In this document: in pieces, positions 1-64,000 of the stretch
How positions within the stretch are numbered: the first letter of the stretch is position 1
Layout of the letters: each line of letters opens with the position of its first letter
Assembly: GCF_009831455.1 (NCBI RefSeq)
Contig: NZ_WOWO01000004.1
Coordinates: 496,001 to 560,000 of the forward strand
Origin: Salinirussus salinus
GTDB lineage: Archaea; Halobacteriota; Halobacteria; Halobacteriales; Haloarculaceae
Length of the DNA stretch: 64,000 bases
Reading direction: 5' to 3'
Notes under the pieces: generated by a model
The model's input: the letters and a program-made list of their open reading frames with translations, nothing else
The model's database searches: none
What the model was told of the DNA's origin: nothing
Translations under genes and position numbers: made by a program

Positions 1-779
1 ACCTCACGGCCCTCCCACGAGACCCGGGCGTCGAGTCCGAACCGCTCGGCCGACTGCTCGACGTCCGTCGTCCCGAGCAGCAGGCCACAGGGCGAGGGGC
101 CGAACCGCTCGAGCCGGTCGGCGAGCCCCGACCCCGCCGCCGGCTCGGCCAGGACCGGTGGAGCGCCGGGGAACCGGACCAGCGTCGCCTCGAACGGTTC
201 GCCTGCCTCCCGGACCGGCTCGGGCAGGTCGGGAAACGCCCGGCGGAACTGCTCGGCCACGCGGTCGGCGTCGGGGACGCCGAGGACGACCCGCTCGATG
301 CCGGTCAGTTCGCTCTCGGCCGCCGCAGGGGTCGGCGAGACGCGCCACTCCCGGGGCGTCTCGTCGGCGATGAGAAACGGCAGCGTCGCCCCCGGCTCGC
401 CCTCGCCCAGCATCGCGAGTTCCCACGCCAGCTCGACCCCGTCGGGGCGCTCGCGGGCCATCGGTTCGGGTCCGTCGACAGCGATGCCGGCGTCGCGGAG
501 CCGGGTTGCCTCCGCTGGGAGGTCTCCGGCCCGGACCGCCCACGCGCAGGGGCCGCCGTCGTTGCGGATGTGCGCGTCCCACAGCGGCGACTCGACGTCC
601 GGCTCGGCGGTCGAGATGCACTCGACGTACGACCCGTCCGGGAAGCCAAGCAGGGACATCTCCGTGACGCCGTTCGAGTGCATCCCGCCGTACTCCGTCG
701 GCAAGCCGACCGCGGCGAAGGCGTCCTCGAGCCGGTCGAGCGAACTCGCCGCCAGGGTCGCGTGGTCGATCCGAAGCAT
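1..779 (-). CDS. VOC (glyoxalase-like) family protein, 3' end cut by the window
   Basis: The reverse-strand reading starts at the ATG 779-777 with MLRIDHATLAASSLDRLEDA and stays open to the window edge, giving about 259 residues without a stop. Two beta-alpha-beta repeats typical of the vicinal oxygen chelate fold are visible: one starting at residue 1 (HxxLxxxxLDRLEDAFAAVG) and a second at about residue 160 (GIERVVLGVPDADRVAEQF). This resembles the Glyoxalase_3 type, a small-molecule metalloenzyme or binding fold; substrate cannot be told. Several antisense ORFs over it are codon shadows. The start is the first ATG and no upstream in-frame extension is needed. Confidence 0.75.
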   Translation of the reverse strand, partial: MLRIDHATLAASSLDRLEDAFAAVGLPTEYGGMHSNGVTEMSLLGFPDGSYVECISTAEPDVESPLWDAHIRNDGGPCAWAVRAGDLPAEATRLRDAGIAVDGPEPMARERPDGVELAWELAMLGEGEPGATLPFLIADETPREWRVSPTPAAAESELTGIERVVLGVPDADRVAEQFRRAFPDLPEPVREAGEPFEATLVRFPGAPPVLAEPAAGSGLADRLERFGPSPCGLLLGTTDVEQSAERFGLDARVSWEGRE

Positions 780-894
780 GCTCCTGCTCACGTCTGGCCG
801 TCCGACGGCAATACCTGTTTGGACGGTCGGCCAGCGGGGCGCACCCTTGGTATACAAGCCGGTACTTTGAGGCCCCCGACGCTCCTTCTCCCCG

Positions 895-1053
895 CTACCT
901 CACCCCGAGGGCTCCTGGACCGTACTCCCGCGGGATGGGGTACGGAAGGGGGGCTTTCGGTCGCGGACACTGCTGATACAGCTCATCGATGTAGTCACCG
1001 CAGAAGTCGCAGATGGAGCGCTCTTGAGATTTTGAAGAACTCACGCTGTACAC
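895..1053 (-). CDS. possible small Cys-rich protein (weak)
   Basis: A short reverse reading frame with a GTG at 1053 (or TTG at 1077) encodes about 52-60 residues with one CDFC knuckle and a third Cys (CDFCGDYIDELYQQCP). A TATA-like stretch lies upstream (about 1091-1101). It could be a small zinc-binding protein or a leftover of a longer one; only three cysteines are present where a full zinc ribbon has four. No homologue is recognised, so the call is weak. The rest of 780-1236 holds no other gene. Confidence 0.25.
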   Translation of the reverse strand: MYSVSSSKSQERSICDFCGDYIDELYQQCPRPKAPLPYPIPREYGPGALGVR

Positions 1054-1106
1054 CCCGTTTTCGGTTGAAAGTTGCAACTAATCCCGGAAAAAGTATAAAT
1101 ATGTAG

Positions 1107-1128
1107 TGGGCCGGCGCAGATATCGAAC
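1107..1128. repeat. partial copy of tRNA-Pro 3' end (att-like)
   Basis: Fifteen bases (TGGGCCGGCGCAGAT) are identical to the 3' end of tRNA-Pro at 1237-1251, and after one inserted base the match continues through TCGAAC. The two copies are in the same orientation 130 bp apart. A short duplicated tRNA 3' end is the usual trace of a tyrosine-integrase element. Here the stretch between the copies has no gene but has an imperfect inverted repeat (GCAAGACG near 1133 against CGTCTTGC near 1165). Confidence 0.6.
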
Positions 1129-1236
1129 CGGAGCAAGACGGTCGCTCGCTCCGCTCGCGCTACGTCTTGCAGGGTCCGAATCTGCGCGGCGTCGCGCACA
1201 CGCGGCGCTCGCCAGTGAGCGCCGCGAGAAGCTTGA

Positions 1237-1309
1237 TGGGCCGGCGCAGATTCGAACTGCGGTTACGGCCACCCGAAGGCCGAAGGATACCAAGCTACCC
1301 CACCGGCCC
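1237..1309 (-). tRNA. tRNA-Pro(CGG)
   Basis: The reverse strand folds as a complete 73-nt cloverleaf: acceptor stem GGGCCGG/CCGGCCC, discriminator A, D-arm with GGTAGCTTGGTATCC-like core, anticodon stem CGGCC/GGCCG around loop TTCGGGT (anticodon CGG, proline), and T-arm CGCAG-TTCGAAT-CTGCG. No CCA is encoded and no intron is seen. Its 3' end is partly duplicated at 1107-1128. Confidence 0.95.
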
Positions 1310-1401
1310 GCAACAGCACACGGAGGCAGTCGTGGCCGAAAGGTAAGCCTTCCGGAACGCCCGAACGCCGGCTTCATTGCGGGCCCGCGACAGGGTGTCG
1401 T

Positions 1402-1866
1402 ATGGACGTTCAGGACGCTCACATCCCCGAACCGGACTTCGCCACCTGTCTCCGGCACATGCCACAACCGTGTGTCGACCTCGTCGTGGCGTACGACGGC
1501 GGCGTACTGCTGGCCCGCCGGCAGAACGAGCCCGCGAAGGGTCGGCTCTTCTGGCCCGGCGGCCGCCTCTACAAGGGCGAACGGCTCGACGACGCTCCCC
1601 GGCGAATCGCCCGCGAGGAACTCGGTCTCGAGGTTCGCGTCGCCGAGCGACTCGGCGTGAGCGAGCACTTCTGGGAGGAGACGTCGGTCGCGGGGGTCGA
1701 GAGCCGACACACGATCCCGGTCGTCTACCGGGTGGTCCCAGAGCCTGCCGACCAGCCGGTCGAACTCGACGCTCAGCACGGCGAGTACGAGGTCCTCCGG
1801 GAGCCACGCGAGGACCTCCACGAGTACGTCCGCGAGTACCTCGACCGCTTCGAGTTGCTTCAGTAA
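1402..1866 (+). CDS. Nudix hydrolase, GDP-mannose mannosyl hydrolase-like
   Basis: This 154-residue protein has a Nudix box at about residues 53-75 (GGRLYKGERLDDAPRRIAREELG). The second glutamate of the canonical REUXEE is replaced by Ile, a change also found in the GDP-mannose mannosyl hydrolase branch, and the N-terminal EPDFATCLR plus a WPGGR segment fits that branch. It probably hydrolyses a nucleoside diphosphate derivative, perhaps an NDP-sugar, in the cytosol. Its 3' end overlaps the convergent trmY by 7 bases. The start is the first ATG that keeps the whole fold. Confidence 0.8.
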   Translation: MDVQDAHIPEPDFATCLRHMPQPCVDLVVAYDGGVLLARRQNEPAKGRLFWPGGRLYKGERLDDAPRRIAREELGLEVRVAERLGVSEHFWEETSVAGVESRHTIPVVYRVVPEPADQPVELDAQHGEYEVLREPREDLHEYVREYLDRFELLQ

Positions 1867-2459
1867 CGGTCGGTGTCGAACCCCTCGGTGTCGACCCAGC
1901 TGTGTGCCAGCACGGTCGCGTGGTCGGCGTGTAGCGGGTGTGGCCCGAGGCTGATACGGTGGTCGGCGACGGCCTCGAGGAGCTCTCGCTCTTCCTCGGT
2001 GAACTCGCGGTGGTCCGAGAGGACGAACACGGGGTCCGCCGGCGGCGCCACCGCAGGGGCGGGCTCGCCGTCCGTCTGGAGGTGGACGACGGTCCCGTTC
2101 GCGCTCGCGGCCTCGACGGTTCCCTCGAATCCCCGGCGGACCAGCGAGACGCCCGGCGACACTTCGACGGGGATCTGTCCGATCGCTTCCTCGCGCTCGG
2201 CCAGCGCCGCCCGGACCCGCGCGGCCGTCGAGCGCTCGTCGGGATTGAGCCCCTGGAGGGTCGCGCCGTCGAAGGTGACGGTGAACGTCTCGCCCAGCAC
2301 CAGGTGAACGCGGGTGTCTGCCCGGATGTCGTGAGAGAGCAACAGCGCCGCAGTTATGGACCGCGCGAGCAGGTCCATGCGGCCCGCGCCGGTGAGGTCG
2401 TCGAGCGAAAAGTCCACCGTGGCGGGTGCCTCGTGGCCGACGTAGACGAACTGTCGCAT
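1860..2459 (-). CDS. trmY: tRNA (pseudouridine-54-N1)-methyltransferase TrmY
   Basis: The 199-residue protein begins MRQFVYVGHEAP at the ATG 2459. An upstream in-frame start at 2486 would add nine residues not expected for the family. The SPOUT-type SAM-binding knot is visible in the C-terminal half: DPVFVLSDHREFTEEE at about 150-165, then SLGPHPLHADHATVLAHSWVD, a TrmY hallmark. The family methylates N1 of pseudouridine 54 in the T-loop of archaeal tRNAs. It is convergent with the Nudix gene and sits near a tRNA gene by chance as far as can be seen. Confidence 0.88.
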   Translation of the reverse strand: MRQFVYVGHEAPATVDFSLDDLTGAGRMDLLARSITAALLLSHDIRADTRVHLVLGETFTVTFDGATLQGLNPDERSTAARVRAALAEREEAIGQIPVEVSPGVSLVRRGFEGTVEAASANGTVVHLQTDGEPAPAVAPPADPVFVLSDHREFTEEERELLEAVADHRISLGPHPLHADHATVLAHSWVDTEGFDTDRY

Positions 2460-2525
2460 GCTCTCCGGTGAACGCCGAGAGGGCATGAATCGCCCGGCTC
2501 CGGTCCTGTCGGTCCCTCGCCCACC

Positions 2526-2945
2526 TCACTCCTCCTCGGAGGGCCGGAACTTCGGGAGCGCGAGGTCCTCGGTGACGCGGTCGAAGGCCACCTCGACGGG
2601 CAGGCCGATTTCGACCGCCGCCGGCGCACAGCCGACCACGTTCGAACAGACCCGCACCCCCTCGTCGAGTTCGACGTACGCCACGACGTACGGAACGTCC
2701 TCGGCGAACGCCGGGAGTTCCGTCGCGCGCCGGATCACGGTGTAGGTGTGGACGTGACCGGACCCCTCGCTCTCGACCCACTCGACGGCCTCGGAGCCAC
2801 AGAAGTGACACCACTCCCGCGGGAAGAACTGCCGGTTCTCGCAGTCGGGACACTCCTGGACGAGCAGCCGCCCCTCGCTCGCCGCCGCCCAGAACTGAGC
2901 GTCGACTGTAGCGTCGCGGTCGGGGAGCGGGCGGTCGGCCGTCAC
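2526..2945 (-). CDS. DUF35 Zn-ribbon/OB-fold protein (thiolase partner)
   Basis: The gene starts at a GTG (2945) that overlaps the stop of the upstream thiolase gene (GTGA), giving 139 residues. Two CxxC knuckles (CPDC about residue 34 and CHFC about residue 48) form a rubredoxin-like zinc ribbon, followed by an OB fold that includes GSGHVHTYTVIRRA and PYVVAYVELDEGVRVCSNVVG. DUF35 proteins form complexes with thiolases and HMG-CoA synthase and channel acetoacetyl-CoA or related intermediates. The translational coupling supports a complex with the thiolase next door. Confidence 0.88.
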   Translation of the reverse strand: MTADRPLPDRDATVDAQFWAAASEGRLLVQECPDCENRQFFPREWCHFCGSEAVEWVESEGSGHVHTYTVIRRATELPAFAEDVPYVVAYVELDEGVRVCSNVVGCAPAAVEIGLPVEVAFDRVTEDLALPKFRPSEEE

Positions 2946-4150
2946 GCCGGCCACCCCCGTTCGAGGATCCCTACGGAGTGGGCCGTCAGGTTCTTGCCGT
3001 ACTGGCCGGCGCCGACGCCGGTGACAAGCCCCCGCTCGGCGCCGGGGACCTGCCGCCGGCCGCCCTCGCCGCGGAGCTGGCGGACGGCCTCGACCACCTG
3101 CACGAAGGCGGCCCCGCCGACGCCGGCCTGGCCGACACACAGCTGGCCGCCGCCGGTGTTGAGCGGGAGGTCGCCGGCGTACGAGAGGTCGGTTTCGGCG
3201 ACGAAGTCCGCGCCCTCGCCGCGGGCCGCGTATCCGAGTTCCTCGAGCTGGAAGAGCTCGACGATGGGATAGTCGTCGTAGAGCTGCAGGAAGTCCATCT
3301 CCCCGGGCCCCAGCCCGGCCATCCCGTAGGCGCGCTCGGCGGCCGCCTCGATCCCCATCCCGTAAAAGGTCCGTTGTTGGGCCACTTCGGGGTTGTAGCT
3401 GTGCCCGAAGCCCCGGATCGAGACGGGATCGACGTCCAACTCGCCCGCCAGGTCGGTCGAGGCGAGCAGGACGCCGAAGCCGGCGTTGACCGGGACGACA
3501 CAGTCGAACAGCCGGATCGGGTCCGCGATGGGCTCCGAGTTCTTGTACTCCTCGGCGGTGACCGGCTCGTCGAAGTACGCCAGCGGATTCCGCGTCGCGT
3601 GGTCGCGCTGGGTGACGTAGACCTCGGCGAGCTGGTCCCGGACAGGACCGTACTCGTGGGTGTACCGCTGCTGGGCGAGTGCGAGCAGGGCGTTCGCCCC
3701 CTGCATCCCGAAGGGAGCGACGTACTCCCGGTCGAACCCCCGCGGGTCCCGCGGGAAGACCTCGCCCGAGCCCTTCTCCGGGTGTTTGGGCGTGCCGGCG
3801 CCGAGACACAGGATGGAGTCGACGACGCCGGACTCGATGGCCTGGGCCGCCTGTGTCACCAGCGGGACGGCCTGGCCCCCGCAGTGGTCCGTGACGGTGA
3901 CCCAGGCCAGGTCCTCGAAGCCAAGCGTCTCGGCGAGCATCATCGGATAGCGGTACGGGGTCTCGACGGAGGGCCGCGCGACGCCGAGCCCGTCGATCTC
4001 GGTGAATGCCAGGCCGGCGTCCGCGAGCGTCTCCCTCGCGGCCCTCCAGAAGTACTCCTCGAGCGTGTGGTAGGGCTGGTCGTTGCGCTCGCTGGGACGG
4101 CTCTTCGCCGTCTCGCCGACCCCCGCGATGACCGTGTCCTCGAGTACCAT
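2942..4150 (-). CDS. thiolase family protein (SCP-x/acetyl-CoA acetyltransferase-like)
   Basis: This 402-residue thiolase-fold protein starts MVLEDTVIAGVGETAKSRPS at the ATG 4150. Recognisable parts are the DHCGGQA region near residues 88-95 (active-site Cys region), GFGHSYNPE, the DDYPIVELFQLEELGY segment and a C-terminal GGGQLCVGQAGVGG loop. The sequence is of the SCP-x/archaeal acetoacetyl-CoA thiolase type that always pairs with a DUF35 protein. It likely acts in acyl-CoA condensation or cleavage (mevalonate or degradation pathways; undecided). It is the first gene of a two-gene reverse operon. The longer in-frame extension to 4660 crosses intergenic sequence and is rejected. Confidence 0.87.
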   Translation of the reverse strand: MVLEDTVIAGVGETAKSRPSERNDQPYHTLEEYFWRAARETLADAGLAFTEIDGLGVARPSVETPYRYPMMLAETLGFEDLAWVTVTDHCGGQAVPLVTQAAQAIESGVVDSILCLGAGTPKHPEKGSGEVFPRDPRGFDREYVAPFGMQGANALLALAQQRYTHEYGPVRDQLAEVYVTQRDHATRNPLAYFDEPVTAEEYKNSEPIADPIRLFDCVVPVNAGFGVLLASTDLAGELDVDPVSIRGFGHSYNPEVAQQRTFYGMGIEAAAERAYGMAGLGPGEMDFLQLYDDYPIVELFQLEELGYAARGEGADFVAETDLSYAGDLPLNTGGGQLCVGQAGVGGAAFVQVVEAVRQLRGEGGRRQVPGAERGLVTGVGAGQYGKNLTAHSVGILERGWPA

Positions 4151-4427
4151 GCGACGGTGTGACGGATAGCCCCGTGATAAGCCCGGGGGTTCCCTGGGAC
4201 TCCGGGGAACAGCCAGTACCGCCCCCGACGCCGCCGGTAGCACGACGTTACCGTCCGTCGGCCCGTCTCCCGGCACGTTCAACGGTCGGGGACTATATGC
4301 GGTCACGCTCCGAACCTGGTCCGATGGTCGACGCTTCGACCCGTCCGACTTCGGGTTCCGAACCGGCTCCCGCCCCGGGTGGCGCCCCCGGGCGGTCGCG
4401 GGCACCCCGCCGGGGTGTCCGGTAGCG

Positions 4428-5048
4428 ATGTTCCGCGACCGACGCGATGCCGGCCGACAGGTGGCGGAGTTGCTCGAGGGCCACGACATCGAGCCCGACG
4501 TGGTGCTGGCGGTCCCGCGGGGTGGGCTTCCCGTGGGACGCGCCGTCGCCGACGCCCTCGGGGTGCCACTCGACGTGGTGGTGGCCCGGAAACTCCCGGC
4601 GCCGGGGAACCCGGAACTGGCCGTCGGCGCCGTCGCCGCCGACGGGACGGTGTGGCTCAACGACGGATACGTCGCCGACCTGGGCGTCGACGAGTCCTAC
4701 GTCGAGCAGGCCACCGAGCGCGAACGCGAGGCCGCCGCACGGAAGCTCGCCCGCTACCGCGGGGACCGCCCCGCGCCCGACCTGGCGGGGAAGGTGGTCG
4801 CCGTCGTCGACGACGGGCTCGCGACCGGCGCGACGGTTCGGGCCTGTGTCCGGCAGGTCCGGGACGCCGGCGCCGCACGGGTCGTCGTCGCCGTCCCGGT
4901 CGGTCCGCCCGACACCGTCGAACGGCTCCGCGAGGAGGCGGACGAGGTCGTCTGCGTCGAAACGCCGCCACACTTCGGCGCAGTCGGCCAGTTCTACGAG
5001 TCGTTCCCGCAGGTCTCCGACGAGGAAGCGATGGGATATCTGGAGTGA
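4428..5048 (+). CDS. phosphoribosyltransferase family protein
   Basis: The 206-residue protein has the type I PRTase fold: an early AVPRGGLPVGRAVADALG loop (residues about 28-45) and the PRPP-binding motif VVAVVDDGLATGAT at about 124-137. The hood differs from purine or pyrimidine salvage enzymes and resembles stand-alone predicted phosphoribosyltransferases found beside erythromycin-esterase-like or dienelactone-hydrolase-like genes. Substrate is unknown. It is divergent from the thiolase operon with 277 bp between them; that gap holds a TATA-like ACTATATGC but no gene. Confidence 0.82.
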   Translation: MFRDRRDAGRQVAELLEGHDIEPDVVLAVPRGGLPVGRAVADALGVPLDVVVARKLPAPGNPELAVGAVAADGTVWLNDGYVADLGVDESYVEQATEREREAAARKLARYRGDRPAPDLAGKVVAVVDDGLATGATVRACVRQVRDAGAARVVVAVPVGPPDTVERLREEADEVVCVETPPHFGAVGQFYESFPQVSDEEAMGYLE

Positions 5049-5165
5049 CCGGGGCTGTCGGCCGCCCGGGCGACCGCTCACCGTTCGGGCGCGGGAAACG
5101 GTCTCCGCGGCCCGGGCGAACGCGTGTTCGGCCGCGGAAACGCCACCGTACCGAGACTAACTGTC

Positions 5166-5173
5166 GTATAACT
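5166..5173 (+). promoter_or_regulatory. TATA box for the gene at 5202
   Basis: GTATAACT lies about 29-36 bases before the ATG at 5202 in otherwise very GC-rich sequence, the spacing expected for a nearly leaderless haloarchaeal transcript. Confidence 0.5.
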
Positions 5174-5201
5174 TTGCCCGCCGGCGGCCGACTCCGGGTC
5201 G

Positions 5202-6029
5202 ATGAGCGCGGGACCCGACCCTCCGAACACGCCGCGGGCCGTCGTCCACAAGCAGGTCCTCGACGCCGCGAAACGCCAGCCGGACGCCTCCCTCGAGGCG
5301 CTCGCCGACGAGGTGAGCGGTGCGTCGGTCGAACTGGTCGAGAAGACCCTCGCGGAGTACGGCGACCCCGCCGACCAGCCGGGGGTCGACGAGCCACCCG
5401 CGGCCGACGGCCACGTTGCCGACGGAGATACTCCCTCCCCCGAGGACGACGACTCGGCAGCCGACAGTCCGGGCTCTTCCGGCGCGAGCGGGGCCACGGA
5501 TGCCGCGAACGCGGTCGACAGCGCGCTCGGAGACGACCACGCGCCCGGGGCCGAGCGGGCGCCTGGAGCCGAGCAGGCGCGGCGGGCGCGCGGAAACGGG
5601 CGCGAGAACGGCGACACGGACAGAGCGCCGGAGATCCCCGAACGGACCCGCGAGACCCTCCGGCTGGTCTGTGAGGATCCCGGGGCCTCGCAGGCCGACC
5701 TCGCGGACCGGATGGACGTCGCCAAGTCGACGATCAACAAGTGGCTCCACGCGCTCGAGGGGTTCGAGTGGGAGCGCCGCCGGGAGTTCGCCGCCCGACA
5801 CGTCGACTGCGACGCGGGACGAGGTGACGACCGGACGGCCTCCGGAGGGGCCCCTCGCCGTGGGGCCGGCCGGGCGTCCGACGGGGCGGTCGTCGTCCCG
5901 GCAGAGATCGCCCCCGAGGTGGTGTACGCCTCCGTGACCTCGGGGCGGCTCACCGACGACGAGGCGCTCCGGCTGCTGGAGTCGGTGATCGCGGACGGCC
6001 GCCGAGACGGAGAGAGCGGAAGCCCCTGA
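5202..6029 (+). CDS. helix-turn-helix domain protein with disordered linker
   Basis: The 275-residue protein has an N-terminal alpha-helical module (residues 1-50, ALADEVSGASVELVEKTLAEYG), a long Asp/Gly/Ala-rich low-complexity linker (about 55-145), then a winged-HTH (RETLRLVCEDPGASQADLAD followed by VAKSTINKWLHAL) at about 148-190, and a C-terminal helical tail with TDDEALRLLESVI. The architecture suggests a DNA-binding transcription regulator; its target is not apparent. It stands alone with its own TATA box. Confidence 0.7.
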   Translation: MSAGPDPPNTPRAVVHKQVLDAAKRQPDASLEALADEVSGASVELVEKTLAEYGDPADQPGVDEPPAADGHVADGDTPSPEDDDSAADSPGSSGASGATDAANAVDSALGDDHAPGAERAPGAEQARRARGNGRENGDTDRAPEIPERTRETLRLVCEDPGASQADLADRMDVAKSTINKWLHALEGFEWERRREFAARHVDCDAGRGDDRTASGGAPRRGAGRASDGAVVVPAEIAPEVVYASVTSGRLTDDEALRLLESVIADGRRDGESGSP

Positions 6030-6039
6030 GCCGTCGCGG

Positions 6040-6801
6040 CTACATGTACATCCGGTCGTTCGGGTAGTCGTCGGCCGTCGGCTCCTCCCGGAGCGCCTGC
6101 ATCCGGCCCGCGAGTTCCTCGTAGTACTGCTCCATCTCGTCGGCGCGACCCCGCAGCTCGGTCTCGTCGGTCTCGACTCCGTGGACCGTCTCGAGTGCGT
6201 CGAGCAGCCGGATCGCGGCGTCGAAGTCCGGGCCGGGGAGGTGAGTGGGCGTCACCAGCACGCCCGTCGGTGGCCCCTCGTCCTCGAGGCTCCGGCTGAG
6301 CAACTCGCCGATGATGCCGTCGAAGAACCCGCCGGCGAGGGGCTCGATGTCCGCGCCCCCCTCGCCGTCGAAGTGACGCTCCCGGTAGCCGTCGGTGGCG
6401 ACGTGGTAGACGGCGTGCTCGTGAGGCTGGTGGGGGAAGGGGGCGCCGTGGAGGGCCGTGATCTCTGTGACGCCGCGCTTTGCCGCCCACTCCAGCACCG
6501 CCTCGGCCCAGAGGTCCGAGACGGTGACGGGGAGAAACAGCTCGGTGATGAGGACGGTCACGTCGGACTCGGCGGTGCTGTAGAGCCTGGCCGGTCGGCG
6601 GGGCCGTCCGTCGCTGAACGGGGTGATGTCGGGGAGATTGTGGGTGCGGATGTGGCCCACCTGGGTGGTCTCGACGTGGTTGACGAGGTAGTCGGTCGCC
6701 GTCAGTCCCGCAACGCCGAGCCCGGCCGTGCCGACGAGCAGGGTCTCTCCGGGAGGCACGTCGCCGGTCTCTCTGACCTCGAACGCGGGTTCGCGTGTCA
6801 T
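6040..6801 (-). CDS. PAC2 family protein (proteasome assembly chaperone-like)
   Basis: The 253-residue protein starts MTREPAFEVRETGDVPPGET at 6801. Features of the PAC2/DUF75 fold are GTAGLGVAGLTATDYLVNH (residues about 24-42), GHIRTHNLPD, and a C-terminal acidic helical tail. Archaeal PAC2 members are thought to be ATP-grasp-independent chaperone-like proteins related to proteasome assembly factors, though the function in archaea is not proven. It is convergent with the HTH gene (10 bp gap) and divergent from the TVP38 gene; a longer frame to 7260 would run into the latter and is rejected. Confidence 0.82.
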   Translation of the reverse strand: MTREPAFEVRETGDVPPGETLLVGTAGLGVAGLTATDYLVNHVETTQVGHIRTHNLPDITPFSDGRPRRPARLYSTAESDVTVLITELFLPVTVSDLWAEAVLEWAAKRGVTEITALHGAPFPHQPHEHAVYHVATDGYRERHFDGEGGADIEPLAGGFFDGIIGELLSRSLEDEGPPTGVLVTPTHLPGPDFDAAIRLLDALETVHGVETDETELRGRADEMEQYYEELAGRMQALREEPTADDYPNDRMYM

Positions 6802-6852
6802 GTCTCGTGGTACGACCACACACTCAATAAGCCCACCCCCGGACACTGGCGT

Positions 6853-7578
6853 ATGGGCAGCCGCCTCGAGCGCCTGCGCAGCCGCGTCGAGGGGCTCCGC
6901 GTGTTCGAGTCCCCCCGGCAGCGGCGCCGGGTAGCACTTCACCTGGCCGTTGCCGCCGTCCTCCTCGGGGGCGGGGCCCTGCTCCTCCGGGACCGGCTCG
7001 CGGTCCTGACCGACGGCCCGGCGCTGCGGGCCTTCGTCGCCGGCTACGGCATCTGGGCGCCGGCGGTGCTCGTCGTCCTGCAGGCGGCCCAGGTCGTCCT
7101 CGCCCCCATCCCGGGGCAGTTGCTCGCCGTCGCCGCAGGTTATCTGTTCGGCGTCTGGTGGGGCACCCTCTACAACATGGTCGGGGTCACGCTCGGCAGC
7201 ATCGCCGCCTTCTGGCTGTCCCGGCGGTTCGGGCGCGCGTACGTCGAGCGGGTCGTCCACGAGGACGCCCTGGCCCGGTTCGACGCCGTCGGGGAGGAGT
7301 ACGCCCGGTCGGTGCTGTTCGTGTGCTTTCTGATCCCCGGGCTCCCCGACGACGTGCTCTGTTTCGCCGGCGGGCTCACCCGGGTGCCCCTGTACCAGCT
7401 CGTCGGCCTCGCCGTCGTCGGCCGGTTGCCCGGCTTCCTGCTGGCGAACGCCGTCGGCGACCTCGCGGGGACCGGACAGGTCGGAACGGCCGCCGTGCTG
7501 GCCGCGCTCGTGCTCGCGGCCTCGGTGCTCGGCTACCTGAACCGTGACCGGCTGTTCGGTCTCTTCGAGGACGCCTGA
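6853..7578 (+). CDS. TVP38/TMEM64 (VTT/DedA-like) membrane protein
   Basis: The start MGSRLERLRSRVEG at ATG 6853 gives 241 residues; the earlier frame from 6181 is only the antisense of the PAC2 gene. It has an N-terminal membrane segment (about 28-45), the VTT core with GQLLAVAAGYLFGVWWG and GSIAAFWLSRRFGRAYVER (about 95-135), the re-entrant loop FLIPGLPDDVLCFAGGL, and further segments to the C-terminus. VTT proteins act in membrane homeostasis and lipid scrambling. Archaeal substrates are unknown. Confidence 0.85.
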   Translation: MGSRLERLRSRVEGLRVFESPRQRRRVALHLAVAAVLLGGGALLLRDRLAVLTDGPALRAFVAGYGIWAPAVLVVLQAAQVVLAPIPGQLLAVAAGYLFGVWWGTLYNMVGVTLGSIAAFWLSRRFGRAYVERVVHEDALARFDAVGEEYARSVLFVCFLIPGLPDDVLCFAGGLTRVPLYQLVGLAVVGRLPGFLLANAVGDLAGTGQVGTAAVLAALVLAASVLGYLNRDRLFGLFEDA

Positions 7579-7594
7579 CGCCCCGTTCGGGGGT

Positions 7595-8038
7595 TCACCG
7601 GACGACCAGCACGGGGATCCTGGCGCGCCGGACGACTGTCTCCGAGACCCCGCCGAGCAGGATCCGCGCGGGCAGCGACCGGCTGTGGCCCCCGATGACG
7701 ATCAGGTCGAAGTCGCCCTCCTCGGCGTACTCGAGGATGCTGCTCGCGTCCTCGCCGACGACCTCGTCGGTCTCGATCTCGGCGTCGTACTCCGCCGCGA
7801 CTTCCTCCGCATCGGCGAGGAGTTTCTCGGCGTGCTCGCGGGCGTCCTCGAGCCACTCGTCGAAGGCGCCGGGCGCGCTCCCCCACCCGCCGGGCCCCAG
7901 GTCGCTGGTCCGGAAATCGATGACGTGCAACGCCGTGAGGTCCGCGTCCGGGTGCAGCTCGAGGGCCGTCCTGAGCGCCTTCTCGGACAGCTCCGAGTAG
8001 TTGACCGGGACCAGCACCCGCGTGCGGTTGTCGGTCAC
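7595..8038 (-). CDS. universal stress protein (UspA domain)
   Basis: A single 147-residue UspA domain begins at a GTG (8038) that overlaps the stop codon of the upstream halocyanin gene. VLVPVNYSELSEKALRTALE forms the first beta strand and helix, and the C-terminal GGHSRSLPARILLGGVSETV matches the G2xG9xG(S/T) ATP-binding loop in degenerate form. Such proteins bind ATP and accumulate under stress. Translational coupling suggests co-expression with the copper protein. Confidence 0.87.
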   Translation of the reverse strand: MTDNRTRVLVPVNYSELSEKALRTALELHPDADLTALHVIDFRTSDLGPGGWGSAPGAFDEWLEDAREHAEKLLADAEEVAAEYDAEIETDEVVGEDASSILEYAEEGDFDLIVIGGHSRSLPARILLGGVSETVVRRARIPVLVVR

Positions 8039-8640
8039 TGCTCCCCCCCGGGGCCGTAGTCGCCCTGGTACTTCAGGAAGACGTACGCGAGCACGAGCAC
8101 CGCCAGGAACGCCGCGCCCGCGAACACGGCGACGGTCACGGCGAGCTCCGGCAGCTCCCGCGGCTCCCCGCCGCCGTCGCCGCCGTCGCCGTTCCCTCCG
8201 TCGGTCCCCACGGTGAGGGAAGCGACCATCCCTGCCGACTCGTGGGGGACACAGAAGTAGCCGTACTCCCCCTCGACCTCGAAGGTGTGCTCGAAGGTGG
8301 CGCCGCCGCCGACGTCGCCGCTGTCGGGGTCGCCTGCGGCGTAGCTGTTGCGCGCGGTTCCCTCGTCGTCGAACCCGCCGGAGGCGAAGTACTCCGCGTC
8401 CGCCGGGATATCTTCCTCGTAAGCGGTGACCGAGTGTCCGATCCCGCCGACGTTCTCCCAGACGACGGTCGTGCCCGGTGGGACCGTGGTGTCGTCGGGG
8501 TTGAAGACCAGACTGTCGGTCATCTCGATGGTGCGGGTCTGCTGTGCACCTGCGGCCCCCGTGGCTCCTGCCGAGAGCGCTGCCGCTCCCGCGCCGGTCA
8601 GGAAGTCGCGCCGGGAGACGGTCCGTGACTGGCCAGCCAT
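8035..8640 (-). CDS. halocyanin-type blue copper protein, Tat-exported and membrane-anchored
   Basis: The 201-residue protein starts MAGQSRTVSRRDFLTGAG at 8640. SRRDFL is a twin-arginine signal, followed by a hydrophobic Ala-rich segment. The cupredoxin domain has the first copper His in GIGHSVTAY (about residue 68) and the cluster YFCVPHESAGM (Cys, His, Met) at about 132-142, so all four type-1 copper ligands are present. After a Gly/Asp-rich linker a C-terminal transmembrane segment (about 163-187) anchors it at the outer face. It likely carries electrons in respiration. The original upstream ATG at 8700 is rejected because it precedes the Tat signal. Confidence 0.9.
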   Translation of the reverse strand: MAGQSRTVSRRDFLTGAGAAALSAGATGAAGAQQTRTIEMTDSLVFNPDDTTVPPGTTVVWENVGGIGHSVTAYEEDIPADAEYFASGGFDDEGTARNSYAAGDPDSGDVGGGATFEHTFEVEGEYGYFCVPHESAGMVASLTVGTDGGNGDGGDGGGEPRELPELAVTVAVFAGAAFLAVLVLAYVFLKYQGDYGPGGEQ

Positions 8641-8821
8641 ACCCCTCTCCAGGGCCGAGGACGGGCATAAACCCCGCTGCCCGCCGCCCGGCGCGAACAC
8701 CCGTTTCCCGCGGCCGCTCTCTCCCCCGTCTGCCGGTCACGGGTCGGCCCGACCTGATCCGTCGTTTCGCGTCGTTTCACGCCCGCTGTGGCCGTTTCGC
8801 CCGCTTATGTCAACATCCCAA

Positions 8822-8828
8822 TTTTATA
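8822..8828 (+). promoter_or_regulatory. TATA box for the SDR gene
   Basis: TTTTATA in an AT-rich island ends 21 bases before the ATG at 8850, a textbook leaderless haloarchaeal promoter. Confidence 0.65.
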
Positions 8829-8849
8829 CCCGCGACGTGAAGCCCTTCC

Positions 8850-9578
8850 ATGCTCTCCGACACAGTTGCCGTCGTCACGGGCGGCACCACGGGCATCGGC
8901 AAGGCGATCGCGGCGGAGTTTCTCGACCAGGGCGCGGAGGTGGTGGTCTGTGGCCGGCGCGAGGACGTCGGCGCGGAGACCGCCGACGAACTCGGCTGCG
9001 AGTTCGTGCAGTGTGACGTCCGGGAGTTCGATGAGGTCCAGGCGCTGGTCGACGGCGCCGTCGACGACGCCGGTCGGCTGGATGTCATGGTGAACAACGC
9101 GGGCGTCGGCAGCGAGACGAGCCTCGAGGAGATGAGTCTCGAGGAGTGGCACAACGTGATCGCGACGAATCTCGACGGCGTGATGCACGGCGCGAAGGCC
9201 GCGCTACCACACCTGCTCGACACCGAGGGGTGCATCATCAACGTCGAATCCATCTACGGGCTGCGCGGGGGGAAGGGTGCGACCTCCTACTCGGCGTCCA
9301 AGGGTGGCGTCGTGAACCTCACCCAGCAACTCGCGGTCGACCTCGCCCCGAAGGGCGTCCGGGTCAACGGGATCTGTCCGGGATTCGTCCACACCCCGAT
9401 GACCGAGGACCTGCTCGAGAGCGACCGGTTCTACGAGTTCCTCAAGACCCGGACGCCGATGGACCGGGCGGCCGCGCCCGAGGAGATCGCCCCGCTGGCG
9501 TCGTTTCTCGCCTCCGATGGCGCCTCCTACATCACCGGCGCGAACATCCCGGTCGACGGCGGCTGGACGGCCTTCTGA
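8850..9578 (+). CDS. short-chain dehydrogenase/reductase (SDR)
   Basis: The 242-residue classical SDR has the cofactor loop TGGTTGIG (residues 10-17), NNAG (82-85), catalytic Ser134 (INVESIYG) and Tyr147-x-x-x-Lys151 (YSASK). CGRR after the second strand suggests NADP(H) preference, but this is inference. The C-terminal GANIPVDGGWTAF is typical of the 3-oxoacyl-ACP reductase/glucose dehydrogenase-like group. Substrate cannot be assigned. The gene is monocistronic with its own TATA box. Confidence 0.88.
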   Translation: MLSDTVAVVTGGTTGIGKAIAAEFLDQGAEVVVCGRREDVGAETADELGCEFVQCDVREFDEVQALVDGAVDDAGRLDVMVNNAGVGSETSLEEMSLEEWHNVIATNLDGVMHGAKAALPHLLDTEGCIINVESIYGLRGGKGATSYSASKGGVVNLTQQLAVDLAPKGVRVNGICPGFVHTPMTEDLLESDRFYEFLKTRTPMDRAAAPEEIAPLASFLASDGASYITGANIPVDGGWTAF

Positions 9579-9640
9579 GGGCGCGAAACGGCGGATGGGC
9601 AACCTCTGAATTCCAGGGGACGGCCCGCCCCGGTAGCCGG

Positions 9641-10114
9641 TTACGCCCCCTCGTCGGCGGGCTCGAACCCTGGCGGGAGCCCGCTGGACTCCAGCCCGCT
9701 CCAGTCCTCGACCGCGAGTTCGTAGACGGCGGTCTCGCCGCGCTCGACGACCGCCCGGAACGCCTCCGGGCGCCACACCTCCTCCAGGGACTCCCGGACG
9801 GAATCGGCCTCCTCCCCGGGAACCTCCCGGAGCTGTCCGGTCACCAGCACGCTGCGCCAGCTGAAGGGGGTCTCGGCGCTGTAGACCAGAAACCTGGCCG
9901 GCTCGTCCCGGTCGCTCAGCGCGGCCTTCCGGCTGTCCGACCCGAGGACGTAGAGCATGTAGAGGTGCTCCTCGCCGTCGAACCAGAACGACATCGGCCG
10001 CAGGCTCGGCGCGCCGTCGGTCGCGAGCCCCAGCACCCCGACGCTGTGGCTCGCGAGAAACTCCCGGACTGCCTGTTCCGCCATCGGGGTGATCTCGTAT
10101 GCCCCGCCGGTCAC
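9641..10114 (-). CDS. pyridoxamine 5'-phosphate oxidase-like (split-barrel FMN) protein
   Basis: The frame encodes a flavin split-barrel domain: AVREFLASHSVGVLGLATDG (first strands), PSLRPMSFWFDGEEHLYMLY, and a C-terminal PEAFRAVVERGETAVYELAV. ATG 10084 gives 147 residues, while the GTG at 10114 adds VTGGAYEITP, which resembles the N-terminus of haloarchaeal relatives, so the longer start is preferred with caution. Members bind FMN or F420 or heme; function here is unknown. A paralogue lies at 21673. Confidence 0.75.
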   Translation of the reverse strand: MTGGAYEITPMAEQAVREFLASHSVGVLGLATDGAPSLRPMSFWFDGEEHLYMLYVLGSDSRKAALSDRDEPARFLVYSAETPFSWRSVLVTGQLREVPGEEADSVRESLEEVWRPEAFRAVVERGETAVYELAVEDWSGLESSGLPPGFEPADEGA

Positions 10115-10221
10115 GGGGGACACCCCCCGGTCGCAGCCCTTGCCGTCCCCGAGCGGGTGGGCGGTGTCGATCCCCGGCCGGCAGTGTCGCCGCCACCGGG
10201 CAGCGGGTCCGACATGGCGGG

Positions 10222-10659
10222 TCAGACCACCAGCACCGGCCGGCCGACGTTGCGGACGACGCGGTCGGTGACGCTGCCGAGCTGGTCGCCGTCGGCGTGT
10301 GACTGGCCCTGGTACCCCAGCACCACGAGGTCGGCGTCGACCTCGTCGGCGTAGCCGATGAGCTCCTCGTGTGGCACCCCGTGACAGCACCGGGTGACGA
10401 CTTCGACGTCCAGGCCGGTGGCCCGTTCGGTGACCTCCGCGAGCTGTTCCTGGCCCCAGTCCTCGGCCTCGGTAGTGAGGATCTCCGCGCTGCTCAGCGC
10501 CGGTTCGCCGTACTTGTCGGTGTCGACCACGAACAGCGCGTGGAGGGTCGCACCGGTCTGTTCTGCCTGTTCGAGCGCGTGAACGACGGCCCGGTTCGCG
10601 GACGCGCTGCCGTCTGTCCCCACGAGAATGGTCTCGTACACACCCGGCGTAGGCGCCAC
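10222..10659 (-). CDS. universal stress protein (UspA domain)
   Basis: This 145-residue protein has a UspA fold with YETILVGTDGSASANRAVVH at the start and GYQGQSHADGDQLGSVTDRV at about 113-132. The latter is close to the ATP-binding G2xG9xG(S/T) loop. It is a separate transcription unit from the PPOX gene (about 107 bp apart). Partner or signal unknown. Confidence 0.87.
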   Translation of the reverse strand: MAPTPGVYETILVGTDGSASANRAVVHALEQAEQTGATLHALFVVDTDKYGEPALSSAEILTTEAEDWGQEQLAEVTERATGLDVEVVTRCCHGVPHEELIGYADEVDADLVVLGYQGQSHADGDQLGSVTDRVVRNVGRPVLVV

Positions 10660-10694
10660 CCGCTCAAAGTTAGCGACTGCCTAGCGGGCTCATA

Positions 10695-10767
10695 CTGCCG
10701 GCTGTAACTCCGTGAAGATATGCGCCGCCCGGGGCGGCGAGCTTCTTGACAGACGTACAGCCGGCAG
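10695..10767. repeat. 12-bp inverted repeat with inner GC hairpin (possible IS200/IS605 end remnant)
   Basis: CTGCCGGCTGTA (10695-10706) and its exact complement TACAGCCGGCAG (10756-10767) flank 49 bp that contain the palindrome GCCGCCCGGGGCGGC (10724-10738). It lies between a universal stress gene and the aspartoacylase gene and codes for nothing. Hairpins of this kind occur at ends of haloarchaeal IS200/IS605 elements, but a bidirectional terminator serving the flanking genes is equally possible. Confidence 0.5.
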
Positions 10768-10769
10768 CG

Positions 10770-11774
10770 TCAGTCGGCGGCGCGTTCGATCGCCTTCCGG
10801 GTCCGGTCGCCGACGCGGACCAGGTGACAGAGCGGATTCCCGGGGTAGACCAGGGGGTTCTCGAGGACGCCCACCAGCAGGCCGGTGAAGGGCGCCTCGA
10901 CGACGGTGTCGTCGGTCTTGAACGGGTCGGCGATCGTGGCGATAGGCTCGCCCTCGTAGACGAGCCCGCCCCGGTCGGCGTGCATGTCGACCAGCCCGCC
11001 GGCCTCGGCCCGGACCCAGGTCTTCTCGGCCGTCCCGGCGACGACCGCCCGCCACCCCGGCCACGCCACCGTCGCGGCCTCGAGCATCTCGAACTCCGCG
11101 AACACGCTCCGGACCCCCGCGAGCGCCGAGTCGATGACGTCACGCTGGAACCGGTGGGCCTCGCCCATCTCGACTGTGACCGTCGGCGTCCCGGCGTCGG
11201 TCGCGGCCCGCCGCAGCGCCCCCGAGGGGGCGGCCTTGTCGATGACGACGTTCGAGGCGAAGGCGTTCGCGACCCGGGTCCCGGTCGGGTCGTCCATGTC
11301 CGCCCGCACGTGGAGCATGTTCGAGCGCCCCCGGGTCGAGGTGTGGAAGTCGATGCCGAAGTCACAGGGAGCGACGAAGTTGTGGAAGATGTTGTGGGCC
11401 ATCCGCTTCGCGCTCGTCCCCTCCGGAGTGCCGGGAAACGACCGGTTCAGGTCCCGGTCGTAGATCGGGAGGTAGCGCTGCTGGGCCAGAAAGCCCGGGA
11501 CGTTCAACACGGGGAGACAGACGAGCGTCCCCCGGAGCCCCTCCAGGTCCCAGTCGTAGGCCACCTCCCGGACCACCTCGATGCCGTTGAGTTCGTCGCC
11601 GTGTGCGGCCGCCGAGAGAAACGCCGTCGGGCCGGGCTCGGTCCCGTTGACCACGGTGACGGGCATCTTGACCGGGTCCCCGAGATACGTCTGGGTGACG
11701 GTGTACCGGAGGTTCTGGCGCTCGCCGGGGTCGACTCGCCCGCCGCTGTAGGTGAACGTCTCCGCGCCAGTCAT
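10770..11774 (-). CDS. succinylglutamate desuccinylase/aspartoacylase family metallopeptidase
   Basis: The 334-residue protein starts MTGAETFTYSGG at 11774. It has the M14-like zinc site: AAAHGDELNG (His58, Glu61) and DFHTS (His144), plus DRDLNRSFPG, a signature of the AstE/AspA family. Substrate-binding Arg is probably within DLNRSF. A C-terminal beta barrel (GLVDMHADRGGLVYEGEPIATI) resembles the lipoyl-like lid of related proteins. These enzymes remove acyl or amino-acid groups from amino acids or peptides. It is divergent (73 bp) from an ATP-grasp ligase, suggesting making and removal of the same amide bond. Confidence 0.87.
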   Translation of the reverse strand: MTGAETFTYSGGRVDPGERQNLRYTVTQTYLGDPVKMPVTVVNGTEPGPTAFLSAAAHGDELNGIEVVREVAYDWDLEGLRGTLVCLPVLNVPGFLAQQRYLPIYDRDLNRSFPGTPEGTSAKRMAHNIFHNFVAPCDFGIDFHTSTRGRSNMLHVRADMDDPTGTRVANAFASNVVIDKAAPSGALRRAATDAGTPTVTVEMGEAHRFQRDVIDSALAGVRSVFAEFEMLEAATVAWPGWRAVVAGTAEKTWVRAEAGGLVDMHADRGGLVYEGEPIATIADPFKTDDTVVEAPFTGLLVGVLENPLVYPGNPLCHLVRVGDRTRKAIERAAD

Positions 11775-11847
11775 ACTCGCTTCTGGTCGGATCGCGGTAT
11801 ACATCTGGCGGCGCCCGCCACAGTTATCGGCCGCTGGGGCGAGAGGG

Positions 11848-13182
11848 ATGCACATGTCACCCGTCACCGTCGGCGTCCTCGGCCTCCACAGCAGCAAGGA
11901 GAGCAAGGCCATCCTGAACGCCGTCGAGGCGCTGGGCCACGACACCGTCTGGTACCGCCCCGCGAACACCGCCGTCAGCGTCGAGGACGGGACGCTGACG
12001 GTCGAACCCGACGCCGACGTGGTGGTCAACCGACTGCTGCTGTCGACGAGCACCCACCCCGCGGAGGACCTGGGCCTGGCGGCGCTGTTCGACCGCGTCC
12101 GGCCGCTCCTGAACCCGCCGGGCGCGGTGACGACGGCGATACACAAGTTCGCCACCGCGGCGGCGCTGGCGGAGGCGGGGCTGCCGGTCCCCGATGCCCT
12201 GCTGGCGCTCGCGGCCGGCCGGCTCAACCAGGCCCGCGAGCACTTCGGCGAGCGGGCGGTCTACAAGACGGCCATCGGGACCCACGGTGGCGGCGCCTGG
12301 CAGGTCGACCTGGACGACCCGGTCAACCCCCGCGTCGGCGACAGGCAGGCGTTCATCCAGCGGTTCGTCGACACACCCGAGGGCGGGCGTCCCCGCGACG
12401 CCCGGGTGTACGTCGTCGACGGCTCGGTCGTCGGGGCGATGTACCGGTACGCCCCCGAAGGGGAGTGGCGGACCAACGTCTCGCTGGGCGGCGAGGTCGA
12501 GGATGCGACCGCGGATCTCCCGGCACAGGCCACGGAGGTCGCGGTCCGCGCGGCCGAGGTCGTCGGGCTGGACTACGCCGGCGTCGACCTCATCGAGACC
12601 GTCGACGGCTGGACGGTGCTGGAGACGAACCCGACCGCGGGCTTCCGGGGCCTGTTCCGGGCGACCGGGACCAGCCCCGCGCCACACATCGCCGCGATGG
12701 CCATCGAGCGCGGGGGTGCCAGTGTCGAGGAGAATCGGGTACAGGAGCTGTCGACGGCGCTCGACGACTCGATGCCGACCTGTGCCCCCCGCGAGCCACG
12801 GGAACGGCCCACCGAACCCAGCGTCATCGGCTACACCGAGGAGGTGGTCGTCAGCGGCTCCCGCGACACCAGAACCATCCTCGCCAAGTCGGACACCGGC
12901 GCGACCCGCACCAGTATCGACGCACAGCTGGCCGCCGAGATCGGCACCGGCCCGATCAAGGACATCATCCGGGTGCGCTCGGGCAGCCTCAAGACCGGAA
13001 AGGCCCGCCCGGTGGTCGACGTCGTCGTCGGCGTCGGTGGTACCCAGCACACCGTGACGGCCAGCGTCGAGGACCGCGGACACATGGACTACCCCCTGTT
13101 GCTGGGCCGGGACATCCTCGAACACTACCACGTCGACGTGACCCGGACCGCCGAGAGCGAGGCCGGCGACCGCGAGGAGTGA
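11848..13182 (+). CDS. RimK-like ATP-grasp ligase fused to a retropepsin-like aspartic protease domain
   Basis: The 444-residue protein (ATG 11848; a second ATG at 11854 is also possible) has an ATP-grasp core: AVTTAIHKFATAAALAEAGLPVP (about 93-115), VYKTAIGTHGGGAW, and LETNPTAGFRG (about 258-268), as in RimK/LysX amide ligases. After a linker, residues 328-440 form a retropepsin-like domain with the active-site motif DTGA (349-352), RVRSGSLKTGKARPVVDVVV, and PLLLGRDILEHYHVDV. Such domains are the former 'ATP-dependent zinc protease' family PF05618. The ligase probably adds an amino acid to an acceptor; the protease half may cut or bind the product. The neighbouring aspartoacylase supports a peptide- or metabolite-modifying set. 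Confidence 0.85.
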   Translation: MHMSPVTVGVLGLHSSKESKAILNAVEALGHDTVWYRPANTAVSVEDGTLTVEPDADVVVNRLLLSTSTHPAEDLGLAALFDRVRPLLNPPGAVTTAIHKFATAAALAEAGLPVPDALLALAAGRLNQAREHFGERAVYKTAIGTHGGGAWQVDLDDPVNPRVGDRQAFIQRFVDTPEGGRPRDARVYVVDGSVVGAMYRYAPEGEWRTNVSLGGEVEDATADLPAQATEVAVRAAEVVGLDYAGVDLIETVDGWTVLETNPTAGFRGLFRATGTSPAPHIAAMAIERGGASVEENRVQELSTALDDSMPTCAPREPRERPTEPSVIGYTEEVVVSGSRDTRTILAKSDTGATRTSIDAQLAAEIGTGPIKDIIRVRSGSLKTGKARPVVDVVVGVGGTQHTVTASVEDRGHMDYPLLLGRDILEHYHVDVTRTAESEAGDREE

Positions 13183-13279
13183 CCCGCGGCCGGGTCCCGC
13201 GGGTGTCCGCGCCTCGAACGCGCCGTTCGACCCTCCCTTGCCCGGAAGGGCTTTCACCGCCGGCGAGGACACCCGGCCC

Positions 13280-13855
13280 ATGGCCTCCGTGCTCGTCTGC
13301 TACGGAACCGGAGAGGGACAGACCGCCAAGGTCGCCGAGCGCCTCGCGGCCGCGCTGTCCGACCGCGGCCACGACCCGACTGTCGTCGACGCCGACGACC
13401 CGCCCGCGGACCTCGACGTGGCGGCGTTCGACGCGGTGCTCGCCGGGTCGTCGATCCACGTCGGCGCCCACCGGCCCGCCGTCACCGATTTCATCACCGA
13501 GAATCTGGAGGCGCTCGCCGCCCGGCCGACCGGCTTCTTCCAGCTGTCGCTGTCCTCGGCGGCCGACGACGAGGAGCGCCGGGCCGAGGCGGCCGGCTAC
13601 GTCGACTCGCTCGTCGAGTCGACCGGCTGGCACCCCGACCGCGTGGGGCTGTTCGGCGGCGCGCTTCGGTACTCGGAGTACGGCTTTCTCACCCGGCTGG
13701 TGATGAAACGCATCGCGAAGGGTGCGACCGGCGACACCGACACCTCTCGGGACTACGAGTACACCGACTGGGAGGAGGTGACGGCGTTCGCGAACGACTT
13801 CGCCGCCTTCGCCGAGGGCCGGCTCGGCGTCGCGCCCCCGGCGACCGAGCGGTAG
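13280..13855 (+). CDS. flavodoxin domain protein, HemG-like protoporphyrinogen oxidase
   Basis: The 191-residue flavodoxin starts MASVLVCYGTGEGQTAKVAERL, the FMN phosphate loop (T-G-E-G-Q-T). Other family signs are AVLAGSSIHVGAHRPAVTDFI and a C-terminal VGLFGGALRYSEYGFLTRLVMKRI then GDTDTSRDYEYTDWEEVTAFANDF, as in menaquinone-dependent protoporphyrinogen oxidase HemG. The reaction would be protoporphyrinogen IX to protoporphyrin IX. Since many archaeal relatives have not been tested, the reaction is inferred. Start is the first ATG after the GC-rich upstream. Confidence 0.8.
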   Translation: MASVLVCYGTGEGQTAKVAERLAAALSDRGHDPTVVDADDPPADLDVAAFDAVLAGSSIHVGAHRPAVTDFITENLEALAARPTGFFQLSLSSAADDEERRAEAAGYVDSLVESTGWHPDRVGLFGGALRYSEYGFLTRLVMKRIAKGATGDTDTSRDYEYTDWEEVTAFANDFAAFAEGRLGVAPPATER

Positions 13856-13951
13856 CGCCGGGTACCGGTCTGAGCGTGTCCGCGTCCGTCCGCGGCGAGC
13901 CGCGTGCTTGAGCCGTCCGTGGGGAGCGCGTGCCCGGGCCGTCCGTGAGTC

Positions 13952-14533
13952 TCACCCCGGGAGGAAGACGTTGATGAGGGCGACGACCAGGCCGGCCAGC
14001 CCCATCCGCGCGGCGGCGACATACCACCGCTGCCCGGAGATCGAGCCCATGTAGGCGCCGAAGATGCCCAGCACGCCGACGCCGAGCGCGACGGCGACGA
14101 GGGCGGCCTCGACCATCGTGACGGCCGTCCCCTCGAACACGAACGGCGACAGCGGGACGAGAATGCCGATGAGCGGGCCGAGCCCGCTGGCGGTCGCGTG
14201 GACCAGCCGGGCGCCGCTTTGCTGGCGCTGGACGCGGGTGTCGTCCAGGTCCGTCAGCATCGCCCGCTCGATCCGCCGGATCTCCGCCCGCGTCTCGGCG
14301 CGCTCGATCTCCCAGACGCTCCAGACCGCCGAGGTGCCCAGCCCCACGGCGGCGCCCAGCCCGACCTTGATGACGGTCGCCCCGTCTGGCACGCCCGAGA
14401 GGACCGCGCCGACGACGATCCCGATGCTGGTCAGCGTCCCGTCGAAGCCGTTCGAGATGAAGTAGCGCCGCGAGATCGCGAGCACGTCCCGCTTGCCCAG
14501 CAGACCCACGAGGCGCTGTCGGAGCGAGGACAC
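13952..14533 (-). CDS. VIT1/CCC1 family membrane transporter
   Basis: The 193-residue protein begins with a short amphipathic region and RRYFISNGFDGTLTSIGIVVGAVLSG (about 22-47), the diagnostic first segment of the VIT1/CCC1 family of iron and manganese transporters. Four to five hydrophobic segments follow, with a charged cytosolic loop (EIERAETRAEIRRIERAM). It likely moves Fe2+ or Mn2+. Only 4 bp separate it from the upstream DUF211 gene, with which it forms an operon. Confidence 0.83.
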   Translation of the reverse strand: MSSLRQRLVGLLGKRDVLAISRRYFISNGFDGTLTSIGIVVGAVLSGVPDGATVIKVGLGAAVGLGTSAVWSVWEIERAETRAEIRRIERAMLTDLDDTRVQRQQSGARLVHATASGLGPLIGILVPLSPFVFEGTAVTMVEAALVAVALGVGVLGIFGAYMGSISGQRWYVAAARMGLAGLVVALINVFLPG

Positions 14534-14537
14534 GGCC

Positions 14538-14828
14538 TCAGGGGTCCTGTAACGTCGGGAGGTCGTCGACGGTGTACTCCCCGCAGGCGACCTGGTCGAC
14601 GGAGTGGACGGTCCCGCCGAGGTTCTCGACCGTCGCCTCGATAGCCTCGAAGTCGACGTCCTCGCCCTCCAGTGTCAGCTTCACGTTCTGGACCTCCTGG
14701 TCCAGTTCGATCAGCGAGGACGTGACCCCCGCGACGCTCTCGGCGCCTGCCACCTGCTCGGTGAACTCGAGCAGGGGCGGGTCGTGAGGCTTCAGTACGT
14801 CGACCACGAGCCGTCGGACCGGTGGCAT
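14538..14828 (-). CDS. DUF211 family protein
   Basis: A 96-residue protein starting MPPVRRLVVDVLKPHDPPLL at 14828. It matches the archaeal DUF211 family: a small ferredoxin-like alpha/beta protein with LELDQEV-like helix and a conserved ending with DLPTLQDP. Function is unknown, and homologues are reported as oligomers with metal binding. Its position directly before a VIT1-type transporter hints at metal homeostasis. An ATG 9 bp upstream (14837) is also possible. Confidence 0.85.
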   Translation of the reverse strand: MPPVRRLVVDVLKPHDPPLLEFTEQVAGAESVAGVTSSLIELDQEVQNVKLTLEGEDVDFEAIEATVENLGGTVHSVDQVACGEYTVDDLPTLQDP

Positions 14829-14953
14829 ACCCCACAATTGTCACGGTCGACACAAAAACGTGCGTGAGCCCCGCGCCGACCAGTCCGAATTCCACGACGG
14901 CCCCGTGACTGTCGCCACAGGCGGTCGCCTGCCGCCAGCCACCGACACTCTCA

Positions 14954-14960
14954 TTATATT
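14954..14960 (+). promoter_or_regulatory. TATA box for the gene at 14983
   Basis: TTATATT in the AT-rich stretch TCATTATATTGTG ends 22 bases before the ATG ATG at 14983, consistent with leaderless transcription and decisive for the chosen start. Confidence 0.6.
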
Positions 14961-14982
14961 GTGTTCCTTTGATTCCGACACG

Positions 14983-15726
14983 ATGATGCTCCCGACTCAC
15001 GCTCTCGCGGGCATGGCGCTTGCGCTCCCGGTGGCGCTGGCGGTCCCGGAGCTGGCCGGGACGGCGCTTCTCGCCGGCTTCCTGGGTGGTGTGGTGCCGG
15101 ACCTGGACCTCTATGCCGGCCACCGGAAGTCGCTGCACTTCCCGGTGTACTACCCCGCGCTGGCCGTCCCCGCGCTGGTGGTCGCTGCCCTGTTCCCCTC
15201 CCCTGCGAGTGTCGGGGTCGCGCTCGTCCTCGCCGGAGCAGCCCTGCACAGCCTGACCGACGTCCTCGGGGGCGGGCTGGAGCTTCGGCCCTGGGAGGGA
15301 ACCTCCGAGCGCGCCGTCTACGACCACTACCGCGACCGGTGGCTCGCCCCGCGGCGCTGGGTCCGCTACGACGGTTCGCCCGGCGACCTCCTGCTCTCGG
15401 TGGCGCTCGCCGCCCCGCTGTTTTCGGTGACCGGTGACGCGCTCTCCCTGCTCGTGGCCGCGACCGCGGGCGTCGCGGCCGTCTACGCGGCCGTCCGGCG
15501 ACTCCTGCCCGCCGTCGCCACCGCGCTCGTCGGCACCCTCGCCGAGTGGCTCCCGCCGCGCCTGCTCGCCCGCGTCCCCGACCGCTACCGGGAGGGCCGG
15601 GGGAACGGCCCCGGTCCCGACGCCGCCCGGAACGCCGCCGGCTCCCCGGGTGCCCGGGGCGCCGACCCGGGTCGGGCGTCCGGGTGGGACCGCTCGAAGG
15701 TCGACTCCGCGGACGCCGGGGAGTAA
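14983..15726 (+). CDS. membrane-bound metal-dependent hydrolase (YdjM/DUF457-like)
   Basis: The 247-residue protein starts MMLPTHALAGMALALPVAL, with the conserved THxxxG at residues 5-10, GGVVPDLDLYAGHRKSLHF (about 35-53) and GAALHSLTDVLGGGLELRP, matching the LexA-regulated YdjM-like membrane hydrolase family with His/Asp metal ligands. Several membrane segments are visible and the C-terminal 45 residues are disordered. The substrate is unknown. The start agrees with the TATA spacing. Confidence 0.8.
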   Translation: MMLPTHALAGMALALPVALAVPELAGTALLAGFLGGVVPDLDLYAGHRKSLHFPVYYPALAVPALVVAALFPSPASVGVALVLAGAALHSLTDVLGGGLELRPWEGTSERAVYDHYRDRWLAPRRWVRYDGSPGDLLLSVALAAPLFSVTGDALSLLVAATAGVAAVYAAVRRLLPAVATALVGTLAEWLPPRLLARVPDRYREGRGNGPGPDAARNAAGSPGARGADPGRASGWDRSKVDSADAGE

Positions 15727-15756
15727 TCTTACGGGCCGGCGCCGAGCGCTTGGAGT

Positions 15757-16443
15757 ATGCCGACTGCACCGGCGACCGCGCTCGTGGTTTTGCTCCAGGC
15801 GGGGATCCTCGCGGTCCTGGCCGTCGCGGTCCGGCGAGGCAACGTCGCCGCGACGGTCAACGCGCTGGGGTCGTTCGCGCTGGCGGTGCTCCCGACGACG
15901 CTCGCGTGGCTGGGCCGTCCCGTCGCGCTCGGTCCGGAGCTGCCGCTGTGGCTCGCGGCTGCGGGACTGTTTCACTCGGTGGGCATGCTCGGTCCCTACG
16001 ACTCGGTGTGGTGGTGGGACCACCTGACCCACACCCTCTCCGCCGCGCTGGTCGCGGCGCTGGTCTACGCCGCCGCGCTCGTCGCGCTGCCGACGCTGGG
16101 GCTCTCCGCCGACCCGGTGACGGTCGCCGCGGTGACGGTCGCGCTCACCTTCGGTGCCGGGGTTCTCTGGGAGCTCGTCGAGATACTCGCCCGGGCGGTC
16201 GGCGAGCGCTACGGCGTCGAGCCGGTGCTGGTCCACTACGGCTGGCGCGACACCGCCGCCGACCTCGTCTTCGATGTCGTCGGTGCGGTCCTGGTGGTCG
16301 CGCTGGACGTCCGGGTGTTTCTGGGCGCAGCCGGGCGGTTTCCGGGCGCGAGCCGGCTGTTGATACTGGGTGGGGGCGCGGTTCTCGCCGGCTCCGTCGT
16401 GGCCGGGCTACTGGTCTGGGTCGGGCCGTCCCTGCGGGGGTAG
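15757..16443 (+). CDS. YjdF/DUF2238-like membrane protein
   Basis: The 228-residue polytopic membrane protein has the family's conserved polar residues inside hydrophobic segments: WWWDHLTHTLSAAL (about 87-100), GAGVLWELVEI (about 133-143) and YGWRDTAADLVFDVVGAVLVV (about 165-186). These resemble the DUF2238/YjdF family, whose role is unknown. Six or seven transmembrane segments are expected. Its last 36 bases overlap the end of the convergent P-type ATPase gene. Confidence 0.75.
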   Translation: MPTAPATALVVLLQAGILAVLAVAVRRGNVAATVNALGSFALAVLPTTLAWLGRPVALGPELPLWLAAAGLFHSVGMLGPYDSVWWWDHLTHTLSAALVAALVYAAALVALPTLGLSADPVTVAAVTVALTFGAGVLWELVEILARAVGERYGVEPVLVHYGWRDTAADLVFDVVGAVLVVALDVRVFLGAAGRFPGASRLLILGGGAVLAGSVVAGLLVWVGPSLRG

Positions 16444-19104
16444 GTCGGTTTCGGCGGTGTCGGCGGGGAGATACCGCTTGATTGCGGCGGCGACCACGAC
16501 GTAGCCGGGGAGCGCGAGGGCGACGACGGCACCGAGGACGCCCCAGTCGGCCAGCCCGAGCGGGACGGTCCCGAAGTAGGTCGAGAGCGGGGTGTACAGC
16601 ACCGCCAGCTGGAGGAGCGCCGAGGAGCCGACCGCGAGCGCGAGCCAGCGGTTCGACAGCGTCGGCGTCTCGCGGAACCACCGGATGACGTACAGCTTGG
16701 CGAACTCGATGACGACGAAGCCGGTGAACACCATCGTCATCGCGTAGGGGGTGATGGCGGCCGCGCCGCCGAGGGCGTAGAACATCAGCCCCAGCATGAC
16801 CGCGACCGAGACGGTCCCGGCGCCGCCGATGAACCCGAGCATCTGGCCGCCGATGATCCCGCTGTCGGGGTCCCGTGGTGGGCGCTCCATCACGTCGCCG
16901 CTCTGTGGGTCCGCGCCGAGCGCCAGCGCGGGGAGCCCGTCGGTCAGCAGGTTGATCCACAGAAGCTGGACCGCCGGGAGCACGAGATACCCGAACAGCG
17001 AGGCCAGGAAGACGATCGCCACCTCAGCGACGTTCGCGCTGAGCAGATAGGCGACGAACTTCCAGACGTTGTCGAAGATGGCCCGCCCGCGCTCGACGGC
17101 CCGCTCGATGGTGGCGTAGTTGTCGTCGAGCAGGACCACGTCGCTTGCCTGCTTGGCGACGTCGGTGCCCCGGACGCCCATCGCGACGCCGATGTCGGCG
17201 TTTTTCAGCGCCGGAGCGTCGTTGACGCCGTCGCCCGTCATCGCGACGACGTGGCCGTTGTCCTGCAGCGCCCGCAGGATCCGCACCTTGTGCTCGGGCG
17301 AGGTGCGGGCGAAGACGTCGACGGACTCGACAGCCTCCGCCAGCTCCTCGTCGCTGGCCTCCTCGACCTCCCTGCCCTCCATGACCTTCTGGCCCATCCC
17401 GAGTTCGCCGGCGACCGCGGCCGCGGTCCGGACGTTGTCGCCCGTCACCATCTTCACCGCGATGCCTGCCCGCTCGGTGGCCGCGAGCGCCTCGGCGACC
17501 TCCTCCCGGGGTGGGTCGATCATCCCCACCAGTCCCAGAAAGACCAGCTCACCCTCGACGTCCCCGTCCTCGGCGTAGGCCACCGCGAGCACACGGAGGG
17601 CGTCGTCGGCGAAGGTCCCGACCCGCTCGCGGACGCGCTCCGTGACCTCGTCGGTGAGCGGTTCCGGCCCGTCGGCGGTGAGCACCTCGCTGCACTTCCC
17701 GAGCACGACCTCCGGCGCTCCCTTGACGTAGCCGACGTCGTCGTGGACGGTGCCCATCCACTTTGTCTCCGAGGAGAAGGGAACCTCGTCAGTCCGGGGG
17801 TTCTCCTCGCGCAGGGCGTCGACGTCGATCCCCCGGTCGTCGGCGGCCGCGACCAGCGCCCGCTCGGTCGGGTCACCGTCCTCGAGGGTGGCGTCGTTGC
17901 ACAGCGCGCCGGCCCGCAGCAGGCGGTCGATCCGGTCCGCGTCCGCCTCACCCTCCGGGACCGTCCGTGCCGACCCGTCCGCGGCGCCCTCCGTCCCCGC
18001 ACCATCCGGAGTACCCCCGTCGGCGCGACTTCCGCCGAGGTCGTGGACCGCGTCCGCGACCCAGACCCGGCTGACCGCCATCTGTCCCTCGGTGAGCGTC
18101 CCGGTCTTGTCGGTGCAGATGACGTCGACGGACCCCAGCGCCTCGACCGCGGGCAGCCGGCGCACGAGCGCGTTCTCGTCGGCCATCACCCGAACCCCGA
18201 GCGCGAGCGTCAGCGTCACCACGGCCGGCAACCCCTCGGGCACCGCGGCGACCGCCAGCGATACCGCGGTCAGGCCGGCCTCGACCGGTGCGGTCCCGCG
18301 GAGCAACAGCAGCGGGATGACCAGTGCCGCCAGCACGACCACGCCGAGCCCGAGACGGCGACCCAGCTGGTCGAGCTCCCCCTGCAGCGGCGTCCGGGTC
18401 TCGTCGGTGGCAGCCAGCTCCCGGGCGATGGCGCCGACCTCGGTGTCCATCCCGGTCGCGGTGACGACCGCGACGGCGTTGCCCCGGGTGACGTTGGTCC
18501 CCTTGTAGACCATGCTACCGTGCTCGGCGACCGGGGCGTCGGCGGGGACCGGTTCCGGCCCCTTCGAGACGGGGACGCTCTCGCCGGTCAGCGCCGCCTC
18601 GTCGACCTCGAGGTCGGTCTCGGTGACCAGCCGCGCGTCCGCGGGGACGACGTCGCCGCTGCCGAGTTCGAGCACGTCCCCGGGGACGAGTTCGGTCGCG
18701 TCGGTCTCGACGGGTTCCTCGCCCCGGCGGACGGTCGCGGTCGGCGCTGTCAGCTCCCGCAGCGCCTCGAGACTCTGCTCGGCGCGGTAGTCCTGCACGA
18801 AGCCGAACACGCCGTTTGCGAGCACGATGACGGCGATCAGGACGGCGTCGACGGCGTGGCCGGCCCAGACCGAGAGGGCGGCCGCGGCCAGCAACACCCA
18901 GATGAGGACGCTGTCGAACTGCGCCAGGAAGATGGAAAGCGGCGTGCGCTCGTCGGCCTCCGCGACCTCGTTCTCGCCGTGCTCGGCGAGCCGGCGCCGT
19001 GCCTCCTCCGGGGAGAGGCCCTCGGGGCTGGTGTCGTGTGCCGCCAGGACCGCCTCGGCCGGTTCGCTGTGTGGCGTCTCGGTTGCCGGATTGTCCGCTC
19101 CCAC
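16408..19104 (-). CDS. P-type cation ATPase, calcium-pump (P2A) type
   Basis: The 898-residue pump starts at a GTG (19104), with a TATA box at 19139-19147 and a GGAG nearby. Motifs are all present: cation ATPase N domain (residues 15-55), TGES (173-176), [15 protein letters not shown] in membrane helix 4 (about 289-303), phosphorylation Asp332 in [18 protein letters not shown] in the nucleotide domain, [12 protein letters not shown], and a C-terminal six-helix domain with NVAEVAIVF and [13 protein letters not shown]. The PEGL motif in helix 4 and the AE..N/D pattern in helix 5-6 fit SERCA/PMR1-type Ca2+ or Mn2+ export. The inserted acidic loop after residue 355 is halophile-specific. Confidence 0.92.
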
Positions 19105-19138
19105 TGTGGCGTCTCCTGTCTCGCTTTCACTGTCGAGA

Positions 19139-19147
19139 CATATAACC
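19139..19147 (-). promoter_or_regulatory. TATA box for the P-type ATPase
   Basis: Reverse-strand GGTTATATG lies about 35 bases before GTG 19104. It separates the ATPase promoter from the upstream universal stress gene, which suggests independent transcription. Confidence 0.5.
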
Positions 19148-19173
19148 CCCGGCCCGGGACTCGGAGACGGGAG

Positions 19174-20079
19174 TCAGCCCCCGGGAGCGACCACGAGGAC
19201 CGGCACGTCGACCGTCCGGAGGACGCTCGAGGCGACGCTCCCGAGCAGCCCGCGCCGGAGTGCCGACCGCCCGCGGGAGGCCATCACCACCACGTCGATA
19301 TCGTTCGCCGCGACGTACTCGCGGACGCCGGCGGCCGCCCCGCCCCTGGCGGGCGCGCGCTCGACGGTGGAGTGAACCGGCAGCTCGGGGGCGAGGCCCC
19401 CGGCCGTCTCGGCCACGCCGTCGACGGCCTCCTGTCCGCGCGCCTGGAGCCGGTCGAGAAACTCCCGGTCGAGCCCGCCGACGTCGAAGGGGCCACCCGC
19501 AGTCAGCGGGTCGACGACGTTCAGGACGTGCAGCTCCGCGCCGCCGGTGCGCGCGAGCGCGACCCCGTGGGGGGTCGCCGCCGCAGCGTTCTCGCTCCCG
19601 TCGGTCGTGACGAGCACCCGCGCCCAGCCGGCTTCCTCCCCGTCTTCGCCAGACCCGCGCGCCTCGCCGGGGACGACGAACACGGGCACGTCGCTCCGGC
19701 GGAGCAGCCGCTCGGTGACGCCCCCGAGCAGCCGCCTGCCGAGCCCGGTTCTCCCCTGCCGGCCGACGACGACTAGGTCGGCTCCCTGCCGGGTGGCGTA
19801 CTCGTCGACCCGGGTCGCGGGGTCGCCCTCGGCCAGCTCGGTCGAGACGGCGTGGCCGACCTCGGCGGCCACCTCCTCGACTGCCGCGAGCGCCGCCTCG
19901 CCTCGCTCCCGGAGGCGGCGTTTCTGCCGGTCCGAGGACGCGAACCCGAGCCAGCCCCGTTCGACGACGTAGAGGGCGTCGACGGCGGCGTCGAACTCCC
20001 GGGCGAGTTCCAGGCCGCGCCGCGCGGCGTGGGTCGCCTCCTCGCTCCCGTCGACAGCGAGCACGATGCGGTCGTACAT
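19174..20079 (-). CDS. tandem universal stress protein (two UspA domains)
   Basis: The 301-residue protein starts MYDRIVLAVDGSEEATHAA at 20079 (an upstream ATG at 20109 is less likely). It has two UspA domains, about residues 1-143 and 158-300, each ending in an ATP-binding loop: GRQGRTGLGRRLLGGVTERL and ASRGRSALRRGLLGSVASSV. The linker is rich in Gly/Glu. Tandem forms are common in haloarchaea. It lies 69 bp upstream of the Ca-type ATPase in the same direction, so co-regulation is possible, though the ATPase has its own TATA. Confidence 0.88.
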   Translation of the reverse strand: MYDRIVLAVDGSEEATHAARRGLELAREFDAAVDALYVVERGWLGFASSDRQKRRLRERGEAALAAVEEVAAEVGHAVSTELAEGDPATRVDEYATRQGADLVVVGRQGRTGLGRRLLGGVTERLLRRSDVPVFVVPGEARGSGEDGEEAGWARVLVTTDGSENAAAATPHGVALARTGGAELHVLNVVDPLTAGGPFDVGGLDREFLDRLQARGQEAVDGVAETAGGLAPELPVHSTVERAPARGGAAAGVREYVAANDIDVVVMASRGRSALRRGLLGSVASSVLRTVDVPVLVVAPGG

Positions 20080-20170
20080 GAGTGGGCGTTTCGGGGCCAC
20101 CCCCTTCACCGTTTCCGCAGCCCCTCGAGCCAGTCGTTATGAGGGACGAACGTGTAGCTCGAAGGGAACG

Positions 20171-20602
20171 ATGAATTTCGACGAATTCACCGGCACCGTC
20201 CAGCACAGACTCGAACTCCCGGGGACCGGCGAGACGGTCCGGGCCGTCCGGGCGACGCTGATGGCGCTGGGCCGTCGGATCCCGGAGGGCAACGCCGAGG
20301 ACCTCGGGGCCTCGCTCCCGATGGAGGTGCGGTGGTACCTCACGGGCGCGGTCCGGGAGCACGGCCAGCGCTTCGACTGGGCGGAGTTCGTCTCCCGCGT
20401 GGCCGAGACCGAGGGGATCGACCGCTCGGACGCGGCCTACCACGCCCAGGTAGTCATGGACCTGGTGGCGTCGGTCGTCCCCGAATCCGACTTCCAGCAG
20501 CTCCGCGACCAGCTTCCGGAAGCCGACGACGACGAGAACTGGGGCAAGCTCTTCGAGCTGGTCGACGCCGGCGGCTGGGAGGGGACCCGCGAGGATTCGT
20601 AG
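20171..20602 (+). CDS. DUF2267 family protein
   Basis: The 143-residue protein starts MNFDEFTGTVQHRLELPG at 20171. It matches DUF2267: FDEFTGxVQHRLELPGTGETVRAVRATLMALGRRIPEGNAEDLGASLPMEVR is the helical module usually repeated in this family, and a second helical repeat (FVSRVAETEGID...) follows. DUF2267 proteins are found beside stress and envelope genes; function unknown. It is divergent from the Usp at 20079 and 109 bp upstream of another Usp. Confidence 0.85.
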   Translation: MNFDEFTGTVQHRLELPGTGETVRAVRATLMALGRRIPEGNAEDLGASLPMEVRWYLTGAVREHGQRFDWAEFVSRVAETEGIDRSDAAYHAQVVMDLVASVVPESDFQQLRDQLPEADDDENWGKLFELVDAGGWEGTREDS

Positions 20603-20711
20603 CTGAGCAGCGACGGGGGCTTGAACGACGAAACGGGCCGAACGGTCACGAAACGCGACCCTTGCCACGCCCGTACTTCTTTGCGTTCTTCGGGAGAACC
20701 GTCCCCACACG

Positions 20712-21575
20712 ATGTTCGAGGACATTCTGGTGCCGACCGACGGAAGCGACTGTGCGGCGGCGGCCGTGGAGTACGCCGCCGAGCTCGCGTCGCGGTACGG
20801 AGCGAGGGTCTACGTCCTGAGCGTCGTCGACTCCCGCCCGTTCGACGACATGCCCCACCGCGAGAGCGTCGAGGCCGCGGCCGAGGAGACCGTCGCGGCG
20901 ATCCGCGATGACCTCGCGGACGCGGGGGTCACCGCCGAGACCGCCGTCCGGGTCGGGATCCCCCACCGGGAGGTGCTGGACTACGCCGACGAGAACGGGG
21001 TGGACCTGGTCGCGATGGGGACCCACGGCCGGACGGGCGTCGAGCGCTACCTGCTCGGCAGCGTCACCGAGAAGGTCGTCCGGCTCTCCGATGTCCCGGT
21101 GTTGACTGTCCCGGGGTCGGACGGGGCCGACACCCAGTTCTCGGAAGTGCTGGTGCCGACCGACGGGAGCGAGCAGGCCGAGGCCGCGGTCGACGTCGGG
21201 GCCGACGTCGCCGACACGTACGGCGCCCGGCTGCACGCCCTCGCGGTGGTCGAGCCGATGTCGCTGGGGCTCGATGTCCGCTCCGAGATGCTCGCCGACG
21301 CCCTGGGGGATGCGGCCCAGGCGGCCGTCGAGCGGGTGGCCGAGCGCGCCACCGCCGCCGGCGTCACGGACGTCGAGACGGCCGTCAGATACGGCTATCC
21401 CTACCGCGAGGTGCTGGACTACGTCGACGACAACGATGTGGACCTGGTCGCGATGGGAACTCACGGCCGGACGGGCATCGCCCGATACCTGCTGGGCAGC
21501 GTCACCGAGAAAGTCGTCCGGACCGCTGGCGTCCCCGTGTTGACCGTCCGGGCGCCCGGGACCGGCGAGTCCTGA
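20712..21575 (+). CDS. tandem universal stress protein (two UspA domains)
   Basis: A 287-residue protein of two UspA domains. The first has MFEDILVPTDGSDCAAAAVE and GTHGRTGVERYLLGSVTEKV, the second FSEVLVPTDGSEQAEAAVDV and GTHGRTGIARYLLGSVTEKV. Both ATP-binding loops are intact, unlike those of the Usp at 7595. The halves are very alike, so an internal duplication is probable. Role: ATP-binding stress response protein. Confidence 0.9.
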   Translation: MFEDILVPTDGSDCAAAAVEYAAELASRYGARVYVLSVVDSRPFDDMPHRESVEAAAEETVAAIRDDLADAGVTAETAVRVGIPHREVLDYADENGVDLVAMGTHGRTGVERYLLGSVTEKVVRLSDVPVLTVPGSDGADTQFSEVLVPTDGSEQAEAAVDVGADVADTYGARLHALAVVEPMSLGLDVRSEMLADALGDAAQAAVERVAERATAAGVTDVETAVRYGYPYREVLDYVDDNDVDLVAMGTHGRTGIARYLLGSVTEKVVRTAGVPVLTVRAPGTGES

Positions 21576-21672
21576 CCCCGACTCGGGCCCGGAGCCGGAC
21601 CTGCGCCCGGACGCTGACTCTGACCCGGGCGGTCGGGGGCGGCTTTTTCTCCCTCCGGATCCTACCTCCAGT

Positions 21673-22125
21673 ATGTCCGACACCTCACCGACGGAGATGA
21701 CCGCCGAGGAGCGCGACGCGTTTCTCGGGGCCGGCGGCACCGGCGTCCTCTCGCTCGCGAGCGGGGAGGGTCCCCCACACGCCATCCCGATCTCCTACGG
21801 TTACGACGCCGAGGGGACGACCTTCTACTTCCGGCTGGCGGTCGGCCCCGACAGCGGAAAGGGCGAGCTGGCCGACCGGCCGGTCACGTTCGTGAGCTAC
21901 GGGCGGGAGGACACGGCGGAGAACTGGCGGAGCGTCGTCGCGAAGGGACGGCTGGAGGCGACCACGGAGGAATCGGCCGCGCTGGAGTCGCTTGAGGGAC
22001 TCCAGCAGGTCCACATCCCGCTGGTGGACATCTTCGGCCGGCCCGCCAGGGACGTCCCCTTCGAGTTCTACCGACTCGTCCCCGACGAGCTGACCGGGCG
22101 GCAAGAGACGAGTACTGCCGTCTGA
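21673..22125 (+). CDS. pyridoxamine 5'-phosphate oxidase-like protein
   Basis: The 150-residue protein has a flavin-binding split barrel: MTAEERDAFLGAGGTGVLSLAS, HAIPISYGYDAEGTTFYFRL and VTFVSYGREDTAENWRSVVAKGRL, ending with FEFYRLVPDELTGRQ. It matches the haloarchaeal PPOX family that binds FMN. It is a distant paralogue of the gene at 9641. Function unknown. Confidence 0.85.
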   Translation: MSDTSPTEMTAEERDAFLGAGGTGVLSLASGEGPPHAIPISYGYDAEGTTFYFRLAVGPDSGKGELADRPVTFVSYGREDTAENWRSVVAKGRLEATTEESAALESLEGLQQVHIPLVDIFGRPARDVPFEFYRLVPDELTGRQETSTAV

Positions 22126-22191
22126 CCGGTTCCGGTGCCTCCACTGGTCGGTCTGCGTTGCGCTGCTCGTCGTTCGCACGTGCGAGGGTGG

Positions 22192-22635
22192 CTACGCCTC
22201 TCCGGTATCGACCGGGACGCGAGTCATCCCGAGCGTCCGGAAATCTTCCTCGAACGCGAAGATGTGCTCGATATCGAATTCCTCCCCGCATACGGCATTG
22301 AGGTGGTCGACGAACGAGATCTCTTGGTCGCTGTACGCAGCAAACTGCTCGACAGTCCGGGCGAAGATCTGCTCGGTTACCTCCAGCACATTGACCGTCG
22401 ACGACTCACGGATCGTAGTAAGTGCTTCGACGGCTTCGCGGTGTCCGATGCCGTATAGAAGTACCGTCGCGGTCTCGGCGAGTACGTACCGGCTGGTGAA
22501 CACCGGACCGTAGTCGAGGTCACCGTCCCGGATCCGGTCCATCACGCTGTTCGCGGGAGCGTGGTAGTCGTCGTCTTCGTCGAAGAGTGCGACGAACGCA
22601 TTCGTGTCGACGAACAGCGGCCGTGGATGCGTCAC
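22192..22635 (-). CDS. PIN-domain ribonuclease toxin (VapC-like)
   Basis: A 147-residue PIN domain: first catalytic Asp in FVDTNAFVALF (about residue 9), Glu in YVLAETATVL, and the distal Asp cluster SDQEISFVDHLNAV (about 101-114), ending with IFAFEEDFRTLGMTRV. All acidic residues needed for metal-dependent RNA cleavage are visible. It overlaps the upstream winged-helix gene by 4 bases (ATGA), as toxin-antitoxin pairs do. The likely action is RNA cleavage, held in check by the partner protein. Confidence 0.85.
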   Translation of the reverse strand: MTHPRPLFVDTNAFVALFDEDDDYHAPANSVMDRIRDGDLDYGPVFTSRYVLAETATVLLYGIGHREAVEALTTIRESSTVNVLEVTEQIFARTVEQFAAYSDQEISFVDHLNAVCGEEFDIEHIFAFEEDFRTLGMTRVPVDTGEA

Positions 22636-22979
22636 GATTCGCCGTACAGGAGTTCGTCGACCCGGGTCGAGAGGTCGCCTGTTCCCGATGCGAACGACGG
22701 ACGGTCGGTGAAAATCGGGTCGCCCGGGTCGACGGGGTTCGGCTCGGCAGTGTCACGCCGCCAGTAGACGACCCGGCCGGCAGTCTCTCGACGGCCGACT
22801 CGCCCCTGCTCGTGCAACGCGTCGAGCTTCCGGCGAGCCGAGTCGCTGGAACAGCCCGTCACCGATGCGACATCGCCGGACGTGACGACTGGCCCGTCTA
22901 CTGTCTCGAACACGGCGAGCACGTCCGCGAGCGTCACCTGTTCGGTGAACTGGCCGTGTTCGTCGCGCTTCCGGCTCAT
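22632..22979 (-). CDS. winged-helix antitoxin partner of the PIN toxin
   Basis: The 115-residue protein has a winged HTH in residues about 15-70 (VLAVFETVDGPVVTSGDVAS followed by SDSARRKLDALHEQGRVGRR) and a C-terminal acidic/Tyr tail that ends in TRVDELLYGES, the part expected to bind the PIN domain. Overlap of 4 bases with the toxin gene and upstream position define a haloarchaeal wHTH-PIN pair instead of the classical VapB AbrB or RHH types. Confidence 0.78.
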   Translation of the reverse strand: MSRKRDEHGQFTEQVTLADVLAVFETVDGPVVTSGDVASVTGCSSDSARRKLDALHEQGRVGRRETAGRVVYWRRDTAEPNPVDPGDPIFTDRPSFASGTGDLSTRVDELLYGES

Positions 22980-23071
22980 TACAAGGCGATTGGGACCTCT
23001 GAGTCAAAGACCTTGCGTCCTACCCGTCATGGTGTCCGCTCATGGCCAACACTCCCCCGACATCTCCGCCC

Positions 23072-24370
23072 TCACCACGTCAGGCCTTCGTAGGTGATGT
23101 CGTCGCGGCGTTCGACGACGCGGCGACCGTCGACGACGACCGGCTCGTCCATCGCGTCGAACTCCGAATCGAGTGCCGCGAACTCGTCCCAATCGGTGAC
23201 GACGACCGCGCCGTGTGCACCCTTCAGCGCGTCGGCTCCGCTGTCGGCGTACGCGATGTCGGGGAAGTGCTCGCGCATCTCCTCCGTTGCGACGGGGTCG
23301 TAGGCGACGACCTCGGCGCCGCGCTCTCGGAGCCCCTCGATGACCGGGATGGCTCTGGAGTTGCGCACGTCGTCGGTCCCGGGCTTGAACGACAGGCCGA
23401 GGACGGCGACGCGCTCGCCCGCAACGTCGGCGTGGCCGTCGAGCAGGTCCAGCAGGCGTTCCGGTTGGAGATCGTTCACTGTGAGAGCGGCTTCGAGCAT
23501 CTGTGGTGTGTAGCCCGCGTCGTGTGCTGCGGCGACGATCGCGGAGACGTCCTTCGGAAAGCAGCTCCCCCCGAATCCCACCCCACTCCGGAGGAACTGC
23601 TCGCCGATCCGGTCGTCGAGGCCGATGGCCTCGGCCACCTCGTAGGCGTCGACGCCGAACTCCTTGCAGACGTTGCCGATGTCGTTGATGAGGCTGACCT
23701 TCGCGGCCAGGAAGGCGTTGTTGGCGTACTTGATCATCTCGGCCTCGCGGACGCCCGTCTCGACGACCGGTACCCCGCCGTCGGCAGCTTCGATGAGGGG
23801 TTCGTAGACCGTCTGAATGGTCGCGTAGGCTCTTTCGTTGTTGGCGCCGAAGACGACCTTGTCCGGATTGAGGAAGTCCTCCACGGCAGTCCCCTCCCGA
23901 AGAAATTCCGGGTTCATCGCGATATCGAAGTCCTCGCCGGCGGTCAGGTCACCGCCGGCCTCGATACGCGGTCCGATCTCCTCCTCGGTCGACCCCGGGA
24001 CGACGGTGCTCTTGACGACGACGAGGTGGTCGCCGTCCTTGTCGGCCAGCGCTGTCCCGAGGGACTCGGCGCCGGCCTGCATAATCGAGAGGTCGATACT
24101 GCCGTCCGCATTCGAGGGTGTGGGAAGTGCGAGGAAGGTGACGTCGGTCTCGCGGACGGCACCGTAGTCGGTGGTCGCGCGGAGGCGGTCGCCGCCGTGG
24201 GCGGCGATACGCTCGGAGAGGCCGGCCTCGTGGATCGGGGCCTCACCGCCGTTGATCGCGTCGACGACGTCCTCGTCGATGTCGACGTTGACGACCTCGT
24301 GGCCGAGGTCCGCGAAGCAGGCCGCGACTGTCGTCCCGACGTAGCCGCTGCCGACGATGCTGACGTTCAT
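23072..24370 (-). CDS. aglM: UDP-glucose/GDP-mannose 6-dehydrogenase (AglM-type)
   Basis: The 432-residue protein starts [20 protein letters not shown], a Rossmann NAD-binding loop (GSGYVG). It has the central [15 protein letters not shown] helix, the catalytic Cys270 in [12 protein letters not shown], and the C-terminal [18 protein letters not shown]. The reaction is NDP-hexose to NDP-hexuronic acid with two NAD+. In Haloferax the AglM homologue makes UDP-glucuronic acid for the S-layer N-glycan. The aglF-like nucleotidyltransferase lies nearby, which supports that role. Confidence 0.88.
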
Positions 24371-24674
24371 TACCCGTACTATCCCTCCCTCGGGTTTGAG
24401 TATTCGGTTGCTGCGTCGGTCCGGAAGCAGCTCGCGCCGGGCTGCCGTGGCTGGTCGGCTCGAGTTGCCCCGCGTCGGGAAGCCGGAATCTCACTCCACA
24501 GGCCCGTGTCGAATACGGAGTGCACATCGTCCACCGCCGACGAACATCCGACATCCGTGCGAGCATTTAACATACTGTTTTCCGAAGGGGACGGCGGACG
24601 TCCTTCCGGACCCCGCGCAGGCGGTCGCTGGGACGGGGTGTCCCGGATGTCGACACGACAACCGAGCGATACCG
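24371..24674. other. intergenic region, 304 bp
   Basis: No gene is seen between aglM (reverse) and the NTF2-like gene (forward). It has AT-rich stretches, including GAGCATTTAACATACTG near 24560, which may hold promoters for one or both directions. Confidence 0.4.
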
Positions 24675-25094
24675 ATGGAACACACAACAATGGACCCAGA
24701 AGCACTCGTCAGAGAAGCGGAGGCAGCGTACCAGGCACAGGACGCCGACCGGATCATGGACCTGTTCGACCCGGAAATCCTCGTCTACTGGGACGGAAAG
24801 CAACTGTGGGAGACCCACGAGGACGTCCGGGAGCACCACGCGGAGGCCATCGCCGACCTGCCGGAGTTCGACATCCAGAAGTCGCTCCGGGCTGCCAGCG
24901 GGGACACGATCACCGTCGAATGGCGGGATTCGTGGGTCGACGCCGAGGGCACCCGCGGTGAAGGGTTCGGTGCCGAATTCTGGACGATGCACGACGGCCG
25001 GCTCCGCGAGTGGCACGTCTACTACGAGACCTACGACCACGACGAGATGGCCGGTGGCGAGTTCCTCACCCACCACCCGGCAGGCGAGGGGTAG
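24675..25094 (+). CDS. SnoaL/NTF2-like fold protein
   Basis: A 139-residue protein from ATG 24675 (a second ATG at 24690 is also usable). Its pattern MDPEALVREAEAAYQAQDADRIMDLFDPEILVYWDG, then EHHAEAIADLPEFDIQ and GAEFWTMHDGRLREWHVYYETYD is the cone-shaped NTF2/SnoaL fold with a hydrophobic pocket. Such proteins range from isomerases to ligand carriers. The location between aglM and aglF may be accidental. Confidence 0.78.
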   Translation: MEHTTMDPEALVREAEAAYQAQDADRIMDLFDPEILVYWDGKQLWETHEDVREHHAEAIADLPEFDIQKSLRAASGDTITVEWRDSWVDAEGTRGEGFGAEFWTMHDGRLREWHVYYETYDHDEMAGGEFLTHHPAGEG

Positions 25095-25192
25095 AGCGGT
25101 CTCCGGAGTGACGGGGACATGCGGTGGCTACCACAGAGTGACCGCGCCACAACCTGCGAACAGTTTTGAATGCCGGCTCACAACAGAGGGCT

Positions 25193-25960
25193 ATGAAAGC
25201 TGTCGTGCTCGCCGCTGGGGAAGGAACCCGGCTGCGGCCGCTGACCGAGGACAAGCCGAAAGGGATGGTCGAGGTCGACGGCAAGCCCATCCTGACGCAC
25301 TGTTTCGAGCAGATGGCGGCGCTGGGTGCGGACGAACTCGTGGTGGTGGTCGGCTACATGAAGGAGGCGATCATCTCGCATTACGGCGACGAGTTCGCAG
25401 GGATGCCGATCACCTACACCCACCAGCGCGAGCAGGACGGGCTGGCCCACGCCCTGTTGACCGCCGAGGAACACGTCGACGACGACTTCATGCTCATGCT
25501 CGGGGACAACATCTTCGACGCCAACCTTGAGGACGTGGTCCGGCGCCAGCGCGAGGACCGCGCCGACGCAGCCTTCCTCGTCGAGGAAGTGCCCTGGGAG
25601 GACGCCAGCCGCTACGGCGTCTGCGACACGAACGACTACGGGGAGATCACCGACGTGGTCGAGAAGCCCGAGGACCCGCCCTCGAATCTGGTGATGACTG
25701 GCTTCTACACCTTCACGCCCGCCATCTTTCACGCCTGTCACCTCGTCCAGCCCTCCAATCGCGGCGAGTACGAACTCTCGGAGGCGGTCGACCTGCTGAT
25801 CCAGAGCGGCCGGACCATCGACGCCATCCGGATGGACGGCTGGCGCGTCGACGTCGGCTACCCCGAAGACCGCGAGAAAGCCGAGGGCCTGTTACGGGGG
25901 GAGGACGCGGTCGACGCCAGCGAGGGCGGGAGCGGTGAGGCGACCGCGGGCTCGGAGTAG
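25193..25960 (+). CDS. aglF: glucose-1-phosphate nucleotidyltransferase (AglF-like)
   Basis: The 255-residue protein starts MKAVVLAAGEGTRLRPLTEDKPKGMVEVDGKPI-like, with the GxGTRLRPLT motif and KP of sugar nucleotidyltransferases (residues 8-25). LMLGDNIFDANL holds the metal-binding DN; VVEKPEDPPSNLVMTGFYTF and GWRVDVGYPED complete the sugar site. It probably makes UDP- or dTDP-glucose; in Haloferax AglF works with AglM in N-glycosylation. The assignment to aglF is by resemblance and location. A GC-poor promoter-like region precedes it. Confidence 0.8.
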   Translation: MKAVVLAAGEGTRLRPLTEDKPKGMVEVDGKPILTHCFEQMAALGADELVVVVGYMKEAIISHYGDEFAGMPITYTHQREQDGLAHALLTAEEHVDDDFMLMLGDNIFDANLEDVVRRQREDRADAAFLVEEVPWEDASRYGVCDTNDYGEITDVVEKPEDPPSNLVMTGFYTFTPAIFHACHLVQPSNRGEYELSEAVDLLIQSGRTIDAIRMDGWRVDVGYPEDREKAEGLLRGEDAVDASEGGSGEATAGSE

Positions 25961-26058
25961 TGGACGAAACGGGCGTCGCGGCTCGTCGCTGGAGGGCGAA
26001 CCACAGACTGACGATTTTTCCGACTCCAGTACGTCTCCCGACGTCAGCTCGACAGTCT

Positions 26059-26077
26059 CCCACCCCTACGGGGTGGG
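26059..26077. repeat. GC-rich hairpin
   Basis: CCCACCCC-TAC-GGGGTGGG forms a perfect 8-bp stem with 3-nt loop between aglF and the MFS gene. It may be a bidirectional terminator or an old IS200/IS605 end. The surrounding 175 bp hold nothing else. Confidence 0.5.
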
Positions 26078-26135
26078 TTTCCGCGCCGTCACCGCTGAGA
26101 GACAGCGTGGACTCTACCCCCCGGGACGCTCCTCC

Positions 26136-27407
26136 TCAGGCGGTCGATGCGAGTCGGTGGGAGACGAGGAGCACGCCGCTGGCGAGGAAACCCATCGCGC
26201 CGGCCGTCAGAAAGACGAGCGTGTACGTGCCGAACATGTCGAACCCGACGCCGGCGAGATAGGGGGCGAGTGAGCCCGCGATCGCGAAGGTGATCCCGGT
26301 CAACCCGAACAGGGCGTTGAGGTTCTCGGTACCGAAGAGGTCCGCCAGCATGGGTGAGAGGAGAGCGATCGCGCCGCCGTAGCCAAGCCCGAAGACGACG
26401 GTCACGGCGAGCAGGACTGTTGACGTCTGTGCGAGGGCCATTCCGATGCTGCCGGCGCCGATGAACGCGCTACAGGCCGCCAGCGCGGGTGGGATCCCGA
26501 CCCGGTCGGCGGCCGGGCCCACGAGGAACTTGCCGGCCACGTTCATCCCGCCGAGGACGCTCACCGCCAGTACGCCGGCCTGCCGACCGATGCCCGCGCT
26601 CGTCGCGAACTCCACCATGTGCGCGGCCGGGATGCTGATCGGAATCCCGATGAGCATGTACCCGAGGAAGGCCAGCGCGAAGGCGCGGGACGTGGCGATC
26701 GCGGCGACATCGTCGAGCTGGGCGCGCCAGGAGCCCGTCGAGTCCGTGGTGGGGGTCTCGGTGGGGAACTCGCGGCCGGTATCTAAGTCCATCGCGGCCG
26801 GGTTGTCGTCGATGAGGAAGGCGACGAGCAAGAGCAGCGCCACCACGAGGACGGCCAGGCCCAGATAGGCCTCCTGCCAGCCAAACCGGTCGATCAAGGC
26901 CGACGCCAGCGGCGGCCCGACGACGATCCCCACCCCGGCGCCCGAGGTCGCGACGGCCGTCGCGAAGCCGCGGCGCCGCTCGAACCACCGGGGGATCGTA
27001 GCGTAGGAGACCACGTACACGACGCCCAGTCCCGCCGCCGTCACCACGCCGTAGGCGAGGACCACGCCCAGAAAGGTTGGCGCCTGGCTCACGCCGACGA
27101 GCCCGGCGCCGACCACGAGCGCGGCGAGGGCAAAGAGCCGCCGGGTGCCGTAGCGGTCGATGACGAACCCGAGGCCGGCCGCGCCACCGAAGGTGACGAC
27201 CGTTTGTAACGAGAGGACGAGCGCGGTGCCGCTTTGACTGCGCTGGAACGCGTCGGCGATAAACCCGAAGAAGACGCTGAAGGAGTACATCGTCCCGAAG
27301 GTGATCATCGCGCCGATGAAACAGCCGGCGACGACGACCCACCCGTAGTACACCCGGGTGCGCGCCAACCGCGTCCGGACCGTCCGGTCGAGTCCTGACC
27401 AGGCCAT
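26136..27407 (-). CDS. MFS transporter (oxalate/formate or monocarboxylate-type)
   Basis: The 423-residue protein starts MAWSGLDRTVRTRLARTRVY at 27407. Twelve hydrophobic segments are visible; GWVVVAGCFIGAMITFGTMYSFSVFFGFI opens TM1, and DRYGTRR between TM2 and TM3 is the MFS A-motif. The N-terminal half has VVSYATIPRWFERRRGFATAVATSGAGVG, typical of the monocarboxylate/oxalate-formate group. The substrate is unknown; an organic anion is most likely. Confidence 0.83.
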   Translation of the reverse strand: MAWSGLDRTVRTRLARTRVYYGWVVVAGCFIGAMITFGTMYSFSVFFGFIADAFQRSQSGTALVLSLQTVVTFGGAAGLGFVIDRYGTRRLFALAALVVGAGLVGVSQAPTFLGVVLAYGVVTAAGLGVVYVVSYATIPRWFERRRGFATAVATSGAGVGIVVGPPLASALIDRFGWQEAYLGLAVLVVALLLLVAFLIDDNPAAMDLDTGREFPTETPTTDSTGSWRAQLDDVAAIATSRAFALAFLGYMLIGIPISIPAAHMVEFATSAGIGRQAGVLAVSVLGGMNVAGKFLVGPAADRVGIPPALAACSAFIGAGSIGMALAQTSTVLLAVTVVFGLGYGGAIALLSPMLADLFGTENLNALFGLTGITFAIAGSLAPYLAGVGFDMFGTYTLVFLTAGAMGFLASGVLLVSHRLASTA

Positions 27408-27635
27408 CGTTCCTCCGATCCAAGGCCCCACTAATTGAACGCCCCGGTTCTATTCACTTTATTGACCTGATCCAGGGCAGCTAAGGAAGCTCTCGGCAGA
27501 AGGAATTACCTCAGATGCAGTTCGGCGTGTCTGGACAAACTAACCTGTGACAACCATTTACTCAGAGACGATCTGAGCCGTCTAGGAAAACGATATTGGA
27601 TAACTTTTTACTTAGATCGGGGGAACAGATAGATA

Positions 27636-28886
27636 ATGAAAGACGGGTACCTCATCGATACGCCTGCGCCGGGGGTATACCGGCCGGTCGATTCGAGTAC
27701 TGGCGTTCCCTTTTCCAAGTTTTACAAGCCGGACGAGTTACCGCCGGAGATTGAGCTCTCCGATGACGTCATTCAGGCCTACGGCCGTGCGATGCACTCA
27801 CTTGGTCGACTCGATGGCTTCTGGAGTGAGATCGAGAATCCCCAGGCTGTCTTCGGCCTTTTCGTCTATAAGGAGGCCGAACAGTCTTCACAGGTTGAGG
27901 GGACCCGCGTCACGGTTTCAGATATGTATAAGCAAGGGGAGGATTCGAAGGATGTCCGCGAAGCGCGGAATTATGCATCTGCTCTGAGGGAGGCGGCGAA
28001 ACAGCTGTCAGAACGCGGACGGTCCCGAGAGGCCCTCTCGAATGAGTTGCTACAGGACCTACACAGCGAACTGATGGAACAGGGCCGGACTGACGAAGAA
28101 GACCCGCTTCCGGGCGAATTTCGACCGAACTACGCGTGGATTGATGAATCGACCGGTATCGGAACCCGAATCCGCTTCGTTCCGCCGAAACCCGAGATCG
28201 CCGCGTCGAGAATGGGGAACTTTGAGGAATATATGCAGTCTGAGGGGGCGTATCCCGACCTGATCGATATCGGGATTTTACATTACCAGATCGAAACAAT
28301 CCATCCGTTCGTCGACGGGAACGGCCGCGTCGGTCGTCTACTTATTGTGCTGTTGCTGATGGCATCGGGCATCTTGCTCCATCCGCTGTTCTACCTCAGT
28401 TCCTACATTCGCCGGAACCGGGACGAATACACGGACCGGCTCTTGGCGGTTAGCGAGGAGGGAGCGTGGAACGACTGGATCCTGTTCTTCCTCACGGGGA
28501 TCAAAGAGCAAGCAAACGAGGCGTTCAGCCGGGCGAAACTCCTCCTTCACCTTCACAAGCAATACCAGGCGACGTACGCCGATGCTCGCCCGTCTGTCAA
28601 GGCTCTTCTTGGGGCTATCTTCACCGAGCCCGTATTCACCGTTAATCGTGCGTCGGACATGATCGATATGTCGTATCCGGCAGCGAATCAAGCGATATCC
28701 GTTCTGGAAACTGACGGAGTTCTCCGAGAGCGGACGCAGAAGGAGCGCTACCGGGAGTTCCAAGCGGACGAGGTCCTAAATGTATTAAACAAAGACGCGG
28801 ATGAGATCCCGTCGCCGGAGGCATTGATTGAGGAAGAAGAGAAGCGGCTTGACGATATCACTCATCAGAGTATCGACATTCACTGA
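27636..28886 (+). CDS. Fic family protein (class II, AMPylator fold)
   Basis: The 416-residue protein has a Fic core with HPFVDGNGRVGR (His223 catalytic), and the N-terminal inhibitory motif S-x-x-x-E-G (SSQVEG at 84-89). That is class II, where the Glu of this helix occludes ATP. Residues 1-60 form the N-terminal helical region (FYKPDELPP) and the C-terminal 120 residues a winged helix that includes SYPAANQAISVLETDGVLRE. Substrate unknown; such proteins add AMP to a target and are often self-regulated. Codon usage and GC are less extreme than the neighbours, suggesting accessory origin. Confidence 0.9.
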   Translation: MKDGYLIDTPAPGVYRPVDSSTGVPFSKFYKPDELPPEIELSDDVIQAYGRAMHSLGRLDGFWSEIENPQAVFGLFVYKEAEQSSQVEGTRVTVSDMYKQGEDSKDVREARNYASALREAAKQLSERGRSREALSNELLQDLHSELMEQGRTDEEDPLPGEFRPNYAWIDESTGIGTRIRFVPPKPEIAASRMGNFEEYMQSEGAYPDLIDIGILHYQIETIHPFVDGNGRVGRLLIVLLLMASGILLHPLFYLSSYIRRNRDEYTDRLLAVSEEGAWNDWILFFLTGIKEQANEAFSRAKLLLHLHKQYQATYADARPSVKALLGAIFTEPVFTVNRASDMIDMSYPAANQAISVLETDGVLRERTQKERYREFQADEVLNVLNKDADEIPSPEALIEEEEKRLDDITHQSIDIH

Positions 28887-29202
28887 CTGTTCCGGAAGAG
28901 TCCAGGCGAAATCCCTGCTCTCTCCGTGAGGCGAGATGTTCCGACCCCAGTCGATACCTCACCGATGTCGAGATGCTCTCCCCGGATCGTGAGGGGAGTT
29001 CGATATGGGCTACGCGACTGATACGACATGGTCGCAACGCTCGAGCGATCTGTCGCCCGGATGCGAGTGGGAGTGACTGCACCGGAACTGTTAGCTGAAT
29101 GCAGGCGGTAAGCCCCCTTCCTCAAGGAGCAACGCAGGCCGAAGGCCGAGTAGCGCAGTAGGGAGGGGATACACCGCCGACATCATCGTCAATACACTAT
29201 TC
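28887..29202. other. gene-free stretch with an IS200/IS605-like 3' end scar
   Basis: No ORF with gene-like features. At 29108-29172 the sequence AGCCCCCTTCCTCAAGGAGC ... GTAGGGAGGGG looks like the right-end hairpin and guide-RNA scaffold of a TnpB element (compare GCCCCTGCCTCAAGGAACG ... GTAGGCAGGGGTAG at 30777-30829), but no tnpB accompanies it. The rest is unassigned. Confidence 0.45.
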
Positions 29203-29351
29203 GGCCTTGTTTAGACGCGGTGCAAATCGTCTTCTACGGCCAGTATCCAAGCACCGAAGTTCGGTTCAGAAGTACTCCCGGACTGGTTCTGTTCAACAGG
29301 CACAGCTACTAATCGACTCTTCCAGATGCGTCTAAACAAGGCTCACTATTC
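29195..29351. mobile_element. 141-bp MITE (29203-29343) with 8-bp target duplications
   Basis: The termini GGCCTTGTTTAGACGC (29203-29218) and the complement of AGCCTTGTTTAGACGC (29328-29343) are an inverted repeat with one mismatch. The element of 141 bp has no ORF. It is flanked by perfect direct repeats CACTATTC (29195-29202 and 29344-29351), as a transposed insertion should be. The parent transposase is not in the window. It is directly followed by the TnpB element. Confidence 0.8.
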
Positions 29352-29416
29352 TATTCCCAGCCCACAGGCCAACGCACCGATACACTTATGTTGAAACAAA
29401 GTTTAAACACGGGGTG

Positions 29417-29557
29417 ATGGATAGGTACGAAATCAAAGGCCACGAAGTCATCGAGGGCGAGGTAAAAGCCACCGGCAATGGCGCACACGTCCTCGTCCCA
29501 AAACGGTGGCGTGGCGCAGACGTGAAAATCGTCAGGATCTCTGAGCCTGACGAGTAA
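29417..29557 (+). CDS. DUF2080 transposon-associated small protein
   Basis: A 46-residue protein starting MDRYEIKGHEVIEGEVKATG, with AHVLVPKRWRGADVKIVRI. It matches the DUF2080 AbrB-like small protein carried upstream of tnpB in haloarchaeal IS1341-type elements, 3 bp before the tnpB ATG. It probably binds DNA and may regulate the element; function is unproven. An AT-rich promoter region is just upstream. Confidence 0.85.
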   Translation: MDRYEIKGHEVIEGEVKATGNGAHVLVPKRWRGADVKIVRISEPDE

Positions 29558-29560
29558 CCG

Positions 29561-30829
29561 ATGAACTACAACTACAGGTATCGCCTCAAGCCGACAGAAG
29601 ACCAGCGCGAGACGCTTGACTACCACCGCGATACCTGTAGACAACTCTACAACCACGCCCTGTACCGTTTCAACCAGATTCCCGAAGACGAGGGCACCGT
29701 CAACCAGCGTGTCCGCAAAATCCGTGACGAGCTCCCCGACCTCAAAGACTGGTGGGACCCACTTACCGACGTATACTCGAAGGTGCTTCAGCCCACCGTC
29801 ATGCGGCTCGCCAAGAACATCAAAGCTCTCGGAAAGCTCAAAGAACAGGGCTACAAGGTTGGTGGACTTCGGTGGAAGTCACCGCGGGAGTTTCGGAGTT
29901 TCACGTACAACCAGTCTGGCTTCGAACTCGACAAGAAGAGTGGGCAGACTGTGTTGTCGCTGTCGAAACTCGCAGACATCCACATCGAACTTCACCGACC
30001 GCTGCCGGACGACGCCACGGTCAAGGAAGTCACACTCAAAAAGGAGAAAACTGGCGAGTGGTTCGCTATCTTCGGTATCGAGATGGACACAGAACCGCCA
30101 GCCAAGCCACCGCTGGAGAATATTGACACTGACGAGATGGTCGGGATTGACGTGGGCATTCTGAAGTATACCCACGATACAGACGGCACAGCGGTCGAAT
30201 CACTCGACCTCTCGGAAGAACGCGACAGGCTCGAACGAGAGCAACGGAAACTCTCCCGGAAAGAGCATGGGTCGAACAACTGGGAGAACCAACGTCGGCG
30301 TGTTGCTGAGTGCTATCTCGACATCAAGCGCAAGCGGCGTGATTTCCTGCACAAACTCTCGAACTACTACGCTCGGGAGTACGAACTGGTGGCCGTCGAA
30401 GATCTCAACGTGAAAGGGATGCTCGACTCACTGCGAAACAGTCGCAACACGGCGTCGGCGGCGTGGAACACGTTCGCGAGTATGCTCGAATACAAGTGCG
30501 AACGCGAAGGGACGCACTTCGTGGAAGTTGACCCCGACGGAACCACCAAAGAGTGCGCTCAGTGCGGCGTCGAAACCGACAAACCGCTGTGGGTACGTGA
30601 CCACTCCTGTCCGGCCTGTGGCTTCGAGGCGGATAGAGACGTAAACGCAGCGTGGAACATCCTTTCTCGCGGACTTACCGACCTAGGAGTGGGGCACTCC
30701 GAAGAAACGCCTGTGGAGACTGCGCTCCCTGCGGGAACCACCCCGGTTCCTGCAAAGCGCGTCGTGGAAGCAGGAAGCCCCTGCCTCAAGGAACGAGCGG
30801 CTACGCCGCGAGTGAGTAGGCAGGGGTAG
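29561..30829 (+). CDS. tnpB: TnpB RNA-guided endonuclease of IS200/IS605
   Basis: The 422-residue protein has the TnpB architecture: N-terminal YRYRLKPTEDQRETLDYHRD, a split RuvC nuclease with Asp197 (VGIDVGI), Glu280 (VAVEDLN) and Asp360 (ADRDVNAAWN), and a zinc finger with C332, C335, C350 and C353 (CAQC ... CPAC). All catalytic residues are present, so it should be active as a guide-RNA-directed nuclease that keeps or spreads the element. The 3' part of the gene overlaps the presumed guide RNA. Confidence 0.93.
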   Translation: MNYNYRYRLKPTEDQRETLDYHRDTCRQLYNHALYRFNQIPEDEGTVNQRVRKIRDELPDLKDWWDPLTDVYSKVLQPTVMRLAKNIKALGKLKEQGYKVGGLRWKSPREFRSFTYNQSGFELDKKSGQTVLSLSKLADIHIELHRPLPDDATVKEVTLKKEKTGEWFAIFGIEMDTEPPAKPPLENIDTDEMVGIDVGILKYTHDTDGTAVESLDLSEERDRLEREQRKLSRKEHGSNNWENQRRRVAECYLDIKRKRRDFLHKLSNYYAREYELVAVEDLNVKGMLDSLRNSRNTASAAWNTFASMLEYKCEREGTHFVEVDPDGTTKECAQCGVETDKPLWVRDHSCPACGFEADRDVNAAWNILSRGLTDLGVGHSEETPVETALPAGTTPVPAKRVVEAGSPCLKERAATPRVSRQG

Positions 30830-30836
30830 TTCACGA
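30766..30836 (+). ncRNA. presumed TnpB guide RNA (omega-RNA/reRNA) at the element's right end
   Basis: The sequence GAAGCCCCTGCCTC and the complement GAGTAGGCAGGGG near the 3' end form a hairpin, then TAGTTCAC ends the element. By analogy with TnpB systems the RNA would run from inside tnpB through this end and take its guide from the flanking DNA that starts at about 30837 (GACAGATGTTCCC). Confidence 0.5.
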
Positions 30837-31907
30837 CAGATGTTCCCAGACCGTCGTCGGATCCGTCTCGTTCAGTTCGGCGTTCGTCTGCATCTTCCGC
30901 AGTTCGGTGATACACCGTTTGGCCACTAACGGATACACGTCCGCAGGGGTGAACGACACATCGAGAGTCATCAGTTCCGGCCAGTTCTCGGCCCACATGT
31001 CTTCGACAACTCGGGGATACAGGTCGTCGTTCAGATGGAGGCCAAACTCACGGTCTTCCTCGATGACCATCGTCCGGATCTGTTTCCGGATCCGCGCCGG
31101 CGTACAGTAGCACGCAACCACGTACTCGGCACCCGACTCGGCGTTCTCGGGACGGCGGCCGAACTGTTCGCGGTTCAACTCCTCGAACTCCTCGCGGACG
31201 AGCTTGGCGCGACGAGCGTATTCGTCACTTCGCGCGACGACACCCTCAACCGTCACCTCGGATGCCAGTGACGACGACGGGAAGGTGTACGACTCCGGAT
31301 CGAGGCCGTCGCTGGGCGTATCGAGGATCTTCGCAGGGACGAACGAGGCCTTCGTCGGGGCGTCCTCGAGACGGATCCGTTCGAAGATCTCCCACGCTGT
31401 TTCCAGCGGGAGGAACCCGTCGAACGTCTCCTCGTACGGGTTCTCCGGTGGCGTCATCGTCTCGATTGCTGTATACGGGAGCACGTCGAACCCGACGAGT
31501 GCCGGTAGTTCGCGCTCGGTGTACCCGTAATCGAGTGTGGAGTAGACGAGATTCTCCGCATAGACGACCAACGGTGAATCGTAGTCGTCATGGTATTCAC
31601 GGAGACCCGCCGTCTCGATCCCATCGCGAAGACAGCGAACCGCCCGGTGGAGCGCACCGTCGATCGCTTCGAGATTATCCCGATGTGAGCCCCTGATCGC
31701 CTTGCGAGTCCCAAACACGAGACTGCCATCGCCGTCCGCGGCAGATTCGACCTGCTCAGGGTAGACCTCCGGGTACCGGTCGTCGTACAGCGTGAATCGG
31801 AACCCACTCCCGTCGAACTTCTCGAGGAGCGTGAGGTCATCAGCCCCGAATAGCGACTTGTCGACGACCGGGTGATCGTAGCGTGGTATTTTCGGATAGA
31901 CCTTCAT
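30831..31907 (-). CDS. putative RNA ligase
   Basis: The 358-residue protein carries nucleotidyltransferase motifs of the ATP-dependent RNA ligase family: motif I LEKFDGSGFRF with Lys30 (K-x-D-G), motif Ia/III-like GTRKAIRG (67-74) and VVYAENLVY with Glu118, motif IV EGVVARS (221-227) and motif V RRAKLVREEF with Lys235. The substrate may be broken RNA. The stop codon (30831-30833) coincides with the right end of the TnpB element, so its C-terminus may have been set by the insertion. A hypothetical Cys-rich protein is 141 bp upstream on the same strand. Confidence 0.8.
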   Translation of the reverse strand: MKVYPKIPRYDHPVVDKSLFGADDLTLLEKFDGSGFRFTLYDDRYPEVYPEQVESAADGDGSLVFGTRKAIRGSHRDNLEAIDGALHRAVRCLRDGIETAGLREYHDDYDSPLVVYAENLVYSTLDYGYTERELPALVGFDVLPYTAIETMTPPENPYEETFDGFLPLETAWEIFERIRLEDAPTKASFVPAKILDTPSDGLDPESYTFPSSSLASEVTVEGVVARSDEYARRAKLVREEFEELNREQFGRRPENAESGAEYVVACYCTPARIRKQIRTMVIEEDREFGLHLNDDLYPRVVEDMWAENWPELMTLDVSFTPADVYPLVAKRCITELRKMQTNAELNETDPTTVWEHLS

Positions 31908-32048
31908 CGTTCCTCCAATCTCGGGTCACGTCAATCTCTGGGGCACCGTACAGTTACCCACTCCGTCGAGTTGATAAACGGTACGGCGGTTAGAAGTATG
32001 ATACCATTTAACAAGGCTGGGCTGTGTTCGCTTCTTGGAGCTTGTGGA

Positions 32049-32999
32049 CTAACCGGTGTCAGAATCACTAGTCCACGCCGCAAGTTCCGGGAAGCAGGAC
32101 GCGCAGAACTCGACGACGTTCCCACGTTCAATAACGTCAGAAACGGTCTGTCGCTCTTCATCAAGCATCTCCCGGAGTTCCTCGTCTTCCTCACCGCCCA
32201 GCGGATGGGTTCCACGTTCGTACCCGCACTGCGGAGCATCCGCTCTGTGGATGACCGAAGGCTTCGTATTCCCTGTCTCGGAGAACCGGTGTTCGTGTTC
32301 GACCTGTGCCTGAAGGACCTCGTCGCCGACCTGTTCACGAACCGCCGAGAGTTCTTCAGGCTGTATCGTTCTGAGGTCGGAAACGTGCGCCATGAACGGC
32401 TCTGCCTCTATCGCCTCGCTGAACGAGGCATACGCAGCCCGCCGAATCGGCATATACGAGATGCGAAGCCGCCCAGCGGCCGAGCCGACGTGTGCGCGGA
32501 CCGCGCGTGCCCGGTACAACAACGACGTATACGACTCATGCACTGAATCGATCTTCCACTCTGAATCCAGGTCGTGGCGAGTCGATAACGCGAACACGAC
32601 TCCTTCGACACCCGGTTCGCCGAGGATCCCGTTATCGCCCCGTTCTCTTTCGAGTCGACGGTCCGTTGCGTACGCCGGGAAACATTCGATACACGGATCG
32701 ATGCCGCGTTCAAGCGCCTCGTGGTGTGTGAGGAACAGATGGCGAGATCCCGCCGTCTCGTTCTCACGGTCATTGTCAGACTCTACCGGCATTCCCCCTC
32801 TTGTCACGATCTCGCCGTCAGGAACTGTCGGTGGCTCCCTGTCAGCAATCTTTTCTGCGTCGTGGAAGCCGTGGAACGTGTCGAGGCGTGGCTGTCCGTC
32901 CTCCTCGAACTCGAACCACCACTCTACCGCGACTGGCGCGTCGAGCGGCGGTGTTTCCTCATTCAGCGGCGGGAGTTCCGCTGGCTCCGATTCCGTCAT
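32049..32999 (-). CDS. hypothetical protein with CxxC pairs
   Basis: An acidic 316-residue protein with haloarchaeal composition, no recognised fold. Cysteines cluster as CIECFPAY (about residue 102) and FCASCFPEL (near the C-terminus), with His between (THHEALERG and HRADAP). Two CxxC pairs could bind zinc. The protein has no signal peptide or membrane segment. Being upstream of the RNA ligase and in the same direction, it may belong to one unit. I do not recognise a family. Confidence 0.6.
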   Translation of the reverse strand: MTESEPAELPPLNEETPPLDAPVAVEWWFEFEEDGQPRLDTFHGFHDAEKIADREPPTVPDGEIVTRGGMPVESDNDRENETAGSRHLFLTHHEALERGIDPCIECFPAYATDRRLERERGDNGILGEPGVEGVVFALSTRHDLDSEWKIDSVHESYTSLLYRARAVRAHVGSAAGRLRISYMPIRRAAYASFSEAIEAEPFMAHVSDLRTIQPEELSAVREQVGDEVLQAQVEHEHRFSETGNTKPSVIHRADAPQCGYERGTHPLGGEEDEELREMLDEERQTVSDVIERGNVVEFCASCFPELAAWTSDSDTG

Positions 33000-33087
33000 A
33001 CTTGATGATTCGTCTGACGGCTCATAAGTCCATAACTGGACGCCATCGACCCGTCCCCAACCAAGCCGCTATCCGCCGGTGCCATCC

Positions 33088-33606
33088 TTAGCTGTGCGAC
33101 GGGGCCGTCGCTCCAGCGGCCTTTTGACGGGCTCGTTCGTGGAGGCGACGCTCCTCGATGGCGGTGGCCCAGTCCCCGAGGTCCACGTATATATCGTCAA
33201 CCTGCTCCGCATCGAACTCGAGCACATCGACCTTCGCGGGTGAATCGGCGCCATAGTCGTCGCGGTACGCCTCGATCCGGTCGGTCAGCTCCGACACGCG
33301 GCGCTGCAACTCCTCGACAGTGTGTTCCTGTACCAGCTCGTTCACCCGCCGCCACTCGAAGTAGTCGTCGTTGCGTTCGTACCTGACCGGTCGCCCCTCG
33401 TGCCGGATGACAATGCCGAGGTCGGTGTAGAAGGACAAATGCGTCCGCGCGGATTCTTCCGAGCAATCGGCTCGTTCAGCAATTTCAGCGGCCGTCATCG
33501 GCTCCCGGGCGTGTAGCACCGCCCCGTACACGCGTTGTACCGTGTTCTCGCCTTCGAACGGTCTCTCGAACGGGGGTGGGCCGTCGCGGCGAGGGTTGTC
33601 CACCAC
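33088..33606 (-). CDS. DUF7342-type winged-helix protein
   Basis: From the GTG pair 33606/33603 the protein reads VVDNPRRDGPPPFERPFEGE, then a winged helix (VYGAVLHAREPMTAAEIAERADCSEESARTHLSFYTDLGIV, about 25-68), RHEGRPVRYERNDDYFEWRRVNEL, and a coiled-coil-like helical tail (HTVEELQRRVSELTDRI). This is the haloarchaeal DUF7342 family, frequent beside PIN or other toxin genes. It is 172 residues. The longer frame to 33879 contains a TATA-like AAAATATATTG instead and is rejected. It probably regulates transcription. Confidence 0.75.
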   Translation of the reverse strand: MVDNPRRDGPPPFERPFEGENTVQRVYGAVLHAREPMTAAEIAERADCSEESARTHLSFYTDLGIVIRHEGRPVRYERNDDYFEWRRVNELVQEHTVEELQRRVSELTDRIEAYRDDYGADSPAKVDVLEFDAEQVDDIYVDLGDWATAIEERRLHERARQKAAGATAPSHS

Positions 33607-33799
33607 ATACCCACCAACGAGAACAGCACAAATATTTCTTTCTTCGACTAAAATATATTGACCGCCCTGCTCGCCGTCGCCGCACACTACCGAATTCCGA
33701 TTCCATGGTCGTAGTTGCACGCGCTTGACGAGCGAGTGCGGGGTGCTGCGAGGTGAGAGCGGACCCGGACAGTGGCATCCGTTGGCGGGTAGTTTCAAT

Positions 33800-34096
33800 T
33801 TACTCGTCTCGCCAGGATTCCCAGACCTCCCGGTACTTCCCAAGTTCGCGGTACTCTTTCTTCCGCTTGAATGCGTCAATCGCGTATATCGTCTCGTTGT
33901 CCTTGTCCCAGTCGATCAGCACGCGGAAGTCGCCGACGCGAAGCTTGTAGCCAGGATGGTTCTTCAGCCGGTCGAGAAAGTGATCCGGGAAGTCACTGAT
34001 GTCTTCCAGCTTGTTGATGATCCGTTCGGCGTCCTCGGTTTCGAACTGCTCCAGCGTTTCGACCAACGTTTCAGTCAGCGCGACCTCGTGAGCCAC
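33800..34096 (-). CDS. RelE/ParE-type toxin
   Basis: The 98-residue protein starts at GTG 34096 (VAHEVALTETLVETLEQF). RelE fold signs are LDRLKNHPGYKLRVGDFRVLIDWDKDNETIYAIDAFKRKKEYR. Unlike the longest frame, the start follows 10 bp after the stop of the antitoxin gene. It would cut ribosome-bound mRNA or target gyrase; the exact activity is inferred. It is the second gene of a reverse-strand toxin-antitoxin operon. Confidence 0.82.
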   Translation of the reverse strand: MAHEVALTETLVETLEQFETEDAERIINKLEDISDFPDHFLDRLKNHPGYKLRVGDFRVLIDWDKDNETIYAIDAFKRKKEYRELGKYREVWESWRDE

Positions 34097-34106
34097 GCTT
34101 AAGCCC

Positions 34107-34376
34107 TCAGTTTTCGTCGATACCGAGGCGCTCCCGGGCCTCGTCCGTGGACATCGTTCGCCCCGCCGCCATGTCCGCGTAGCCCTCGGAGACACCCTCC
34201 TGCGCACCGGGCGTCAGAATCGGCTCCGTAGTGTCACGCAGGACCTCACGAATGAACTCCGAGCGGTTCGTGTACTCCAGTTCCTCTGCGAGTTCGTCGA
34301 TCTCCTCGAGAAGGCCCTTCGGGACCTTCACGTTGAGCTTTACCATCTCTCCGTCGTCATTCGTGTCCGTGCTCAT
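34107..34376 (-). CDS. ribbon-helix-helix antitoxin
   Basis: The 89-residue protein (start MSTDTNDDGEMVKLNVKVPK at 34376) has an RHH domain: VKLNVKVPKGLLEEIDELAEELEYTNRSEFIREVLRDT, followed by a C-terminal tail (MSTDEARERLGIDEN) that would cover the RelE toxin. It overlaps in frame with the broken PIN gene upstream, but its own start is preceded by two perfect direct repeats that look like an operator. Together with the RelE gene it forms a type II toxin-antitoxin pair. Confidence 0.8.
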   Translation of the reverse strand: MSTDTNDDGEMVKLNVKVPKGLLEEIDELAEELEYTNRSEFIREVLRDTTEPILTPGAQEGVSEGYADMAAGRTMSTDEARERLGIDEN

Positions 34377-34613
34377 ATGTCGTGGTACTCGCGTGGTACT
34401 CATAGACCTGTCGCTCACTTCCTGTTGGACTTCGTTTTCGTCCATATCGAACCGCTCGGGATGTTTGAGGAGTGTCTCGTGAAACTCGGTCAGTGTCGCG
34501 ACGGAGACAATGATCTGATACTTACCCTCTAATTCCTTGACAACGATTTCGTGTGGGACGCCGGTCGCAATAACGGCGGAGATGAGTACGTTCGTATCGA
34601 GAACCGCCTTCAT
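34377..34613 (-). pseudogene. truncated PIN-domain (VapC-like) gene
   Basis: Starts MKAVLDTNVLISAVIATGVP, has the first Asp (DTN) and Glu region (LTEFHETLLK) of a PIN domain but ends after about 65 residues; the third and fourth acidic residues are missing. The reading frame then runs directly into the RHH antitoxin gene (34107-34376), giving a 168-residue fused frame. It overlaps the AbrB antitoxin gene by 4 bases, so a former AbrB-PIN pair has been cut by replacement with the RHH-RelE pair. Confidence 0.7.
34381..34401. promoter_or_regulatory. candidate RHH operator: two direct 10-bp repeats
   Basis: CGTGGTACTC occurs twice, at 34381-34390 and 34392-34401, separated by one base and placed 5 bp upstream of the RHH antitoxin start on the reverse strand. 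Closely spaced repeats next to the own start codon are the usual binding site of such antitoxins. Confidence 0.55.
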
Positions 34614-34873
34614 CCATCGGAGCCTCGCGCCTCGTGGACCAATTCGTTGACCTCCTCCATCGAGAGATCCACCCTCTCGGCTCGCTTCTCGACCCGCCGT
34701 TGGAACTCTTCGACGGACGGCAGGTCGAGTTTCTTCAAGACGAGTCCGTAGTCGGTCGGCACGAGCATCAACTTCGTCCCCTGTTCGAGCCCGAACTGCT
34801 CGCGCAACCGGCTGGGGATCGTGATCTGTCCCTTCGATGTCACGGTGGTTATTTCAGGATCATCGGCACTCAT
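34610..34873 (-). CDS. AbrB/MazE-type antitoxin
   Basis: An 87-residue protein with a swapped-hairpin AbrB domain: ITTVTSKGQITIPSRLREQF and LEQGTKLMLVPTDYGLVLKK, then an acidic tail VEEFQRRVEKRAERVDLSMEEVNELVHEARG. It overlaps the PIN gene start (34610-34613), as in AbrB-VapC pairs. The PIN partner is truncated, so the antitoxin may now be orphaned. Confidence 0.82.
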   Translation of the reverse strand: MSADDPEITTVTSKGQITIPSRLREQFGLEQGTKLMLVPTDYGLVLKKLDLPSVEEFQRRVEKRAERVDLSMEEVNELVHEARGSDG

Positions 34874-34990
34874 CGGGTACTCCTGTGTAAGAATTCCTTA
34901 CGCAACGGCTTGCATCCACCGACCGTCACTCTGGGTTTTCCGCTCAGTACCCGGTGTTTCCCCGTGCCCGATACGGACCCGGCCCGATGG

Positions 34991-34997
34991 GTTTATG
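34991..34997 (+). promoter_or_regulatory. TATA-like box for the STT3-like gene
   Basis: GTTTATG lies about 25-31 bases before ATG 35022 in GC-rich DNA. That spacing favours the start at 35022 over in-frame ATGs at 34995 and 35010. Confidence 0.45.
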
Positions 34998-35021
34998 CGC
35001 CGGACGGAGATGAAACCCTAC

Positions 35022-37409
35022 ATGAGCGACGCCGAGCGGGTCGCCGCCCTCCTGGACGAACGGCCGGACCTGGCGGACCCGCTGGCGTCACTACTCGACG
35101 TGGATGCGGAACTGGACACCTGGACGTTCGAGGACATCCCCGTCGAATCCGGCCCGTTCGGCGAACTCGTCGGCCGCGGCATCGTCGAGAAAGTCGACGG
35201 GGAGTACCGGCTGGCCGACCCCGAGGCCGTCCGGGCAACCCTCGACCGCAGCGAACCCGCAGATGCGATTGACGGGGCTACCGGGAACGGAGATACGAGC
35301 TCGCCGGCTGTCAGCAGCCCTGACGTCGACCTCTCGCTCCCAACCCTCGCGGTCGACCGTCGGCTCCTCCTCACGCTGGGGGGCGTCCTGCTCTTTCTCG
35401 CGCTGACGCGGACTGTCTTTGCCTTCCCCAGCGTGTTCCGCGACCAGGTGGTGCTCTCGGGGAACGACCCCTACTACTACCGGTACTGGGTCGAGCAGCT
35501 GCTGGCCGGGGGCGGCGACCTCTCGCCCTCGGCGTTGCCGGGCGTGGTCGCGAAGGGGGAGCCGCTGATGGTGACGACGCTGTGGGCGGCGAGCGCACTG
35601 CTAGGCGGGTCGGTGACCGCCGCGGGCTGGGTGCTCGCATGGTATCCCGTCGTCTCCGCGGTCATCGCAGGCGCGGCGCTGTACCTGGTGACGACGCGAG
35701 TCACCCGGGACCGTCGGGTGGGGCTGGCCGCGGTCGTGATGCTCGCGACCCTCCCTGGACATGGCTACCGGACGAGTCTCGGCTTTGCCGACCACCACGC
35801 CTTCGACTTCATCTGGCTGGCGCTCGCGTTGCTAGCGTTGCACAGCGTGCTCGCCCGGACCGACTCCTGGCGCGACGCCGGGACGTGGCTCGCAGCTGGT
35901 GGGTTGGGCGTTGCGGTCGCCGCGCAGGTACTGTCCTGGGAAGCGGGACCGCTGCTCATCGCGCCCATCGCGGTGGCCGCCGCGGCGCTCGTTCTCGTCG
36001 ATGTCCGACTGGAGCGGGACCCGCTGCTGTGGGGCCTGCCGCTGCTCGTGGGGCTCGGGCTGGCGAGCCTGCTGACCGTGGGCGCCCACGAGACGTTCAA
36101 CTGGCACACCGACGTGGTCACCGCGGCGCCGCCGTTGCTCTTCGGGGGTGTTGCCGTGGTGGTCGTCCTCGGAACAGCCGCCGCCCGGACGGGCCTCTCC
36201 TGGCGCGTCGTCGCCGGGGGGTACGTCGCTGTGGCCGTCGCCGGGCTGCTGGGGGTGCGCTACGGGCTGCCAGACTTCTGGGCCGAGGCGTCGAGCGGCG
36301 TCCAGCGGATCGTCGCGCCCCGCGATATCGTCGAAACCGCGCCGCTGTTCGGCGAGGGCGCGGGCTGGCTGTTGCTGTTCGGGCTCCTGCTCGTGGTCGG
36401 CGTCGCCTACCTCGCGTGGGCCACCCGGGCGCTTGCTGGTGGGGACCGGCACTGGGCCGCTCCGGCCGCCTACGCCTGGATACTGCTTGGCTTGAGCTTC
36501 TTTTCGATCCGGTTCGGTGGGGAGACCTCCATCCCGCTCGCGGTCTTCGCGGCGCTTGGCTTCGTCCACATCGCCGAGCGGGTCGACCTGGCGAACCGGC
36601 CGGCGCCGTTCCGCGAGGCCGGGGGCGCTCGTGCGCAGGCCGACGGTGGACGCCGACCCGGGGATAACGAGTCGCTCGTTGATTTCTCGTGGCCCGACGG
36701 CCGGGCCTTCGCGTCATTGCTGGTGCTCGGGCTCCTGCTCTGTGGGCTCGGGCTGATGCAGGTGCCCATCAAGACCGGCCAGCTGACGATCACCGATGAG
36801 ACGTACGAGACCGCAACCGAGATCGACGCCTACGCCGCCGGCCAGAATCTCTCGGACTCCGAGAGTTACGTGCTGAGCCAGTGGGGGCGCAACCGCGTCT
36901 ACAACTACTTCGTCAGCGGGGAATCGCAATCATTCGGCTACGCCCGCCAGCAGTATCCACAGATCCTCAACGCCGAACCGGGGTCGGCCCCACCCGGAAG
37001 AGTCGGCTTCGTCGTCGCCGACCCCGCGGGCAACTGGTCGGAGGGTTCGGTCCACGACCGGCTGATGAGCTACGGCGAGGGCGCCTCGGGGCTGGCCCAC
37101 TACCGGGCCGTCGCGCGCGCCGGTGAGACGCGTGCCTTCGCCGCCGTTCCGGGCGCGAACGTGACCGGGGAAATAGAGGCGAACGTGACGACGGCGACGC
37201 TCGTGACCGACGTCCGCGTGCCGGGCTGGGAGTTCGCCTACGCCCGCGAGACGAGCGTGACGAACGGCTACTTCGCCACACGCGTCGCCCACCCCGGCCA
37301 GTACCGCGTGCTCGCCGACGGGCAGGAACGGGAGACGCTGGTCGTCCCCGGGGACGCGGTGCTGAACGGGACGCGAGTCGACGCCGGGCAGGCCGGCGGT
37401 GAAGGCTGA
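35022..37409 (+). CDS. STT3-like oligosaccharyltransferase, archaeosortase-associated type
   Basis: The 795-residue protein has a soluble winged-helix-like N-terminus (residues 1-105), then about 13 membrane segments and a C-terminal soluble domain. STT3 features: GNDPYYYRYWVEQLL (147-161, DxD-like metal site), GHGYRTSLGFADHHAFDFIW (about 247-266), SWEAGPLLIAP, and WGRNRVYNYFVSGESQSFGY near residue 625. The catalytic-fold WWDYG motif of AglB is not present in that region. It resembles the haloarchaeal STT3 homologues seen with archaeosortase (TIGR04154). It likely moves a lipid-linked glycan onto a surface protein. TGATG couples it to the next gene. Confidence 0.8.
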   Translation: MSDAERVAALLDERPDLADPLASLLDVDAELDTWTFEDIPVESGPFGELVGRGIVEKVDGEYRLADPEAVRATLDRSEPADAIDGATGNGDTSSPAVSSPDVDLSLPTLAVDRRLLLTLGGVLLFLALTRTVFAFPSVFRDQVVLSGNDPYYYRYWVEQLLAGGGDLSPSALPGVVAKGEPLMVTTLWAASALLGGSVTAAGWVLAWYPVVSAVIAGAALYLVTTRVTRDRRVGLAAVVMLATLPGHGYRTSLGFADHHAFDFIWLALALLALHSVLARTDSWRDAGTWLAAGGLGVAVAAQVLSWEAGPLLIAPIAVAAAALVLVDVRLERDPLLWGLPLLVGLGLASLLTVGAHETFNWHTDVVTAAPPLLFGGVAVVVVLGTAAARTGLSWRVVAGGYVAVAVAGLLGVRYGLPDFWAEASSGVQRIVAPRDIVETAPLFGEGAGWLLLFGLLLVVGVAYLAWATRALAGGDRHWAAPAAYAWILLGLSFFSIRFGGETSIPLAVFAALGFVHIAERVDLANRPAPFREAGGARAQADGGRRPGDNESLVDFSWPDGRAFASLLVLGLLLCGLGLMQVPIKTGQLTITDETYETATEIDAYAAGQNLSDSESYVLSQWGRNRVYNYFVSGESQSFGYARQQYPQILNAEPGSAPPGRVGFVVADPAGNWSEGSVHDRLMSYGEGASGLAHYRAVARAGETRAFAAVPGANVTGEIEANVTTATLVTDVRVPGWEFAYARETSVTNGYFATRVAHPGQYRVLADGQERETLVVPGDAVLNGTRVDAGQAGGEG

Positions 37410-39376
37410 TGGCCGCCGAGGGGGAGCGTGAAGGCGGACACGAATTCGGGGGCGTACGCTGGCGTGACAGCACCCGGTGGCGAGCGCGTGCGGTGCGGGT
37501 CCGCGACCTGGTCTTTGGGGACCGGGTCGGGCTGGCGGTCTTTCTGGGGGTGGTATGCTTTGCGGGGCTGTACTGGCGAGCGGACGTGTTCATCACCGAC
37601 AACCTCACGCTGATCGAGACGCTGTCGGCGATGAGCGAGGGACAGCTGTGGGTCGAACCCGCGACGGGCAACTACTTCGACGCGCCGGGGACGGTCGTCC
37701 AGGACGGGCTCGTGTACGGACGCAACTACGGCCAGCTCGCGCTCTCGCTTCCTGTGTTGTGGCTACTGCAGGGGGTCACTGCGGTCGCGAACCTCCACCT
37801 TGCGCTGACGGCGCTGTGGCACCTGGCGCTGCTTGGTCTCATTCTTGTACTCGGGCGTGTGTACGGCCGCGAGCGACTCGCGCGGCTGGGCGGGGCGGCC
37901 GTCGTGGGTGTCTCCTTTCTTGTCAATCTCACGTTGCTCAGGCAGTTTCTTGACCCGTCGCTACCGCTGATCGCCCTCCAGATTTCGACGCTGCTGGCGG
38001 CTGGACTGGGTACGGTGCTGTTGTATCGGTTGCTGGCCTGGCAGCATAACCGTCGGCTTGGCGTGTTGGCGGGCGCAGCGGTAGTTGTCGTCTCGCCGGT
38101 GGGGTTCTGGGCGACGATTCCGAAGCGACACGTCTTGGTGGCGACGCTGTGTGTGGCCGTCCTCTATCTGTTCGCGCGCAGCCGGGAGCCGAGCGGGCGG
38201 TCGTGGCCGCTGGTCGGCGCGGTGCCCGAACGCCGCGCGCTGATGTACGCCTGTATCGCGCTGATCACGTGGGTGCACGCCGCCGAGGGGCTGTTCGTGT
38301 TCCTCGCGGTGGCGGCCTTCGACCTGCCGACCGCGCCCGCGAACGACCGCCGGACGCTCGCCTTCCTGGGTGTGGTGTTCGGACTCGCGATGGTGCCCTT
38401 CTTCGTGACGAATCTGCTGGTGGCCGGGAGTCCGGTCGAGCCGCCGCGCGGCCTCTACTCCCAGGGGCTGGCCGCCGACCTCGGCGGTGACGGTGCGGCT
38501 GGTGGTGGAAGCGGAGGGGGCGGTGGTGGCAGGGGGAGTGGTACCGGCAGAAGCGGTGGAGGTGGCACCGGATTCATCGACGGCCTCGTCGGCACCGTCA
38601 CCGGCTTCGTCTCCGATTTCTTCCTCGTGACGGCTGCCGCCTACGTCTTCTCGTTCGTTCTCGGGATCGTGACGGACGGGCTGTCCGCGGTCGGCGACAC
38701 GCAAACCCTCTACCACGCGTTCGTCCGCAGCAGCGGCGAGGCCATCGGCGGTAACCCGCAGTTCCGCGGGATCAACCTCGCTGTTCTGGAGTCGATGCCG
38801 CTGCTCGGCGCGCTCGGCGGCGCGGTTGCTGCCGGCGGGAGCTGCGTGGCAAACGGCTCACTGGAGCGCCTGCGCGGCGTGACCGCCACGGACGGCCTGG
38901 CCGTCGGGATGTGTCTCGCGCTCGCGGTCATCTACCTCGACCGACTGCCGCTGCAGGTCCAGATCAACGCCCGGTACGTCCTGCCGGTCTACCCGCTTGC
39001 GCTCTACCTGGTTGCCCGGATGGGGCCCGTCAGGCGGATCGTCGATATTGCCCTCGGTCCGATACTGTGGACCTATGCCGCGGGGGTGCTCGTTGGAACC
39101 CAGTTGTTCGTCGTCTACGTGGCTGTTCGGGGGCTCTCGGTCGCGGAGGCCGCGCAGACCCACGCACTGGTAGGGATCCTCGCGGCCGTGCTCCTCTTCG
39201 TGGCGCTTCTCGCGTATCTTGCCGATGAACGGCTCCAGACGCCCGCGGCGGCCGCGCTCGGCTTCGCCGCCGCGACAGGGACTGCCTTCCTGTTGCTCAC
39301 CGGGCTGGACTACTTCGGCTTTCTCGGAAACTACGTGTTGCCCGTCGCCGGCGCCGTCGTGGACGCGTTGGCGTGA
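37409..39376 (+). CDS. polytopic GT-C-like membrane protein
   Basis: The 655-residue protein has about a dozen transmembrane segments with an acidic first loop (ADVFITDNLTLIETLSAMSEG), the position of the metal or base motif in GT-C glycosyltransferases. Residues about 350-385 form a long Gly-rich loop between membrane helices. It starts at the ATG overlapping the stop of the STT3-like gene (TGATG), so they form one operon. It is likely a membrane glycosyltransferase or glycan-transfer helper. I do not recognise a named family with certainty. Confidence 0.65.
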   Translation: MAAEGEREGGHEFGGVRWRDSTRWRARAVRVRDLVFGDRVGLAVFLGVVCFAGLYWRADVFITDNLTLIETLSAMSEGQLWVEPATGNYFDAPGTVVQDGLVYGRNYGQLALSLPVLWLLQGVTAVANLHLALTALWHLALLGLILVLGRVYGRERLARLGGAAVVGVSFLVNLTLLRQFLDPSLPLIALQISTLLAAGLGTVLLYRLLAWQHNRRLGVLAGAAVVVVSPVGFWATIPKRHVLVATLCVAVLYLFARSREPSGRSWPLVGAVPERRALMYACIALITWVHAAEGLFVFLAVAAFDLPTAPANDRRTLAFLGVVFGLAMVPFFVTNLLVAGSPVEPPRGLYSQGLAADLGGDGAAGGGSGGGGGGRGSGTGRSGGGGTGFIDGLVGTVTGFVSDFFLVTAAAYVFSFVLGIVTDGLSAVGDTQTLYHAFVRSSGEAIGGNPQFRGINLAVLESMPLLGALGGAVAAGGSCVANGSLERLRGVTATDGLAVGMCLALAVIYLDRLPLQVQINARYVLPVYPLALYLVARMGPVRRIVDIALGPILWTYAAGVLVGTQLFVVYVAVRGLSVAEAAQTHALVGILAAVLLFVALLAYLADERLQTPAAAALGFAAATGTAFLLLTGLDYFGFLGNYVLPVAGAVVDALA

Positions 39377-39384
39377 ATCTCGTG

Positions 39385-39391
39385 TTTTTTT
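39385..39391 (+). terminator. T-tract terminator candidate
   Basis: Seven consecutive T, 9 bases after the stop of the GT-C-like gene, in GC-rich DNA. T-tracts terminate archaeal transcription without a needed hairpin. The rest of the gap to 39710 has no gene I can recognise. Confidence 0.45.
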
Positions 39392-39679
39392 GATGAAGGG
39401 GCCTTGGGATCGGGTAGCCTGAGAGTAGTAAGAACACCCCGGCTGCTCGGGAGAGCGCCGATCTCCCGAACCCAGCGTATTCGGAAGATGCGGATGTCTT
39501 CCGCAGCCATCAGAATCGCGGTGCGGTTCTGAGGATCCGGAACCGCTGTGAACGTCTCTTTCAGCCCCACCCGGCACGAGTGGTTTAAACGGATGGAGCT
39601 GGAAGGCCAGACTGGTCTATTTGCTGGATTGAATCGTCTTTTCGTTGGAATACAACTGGCTGTGAGTATGACACAGGAC

Positions 39680-39685
39680 TTATAC
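39680..39685 (+). promoter_or_regulatory. TATA box for the sugar transferase
   Basis: TTATAC ends 25 bases before the ATG at 39711, supporting that start over the ATG at 39699. Confidence 0.55.
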
Positions 39686-39710
39686 TCGGTCGTTCAGTTT
39701 GAGGGAACGA

Positions 39711-41153
39711 ATGACCTCCGGGTGGCGGTACCGGTTCGCTAGCGTTTCGGGGGCGGTCGTGCTGACCGCCGTCGCCGTGACGGTGGCGAACTATCCGGCC
39801 ATCCAAGACGCCTTCGCGATGGTCCCTTTCCTCGGTCGGCCCGCGCCGACCGTCCTCTCGAACGGGGAACTCACCTTCGCGCTGTTGACGATGCTGGCGG
39901 CCGTGTTCGTGACCGTCTGGCCTCTGTTCAAACCCCAGCCCCGACGGACTCTCGATACCATCTTTCTCACGGAGAAGCGCCTCGGCGTTGCGCTGTTGGG
40001 GATGGCCGCGCTCGGTTACTTTGACTACACGTTCCGGCTCCCGCGGAGTACGCTCCTGCTGACTGCCGCGGCACTGTCCGCCCTGTTGCCGGTCTGGATG
40101 GTCGCAATCCGGCGCCGCCCCTCCCAGCAGTCCCGGGCGGTGCTGGTCGGCGACGACACCGAGGCGATGCGGGACCTGCTTGAGGCGACCGACCTGCCCG
40201 TCATCGGCTACGTCGCGCCGCCGAGTCCCTATCAGCGTGAGGGGGCGCCCTCCCGCGGGATGGCTGACGGGGGGCGGCTGGAGCAGACGAGTGCCTTCGG
40301 CGAGATGTCGCGACTGGGCGGTCTGTCGCGGCTGGAGGAGGTGCTCGTCGAGGAGGACGTCGACACGGTACTCGTGGCCTTCGCGGAGTCCGACCGTGCG
40401 GAGTTCTTCGGCGCGCTGGATACCTGCCACGAGTACGGCGTGTCAGTGCTGGCGCATCGGGCGCACGCGAATCACGTCTTGACACAGGGGATCAAGGACA
40501 GCGAGGAACTGGTCGAAATCGACCTGGAGCCGTGGGACTGGCTTGACCACGTCGCTAAGCGAGCTTTCGACGTGGCGTTCGCGGGCGGTGGGCTACTCGT
40601 GCTCTCGCCGGTGATTGCGGTTATCGCCGTCGCGCTCAAACTTGACTCACCGGGGCCGGTGTTGTACAGCCAGGAGCGAACCGCGGAGTTCGGGGATACG
40701 TTTACTATCTCCAAATTTCGGAGTATGGTGCCGGATGCGGAGTCCGAGACTGGTGTGAAGTTGTCTGAAGAGGACGCTGGTGGCGTTGACCCGCGGGTGA
40801 CGCGGGTGGGAAAAGTGTTACGACGGACGCACCTTGACGAGATCCCCCAACTGTGGTCTATTCTGATGGGTGACATGAGCGTGGTCGGCCCACGTCCCGA
40901 GCGGCCGGAGTTGGATGCGGACATTGAACGCGGTGTTGAGGATTGGCCCAGCCGGTGGTTCGTCAAGCCTGGGCTGACGGGCCTAGCACAGATCAACGAC
41001 GCGACCGGCCACGAGCCCGACCGGAAGCTACGCTACGATCTGGAGTACATTCGCAAGCAGTCATTCTGGTTCGATGTTAAGATCGTGATCCGGCAGGTCT
41101 GGCAGGTATTGGGCGACGTGGTGGCGACTATCCGGTCGCGGAGTTCCGAGTAA
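39711..41153 (+). CDS. polyprenyl-phosphate sugar-1-phosphate transferase (WbaP/PglC superfamily)
   Basis: The 480-residue protein has the long-form architecture: four N-terminal membrane segments (about 10-125), a Rossmann-like middle domain (SRAVLVGDDTEAMRDLLEATDLPVIGYV, 137-165), and the C-terminal catalytic domain with KRAFDVAFAGGGLLVLSP, SPGPVLYSQERT, FTISKFRSM, and the Asp-Glu pair in THLDEIPQLWSILMGDMSVVGPRPERPE. The enzyme would start a lipid-linked glycan by transferring a sugar phosphate to dolichyl or polyprenyl phosphate. Likely the first step of the glycan made by this locus. Confidence 0.9.
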   Translation: MTSGWRYRFASVSGAVVLTAVAVTVANYPAIQDAFAMVPFLGRPAPTVLSNGELTFALLTMLAAVFVTVWPLFKPQPRRTLDTIFLTEKRLGVALLGMAALGYFDYTFRLPRSTLLLTAAALSALLPVWMVAIRRRPSQQSRAVLVGDDTEAMRDLLEATDLPVIGYVAPPSPYQREGAPSRGMADGGRLEQTSAFGEMSRLGGLSRLEEVLVEEDVDTVLVAFAESDRAEFFGALDTCHEYGVSVLAHRAHANHVLTQGIKDSEELVEIDLEPWDWLDHVAKRAFDVAFAGGGLLVLSPVIAVIAVALKLDSPGPVLYSQERTAEFGDTFTISKFRSMVPDAESETGVKLSEEDAGGVDPRVTRVGKVLRRTHLDEIPQLWSILMGDMSVVGPRPERPELDADIERGVEDWPSRWFVKPGLTGLAQINDATGHEPDRKLRYDLEYIRKQSFWFDVKIVIRQVWQVLGDVVATIRSRSSE

Positions 41154-42105
41154 CGACCCTCTTGCTTGGCAGTACGGCACCGACCGGTGTGCTGTGATCC
41201 GATTTGAGTATAGTATCGTGGCGCAAATGTCGGCAGCTGAAATTTGATCCGTCACGACATGTCTTCTGGATGTCATAATCTACTTCCTTGATCACTAACG
41301 AGTTCACGTCGATTAAGACGGTCGTCTTCAGCGATTACAAGGACCAGTTCGCGTGATCACGGCAGTGATAGCTCGTTTGATCACGCTCGAAGCCGATTTC
41401 ACCAATGCTGCTTTACATTCTAGCCCGCCTATCCGCCGAGGCACAGAGCGGGAGGCGGGATTTACACATCCGGTATTCTTGTTCCAGTCGACGGACGAAA
41501 CTGTAGTGCGGCGGCTTGTTGAACTCAAACACGGCGAGTACACTGGATATCTCGTCGAGGTAGTCCTGAGTCTGATGGAGACTTTATTCTAGCTCGACGT
41601 GGAACAGAATCAACGCGATATGTGCCTACTTTTTGAACCCGCTGCCACCGTCCGGGGCAGGGGTACGTCTGGCTCATCCACATGCTGCTTGGAAAATTTC
41701 GACACATCCAGCCTAGCTATCTGAACGATGCCACATCGACAGACTACGTTCATTTTCTGGCCAATCCGACGAGCTCTTTCTATGAGAGCGTTTGGGACTG
41801 CGGTCAATCGGCGGCAAAACACGCCGAGTACACTCAGACCACCGTTCCCTTATCGAAATTAGCCCGGATACGTTCTTTTGAAGACGCTTTGTGAGGGAAT
41901 GAGAATAGACCTTCTGGGTATTCCGCTATTGCGGTAATCACTCCCGCCGTTTGAGCCCGTGAATAGTACCGTGAGTTCGGTGAGGCTGTACCTCATTTAC
42001 AACATCAAACAGTGCGTCAAGCTGTGAAACCCTCCTCCATGTAGCGATTTACTGGAGCCCAACAGACCAACGCTGATATATGTCGGCAGTAAAATCACAC
42101 GAACA
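41154..42105. other. gene-free, lower-GC stretch
   Basis: About 950 bp with no convincing gene. Short frames (41353-41592 forward, 41682-41894 forward) have no recognisable family and no gene-like composition; they are probably decayed genes or mobile-element leftovers. The GC content drops visibly compared with the left part of the window. TATA-like GATATATG at 42075-42082 serves the ABC gene. Confidence 0.45.
42075..42082 (+). promoter_or_regulatory. TATA box for the ABC exporter
   Basis: GATATATG ends 23 bases before ATG 42106, consistent with a leaderless start. Confidence 0.55.
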
Positions 42106-43914
42106 ATGAGCGATGGGGGAGTGACTGACCGTCGGGAACAACTCCGGGCACTGGTTCGGGTGGCCCGGTACCGTCCGGCGTTCACTGCGGCGATTGTTGG
42201 GGCGGGAGTATTTGCGGCTGCGTTGGAAGCAGTTGGGCTGAGCTTCATCCTGCCGATCGTTGAGATCGTCCAATCTTCCAGTGATCCCGCGGCCGAGGCC
42301 GATGGCGTGCTGGGTATGTTTGTGGCAGTCTACCAGACGTTAGGTATCCCTTTTACACTGGGGTCGGTTGTGGTCGGGGTGAGTCTGGTGCTGGCTGTCC
42401 GCTGGACGTTAACATTTATCGTGCGATGGCTTCGTGAGTCGCTCGCATTCAACTACATGCGGGATCTACAGACCCGATCATTCGACAATGCTCTTGATGC
42501 GTGCATTGAGTACTTCGACCACGAAGGATCAGATGACATTCTGAATGCGATCGTGACACAGGCCGAGTACGCGGGACGGGTCATCCGGCATGTCGTTGTT
42601 TTTCTTGAACAGTTTTTGCTGAGTCTCATGTATCTCGTGATCGCATTCGTGATCGCGCCATTGCTGACCCTATTCACTGCCGTGTTCCTCGGTGGGCTTT
42701 CGGTCGTGTTTCGGTACGTTCTGGAACCAGGATATGATATCGGTGACCGGGTGGCCGACGCGAATGAGCGAGTTCAGGAGGCCGCCCAGGCTGGCACTCA
42801 GGGTATCCGGGATACCAAACTGTTCGGACTGCAGAGCGAACTCTTTAGTGACTTTTTGGATGCAGTTGGTCAGTTCGCTAAATCAAGTATCAAACTCCGT
42901 CGGAACCAAGAGGCAATCAAGAGTTTTTATAGCCTTCTTACAGCAATCTCGGTATTTGCTTTGATCTACTTGGCTATAGCTTTCATGAACATGTCACTGG
43001 GGTCGCTCGGTGTTTTCCTGTTCGCGATGTTCAGACTCGGTCCGAAAGCGAGTGCTCTCAACTCGAAGTTATACCAAATCGAAAATACCCTCCCGCACTT
43101 GGTCCGGACACAGCAGTTCATTGACGAACTTGAGCGGAATCAAGAACTAGACGTGGATCGAGAACCGGTTCCCGAATCGGTGGAGTCGGTCGAGTTTGAC
43201 GATGTGCGATTCTCGTACCAAGGACAGGATGACGAGGCTCTGGCGGGCATTTCGTTCAAGTTCGAAAAAGGTGATTTTATCGGTTTCGTGGGTCCGTCTG
43301 GTGCAGGGAAATCAACCATTGTGTCACTACTAACGCGCCTGTACGAGCCAGATACGGGGAACATTCGAGCGAACGCTCGCTCGATACACGAGATGGATAT
43401 TAACGAGTGGCGGTCCCAGATTGCGGTTGTCCGGCAAAATCCGTTTATTTTCAACGACACCCTCCGATATAACCTCACCATCGGAAATCGGGATGTGTCG
43501 CGGGACGAATTGGATGAGGCAGCACGTATTGCACATGTTGATGAATTTTCCCAGGATCTGCCCGATGGCTACGACACCCAACTAGGCGACGATGGGGTAC
43601 GTTTGTCTGGCGGTCAACGACAACGTGTGGCCTTGGCACGAGCATTGCTGAAAGAGGCTGATGTACTGGTTCTTGACGAAGCGACGAGTGATCTTGATTC
43701 GGGTCTTGAGAAAGATGTGCAGAAATCTATCGAAAACATGGACCGAGATTACGCAATTGTCGGAATTGCCCATCGGCTGTCCACAGTCATGAATGCAGAT
43801 CGAATTTATACTGTCGATGATGGAAAAATAATTGAGGCTGGCCGTCATGAAGAACTCATTGAAACTGATGGCCAGTACGCTGAACTATACAATATTCAGT
43901 CACAGAGTAACTGA
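42106..43914 (+). CDS. ABC transporter, fused membrane and ATPase domain (MsbA/PglK-like lipid-glycan exporter)
   Basis: The 602-residue half-transporter has six transmembrane helices (about 30-330) and a nucleotide-binding domain with Walker A GPSGAGKS (about 400-407), signature LSGGQRQRVALARALL, Walker B VLVLDEATSDLD and switch His in GIAHRLSTV. This is the type I exporter of MsbA/PglK type, a good candidate flippase for the lipid-linked glycan made by neighbouring enzymes. Its TATA box is 24-31 bases upstream. GC is lower than in the core region. Confidence 0.9.
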   Translation: MSDGGVTDRREQLRALVRVARYRPAFTAAIVGAGVFAAALEAVGLSFILPIVEIVQSSSDPAAEADGVLGMFVAVYQTLGIPFTLGSVVVGVSLVLAVRWTLTFIVRWLRESLAFNYMRDLQTRSFDNALDACIEYFDHEGSDDILNAIVTQAEYAGRVIRHVVVFLEQFLLSLMYLVIAFVIAPLLTLFTAVFLGGLSVVFRYVLEPGYDIGDRVADANERVQEAAQAGTQGIRDTKLFGLQSELFSDFLDAVGQFAKSSIKLRRNQEAIKSFYSLLTAISVFALIYLAIAFMNMSLGSLGVFLFAMFRLGPKASALNSKLYQIENTLPHLVRTQQFIDELERNQELDVDREPVPESVESVEFDDVRFSYQGQDDEALAGISFKFEKGDFIGFVGPSGAGKSTIVSLLTRLYEPDTGNIRANARSIHEMDINEWRSQIAVVRQNPFIFNDTLRYNLTIGNRDVSRDELDEAARIAHVDEFSQDLPDGYDTQLGDDGVRLSGGQRQRVALARALLKEADVLVLDEATSDLDSGLEKDVQKSIENMDRDYAIVGIAHRLSTVMNADRIYTVDDGKIIEAGRHEELIETDGQYAELYNIQSQSN

Positions 43915-44079
43915 ATATTCGTCTACGATGTCTATTTATCCTTAATTGGGTTCAGACATGCTGGTGAAACCCGCGGTGAGCGATGCCTCAGCTTTCCATA
44001 TAACACGTAGAGATAAAACTCAAACACGAATTGACGGATAGTACTGCCGGCACAGATGTAGTCTGAATTACCTATAAAG

Positions 44080-45375
44080 TTATTCATGAACCCGCTCTCT
44101 TCGATTAATCGCCTCGCCCAGTGCTTCCACGAACCTACCCTCGCTTTGGGCCCTTGTGAACTCTTGAGCAAGACTATCCGGCACTTGGAGACCGTCAGTT
44201 TTGTACGCCTCGCTGAGTCCTTGCACTATGCTACTTTTGTTCTCAAGGTCGACACAGATCCCGATTCCCTTGCTATTCACAAACTCGTAACTAGCCCATC
44301 CTGGCCGACTTAGGCAGAAAATTGGAGTCTGGCAGCCGACGTAGTCCCACATCTTTTGCGATATGTTGTATTGATCCCTTGGACGGGTTGCATTGAGGTA
44401 TATAGCAAAGTCGGATCCCATTACATAAGATAGAGCTTCGCTGACTTCTACCCAACCTGGGGACACGATATAATCGTCTAAGATTTGTTTGTGCTCCCTA
44501 CTCCGGGGGGAATCTCCCAAGAATATGACTTGAAATGAGTCAGAAGAAATATTATTCCCAACAATAAATTCTGATAGGCCCTTAAGAAAGGAACTGATAT
44601 CATATCCTTCAGTGTGAAGCGTTCCAGCGTACGTAAGAGTAAATTTACTGAATTGTTTCGGTTCTGTATATTTTGCCTTTTTTTCATCAAATCCCATGTA
44701 TCCTAAGCTAGTGATTTTTGACTTCAGTTCGGGATATTTATCCTCAAAGTAACTTTCGGGGATTTGTAACCCCTCGTAGTACGTAAGCCTGTCACATTGG
44801 TTGATACAACGCTTCTCTAAAATCTTATTTATAGTATTAGGCCCTTCGGGAAAATAGATCGGATTATTCAGCCAAGGGTCTCGATACTCTATTATCCATG
44901 ATAGGGTTTCAATCTCCTTAGACAAAACATAACCCAATACGTTGGTTGTGAAGGGGTACGTTTGTGTAACTAAGGCTGACGGGTTTTCTGATTTGAGAAT
45001 TTTCTTTAATTTATGATAGGTCGTAGGAGCGAATTTTAATATCGGATCGATTGGTGAAAGTTTGTCGATAAGGCCCGCAACGGACGAAAGGCTATCCGTG
45101 AGCGTTGACCTGTTACCTGGTCTATCTTCGTCTATAGCTGAGTCTGGTCGGCCATAATCCTTTCTTATTTTGGGCCCATGGTATTGTACCTCACCACCAC
45201 CGATCGCTACCCGCTCACTATGGTACGACAATGCGTGACTTACCACGATAGGCCGATACCCTGCTTCAATCAGTTTAGAACATCGATATGCGAGTTTTTC
45301 AGGACGGCTCCCTGTTGAGGGATTTGGTCTCACAGTTGTCAGGATTATCACCGGTTCCAAAGTAAAATCAGACAT
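44080..45375 (-). CDS. GT4-like glycosyltransferase
   Basis: The 431-residue protein starts MSDFTLEPVIILTTVRPNPS at 45375 (the frame goes on to 45423). GT-B pattern: donor half with FTLTYAGTLHTEGYDISSFLKGL, GDSPRSREHKQILDDYIVSPGWVE, DFAIYLNATRPRDQYNISQKMWDYVGCQTP and GIGICVDLENKSSIVQGL. The family retaining Glu signature EX7E is not obvious. It has low GC and rare codons and is on the opposite strand to its neighbours. It would add a sugar to a lipid-linked glycan, specificity unknown. Confidence 0.75.
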   Translation of the reverse strand: MSDFTLEPVIILTTVRPNPSTGSRPEKLAYRCSKLIEAGYRPIVVSHALSYHSERVAIGGGEVQYHGPKIRKDYGRPDSAIDEDRPGNRSTLTDSLSSVAGLIDKLSPIDPILKFAPTTYHKLKKILKSENPSALVTQTYPFTTNVLGYVLSKEIETLSWIIEYRDPWLNNPIYFPEGPNTINKILEKRCINQCDRLTYYEGLQIPESYFEDKYPELKSKITSLGYMGFDEKKAKYTEPKQFSKFTLTYAGTLHTEGYDISSFLKGLSEFIVGNNISSDSFQVIFLGDSPRSREHKQILDDYIVSPGWVEVSEALSYVMGSDFAIYLNATRPRDQYNISQKMWDYVGCQTPIFCLSRPGWASYEFVNSKGIGICVDLENKSSIVQGLSEAYKTDGLQVPDSLAQEFTRAQSEGRFVEALGEAINRRERVHE

Positions 45376-45513
45376 AGACAATAGTACTGCTACTGATTGC
45401 GTAGATTTAGTACCTGACAACAAAACCGTTTTGCTATGTGAGTGCGCGTGTGTTATGTCCTCTTCTGAATTCCAAAACTTAGGGACCAGATGACTAACAT
45501 TAACTCACAGGGG

Positions 45514-46256
45514 GCACTGTCTAGTTGAGAGAGTTTGAGAAGCGAGGAGGCCGTAGCGAGAAGTGTCCATGCAACTCGTAGACCTCCTCAGCGAGACGTT
45601 AGATGAGGACAGTCAAGACGTTTGGGAGAACGAGCGCACGCCGACACCCGCCCGGCGATTTGGGGTGCGTCTCCACTCGTTGGGGCTGTTGATCAGGGAG
45701 ACGGTGGCAATCTTAGAATTGTTGGGTGTCGACCGCTCTCACGGTGCGGTCTGGAATTGGGTGCATACACTGTCTGAAGCACAGAGCGACCCGCCGACGG
45801 CGACGCCGTCGCGGGTCGCGGTCGACGAGAAACAGATCGAGGTTGGCGGCGAAAAGAAGTGGCTCTACGCCGCTGTCGACATCGAGTCAAAACTACTGCT
45901 CGAAGTCGACGCACTCAGCCACCCCGGGACTGACCCCGCGGCGGCGTTCCTGCATCGACTCACCGAGAAACACGATGTTGCCGATTCAGTGTTTCTCGTC
46001 GATGCTGGTGGCTATTTGACTGCCCTGTCACGTCACGATTTGAGCGGTCGGCTTGACTATCGAATGCGGAACCACATCGAAAAGTGGTTCCAAACTGTGA
46101 CCATGCGAATCGACCGCCTTCACGCCTTCTGGAGGGACAGTCAATCCAGGGCGAAACAATGGTTACGACGCTTCAGATACCACTACAACCACGAACGACC
46201 AAACCAAGCGCTTGATGGAACAACGCCAGCTGAGGTCATCCAGAACTAGACAGTGC
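45514..46256 (+). mobile_element. IS6-family insertion sequence (ISH14-like)
   Basis: The inverted ends GCACTGTCTAGTT (45514-45526) and AACTAGACAGTGC (46244-46256) bound a 743-bp element with one transposase gene. The sequence TCACAG occurs on both sides (45505-45510 and 46258-46263), probably an eroded 8-bp target duplication. The element lies between two glycan genes. Confidence 0.85.
45569..46249 (+). CDS. IS6-family DDE transposase
   Basis: A 226-residue transposase from ATG 45569. It has the IS6 DDE core: SRVAVDEKQIEVGGEKKWLYAAVDIES (first Asp), VFLVDAGGYLTAL (second Asp), and RNHIEKWFQTVTMRIDR (Glu), followed by FRYHYNHERPNQALDGTTPAEV. All are present, and the frame is intact with its terminal repeats, so the element may still be mobile. 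Confidence 0.9.
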   Translation: MQLVDLLSETLDEDSQDVWENERTPTPARRFGVRLHSLGLLIRETVAILELLGVDRSHGAVWNWVHTLSEAQSDPPTATPSRVAVDEKQIEVGGEKKWLYAAVDIESKLLLEVDALSHPGTDPAAAFLHRLTEKHDVADSVFLVDAGGYLTALSRHDLSGRLDYRMRNHIEKWFQTVTMRIDRLHAFWRDSQSRAKQWLRRFRYHYNHERPNQALDGTTPAEVIQN

Positions 46257-46263
46257 GTCACAG

Positions 46264-46781
46264 AGATTAGTATAAGCAGTGATACACCTCTGCCGCCGTG
46301 AGTTTCGGGTTCATTGCTGTGAGGAGGTGTTCCGTATTGTCAACAATATTGAATAATAGCTCTTTCGCGCTGCTTTCGCCTGGCGCCAACAGACTCTGTT
46401 GGATACTTCGGGTGCATAGGAGGATGGGTATTCAACAAGCAGGTTGTCGGAGGCGGCCTGCTTCTTGAGATCCCTTGTGATGAAATACGGTGCGTTGTCT
46501 AAGAAGATCAAGAACTTCTCACCGAAGCGGTGCGGAATACTCGTAGGGAGTGCTCCTGACCCCGGTAGCGAATGAGCTGGGCGTCAGCACGGCAAAGTGC
46601 TTGCCAGCGTCAGTGATGGCACCGAGCATACTGATTGCTTCTCGTCCGCGCGAAACCGCAGTTTCTATTAGGAATCCTCCAGAACCTCGCCGGTTTCTGA
46701 GCCGTTGTAACCACTTTCGTAGGAAGCTCAATTACCCCAATCGTATTGTCGGCTGCCTTCAGCGTCGGTTTCTTAATTGAC
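46264..46781 (-). pseudogene. IS630-family transposase remnant
   Basis: Broken reverse frames show IS630 family blocks: MLGAITDAGKHFAVLTPSSF (46519-46731), MIFLDNAPYFITRDLKKQAA with the DNAP aspartate, and CWRQAKAARKSYY (46311-46511), and an end NPKLTAAEVYH near 46270. Frameshifts and stops separate these blocks, so it is not functional. It lies next to the IS6 element, marking an insertion hot spot. Confidence 0.7.
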
Positions 46782-47403
46782 TACAGTTGGATGTTTTATT
46801 TGCGGGATCGGATCTGTAGTGATACAGTTGGCTGTCTGGCGGGACAGCCCGGCCATTGAGACGGTAAACATGCGCATATGAACACGCAACCATGGGTGAC
46901 GATGCGTGGGCGAACAAGCGTGAGTGACCAGGTTGGATTGTCGCAGGTGGTATCTGCCGGCGACGCTGCACGCTTCGCCGTTAGTTCTTTTTATTGTTCA
47001 GCGGGTGGCTGTGATGGGTGACCGGGCTCGAGAGCGTCGCTGAGTGGAGTCATCTCCCGCTCGGCGACTCCTCCAGCCAATTGTAGCCAGTTCGTGCAGG
47101 AACACCGGTGACTCTTTGATTTCATAGAAAGTGAAGCCTGCATTGTCGAGAAGTGCAACGCTCAGTTGCCTGGCTGCTTTCGCGCCGGTCACCCTCGCAG
47201 TTGCTGTCGCAACTGCTTCGGCTCGATACTGACTAACCTAATCCTCTCATGCATCATGACTCTACTACTCGTCCATAATATACCAATCAAGTAACATTAA
47301 CCACAGCATATATGATTATAATTTTACTCAATTTGGTCCCCATCCGTATGGAAGACCGGAACAGTGATGCCGGACCTTATCCTACTAAAGAACACGTGAT
47401 ACG
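46782..47403. other. unassigned region between IS remnants and the FkbM gene
   Basis: No recognisable gene. Short ORFs (for example 46998-47192 reverse) have no family resemblance. From about 47230 the sequence is AT-rich with TATA-like motifs that may drive the FkbM gene. Confidence 0.4.
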
Positions 47404-48291
47404 ATGGCTAGTTCTCTTTCAGAACTAATCTCATCCGCCTATCAGGTTCAGAGGAATGATGGTACTCGTGCTTTGATAAAGAAATTAGATAATCGAATAG
47501 AGCGTTATCTGAAAATCAAAAAGGCTGAGAGGAAAGACAGCTTGGAATTAGAATGTAACAGCACCAATGTAATATTCGACACGACTACCCTCGTTTCTAA
47601 AGACTGGTTTTATCCGAGATATTTAGACGGAACATTACACGAACCAGAGATAACGAAAGAATTGATAGATTCGCTTGGGCCGGATACTGTTTTTTATGAT
47701 ATCGGCGCACTGGTAGGCTATTATACAATTTTCGCGAGTGAAATATGTAAAGAGGGGAAGGTACACGCATTTGAGCTTGATTCTCAGTACTTAAATGCGA
47801 TTCAAAAAAGTCTCGCCAGAAACGGCACTGATGCGATTCTCAACCACAAAGCTATTTCTCATGTGACCGGTGAGAAACTGGGTTACTCAGGCGATGTAGG
47901 GTTTGCATCGATCAATAAAGATGAGAACACGGTACAAACCTGTTCTGTCGAAACCATTAGTTTGGACGAATACACTAAAAATAATGCATACCCTGACATT
48001 ATGAAAATAGATATAGAAGGTTTTGAATATAACGCGCTGAAAGGATCTAAGGCGGTATTTGAAGCAGGATATCCGAAAAAATTGTTTCTCGAACTTCATC
48101 CGCCGAAAATCCGCTCGTATGGGGGGAGTATCCAGGAAATATTGTCAATACTGAAATCCAATGATTACGAGTGCAAACCAATAGCCTATCATAGGGGGGA
48201 TAAAAAAGGAGCTAGAGCGGTTACTACCGATGACATCAATAAGATGGAAAACGTTATGATCATCTGTACCAGACCTGACCACCCATCTTGA
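47404..48291 (+). CDS. FkbM family methyltransferase
   Basis: The 295-residue protein has the FkbM/class I methyltransferase core: VFYDIGALVGYYTIFASEI (SAM-binding loop, about 96-114), KVHAFELDSQ with the acidic ribose ligand, and MKIDIEGFEYNALKGSKAVF (about 199-218), the family signature. Members O-methylate sugars in surface glycans. Low GC and A/T-rich codons point to acquisition with the glycan island. Confidence 0.85.
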   Translation: MASSLSELISSAYQVQRNDGTRALIKKLDNRIERYLKIKKAERKDSLELECNSTNVIFDTTTLVSKDWFYPRYLDGTLHEPEITKELIDSLGPDTVFYDIGALVGYYTIFASEICKEGKVHAFELDSQYLNAIQKSLARNGTDAILNHKAISHVTGEKLGYSGDVGFASINKDENTVQTCSVETISLDEYTKNNAYPDIMKIDIEGFEYNALKGSKAVFEAGYPKKLFLELHPPKIRSYGGSIQEILSILKSNDYECKPIAYHRGDKKGARAVTTDDINKMENVMIICTRPDHPS

Positions 48292-48387
48292 GATGATAGC
48301 CAGATATTTATCCACTTCCAATTGTTCATTCCGATCTGCCAACCGTTGGCTTCACCCATGTCACGCTAGGCCACCGTACAAGATAAT

Positions 48388-49755
48388 ATGACTAAAAACA
48401 TGGACGTCGTCTGGATGATTTTTGACTCACTTTCTTTCGAAGCAACACCGTTTCATAAAGACGGTCCGAATACCATGCCTAGACTTGCTGAATTGGCTGG
48501 TGACAATGCTAAAATCTTTGCGAGAGCGTATGCGCCCGGCCCAACGAGTCCGTCATCTCACGGGTCATTTTTTACCAGCGAGTTGCCTTCGAAAACCGGG
48601 ATGCACGAAGCTCATCCGTACTTCGATTTCAACGGCCCGACTATTGTTTCGGAACTCTCTGAATCTCACTACACCCATCTGATATCGTCAAATCAATTCC
48701 TATTTAATGGTCTTGATGAGGAATTTGATGATACCGAACGTCTCGGGATTTGGAGCCCAACATTTTCTGCTGGAACAAATCCGATGGAGTTCGACCTGAA
48801 TAAAAATGGAATAAAAAAGTACTTTGACTTCCTCATAGCGAACGGCACACCAATTAGGTCACTACTCAATGGAATCCAGTACAAGACTCGTGATCACTGG
48901 GGAGCAGCCGGAAACTATGCTAATGACATCAACGAGTACCTGTATGACTCGGTTGTTGACAGCGATGATGATGCGTTTGCCGTAGCTAATTACATGGACG
49001 TACATCCTCCGTTGACTGCTAGTGATGAGGCTGTGGCGAGATTCGCGCCAGACTGGTCACGTGATGAGTTACCTATCGGGGTCCGAGGGAGAGAGGTATA
49101 CGAAAAATACCAGTCAGACACTGAATACACAGCTGAGGACATGTATGCATTATATAAAGCGGCAGTTTGGGACCTCGATCGTAAAGTCGCGCCACTCGTT
49201 AGAGATATGCTTGAACGCGACACGTTGGTAATAGTCACTGCAGACCACGGTCACGGATTTAGGCGGGATACTGAATTTGAAGATCGGAGGATTCACGTCC
49301 CCCTCCTTGTTTTCTCTCCCGAAAGCAACGGCCAGGTGCGAAATGAAACAGTGAATCTCAGGTCGTTACCGAAGACCACGCTAGCTGCCCTTGGCCGTGA
49401 TACCGGTGGGTTCCGTGGCACGAATCTGCTAACTCAATCCAGGTCACAGCTATCCCTCACCGAATTCGTATATGACGACCAATTTGGGGTGCGACCAGTG
49501 CCACCGGATGAAAACGGGAAACACACCGCAGGACCAGGATCACTCAATTACCGCATCACCGGGATAAGAGACGGTACCCGTGTAGATTACGACGGTAGCC
49601 GATATCCTGTGGTGACCGGTAACGACCCCGATGACATCGTACGAATCAAGAACGATTTGAAAAATATACACGAAGAGGGTGTTAATCTCGGTGAAACCGC
49701 TCCAGAATACGACAACGCTACCGAGGAGCACCTCAGAAAACTTGGATATTTGTGA
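48388..49755 (+). CDS. sulfatase-fold (alkaline phosphatase superfamily) enzyme
   Basis: The 455-residue protein has the metal site of the superfamily: DVVWMIFDSLSFEATPF with the first Asp, SPSSHGSFFTSELP (nucleophile region), and VTADHGHGFRRD with DHGH. The sulfatase C/S-x-P-x-R signature is replaced by a T-S-P-S-S sequence, so it lacks the formylglycine Cys and may be a phosphoryl- or sulfo-transferase of the glycan. It starts an operon: 4-base overlap with the deacetylase. Confidence 0.8.
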   Translation: MTKNMDVVWMIFDSLSFEATPFHKDGPNTMPRLAELAGDNAKIFARAYAPGPTSPSSHGSFFTSELPSKTGMHEAHPYFDFNGPTIVSELSESHYTHLISSNQFLFNGLDEEFDDTERLGIWSPTFSAGTNPMEFDLNKNGIKKYFDFLIANGTPIRSLLNGIQYKTRDHWGAAGNYANDINEYLYDSVVDSDDDAFAVANYMDVHPPLTASDEAVARFAPDWSRDELPIGVRGREVYEKYQSDTEYTAEDMYALYKAAVWDLDRKVAPLVRDMLERDTLVIVTADHGHGFRRDTEFEDRRIHVPLLVFSPESNGQVRNETVNLRSLPKTTLAALGRDTGGFRGTNLLTQSRSQLSLTEFVYDDQFGVRPVPPDENGKHTAGPGSLNYRITGIRDGTRVDYDGSRYPVVTGNDPDDIVRIKNDLKNIHEEGVNLGETAPEYDNATEEHLRKLGYL

Positions 49756-50567
49756 CTCGAACCAAGCAGATGGCAAAGCGAATCATGTCGGCTGTGAGTC
49801 CACTTGTTTCACCGTTCCTTCGAAGTGGTCCGCTTGTTCTCAACTATCATGCTGTTGGCAACCCGGACCGCCCGTTTTCGATTAGCGTTGATCGGTTTGA
49901 ATCCCACGTGAAGTTGGTGGAAGAGTCCGAGTACACCGTCCGTACACTCTCCGAACTCGTTTCTGACGGGTTTCCTGAGTCTTCGGTAGTATTCACTTTT
50001 GACGACGGGGACGAAACGCAGGTAAAAAACGCTGCACGGATTTTGGATTCGAAGGGCCTCAGTGGAGTGTTCTTTTTAACAACACAGTGGCTTGGAACCT
50101 CAGATTATATGAGTTGGCGGCAAGCCAGAGTACTTGCAGAGAATCATGAGATTGGTGCGCATACTCGGACTCATCCCGACCTCTCTGAGCTGAGTTGTGA
50201 CAATCTCGTTGATGAAATCATCGGTTGCAAGAATGAGCTTGAGCGGGAACTTGAAACGCCTGTTGATCACTTCGCTTATCCATACGGGCAAGAAGACCAC
50301 ATTTCTCAGACTGCAATTAGCATCGCCAAGGAAGCTGGCTTCAGGTCAATAAGTTCCACAACCGGATTCCTCCCCGGCGAGATCCGCTGTTTTGACCCGC
50401 GCACGCCCGTTCTCATAGAGCGGATTCCCGTAGATGATGCAACACCTACCGAATTCGAACAGTTACTTGCACAAGAGAAGTTAGGCCCGAATTTCGTCTA
50501 CGCCAAGCTTGACCCCAGACACAAACCTGACTCCTTTTATGAGAACTTTCGGAAACAGACCCGATGA
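49752..50567 (+). CDS. polysaccharide deacetylase (NodB fold)
   Basis: The gene starts at a GTG (49752) overlapping the stop of the sulfatase-fold gene. The 271-residue protein has TFDDGDETQVKNAARIL (first metal and base Asp pair) and EIGAHTRTHPDLSEL with the two metal His, then YPYGQEDHISQTAI. It likely deacetylates an N-acetyl sugar in the surface glycan. Translational coupling supports shared function with the sulfatase-fold enzyme. Confidence 0.87.
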   Translation: MTRTKQMAKRIMSAVSPLVSPFLRSGPLVLNYHAVGNPDRPFSISVDRFESHVKLVEESEYTVRTLSELVSDGFPESSVVFTFDDGDETQVKNAARILDSKGLSGVFFLTTQWLGTSDYMSWRQARVLAENHEIGAHTRTHPDLSELSCDNLVDEIIGCKNELERELETPVDHFAYPYGQEDHISQTAISIAKEAGFRSISSTTGFLPGEIRCFDPRTPVLIERIPVDDATPTEFEQLLAQEKLGPNFVYAKLDPRHKPDSFYENFRKQTR

Positions 50568-50598
50568 GGTTTAATACCCAGTGGCTGGTTTCCACACT

Positions 50599-51276
50599 AT
50601 GGTTGACACTCCTCGGTGGGCGAAGGCACAACAAGCAGAGGCAAATCACGAGACTCACCATTCTGGTTTCCGTGATCCACACCACGCTGAAGCGTATTTC
50701 AAGGAATTCTGGAATAGTACGATTGAGTCGATTGAAGATGAGTCCGTCTTGGCCGTTGGAGCCGGGACTGGCATAATCCATACGGTGGAACAACCTCGCA
50801 TACAGGTCGCTGTTGATCCCTTGTACGCAATTAGTGATATTGACTTGACTGGGAGCCGAGCGTCCAATATCACAGGCGCTGGTGAAGCCCTGCCATTTCC
50901 CGAGGCCAGTTTTGACACAGTTATATCAAACAATGTGCTAGATCATACTCAGAAGCCACGAGCAGTGCTGCAGGAAATCGCGAATGTTATCAAAGACAAA
51001 GGCCGATTTCTCTTAGTAGTAAACACGTTTGACCTTCCCGGATTCATCAGACAGAACTTGAGGTTAATTGACACACCCCACCCTCATCATTTCAGCACAT
51101 CCGAAATTGAACAGCTACTCGTAGATTCTGGCTTCGAGATCACCTACTCCTCTTCCGAACCCAGGTTTACTAGTGACAGCATCCCGCAACTCATTACCGA
51201 AGGAAAATTCAAGAAAGCAGGTGGAAAGCTGTCCCGGATAAATCTGTACACCGCGGTATGTCATCCTAATAAATAA
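50599..51276 (+). CDS. class I SAM-dependent methyltransferase
   Basis: The 225-residue protein from ATG 50599 (GTG at 50581 is an alternative) has motif I VLAVGAGTGII, acidic VAVDPLYAI, and ASFDTVISNNVLDHTQKPRAVLQEIANVIKDKGRFLLVVN, the Methyltransf_11 fold. The first motif lacks one of the usual Gly residues but keeps GxG. Substrate is probably a sugar in this locus. It follows the deacetylase after 31 bp. Confidence 0.83.
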   Translation: MVDTPRWAKAQQAEANHETHHSGFRDPHHAEAYFKEFWNSTIESIEDESVLAVGAGTGIIHTVEQPRIQVAVDPLYAISDIDLTGSRASNITGAGEALPFPEASFDTVISNNVLDHTQKPRAVLQEIANVIKDKGRFLLVVNTFDLPGFIRQNLRLIDTPHPHHFSTSEIEQLLVDSGFEITYSSSEPRFTSDSIPQLITEGKFKKAGGKLSRINLYTAVCHPNK

Positions 51277-51402
51277 TATAATACGAGTGCACAAAAACAA
51301 GCGCATATAAGTGTCCTGGGAGACAAAAATCAAAAATGTACTCCAGGTGTTGGGGTCAGATTAAAGTATGTATTTTAATAATAAGAAGCCGAAATTGCAT
51401 AT

Positions 51403-52512
51403 ATGAATACTGATAATGACCGACAGGTGGAGAGGGTACTTTTGTTCACGCCGAAATACCCTCCCTCACGGGGTGGTGCTGCCGTCTTCTATTCTAACAT
51501 AGTCCGTACCACTGACGAACAAATACGATTCTTCGTAGTCACGAAATATGAGAAGGGGGAGACAATTATCCAGGAAGAAGATAATGTTACCATCTATCGA
51601 CTTCTACCTAGAACGGATCTGCTTCCGCGGTATCTCCGGGTCGTCCTTGAAATGTTTGTTTTGGCTATCGTCTGCCTGTACTTGGTCACAACAGAATCTA
51701 TCCAAATCATTCACGCCCATGCCTCCTCATTCTCAGTACTCGCTCTGTCAGCCGTCGCTGCCGTTTCCAGAGTTCCACTGATCAACGATTGCCGAGACGA
51801 AGCATTCCGCCCGTGGCTAATCAAGCTGGGACCCACACCGGTCTGGTTCAGTTGTGCACCAAACATTGACAGTATACTTATTAAAAACGGTATCCCAGAG
51901 AGACGGATCATCAGGCTTCCAGTCGTTAATCCAGAGTATGTCAGCAACTATGAATCAACTGGTCGGAAAGGGAATGATATGTTGCATCTCATCCATGTTG
52001 GCTCAATAAGAGAAGAGAAAGGCGTGTTCTTGTTACTCGACACTCTTGAACACCTACATGAACAAGGTGTCAGTGCGCGGTTGACCCTTATTGGAGATGG
52101 CCCAGAGATGGAGAATCTACGACGGTCCTGTAATGAGAGGGTGATTAAAGAGTGTGTCACGATTGCGGGCCGCCTTGACCACCGTGAAACGCTGAATCAC
52201 CTTGCCGCCGCCGATGTGCTGGCCCTTCTCTCGGAGTCAGAAGGAATTCCTCGGGTTGTACTGGAGGCTCAAGAGATCGGGACTCCAGTGGTCGCCACTT
52301 CAGCAGGTGGAATTCCCGAAATCATTGATGATGAAAAAACTGGCTTGCTTGTCAGCCGGACGGCGTCCTCAGCCGCGGAAGCAATCAATTGCCTGTTCTC
52401 GGATGAGGAGCTTTATGAAACCATTACAACGAATGCTAAACAGGAGAGGCAACGAACTTGGGACCATGCAGCGGAACAACTATACGAAGGATACCGGAGG
52501 GCTTTAGACTAA
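51403..52512 (+). CDS. GT4 glycosyltransferase
   Basis: The 369-residue GT-B enzyme begins VLLFTPKYPPSRGGAAVFYS (acceptor domain, glycine loop). The donor domain has HLIHVGSIREEKGVFLLLDTLEHL, LIGDGPEMENL, and ALLSESEGIPRVVLEAQEIGTPVVAT-like EX7E (Glu-Ser-Glu-Gly ... Glu), the retaining GT4 signature. It is convergent with the O-antigen ligase-like gene. Donor sugar unknown. Confidence 0.88.
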   Translation: MNTDNDRQVERVLLFTPKYPPSRGGAAVFYSNIVRTTDEQIRFFVVTKYEKGETIIQEEDNVTIYRLLPRTDLLPRYLRVVLEMFVLAIVCLYLVTTESIQIIHAHASSFSVLALSAVAAVSRVPLINDCRDEAFRPWLIKLGPTPVWFSCAPNIDSILIKNGIPERRIIRLPVVNPEYVSNYESTGRKGNDMLHLIHVGSIREEKGVFLLLDTLEHLHEQGVSARLTLIGDGPEMENLRRSCNERVIKECVTIAGRLDHRETLNHLAAADVLALLSESEGIPRVVLEAQEIGTPVVATSAGGIPEIIDDEKTGLLVSRTASSAAEAINCLFSDEELYETITTNAKQERQRTWDHAAEQLYEGYRRALD

Positions 52513-52600
52513 TCCTCCCTCACTTTTATGAACAAGTTTCAAGATATCAGACTGTCTCTCCGAATTCTCAGTCTGTATTGTGTAATTCCCCGGACCAAAC

Positions 52601-53830
52601 CTATCCACTAGTCGGCATTGAGTTTTGCGTCTGATTTGATTGCAATTGATCCGTTGAGAGAGCGAGTGCCAGAACAACCCACGTAGTCTTCGTGAATCCA
52701 GGTTGGAAATTGGATTCGACGAAGACCGCACAGATACTGGCAAATAAAGCAATGGCGATCGCATACCTTTTGTCTGATACATGCATCCCTCGCAGGAGAA
52801 ACATCAATACGATTACCCAAATTCCCAAAACCAGCAGGAGTGATGGAATTCCGGTTCGCGCGGTCAAGTTCACGAATCCATTATGAATGTCGTGGGGGCC
52901 TTGATAGAATTGTCTGAGGTTCCCGAAACCCACTCCGAAAACCGGGAACGACTTGGCAATCTCTACACCGCTGCGATATTGGGAAATCCTAGAGAAAAAT
53001 GTGTCAGGTCGGATTTTAATCAAGATTTGTACTACCAAAGGACTTAAAAAAATGCCGATCACACCTGCTGCGATTCCCATCTCCCTAAAATACGCTTTGC
53101 GCCTTCTGATCAGGTAGCCTAGAATAACGATCGCTGTCGCCACCCCTGCAACTGCCCATGTGCTTCTTGATTGGCTTAACAAAACGGCAAATAGCACCGT
53201 AGCGACACCGAGCAGACAGCCTTTGGCTCTTTTTTTGAGCCCAATGTAGGCATAGTACGGCGTGGCCACCATCACATACATCCCAAACGCTCCATATGTC
53301 ATATCAACGCCCAAAGACCTCTGGAACGGGATAGTGATCCCGGCAACGGCCCGCGCTCCCCTATATTTATCACCGAAAGGGAAGCCGTTTGGATATAAAA
53401 CAACAATATGAATTATCGTAAGGATGCTGATTAACACCGCCGACAGGAACGCTGCGTGTAGCAGCGAGTGCAAGTCTCGTTCAGAATCAACGTACAGAAA
53501 GATTGCGATCGTGAATAGAAGATATCCTCCGAAAGTCACTACCCGCCGGGGGGAACCAGAGTGGATGAGCGTACTAACACTTTGTTGGAATAAAAGCAAA
53601 ATTAAAAGCGCTATGACGGCGACCTGTGGCTTTGTCAATCCTATCGATTTTCTTCGATATTCAACACAACCGAAAGCCACGAACGTGAGTACTATTAGTA
53701 TGTTGGGGGCCGAAAGGTTCGCCAAGCCAGTTTCAACGGATATGGACCCAAAGGGGATCGCAAAAATCGCCATGGGCAGGAGATAATTTGACGGTGTTCT
53801 GCTCTTCAAAATAAATCCCCTTGCGTCCAT
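52601..53830 (-). CDS. O-antigen ligase/polymerase-like membrane protein (Wzy_C)
   Basis: The 409-residue polytopic membrane protein has about 10-12 transmembrane segments and the family's external loop with conserved basic and His residues: SPRRVVTFGGYL, LLSQSRSTWAVAGV (S-R-S/T in the WaaL-Wzy loop), GVGFGNLRQFYQGPHDIHNGFVNLTARTGIPSLLL. The PHDIHNGFV block matches the Wzy_C/O-antigen ligase signature. It may polymerise or ligate glycan units outside the cell. It lies opposite to the flanking genes. Confidence 0.83.
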   Translation of the reverse strand: MDARGFILKSRTPSNYLLPMAIFAIPFGSISVETGLANLSAPNILIVLTFVAFGCVEYRRKSIGLTKPQVAVIALLILLLFQQSVSTLIHSGSPRRVVTFGGYLLFTIAIFLYVDSERDLHSLLHAAFLSAVLISILTIIHIVVLYPNGFPFGDKYRGARAVAGITIPFQRSLGVDMTYGAFGMYVMVATPYYAYIGLKKRAKGCLLGVATVLFAVLLSQSRSTWAVAGVATAIVILGYLIRRRKAYFREMGIAAGVIGIFLSPLVVQILIKIRPDTFFSRISQYRSGVEIAKSFPVFGVGFGNLRQFYQGPHDIHNGFVNLTARTGIPSLLLVLGIWVIVLMFLLRGMHVSDKRYAIAIALFASICAVFVESNFQPGFTKTTWVVLALALSTDQLQSNQTQNSMPTSG

Positions 53831-54315
53831 CTTACTATGCGTGATTCACCGGAGGCTTATAATAGGGTGGAATCCTCGATATACACTGAAACATTCCGGC
53901 GTCTAACATTGAATCTGAAAACAGCAGCAGGATAGCGCCATTCTAATCGTGAGACCGAATCGGGGGAAGCGGATGTGACCAAGCCCTCTCCTTCCGAATT
54001 ATAAATTAAATAACATATATCAAAAGTGTTGTACCGCCAGCCCCACGGTGTGCGCTCCACCCGGCAAAGATCTTGCCGGCTGAAACATCTGAATTTTGGC
54101 TCTAAAATCTTGAATAAACTGTCAAAAAGTGAGACCAACGGTTCCCGCAAGTCCAATAGCGCAGACTAGTGCCTCCGTACTGCAATTCCAATCAACAATC
54201 TGTTGTATTTGTTGCTACTGGCTCATGTCAAGCTTATCAATCCAGAATGATAATCGCGACGTGCCTCACTTCAAAAACCACAACACTGAAATCCGGACCA
54301 AACGCACTCAAATCT
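53831..54315. other. intergenic, AT-rich
   Basis: No gene of its own was found between the Wzy-like gene and the next sulfatase-fold gene. The in-frame extension of the latter back to 54169 is uncharacteristic and lacks family resemblance. Probably promoters for both divergent genes lie here. Confidence 0.4.
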
Positions 54316-55512
54316 ATGCCCATCGCGGATTTACGTGGTAAGCAGGTTAATAGCGTCTATCTCTACATCGGTGACGCTGTACGGTGGGACTCCATGCCTG
54401 ATGACTTGTTGAATGCTGGCCTTGCAGTCAAATCAATCGCGTCTGGGATTCACTCACCCACAAGCATAGCGAGCATTGTATCCGGAACCTATCTTCCTCA
54501 GCACAGAGTGGAAGATTTCGGCGACCGAATTTCCGAGGAAGTGGTTAATCTTCTCCAAATGGATGATGTGGAAACGCGGTTTCTAAATACGATTAACAAC
54601 GTTAGATTTGACTCAGGCGACTCGAAAAGCCCGATAGTCGACACTCTCGATACGACACTATCCGGACCGGAAGCGCTTGAGCAAGTCGACCAGCCCTTTT
54701 TTGTTCTTGAACGCGGTCCAGGGGGACACGCCCCATACAATCGCGACCTGACTGCGAAAGAATATTTTGAGTCACGGGGCCAAGCCGATAGGTCACAATT
54801 CAAACGCGAGTATGATGAGGCAGTAGCCGAGGATGTTGATTGGTTCTTCAATCGCGTTGAACTCCTACGGGAGCGTGGTCTGTTGGAGGATACGTTGGTG
54901 ATCTACGTGAGTGATCATGGCGAACTCCTCGGTGAAAAGGGGATGTTGGCACACTCACTACCCATTCACCCTAACCACGTCTACGTCCCTGCTGTGTTCA
55001 TGCATCCAGAGATAACCACAGAAATCGTTCGGAAGAGGGTGGTTCGACACGTTGATCTCGCACCGACGATTCTCGATTTTCTTGGATCTGACGTTGAGTC
55101 CGTAATCCCGATGGCGGGTCGCAACCTAACACAGCAGCCCCCCGCCGAACACGGAGTGACTTTTCATAAGAGTACAAAGAAGCTCTCATCCACGACGGTG
55201 CGGTTTGGAGCAACTGGAGCCTGGGATTCTAACGGGGGCTACGTATTTTGTGAGTCAGGGAATACGAAACAGCTCTTACTTGCGATGAAGCGACTGCTCC
55301 GATTGCCTTGGCGCCAGTACGCAAGACGGAACCTTATTGAATACCTCTCTGCTTACCTCGCACATGATCGGGTGTACGGAACACCCAGTTTCGACAAGGA
55401 AGCGGCCGTAGGGTACCTGAATGAAATTGAAGAATCACGCACCCCAGTAGACGGGAACGAATCTTTCACCGTTCCCGAGGATCGTCTTAAGGAGCTTGGC
55501 TATCTCGAATGA
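54316..55512 (+). CDS. sulfatase-fold (alkaline phosphatase superfamily) enzyme
   Basis: The 398-residue protein (start MPIADLRGKQVNSVYLYI at 54316) has YIGDAVRWDSMPDDLLNAG (first metal Asp), GIHSPTSIASIVSGTYLPQH (nucleophile region), RHVDLAPTILDFLGSD and YVSDHGELLGEKGMLAHS (Asp-His pair). The sulfatase Cys-x-Pro-x-Arg signature is missing. It may hydrolyse or transfer a phospho- or sulfo-group in the surface glycan. It ends with DRLKELGYLE, similar to the first sulfatase-fold protein. Confidence 0.82.
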   Translation: MPIADLRGKQVNSVYLYIGDAVRWDSMPDDLLNAGLAVKSIASGIHSPTSIASIVSGTYLPQHRVEDFGDRISEEVVNLLQMDDVETRFLNTINNVRFDSGDSKSPIVDTLDTTLSGPEALEQVDQPFFVLERGPGGHAPYNRDLTAKEYFESRGQADRSQFKREYDEAVAEDVDWFFNRVELLRERGLLEDTLVIYVSDHGELLGEKGMLAHSLPIHPNHVYVPAVFMHPEITTEIVRKRVVRHVDLAPTILDFLGSDVESVIPMAGRNLTQQPPAEHGVTFHKSTKKLSSTTVRFGATGAWDSNGGYVFCESGNTKQLLLAMKRLLRLPWRQYARRNLIEYLSAYLAHDRVYGTPSFDKEAAVGYLNEIEESRTPVDGNESFTVPEDRLKELGYLE

Positions 55513-55589
55513 ACGAATTTTGTATCAGGCGCGACAGGATCGCCGTGGTATTTCGCCTGATTGGGATGGTCTCAGTCCGATAGCATTTA

Positions 55590-56657
55590 ATGTACATAGC
55601 GATACTCCAGAATTCGGTTGGCATCGGCGGTCGTAGCAAGGTCCTCGCGGCAACTCTTGACTTGCTGACTGATCATGCACGCTCTGTGGATATCCATACC
55701 CTAAGCAAAACCGATAAGATCCGTCGCTTTTTAACTCATTATGACCTAAACCAGGCGAATCTGAATACGATAATTCACCGCGGCTCAAGTATTCCAGGGA
55801 CGATTTATCAACAACCTTTCCTGAACCTGGTCGTTCGGAATTCCCTCTCGAAATATGATCTCGTGTTCAATTCAAACAACTGTGTTCGGTTTCTACCGGA
55901 AGAGCCTAGATACATCCATTACATCCACTTTCCTAACTCTCGAAACCCACTGATTGACCCGCGGCGGAAGAAGCTACTATATAAATTCGCCTCTGCTCCT
56001 ATGAGGGTACTATCTCGCCTGGGAACTCCGAGACCTCAGGGGGAGGTGTTCGCCAACTCAGAGTACACGCTACAGCATATTAGGCAAGCGTTTGATTCAT
56101 CTAGTGCTCGTGTCTTGTACCCACCAGCTATTGAATCGGTCAAATTTTCAGGATTTATGGGAGATGGCGTGGTCTCGGTTGGGTCCTTCCATCCGAACAA
56201 ACGTCAACTGTTCCAACTCCGTATAGCCAGTCGTTTTCCCGAAACCCGCTTCAGGATCGTTGGGTCCGTATCTTCGGAGTCATATTACGAACGCTGCGAA
56301 CAATACATCTCAGACCATGCGCTGGATAATGTGAATTTGCTAACTGACATCTCAGACAGGGATCTGTACGATATCCTCGACCGCAGCGGGATCTTTTTTC
56401 ACACGATGCAAAATGAGCGCTTTGGTATTGCAACGGTTGAGGGACTCAACCACGGCTGTATTCCTGTCGTACATGACTCTGGTGGGCAACGTGAAGTCGT
56501 CCCCGATTCTAAATTCCGATTTAATACCACCTCAGATTGCGTATCGACTCTAAAAAGAGCTCTTTCAGGCAGACATCCTGACGATCAGGAGACAAAAGAA
56601 CACTTGCGCCAGTTCACCAGAAAACGATTCCAGGAGATGCTTTCGTCTATCATCTAA
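55590..56657 (+). CDS. GT4 glycosyltransferase (ALG11-like)
   Basis: The 355-residue GT-B enzyme begins MYIAILQNSVGIGGRSKVLAAT (the glycine loop region), with IHFPNSR in the middle, SVGSFHPNKRQLFQLRIASRF, FRIVGSVSSESYYERCEQYI, and HTMQNERFGIATVEGLNHGCIPVVHDSGGQREVV, the E-x7-E signature. The general pattern is like eukaryotic ALG11-type mannosyltransferases. Donor sugar is unknown. Confidence 0.83.
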   Translation: MYIAILQNSVGIGGRSKVLAATLDLLTDHARSVDIHTLSKTDKIRRFLTHYDLNQANLNTIIHRGSSIPGTIYQQPFLNLVVRNSLSKYDLVFNSNNCVRFLPEEPRYIHYIHFPNSRNPLIDPRRKKLLYKFASAPMRVLSRLGTPRPQGEVFANSEYTLQHIRQAFDSSSARVLYPPAIESVKFSGFMGDGVVSVGSFHPNKRQLFQLRIASRFPETRFRIVGSVSSESYYERCEQYISDHALDNVNLLTDISDRDLYDILDRSGIFFHTMQNERFGIATVEGLNHGCIPVVHDSGGQREVVPDSKFRFNTTSDCVSTLKRALSGRHPDDQETKEHLRQFTRKRFQEMLSSII

Positions 56658-56732
56658 TTCCGGAGAAGTGGTCCCCTCTTTGGTCCGGTCGTGATGCGTA
56701 GTGTTTTGTCAATAATCGATTCTTTTCCGCTC

Positions 56733-57854
56733 TTATGCGAGTAGTCGTTCGTAGAGTCGGACAATTTCTTTTTTTTCGCGATCGATCGTGAATCGCGTCG
56801 CCTCGGATCGACAGCTGCGCGCCATCTGGTGGCGCAACTCTGGCGATCCGAGTAACTTGTCGAGCGCCCCAACTAAACCGTCCACGTCCCCGGGTTTAAT
56901 AAGGAAACCAGACTCACCATCCGTAACTTGCTCTGGTATCCCCGCAACCCGAGTAGAGACGACCGGAACGCCGGAGATGAGCGCTTCCGAAATCACGCGT
57001 GGCGTACCTTCTCTATAAGACGGTAGTACAAGCACGTCTGCCGCCGCCAGCAGACGCGGTACGTCGTCGCGATAGCCAAGAAAATGGATTGTGGCATCCA
57101 TGCTCTTCCGCTTGACCTCTCGCTTGAGATCAGGTGCCAGAGGCCCGTCTCCGGCGATCAGTAGGTCAACGTCATACCGGCCTACCAACATTTCGAAGGA
57201 ATTGAGAAGATCAAACAGCCCTTTACCACTCTGTAGCCGACCGACAAACAACAGTCGTAGTTGGCTAGTGGATTCGGGAAGCGGTGCCGGCGACGCAGTA
57301 CTGAATTCCTCAATGTTTACGCCGTGGTAGATCAACTCGTATTGATCCTGTGTACCGATCCCCCTTCTTAAGAACAACTCCTGGATTCGTTCTGACTTCA
57401 CGATGAGCGTTGTTGCCAACGGAGCGGACAGTCGTTCCACAATCCAGATGAACGCGTTCAACAAGGTTTGACGATCGGCGGCGATGGGATCTCCGTGTAT
57501 CTCATGAATAGTGACCGGTGTTCTGGCAAGTAGTGACGCCCACCGGCCGATCACGCCTGCTTCCGTACTGTGGGTGTGGAGTAGGTCCACTTGTTGTTCT
57601 CGTAGGAACTGAGCAACCTGCACGACCGCTGGAATAGTATGAACTAACGAATAATGTCTGATGTGATCGAAGACATGAGTCTGGACGCCCATTTCCTCCA
57701 TCACCCTCATTCTCTCTGCATCATGCTCGCGACCGACCCCCAGGTGCAGTTCGTAATCGGAGCCAGTCTCAAGCAAGCCCTCTATCTGATGTTCAACGGT
57801 GGTTTCGGCACCACCGTCGAGGAATCTGGTAATGAGGTGGAGCACACGTGTCAT
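56733..57854 (-). CDS. GT4 glycosyltransferase
   Basis: The 373-residue protein starts MTRVLHLITRFLDGGAETTV at the ATG that overlaps (ATGA) the stop of the upstream deacetylase. GT4 marks: IHEIHGDPI, LRLLFVGRLQSGKGLFDLLNSF, LLIAGDGPLAPDLK, and PSYREGTPRVISEALISGVPVVST (EX7E). It is the last gene of a three-gene reverse operon with a deacetylase and a phosphodiesterase-type enzyme. Confidence 0.88.
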   Translation of the reverse strand: MTRVLHLITRFLDGGAETTVEHQIEGLLETGSDYELHLGVGREHDAERMRVMEEMGVQTHVFDHIRHYSLVHTIPAVVQVAQFLREQQVDLLHTHSTEAGVIGRWASLLARTPVTIHEIHGDPIAADRQTLLNAFIWIVERLSAPLATTLIVKSERIQELFLRRGIGTQDQYELIYHGVNIEEFSTASPAPLPESTSQLRLLFVGRLQSGKGLFDLLNSFEMLVGRYDVDLLIAGDGPLAPDLKREVKRKSMDATIHFLGYRDDVPRLLAAADVLVLPSYREGTPRVISEALISGVPVVSTRVAGIPEQVTDGESGFLIKPGDVDGLVGALDKLLGSPELRHQMARSCRSEATRFTIDREKKEIVRLYERLLA

Positions 57855-58816
57855 AGACTCGCCTGTCTTTCCCACCGTCCGTTTCTGTACGCTTCAGCCA
57901 CTTGCCGCATCGTGAGGACGTCGAGACGGTCATCATCTCTCAAGTGCTCTGCGTGAGCGAGGGTCGCTTCGAGCGCGTTCAAGAGCTGCCCAGAGTTACG
58001 AGCGAAATTGAACGGGTGGAACCAGAGGTGAAAGATTCGTCCCGTTTGGGCCGCCCGGTTAAGCCCGGCAATTGCCCGGGTGCGCTGAGAATGTACCGGA
58101 GTATATTGCCACCCACCATGATACGGTCTGAATACCTGTGATCCAGGCACTTCGACCAATCCTGATTCCGTACGCGGGAGGACCGTTGGAGGTGTCCATT
58201 GTATTGTTTCTTCGGCAAACCGTGCGCCCTTTCGCAGTGTCGTTGGCATCTGCAATCTCTCGTGCCAGCGGCTGTTGATGCCTCTGTACACCTCAAATCC
58301 GACATCACTGAGCAGATCTTGATGATCAATTTCGTTTCGCGGGTAGACGAATGATGACAGGTCGATATTATATCGCTTTGCTACAGCCATCGACTGCTCT
58401 ATATCAACACGAGCATCTTCCCGCGTCGATTCACTGAAAACCAGATGCGTGTGTGTGTGTGAGCCGATGTCATGGTCCATCCTCGCGTTTTCGAGCCAAT
58501 TGAGAACCCGTGGCTCGTACCACAACTCCGGATCCATCTCTTGTTGACACGGGAGGGCAACGTTCCGATTGTCTCGTTCGCAGGAGTCCGAGTATGACTG
58601 CTCGTTTGGCTCCGAACCACGGCAGTCTATCAGGAGATGTGTTACAAGAGCCCACGTAACAGGAATCTGATACCGGTCGAAGAGATCGAGAAGGTTACGG
58701 ATGACACTCCGCGTTCCGGCGTATCGTACCGGATCCACTGGCCCTGTGTCAAACATGCCCCATACTAGCTCAGTGTCGAGTGACACGACCAGCGCACCAG
58801 ACGATTCGTCACTCAT
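57851..58816 (-). CDS. polysaccharide deacetylase-like protein (NodB fold)
   Basis: The 321-residue protein begins ALVVSLDTELVWGMFDTGPV (the D-x-E metal/base site of the fold), then DIGSHTHTHLVFSE with the two His ligands, and SSFVYPRNEIDHQDLL. It corresponds to the WbmS/NodB-type deacetylases in surface polysaccharide loci. It overlaps both flanking genes by 4 bases (ATGA), a clear operon. Acts probably on N-acetyl groups of the glycan or a precursor. Confidence 0.85.
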   Translation of the reverse strand: MSDESSGALVVSLDTELVWGMFDTGPVDPVRYAGTRSVIRNLLDLFDRYQIPVTWALVTHLLIDCRGSEPNEQSYSDSCERDNRNVALPCQQEMDPELWYEPRVLNWLENARMDHDIGSHTHTHLVFSESTREDARVDIEQSMAVAKRYNIDLSSFVYPRNEIDHQDLLSDVGFEVYRGINSRWHERLQMPTTLRKGARFAEETIQWTPPTVLPRTESGLVEVPGSQVFRPYHGGWQYTPVHSQRTRAIAGLNRAAQTGRIFHLWFHPFNFARNSGQLLNALEATLAHAEHLRDDDRLDVLTMRQVAEAYRNGRWERQASL

Positions 58817-60375
58817 TCATTAACGTATCCGAGGTCGGACAATCTTTTGTAGACGGCCCCGTTGGTGTTGCGGGTGGTTCCAGTGTCTGCTTCAACCCAC
58901 TTGATGTCCTTGACTCGTGACTTGCGTGAATGCATTTCTGCCTCCTCGGAGAAGAGTTCATGTCGTGGCTTGCCATCCATGGCTTTAGGAATTGACGCGT
59001 CGTGAAATTTCAACAATGTCGGTGCGAGGTCGGTTATACGGAGGTCATCAAGTTCTACTTCTGGGTTGATTTCTGGCCCATATGCAATAAATAGTCCTGT
59101 ATCTTTGTTTTCACCTGTCCATGTCTTGGGCCTTCCGAACACCTGATCTACGCCGATACCACCGTTAATATGGACGTTTGTAGATTGGTTCAATAGAATG
59201 TCCGGCCCATCGCTGGTGTAGGGTCCTTTGTAGACGGACTCGGCCTGCAGTGCCTGTTTAATCACGAGATTCCCCTGGGGATCTCGAAGCCTATCGAGTT
59301 TCTCAATGAGATCCTCTTGCACACTTTGTCGTTTCGATGGAGAATCCGCGATTACATACAGCGGTCCCTGTCCGCTAGCTATTGCAGTAGATTCTCCCCA
59401 GTCGATCAGCTGCCCCTTAGCACTTCGCTTGACCCGCCCCTCAGAATCCGGCAAGAGGTCTTGAACCTCAGACGGGACGATCCGCCGTAACAGCCACTCA
59501 ATACGGAACCGATTCAAAAGAGGACGGATACGGTCTCGGGTTATCCCGAGTCGCTTCATCACGTCACTCGCCCCTGTCTGTCGAACTAAGTATCCCTCTT
59601 CTTCGAGCCATGTGTTGATGTTAAATTCGATTTCGATCCGGTTAGATCCGTGGTCCGACATTACGAATAAGTGGTCCAGTTCTTCGTTGTCCAGCAGTGT
59701 CCCGATATGTTCATCAATTATCTCCCATGCGCTGCGGACAACCTCACGGTCCCAGTAGAAATGATGCAGAACATTAATGTAGAATACCGTTGCGTGGATC
59801 AGGGTATACTCGCCAGATTTAAGTCGATCCTCAAGCACCTGGAACCGCTGCTTGATCAGGCGGTTAATCTCGTCGATACAGCCGTTTTTTTGATCGTATT
59901 TTGATAATTGTGATAACAGTTCGGGGTGTACTTGGTAGTCATAATTGATGCGGAGTTGATCCTCTAGCTCCGTAGGATGCGTGTATCCCGACTGTTCGCT
60001 GCCCGGACCTCCAGCGATGAACTCTCCGTTCACCTTGGAAGGCGGCGATCCTGTTGGGAAGTTTATAATGGATACCTTTCCGTCAAGCAGGTCCCAGTAC
60101 TCGCCGCCGTCGAACTGTTCGGACGAATTAATTGACTCGATAGAATGTTCCTCTCTGTTGACTCGCTCCCACCAGAATACCCCGAGCTTTCCGGGATTGA
60201 TTCCACTGGCATAACACCGCCAGTTTGGACAGGTCACTGGTGGAAGCCAGCTTTGCATGTCCATCGCTGCACCTTCCGAAATAAGCCTCCGCAGATTTGG
60301 TAAGTGTCCGGAATCAGTCCACTCCTGTATCAACTCGAAAGCCGCCCCGTCCAGTCCAAGCACTACAGTTGTCAT
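58813..60375 (-). CDS. type I phosphodiesterase/alkaline phosphatase superfamily enzyme
   Basis: The 520-residue protein starts MTTVVLGLDGAAFELIQEWT (first metal Asp), with the nucleophile area in PPVTCPNWRCYASGINPGKLGVFWWE (Thr before Cys-Pro) and LFVMSDHGSNRIEIEF (Asp-His). It matches the type I phosphodiesterase/nucleotide pyrophosphatase family. Substrates could be a phosphodiester-linked substituent of the glycan or a nucleotide sugar. It heads the operon with the deacetylase and GT4 genes. Confidence 0.85.
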   Translation of the reverse strand: MTTVVLGLDGAAFELIQEWTDSGHLPNLRRLISEGAAMDMQSWLPPVTCPNWRCYASGINPGKLGVFWWERVNREEHSIESINSSEQFDGGEYWDLLDGKVSIINFPTGSPPSKVNGEFIAGGPGSEQSGYTHPTELEDQLRINYDYQVHPELLSQLSKYDQKNGCIDEINRLIKQRFQVLEDRLKSGEYTLIHATVFYINVLHHFYWDREVVRSAWEIIDEHIGTLLDNEELDHLFVMSDHGSNRIEIEFNINTWLEEEGYLVRQTGASDVMKRLGITRDRIRPLLNRFRIEWLLRRIVPSEVQDLLPDSEGRVKRSAKGQLIDWGESTAIASGQGPLYVIADSPSKRQSVQEDLIEKLDRLRDPQGNLVIKQALQAESVYKGPYTSDGPDILLNQSTNVHINGGIGVDQVFGRPKTWTGENKDTGLFIAYGPEINPEVELDDLRITDLAPTLLKFHDASIPKAMDGKPRHELFSEEAEMHSRKSRVKDIKWVEADTGTTRNTNGAVYKRLSDLGYVNE

Positions 60376-60628
60376 TCGCTGAAATAGGTTCCTTCTGAAC
60401 CTTTACGTCTACGGCTTATGATAAACGCGACGATTAATGTCTGTGTATTCCGATTCGTTACGTTCCGTTGGCATTCCGCTCAATTACCACTCTCTTTATG
60501 TATTTCTGATATTCCGAATCGGATCTGTCGCGGCTGGCCAGTACGTCTGTTTCGTTTGTTATTCGCCGTTCGAAGACGTTGCCAATAACTCCGAGTAGAG
60601 CCCGTCTCTAGGTCGTATTCAGATTGCG
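60376..60628. other. intergenic sequence
   Basis: AT-richer DNA with no gene and no visible RNA structure before the repeat array. Presumably contains the promoter of the operon starting at 60375. Confidence 0.35.
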
Positions 60629-61085
60629 GACAGACGAAATCTCCTCTCCTCGTGAGCATCTGTGTTCGGATTCTGGTACGACACAACCGAGAGCGGTCCG
60701 TCTATGGCGGCTCGACAGACGAAATGTCCTCTCTTTTTCTCAGGCTCGTTCGATCGCCGGTTCGGTGATGCAGACGAAGTACACCGACTGTCGTTGGAGT
60801 CACAGGCCTCTCACCGACTGGGGTAACAGACGAACTGTACTCTCTCTCGTTCAAACAACGAGCGGCGTTGCGTGCCTGGGTCAACAGACGAAATGTACTC
60901 TCCCTCACTCTGCACAGAAGCCACCTCACGCACTGGAGGTGAACAGACGAACTGTACTCTCTCTCGTTCGAACAACGAGCGGCGTTGCGTGCCTGGGTCA
61001 ACAGACGAAATGTACTCTCCCTCACTCTGCACAGAAGCCACCTCACGCACTGGAGGTGAACAGACGAACTGTACTCTCTTTTCGT
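60629..61085. repeat. interspersed 20-24-bp repeat array, eight units
   Basis: The motif (R)ACAGACGAA(A/C)TGTACTCTC occurs with the core CAGACGAA at 60631, 60716, 60771, 60827, 60885, 60944, 61002 and 61061. Spacing is 85, 55, 56, 58, 59, 58 and 59 bp. The last intervals form a 117-bp tandem duplication (60825-60941 and 60942-61058, one difference). The first three units are degenerate (60631 with ATCTCCTCTC, 60771 with GTACACCGAC). ORFs exist on both strands but look like shadows. No cas gene is nearby, and intervals are not unique. Confidence 0.85.
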
Positions 61086-61248
61086 CCACGGGTGGGAGAC
61101 GAGATGCGCTCCAAGCGAGGGCTGCTCAGTTCGACACTCTCGTCGGCAAGACCGCCACTCCACACCCCACTGTTTCCGAAGCTATCTTGTCCACGAGGGC
61201 GTCTTGGCCGGGAAATCAGGAAGTCCAATAGCAGCGGAAACGGTGGTT

Positions 61249-61464
61249 TCAGGTGTCTCCGACGACCCACCAGACGACCGCTCGGGCCCCGACGTCTTTC
61301 CGCTTGACCCTGTCCTGCTCCTCCAAGGTTTCGAGTTTCCTGAGTGCGGTTCGACGTGAAACATCGAGTAGCTCTCCAATTTCACTGGCAGTCAAAACAA
61401 GATCCTCGCTCTCCTCGAAGACGGCGAGGACATCGTCTGGTGTCGTCTCTGGTGTGCGGGGCAT
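61249..61464 (-). CDS. small winged-helix regulator
   Basis: The 71-residue protein starts MPRTPETTPDDVLAVFEESE and has a winged helix: LTASEIGELLDVSRRTALRKLETLEEQDRVKRKDVGARAVVWWVV. It is like the DNA-binding half of the wHTH protein at 22632. A TATA box (61491-61499, reverse) is 27 bases before the ATG and a CCTTCGAAGG-containing repeat lies right upstream of it. It likely controls the divergent small-gene operon and itself. Confidence 0.82.
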   Translation of the reverse strand: MPRTPETTPDDVLAVFEESEDLVLTASEIGELLDVSRRTALRKLETLEEQDRVKRKDVGARAVVWWVVGDT

Positions 61465-61503
61465 GTGTTAGGACCCGTTTCGGCTCCTCGATACTTATGA
61501 ATT

Positions 61504-61550
61504 TGGCCTTCGAAGGACAATACTAAGTATGTGGCCTTCGTGGGACAATA
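61504..61550. promoter_or_regulatory. paired 19-bp operator-like direct repeats
   Basis: TGGCCTTCGAAGGACAATA (61504-61522) and TGGCCTTCGTGGGACAATA (61532-61550) match at 17 of 19 positions with 28-bp spacing, between the reverse HTH gene and the forward small-protein genes. The first copy abuts the HTH gene's TATA box and includes the palindrome CCTTCGAAGG. Probable binding sites for the HTH protein. Confidence 0.55.
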
Positions 61551-61642
61551 TACAGAAGCCCAGTCTCTCAGGAGCGCTTCCATCGGGAAAGTGCCCGCGT
61601 GGTAGGATCACGCAGGCTGGTCTTCTGATCCAAGGAAGACCA

Positions 61643-61780
61643 ATGTCAGGTACGCAATCCAGCGGACAAAAGCGCATCGCTGCGGAAGCATCGTGTGACG
61701 AGTGTGCAGCCCTCCCAGGCGCGTTCCCGTGTGCACAGTGCTACATTACGGGAGCGAAGGATTTCCCGGAGGACCACTGA
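61643..61780 (+). CDS. small Cys-rich (zinc-finger-like) protein
   Basis: A 45-residue protein from ATG 61643 with two CxxC pairs (CDECAALPGAFPCAQC), the ligand set of a zinc knuckle. It is similar to small proteins carried by haloarchaeal plasmids and integrated elements. It overlaps the start of the next gene by one base (TGATG), so both are translated together. The frame has an upstream part to 61529 that looks non-coding. Confidence 0.7.
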   Translation: MSGTQSSGQKRIAAEASCDECAALPGAFPCAQCYITGAKDFPEDH

Positions 61781-61989
61781 TGAGCGCCGACGAGCGCATC
61801 GCTCAACATGCAGCCGCGGGGCTGACCCGGGCTGTCGACCCGGATGCATCCCGGCATTTCCAGGCGATCCTCGAACTCGTCGATATCGAGACCCCAACGC
61901 CACTCATGGAGTGTCCCGTCTGTGGGTGTGCAGGTCTTCCCGAGCGTATCCACGCCCACGAGTGCACACAGAATCGGGGTGAAGAGTAG
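61780..61989 (+). CDS. small zinc-finger-like protein
   Basis: A 69-residue protein starting MSADERIAQHAAAGLTRAVD, with a C-terminal CPVCGCAGLPERIHAHEC, a C2HC-like zinc-binding site, after ELVDIETPTPLME. It resembles a conserved haloarchaeal small protein found near VirB4-type ATPases. Start ATG overlaps the previous stop. Function unknown. Confidence 0.72.
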   Translation: MSADERIAQHAAAGLTRAVDPDASRHFQAILELVDIETPTPLMECPVCGCAGLPERIHAHECTQNRGEE

Positions 61990-62267
61990 GGATCTGCGAG
62001 GCCTCCCCAACTCGCCCCCGGTAGTTGACGAAATCGCGAAGCGACGAACTGCTCCCCGAGAGCATGGAAGCTCGGCATTAATCCAGGTCGTTTGCTCGTC
62101 TGTGGGGAAGTTGGCCTCCTCCACTTTCACTCGGTATCTGGGGTGTCTCAGTGGCCAAATTTGGGTTATAAATGCAGCTTAGAGCCATCCAACACCGTGT
62201 AGAGCGACCTTTCAGAGCTTTCACTCGGCCCGAGGTGTGTGTCCCCCACCCCCGCGGTACACCGTCA
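61990..62267. other. intergenic sequence
   Basis: About 280 bp with no gene; convergent ends of the small-protein operon and the VirB4-like gene. Confidence 0.35.
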
Positions 62268-64000
62268 CTACCGTCTGCGGTTCACTCTACGCGAGCCAGT
62301 CGCGGCTCCGTTCCGTCTGCTTCCCTGATCAAGGCTGTCAGTCGACTCCTCGTCCTTCCCACCATCCAATGCCTCCGAAGACGCCCCTGCCCGATTCTGA
62401 CCCTGCCCGTCGATTACTCGCGCCTCGGCATCACTCGCCCGAACTCTCACCGGGAACCACCCCTCCTGGTCGATCCCGACCAACGCCTCTGAGTACCCCT
62501 CCTCTTCCTTGCCGGGCTTCGCTGTCTTCACCCAATCCACTTGCCGGTCGTTCAGGTCGAACCACTGGCCAATTTTCTCGCCCTCCTCGTTGACCCGATG
62601 CAACACCGTCACCGAACAGAGATTGGCGATCGTCTGTGCTTCCGGCGTCAGCGTGAATTCCCCACCGGTCTGGGTGATGAACTCCAGACTCAACTCGAAA
62701 TGCCGGCTGTGCCGGACGGCCGTCTCCAGGAAGTCCAGCGAGACGGCGTCGTTCATCAGATAGTGGGCTTCGTCAATACAGAAGACGACCTTCTTCTCGG
62801 TCTGTTTGGCGCGCTCGTAGACACTGTTGAACAACACCTGCATCATGAGACTCGTCTCCGCCCGCCCCTGGGCACCCTCCTCTTGATGCAAGTCCAGGTA
62901 GAGGGCTTTTGAGGAGAGCTCGAACTCGGATTGTTTCGCGAGGTTGGCCAACTCACCATCCTCACGGAAGGACGGCCGCAAATCCTTCAGCAACGATTGG
63001 GCATCCCGCCGGACAGCCGTCTGCTCGCCGTCAGTGACGTAGCCATAGGATTCCGGCTCGTCGGCCATTCCCTCCAGCACAGCAATCACGTCCTGGATGG
63101 TCGGCGATTCCCGACCATGCGTCGACGGGTCGCGGGTGATCCCGCGAGAGTCATACGCTTCTTGCACAGCCCGCCGCAGCGTCTGACTGCGCTCGCCGAG
63201 AGAGTGGTCTGCCACGTGGTCGAAAAACGTCCCGAAGAAGGTCATCACCCAGGTGATCTGCTCGCCCCACGGGTCGATGTCCTTCACCGCTCCGAGCACG
63301 TCCTCGGGTGTCGGCTGGATCTCCAGAGGATTCAATCCCCGGCGGCCACCGACGGTGACACGCTCGGCACCGAGCGCTTCGGCCACGCTCGCGAACCCCC
63401 GCATCGGGTCGAGCATGATGATGAGCGTCTCCTCGTCGAACATCGCTCGGCGCAATAACCGCAATTTCGTCGCGAACGACTTCCCCGCACCCAGGCGCCC
63501 GATAACCATCGCACAGTACCCCGTGTCCCGCTCGAAGCGGTCGAGGATGAGTGGACTCGCGTTCAACGCGTAGGTCCCGTACTCGATACCGGGCTCGGCG
63601 AAGGCTCCAGCCACGAAGGGAAACATCGCACCTACGGCCCCACCGAGCATCGGCGTCTGACTGTTGAGTGTCTCGGTACACTCGTCACACGCCACCGGAC
63701 TCGCGGCTGTAAAGGCCTGCAACTGTGCCAGCCGCGGAACGATCGGTGTCAGGTTGGTCGGTGCCTGGCGCCCGGTCGTGGCCACGGCATCGGTGGCAAG
63801 CTCCTCTTTCGTATCGCCGCGGACAGTCAGATACATCGAGACGTCGAAGGCTTGCATCGCAGTGTTCCGGAGGACGTCGTACATCTCCTGGTGGTCCTCG
63901 AGGTCGCGCTGGACACCCCGGGCACTCGCCCGGTGTTTCTCCTGGAGGTACTCGTTGTCGGCCTCCAAGTCCTCGATCTTGTTCTCGAGGGAGTTCAGCG
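62268..64000 (-). CDS. virB4: VirB4-type conjugation ATPase, N-terminus beyond the window
   Basis: The frame encodes at least 577 residues, open to the window edge; the apparent start at 63968 is a TTG within a coiled coil (LENKIEDLEADNEYL), so the gene continues further right. It has Walker A GRLGAGKSFATKLRLL, Walker B VVFCIDEAHYL, and the VirB4 family RFERDTGYCAMVIG and ITQTGGEFTLTPEAQTIANLCSVTVL pattern. The N-terminal part has TRGDTKEEL-like region and CDEC. It would power a type IV secretion or conjugation machine of an integrated element. The C-terminal tail is Asp/Gly/Ser-rich. Confidence 0.87.
   Translation of the reverse strand, partial: LNSLENKIEDLEADNEYLQEKHRASARGVQRDLEDHQEMYDVLRNTAMQAFDVSMYLTVRGDTKEELATDAVATTGRQAPTNLTPIVPRLAQLQAFTAASPVACDECTETLNSQTPMLGGAVGAMFPFVAGAFAEPGIEYGTYALNASPLILDRFERDTGYCAMVIGRLGAGKSFATKLRLLRRAMFDEETLIIMLDPMRGFASVAEALGAERVTVGGRRGLNPLEIQPTPEDVLGAVKDIDPWGEQITWVMTFFGTFFDHVADHSLGERSQTLRRAVQEAYDSRGITRDPSTHGRESPTIQDVIAVLEGMADEPESYGYVTDGEQTAVRRDAQSLLKDLRPSFREDGELANLAKQSEFELSSKALYLDLHQEEGAQGRAETSLMMQVLFNSVYERAKQTEKKVVFCIDEAHYLMNDAVSLDFLETAVRHSRHFELSLEFITQTGGEFTLTPEAQTIANLCSVTVLHRVNEEGEKIGQWFDLNDRQVDWVKTAKPGKEEEGYSEALVGIDQEGWFPVRVRASDAEARVIDGQGQNRAGASSEALDGGKDEESTDSLDQGSRRNGAATGSRRVNRRR

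Follow-up and report, generated by a model that had tools for sequence, protein, structure and literature searches.

The datA locus of E. coli and the incA iterons of P1 are initiator-binding repeats, which lie outside the origin and titrate the initiator. In Haloarcula hispanica, an ORB-rich region named oriC2D is located downstream of oriC2-cdc6E and contains 11 ORBs in 722 bp (PMC3936714). This region lies beside its cdc6E gene and resisted deletion; it lacks ARS activity and exerts a negative effect on oriC2, probably through titration of Cdc6E (PMC3936714). Haloarchaeal ORBs have so far been defined by a G-string; every Orc family is paired with its own ORB, and the survey of these boxes retained only those with a G-string (PMC3528665).

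Here, we describe a repeat array in a window of 64,000 nucleotides from Salinirussus salinus (the whole stretch of DNA that was analysed). Like oriC2D, it is a cluster of many boxes, here predicted to be Orc/Cdc6 boxes, and apparently no origin in itself, with 7-8 boxes in 457 bp as compared with 11 in 722 bp. However, oriC2D adjoins its own cdc6E, whereas the window genome appears to lack the cognate orc. Among tested systems oriC2D is the closest precedent; if the window array behaves alike, it would titrate its cognate Orc whenever this protein is present. With datA and incA, the array shares initiator-binding repeats outside an origin (binding in the window is predicted); datA and incA, however, serve other initiators and no cognate initiator is known in the window cell. 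The anatomy of the array fits an initiator-titrating locus of the oriC2D/datA type, but the cognate initiator is absent from the assembly. The complete form is shown by a plasmid of Halocatena marina RDMS1 (WP_248910674.1), in which 11 boxes at exactly 56 bp are followed by one inverted box and then by orc. The box sequence is the same and the tandem spacing is alike (56 bp versus 55-59 bp in the window), but the window array has neither the orc nor the inverted box. ORB clusters and the Cdc6-titrating oriC2D are already known, and the orc-less array on a mobile element is a variant of this kind; we found no published description of an orc-less, element-borne ORB cluster.

Results

A motif scan detected seven copies of ACAGACGAAMTGTACTCTC with up to two mismatches, all on the + strand, between positions 60630 and 61078 of the window; according to 100 dinucleotide shuffles, no match is expected by chance. 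Unit 1 (ACAGACGAAATCTCCTCTC, 60630..60648) has two mismatches and unit 2 (ACAGACGAAATGTCCTCTC, 60715..60733) has one. Units 3 (ACAGACGAACTGTACTCTC, 60826..60844), 4 (ACAGACGAAATGTACTCTC, 60884..60902), 5 (60943..60961), 6 (61001..61019) and 7 (61060..61078) have none. Direct reading of the sequence revealed a degenerate eighth unit on the same strand, GCAGACGAAGTACACCGAC at 60770-60788, which keeps the register of the adjacent units (55/56 bp). When it is counted, the start-to-start distances are 85, 55, 56, 58, 59, 58 and 59 bp. Sequence comparison further showed a tandem duplication (60825..61058) with two boxes per block: a 117-bp block at 60825-60941 recurs at 60942-61058 with 99% identity and a single change. 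The first-pass annotation had described eight units, mostly at 55-59 bp spacing, a 117-bp block duplicated with one change and a location beside a conjugation gene. All of this was reproduced, with the refinements that seven units are near-identical and one is degenerate, that one step is 85 bp and that the gene encodes a VirB4-type ATPase (at 62268). The independent units are 84-95% identical, whereas the 36 bp after each unit are only 22-44% identical. This retention of the units beside diverging flanks, and the recent enlargement of the cluster by duplication, support a function. Elsewhere in the 3.37-Mb genome, the array motif has no match at up to three mismatches. Searches with the array DNA found no similarity in plasmid and phage collections and no Rfam match.

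The array occupies the intergenic region 60376..61248, between the genes for a type I phosphodiesterase family protein (58813..60375, - strand; PF01663, E 8.5e-28) and a small HTH_11 protein of 71 aa (61249..61464, - strand; Pfam PF08279, E 1e-6). A conjugation cluster lies beside it. The VirB4-type conjugation ATPase (709 aa; 62268..64000, - strand, continuing to contig position 560397) adjoins a TrbL-like gene, and a T4CP gene is 30 kb off. Window positions 41000-60400 form a low-G+C island (about 43-54%) in a contig of 70% G+C; the island directly adjoins the conjugation cluster and bears glycosyltransferase and phosphodiesterase-type genes. Contig C4 of the window genome encodes a TnpB/IS605-type protein with OrfB and Cas12f-like TNB domains (582131-583030), and fragments of this protein are also present close to several of the other ORB arrays. 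No repeats or flanks homologous to the array were found next to 20 related VirB4 genes. Therefore, we rejected the idea that the array is a fixed part of the VirB4 module; the motif is absent at the equivalent place beside these genes.

We searched 392 genomes of the order for the motif at up to two mismatches. It is present in 126 of them, often clustered, and the reversed control pattern was nearly silent in the same search. Absence from all relatives, which the first-pass annotation had named as an outcome that would refute it, is thus not what was found. When gene contents were compared in 20 kb of DNA around each of 20 motif clusters, one Orc1/Cdc6 family was the gene family common to most clusters, with the repeats flanking it directly. 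The seed of this family is a 405-aa Orc (L053:9607-10824), whose plasmid-borne close relatives are annotated as orc1/cdc6. Among the 392 genomes, 47 have at least three motif copies, 71 have a clade Orc gene (at least 400 bits) and 37 have both. The clade Orc gene is found in 37 of the 47 genomes with at least three copies versus 34 of the 345 others (Fisher p 3.6e-23, a value that is only a guide because the three-copy threshold and the bit cut-off were picked post hoc and related genomes are not independent). Moreover, all eight loci selected by Orc protein similarity alone bear box clusters beside orc; two of these loci had already surfaced through the motif.

A box matrix was built from 115 boxes at orc-flanked loci, with the window left out; its consensus is GAACAGACGAAAYGTACTCTCTC. 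The seven window units score 25.5-35.5 bits on this matrix (26.2, 25.5, 34.4, 34.9, 35.5, 34.9 and 31.7 bits for units 1 to 7), with a training median of 39. Unit 4 agrees with the consensus of the orc-flanking boxes, and the degenerate unit falls below the threshold. No other match in the rest of the 695-kb contig reaches 18 bits. Thus, members of the motif family are intergenic and neighbour the orc1/cdc6 genes of a single clade, and the window units fit the box of this clade, while the window locus itself has no orc. The consensus ends in CTCTCTC and does not contain the G run found at the end of published haloarchaeal boxes. Because the orc-flanking copies do not possess a G-string either, its absence seems to be a trait of the clade and not of the window in particular. 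For related plasmid Orcs, the boxes are similar but not the same: AACACTCGAAACGTACTCTC in Halorussus and AACAGCGGACA in the pNG700 type. This fits the pairing of one ORB with each Orc family (PMC3528665). Taking together the clade association, the eight protein-selected loci, the genome overlap and the matrix scores, we read the window repeats as very probably ORBs, that is, predicted binding sites, of this Orc1/Cdc6 clade. The gene content also bears on another proposal of the first-pass annotation, that the repeats are an operator array for the HTH protein at 61249. An operator or partition array for this or another DNA-binding protein would suit the position of the HTH gene, 170 bp from the last unit. 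However, no HTH homologue was detectable beside any other ORB cluster, whereas orc genes are consistently there. Therefore, we rejected the HTH operator and consider this kind of array very improbable.

The array repeat and haloarchaeal CRISPR repeats have the stretch CAGACGAAC in common, and a degenerate CRISPR array was considered on this basis. The intervals, however, are duplicated and uneven in length rather than unique and even, no Cas1 was found anywhere in the genome, and no interval sequence was found in viral contigs; these gave three single-copy motif matches, without an Orc. Furthermore, Haloferax/Haloarcula-type CRISPR repeats score -19 and -12 bits on the ORB matrix, as against +25 to +35 for the units of the window. 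The shared CAGACGAAC therefore looks coincidental. We rejected the CRISPR explanation, whose probability is close to nil; the earlier view that the array is not a CRISPR and has no cas genes agrees with these results, and for Cas1 it now extends to the whole genome.

The S. salinus genome encodes six Orc-like proteins. None of them falls inside the cognate clade (clade support 100/99) or above the protein threshold, and no matching boxes are present within the fetched 17-20 kb near their genes. The surroundings of the array yielded neither an orc gene nor a remnant of one; the best remnant match (38 bits over 29 residues) is at contig position about 577.6 kb, beside a transposase gene. The array is thus an orphan: a cognate-clade Orc does not appear in the assembly (4 contigs, 99.8% complete), although a plasmid missing from it is possible. 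On contig C3 of the same genome (759112-768039; L075), two genes for Orc-like proteins (336 and 338 aa) adjoin a second copy of VirB4, which is 82% identical and contains one in-frame stop; this locus appears to be a further conjugative element, whose Orc is of another type.

A functional origin next to orc/cdc6 would be expected to have inverted boxes around an AT-rich element and an adjacent orc. In the array region (60376..61248), all boxes face one way, there is no inverted box and no marked AT-rich peak, and the GC skew has no inflection at the array. An orc is absent as well, and an active origin at this site was rejected on the GC skew. The first-pass suggestion of an origin or iteron-like site of the integrated element was right in class, since the repeats very probably correspond to Orc1/Cdc6 ORBs and clade orc1/cdc6 genes flank the motif elsewhere, but a working origin was not borne out.

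Orc-less boxes near VirB4 or T4CP genes were observed in at least five other haloarchaea (G326, G202, G084, G225 and G116). The boxes of G326, for example, are upstream of T4CP by about 240-300 bp and those of G225 adjoin T4CP, while G082 (L060) has an intact orc-box-T4CP arrangement. These positions directly upstream of T4CP and the intact unit would suit an orc-less origin working in trans, in which case replication or mobilisation of the element would be limited to hosts that supply the cognate Orc. Yet clade origins have an inverted box and usually adjoin orc, whereas the window array has one orientation, no AT-rich element and no GC-skew turn, and oriC2D on its own has no ARS activity (PMC3936714). 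An origin in trans is therefore unlikely.

Other loci show stages of loss. In L093, a truncated orc lies between the boxes; in L094, the boxes flank 1.1 kb and the orc is gone; near VirB4 in G354 and G149, the orc is partial or interrupted by a stop. At the expected place of the orc, L094 (9427-10359; G364) has two paired genes similar to p99/p134 from the element in the window, which may be a replacement of the toxin-antitoxin type. In G173, boxes are 13 kb from VirB4, and this locus is better read as decay because a 105-bit orc fragment is found among the boxes. Orphan clusters without a conjugation gene in the DNA checked include L061, L063, L066, L087 and L098. These stages agree with the main rival to a titrating function, a plain relic: a former plasmid ori-orc pair would have lost the orc, the inverted box and the unwinding element after integration, and its boxes would decay without function. 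A relic explains much, including two altered window boxes and the degenerate unit. In contrast, one independent unit has the exact consensus while its flanks differ completely, the cluster was enlarged by a recent duplication, and orc-less arrays with intact boxes recur in several unrelated elements. We regard a relic as quite possible, though less probable than a titrating function.

On the chromosome of Halospeciosus flavus, twelve boxes at 42-46 bp spacing lie in one orientation (L066:9782-10273; G180:C1:701.8-702.3 kb). There is no orc within the 60 kb checked around this array, and clade Orcs are encoded on the same chromosome at 2.96 and 3.13 Mb, more than 2 Mb away. This makes the array a strong candidate for a locus that titrates Orc on its own.

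Discussion

The window very probably carries a tandem ORB cluster for a plasmid-type Orc1/Cdc6 clade, on what appears to be an integrated conjugative element from which the initiator gene is missing. By analogy with oriC2D, we propose, at an evenly balanced level of confidence, that the array is the initiator-binding half of the element's replicator and would act as a titrating or incompatibility site when a cognate Orc is given, being otherwise dormant. The cognate Orc would arrive via a co-resident plasmid or in a new host after transfer of the element, and its molecules would load onto the seven same-facing boxes. Having no inverted partner box, AT-rich unwinding element or orc in cis, the cluster would be unable to fire; free Orc at the cognate origin would drop, which would result in titration or incompatibility. 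Because the clade Orc is absent from the present genome, the array is probably silent there now.

Several observations count against this proposal. There would be nothing to titrate in this genome unless a plasmid was missed, related conjugative elements do not have the array at an equivalent site, the boxes do not have the G-string of published haloarchaeal ORBs, and a relic left without repair would have nearly the same appearance.

A previously unexplained repeat can now be read as predicted initiator-binding DNA. In addition, a box consensus without a G-string was obtained for an Orc clade of about 18% of the sampled haloarchaea (71/392), and such boxes would escape the published survey, which demanded the G-string. 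More speculatively, and in our view with a low probability, orc-less ORB arrays may be functional decoys on haloarchaeal conjugative elements, which sequester the Orc of one replicon clade and exclude or destabilise competing plasmids. If this is true, decoy arrays would represent an initiator-titration form of plasmid immunity. The stand-alone arrays in S. salinus, in Halospeciosus flavus and on several conjugative elements are natural test cases for archaeal Orc titration and plasmid incompatibility.
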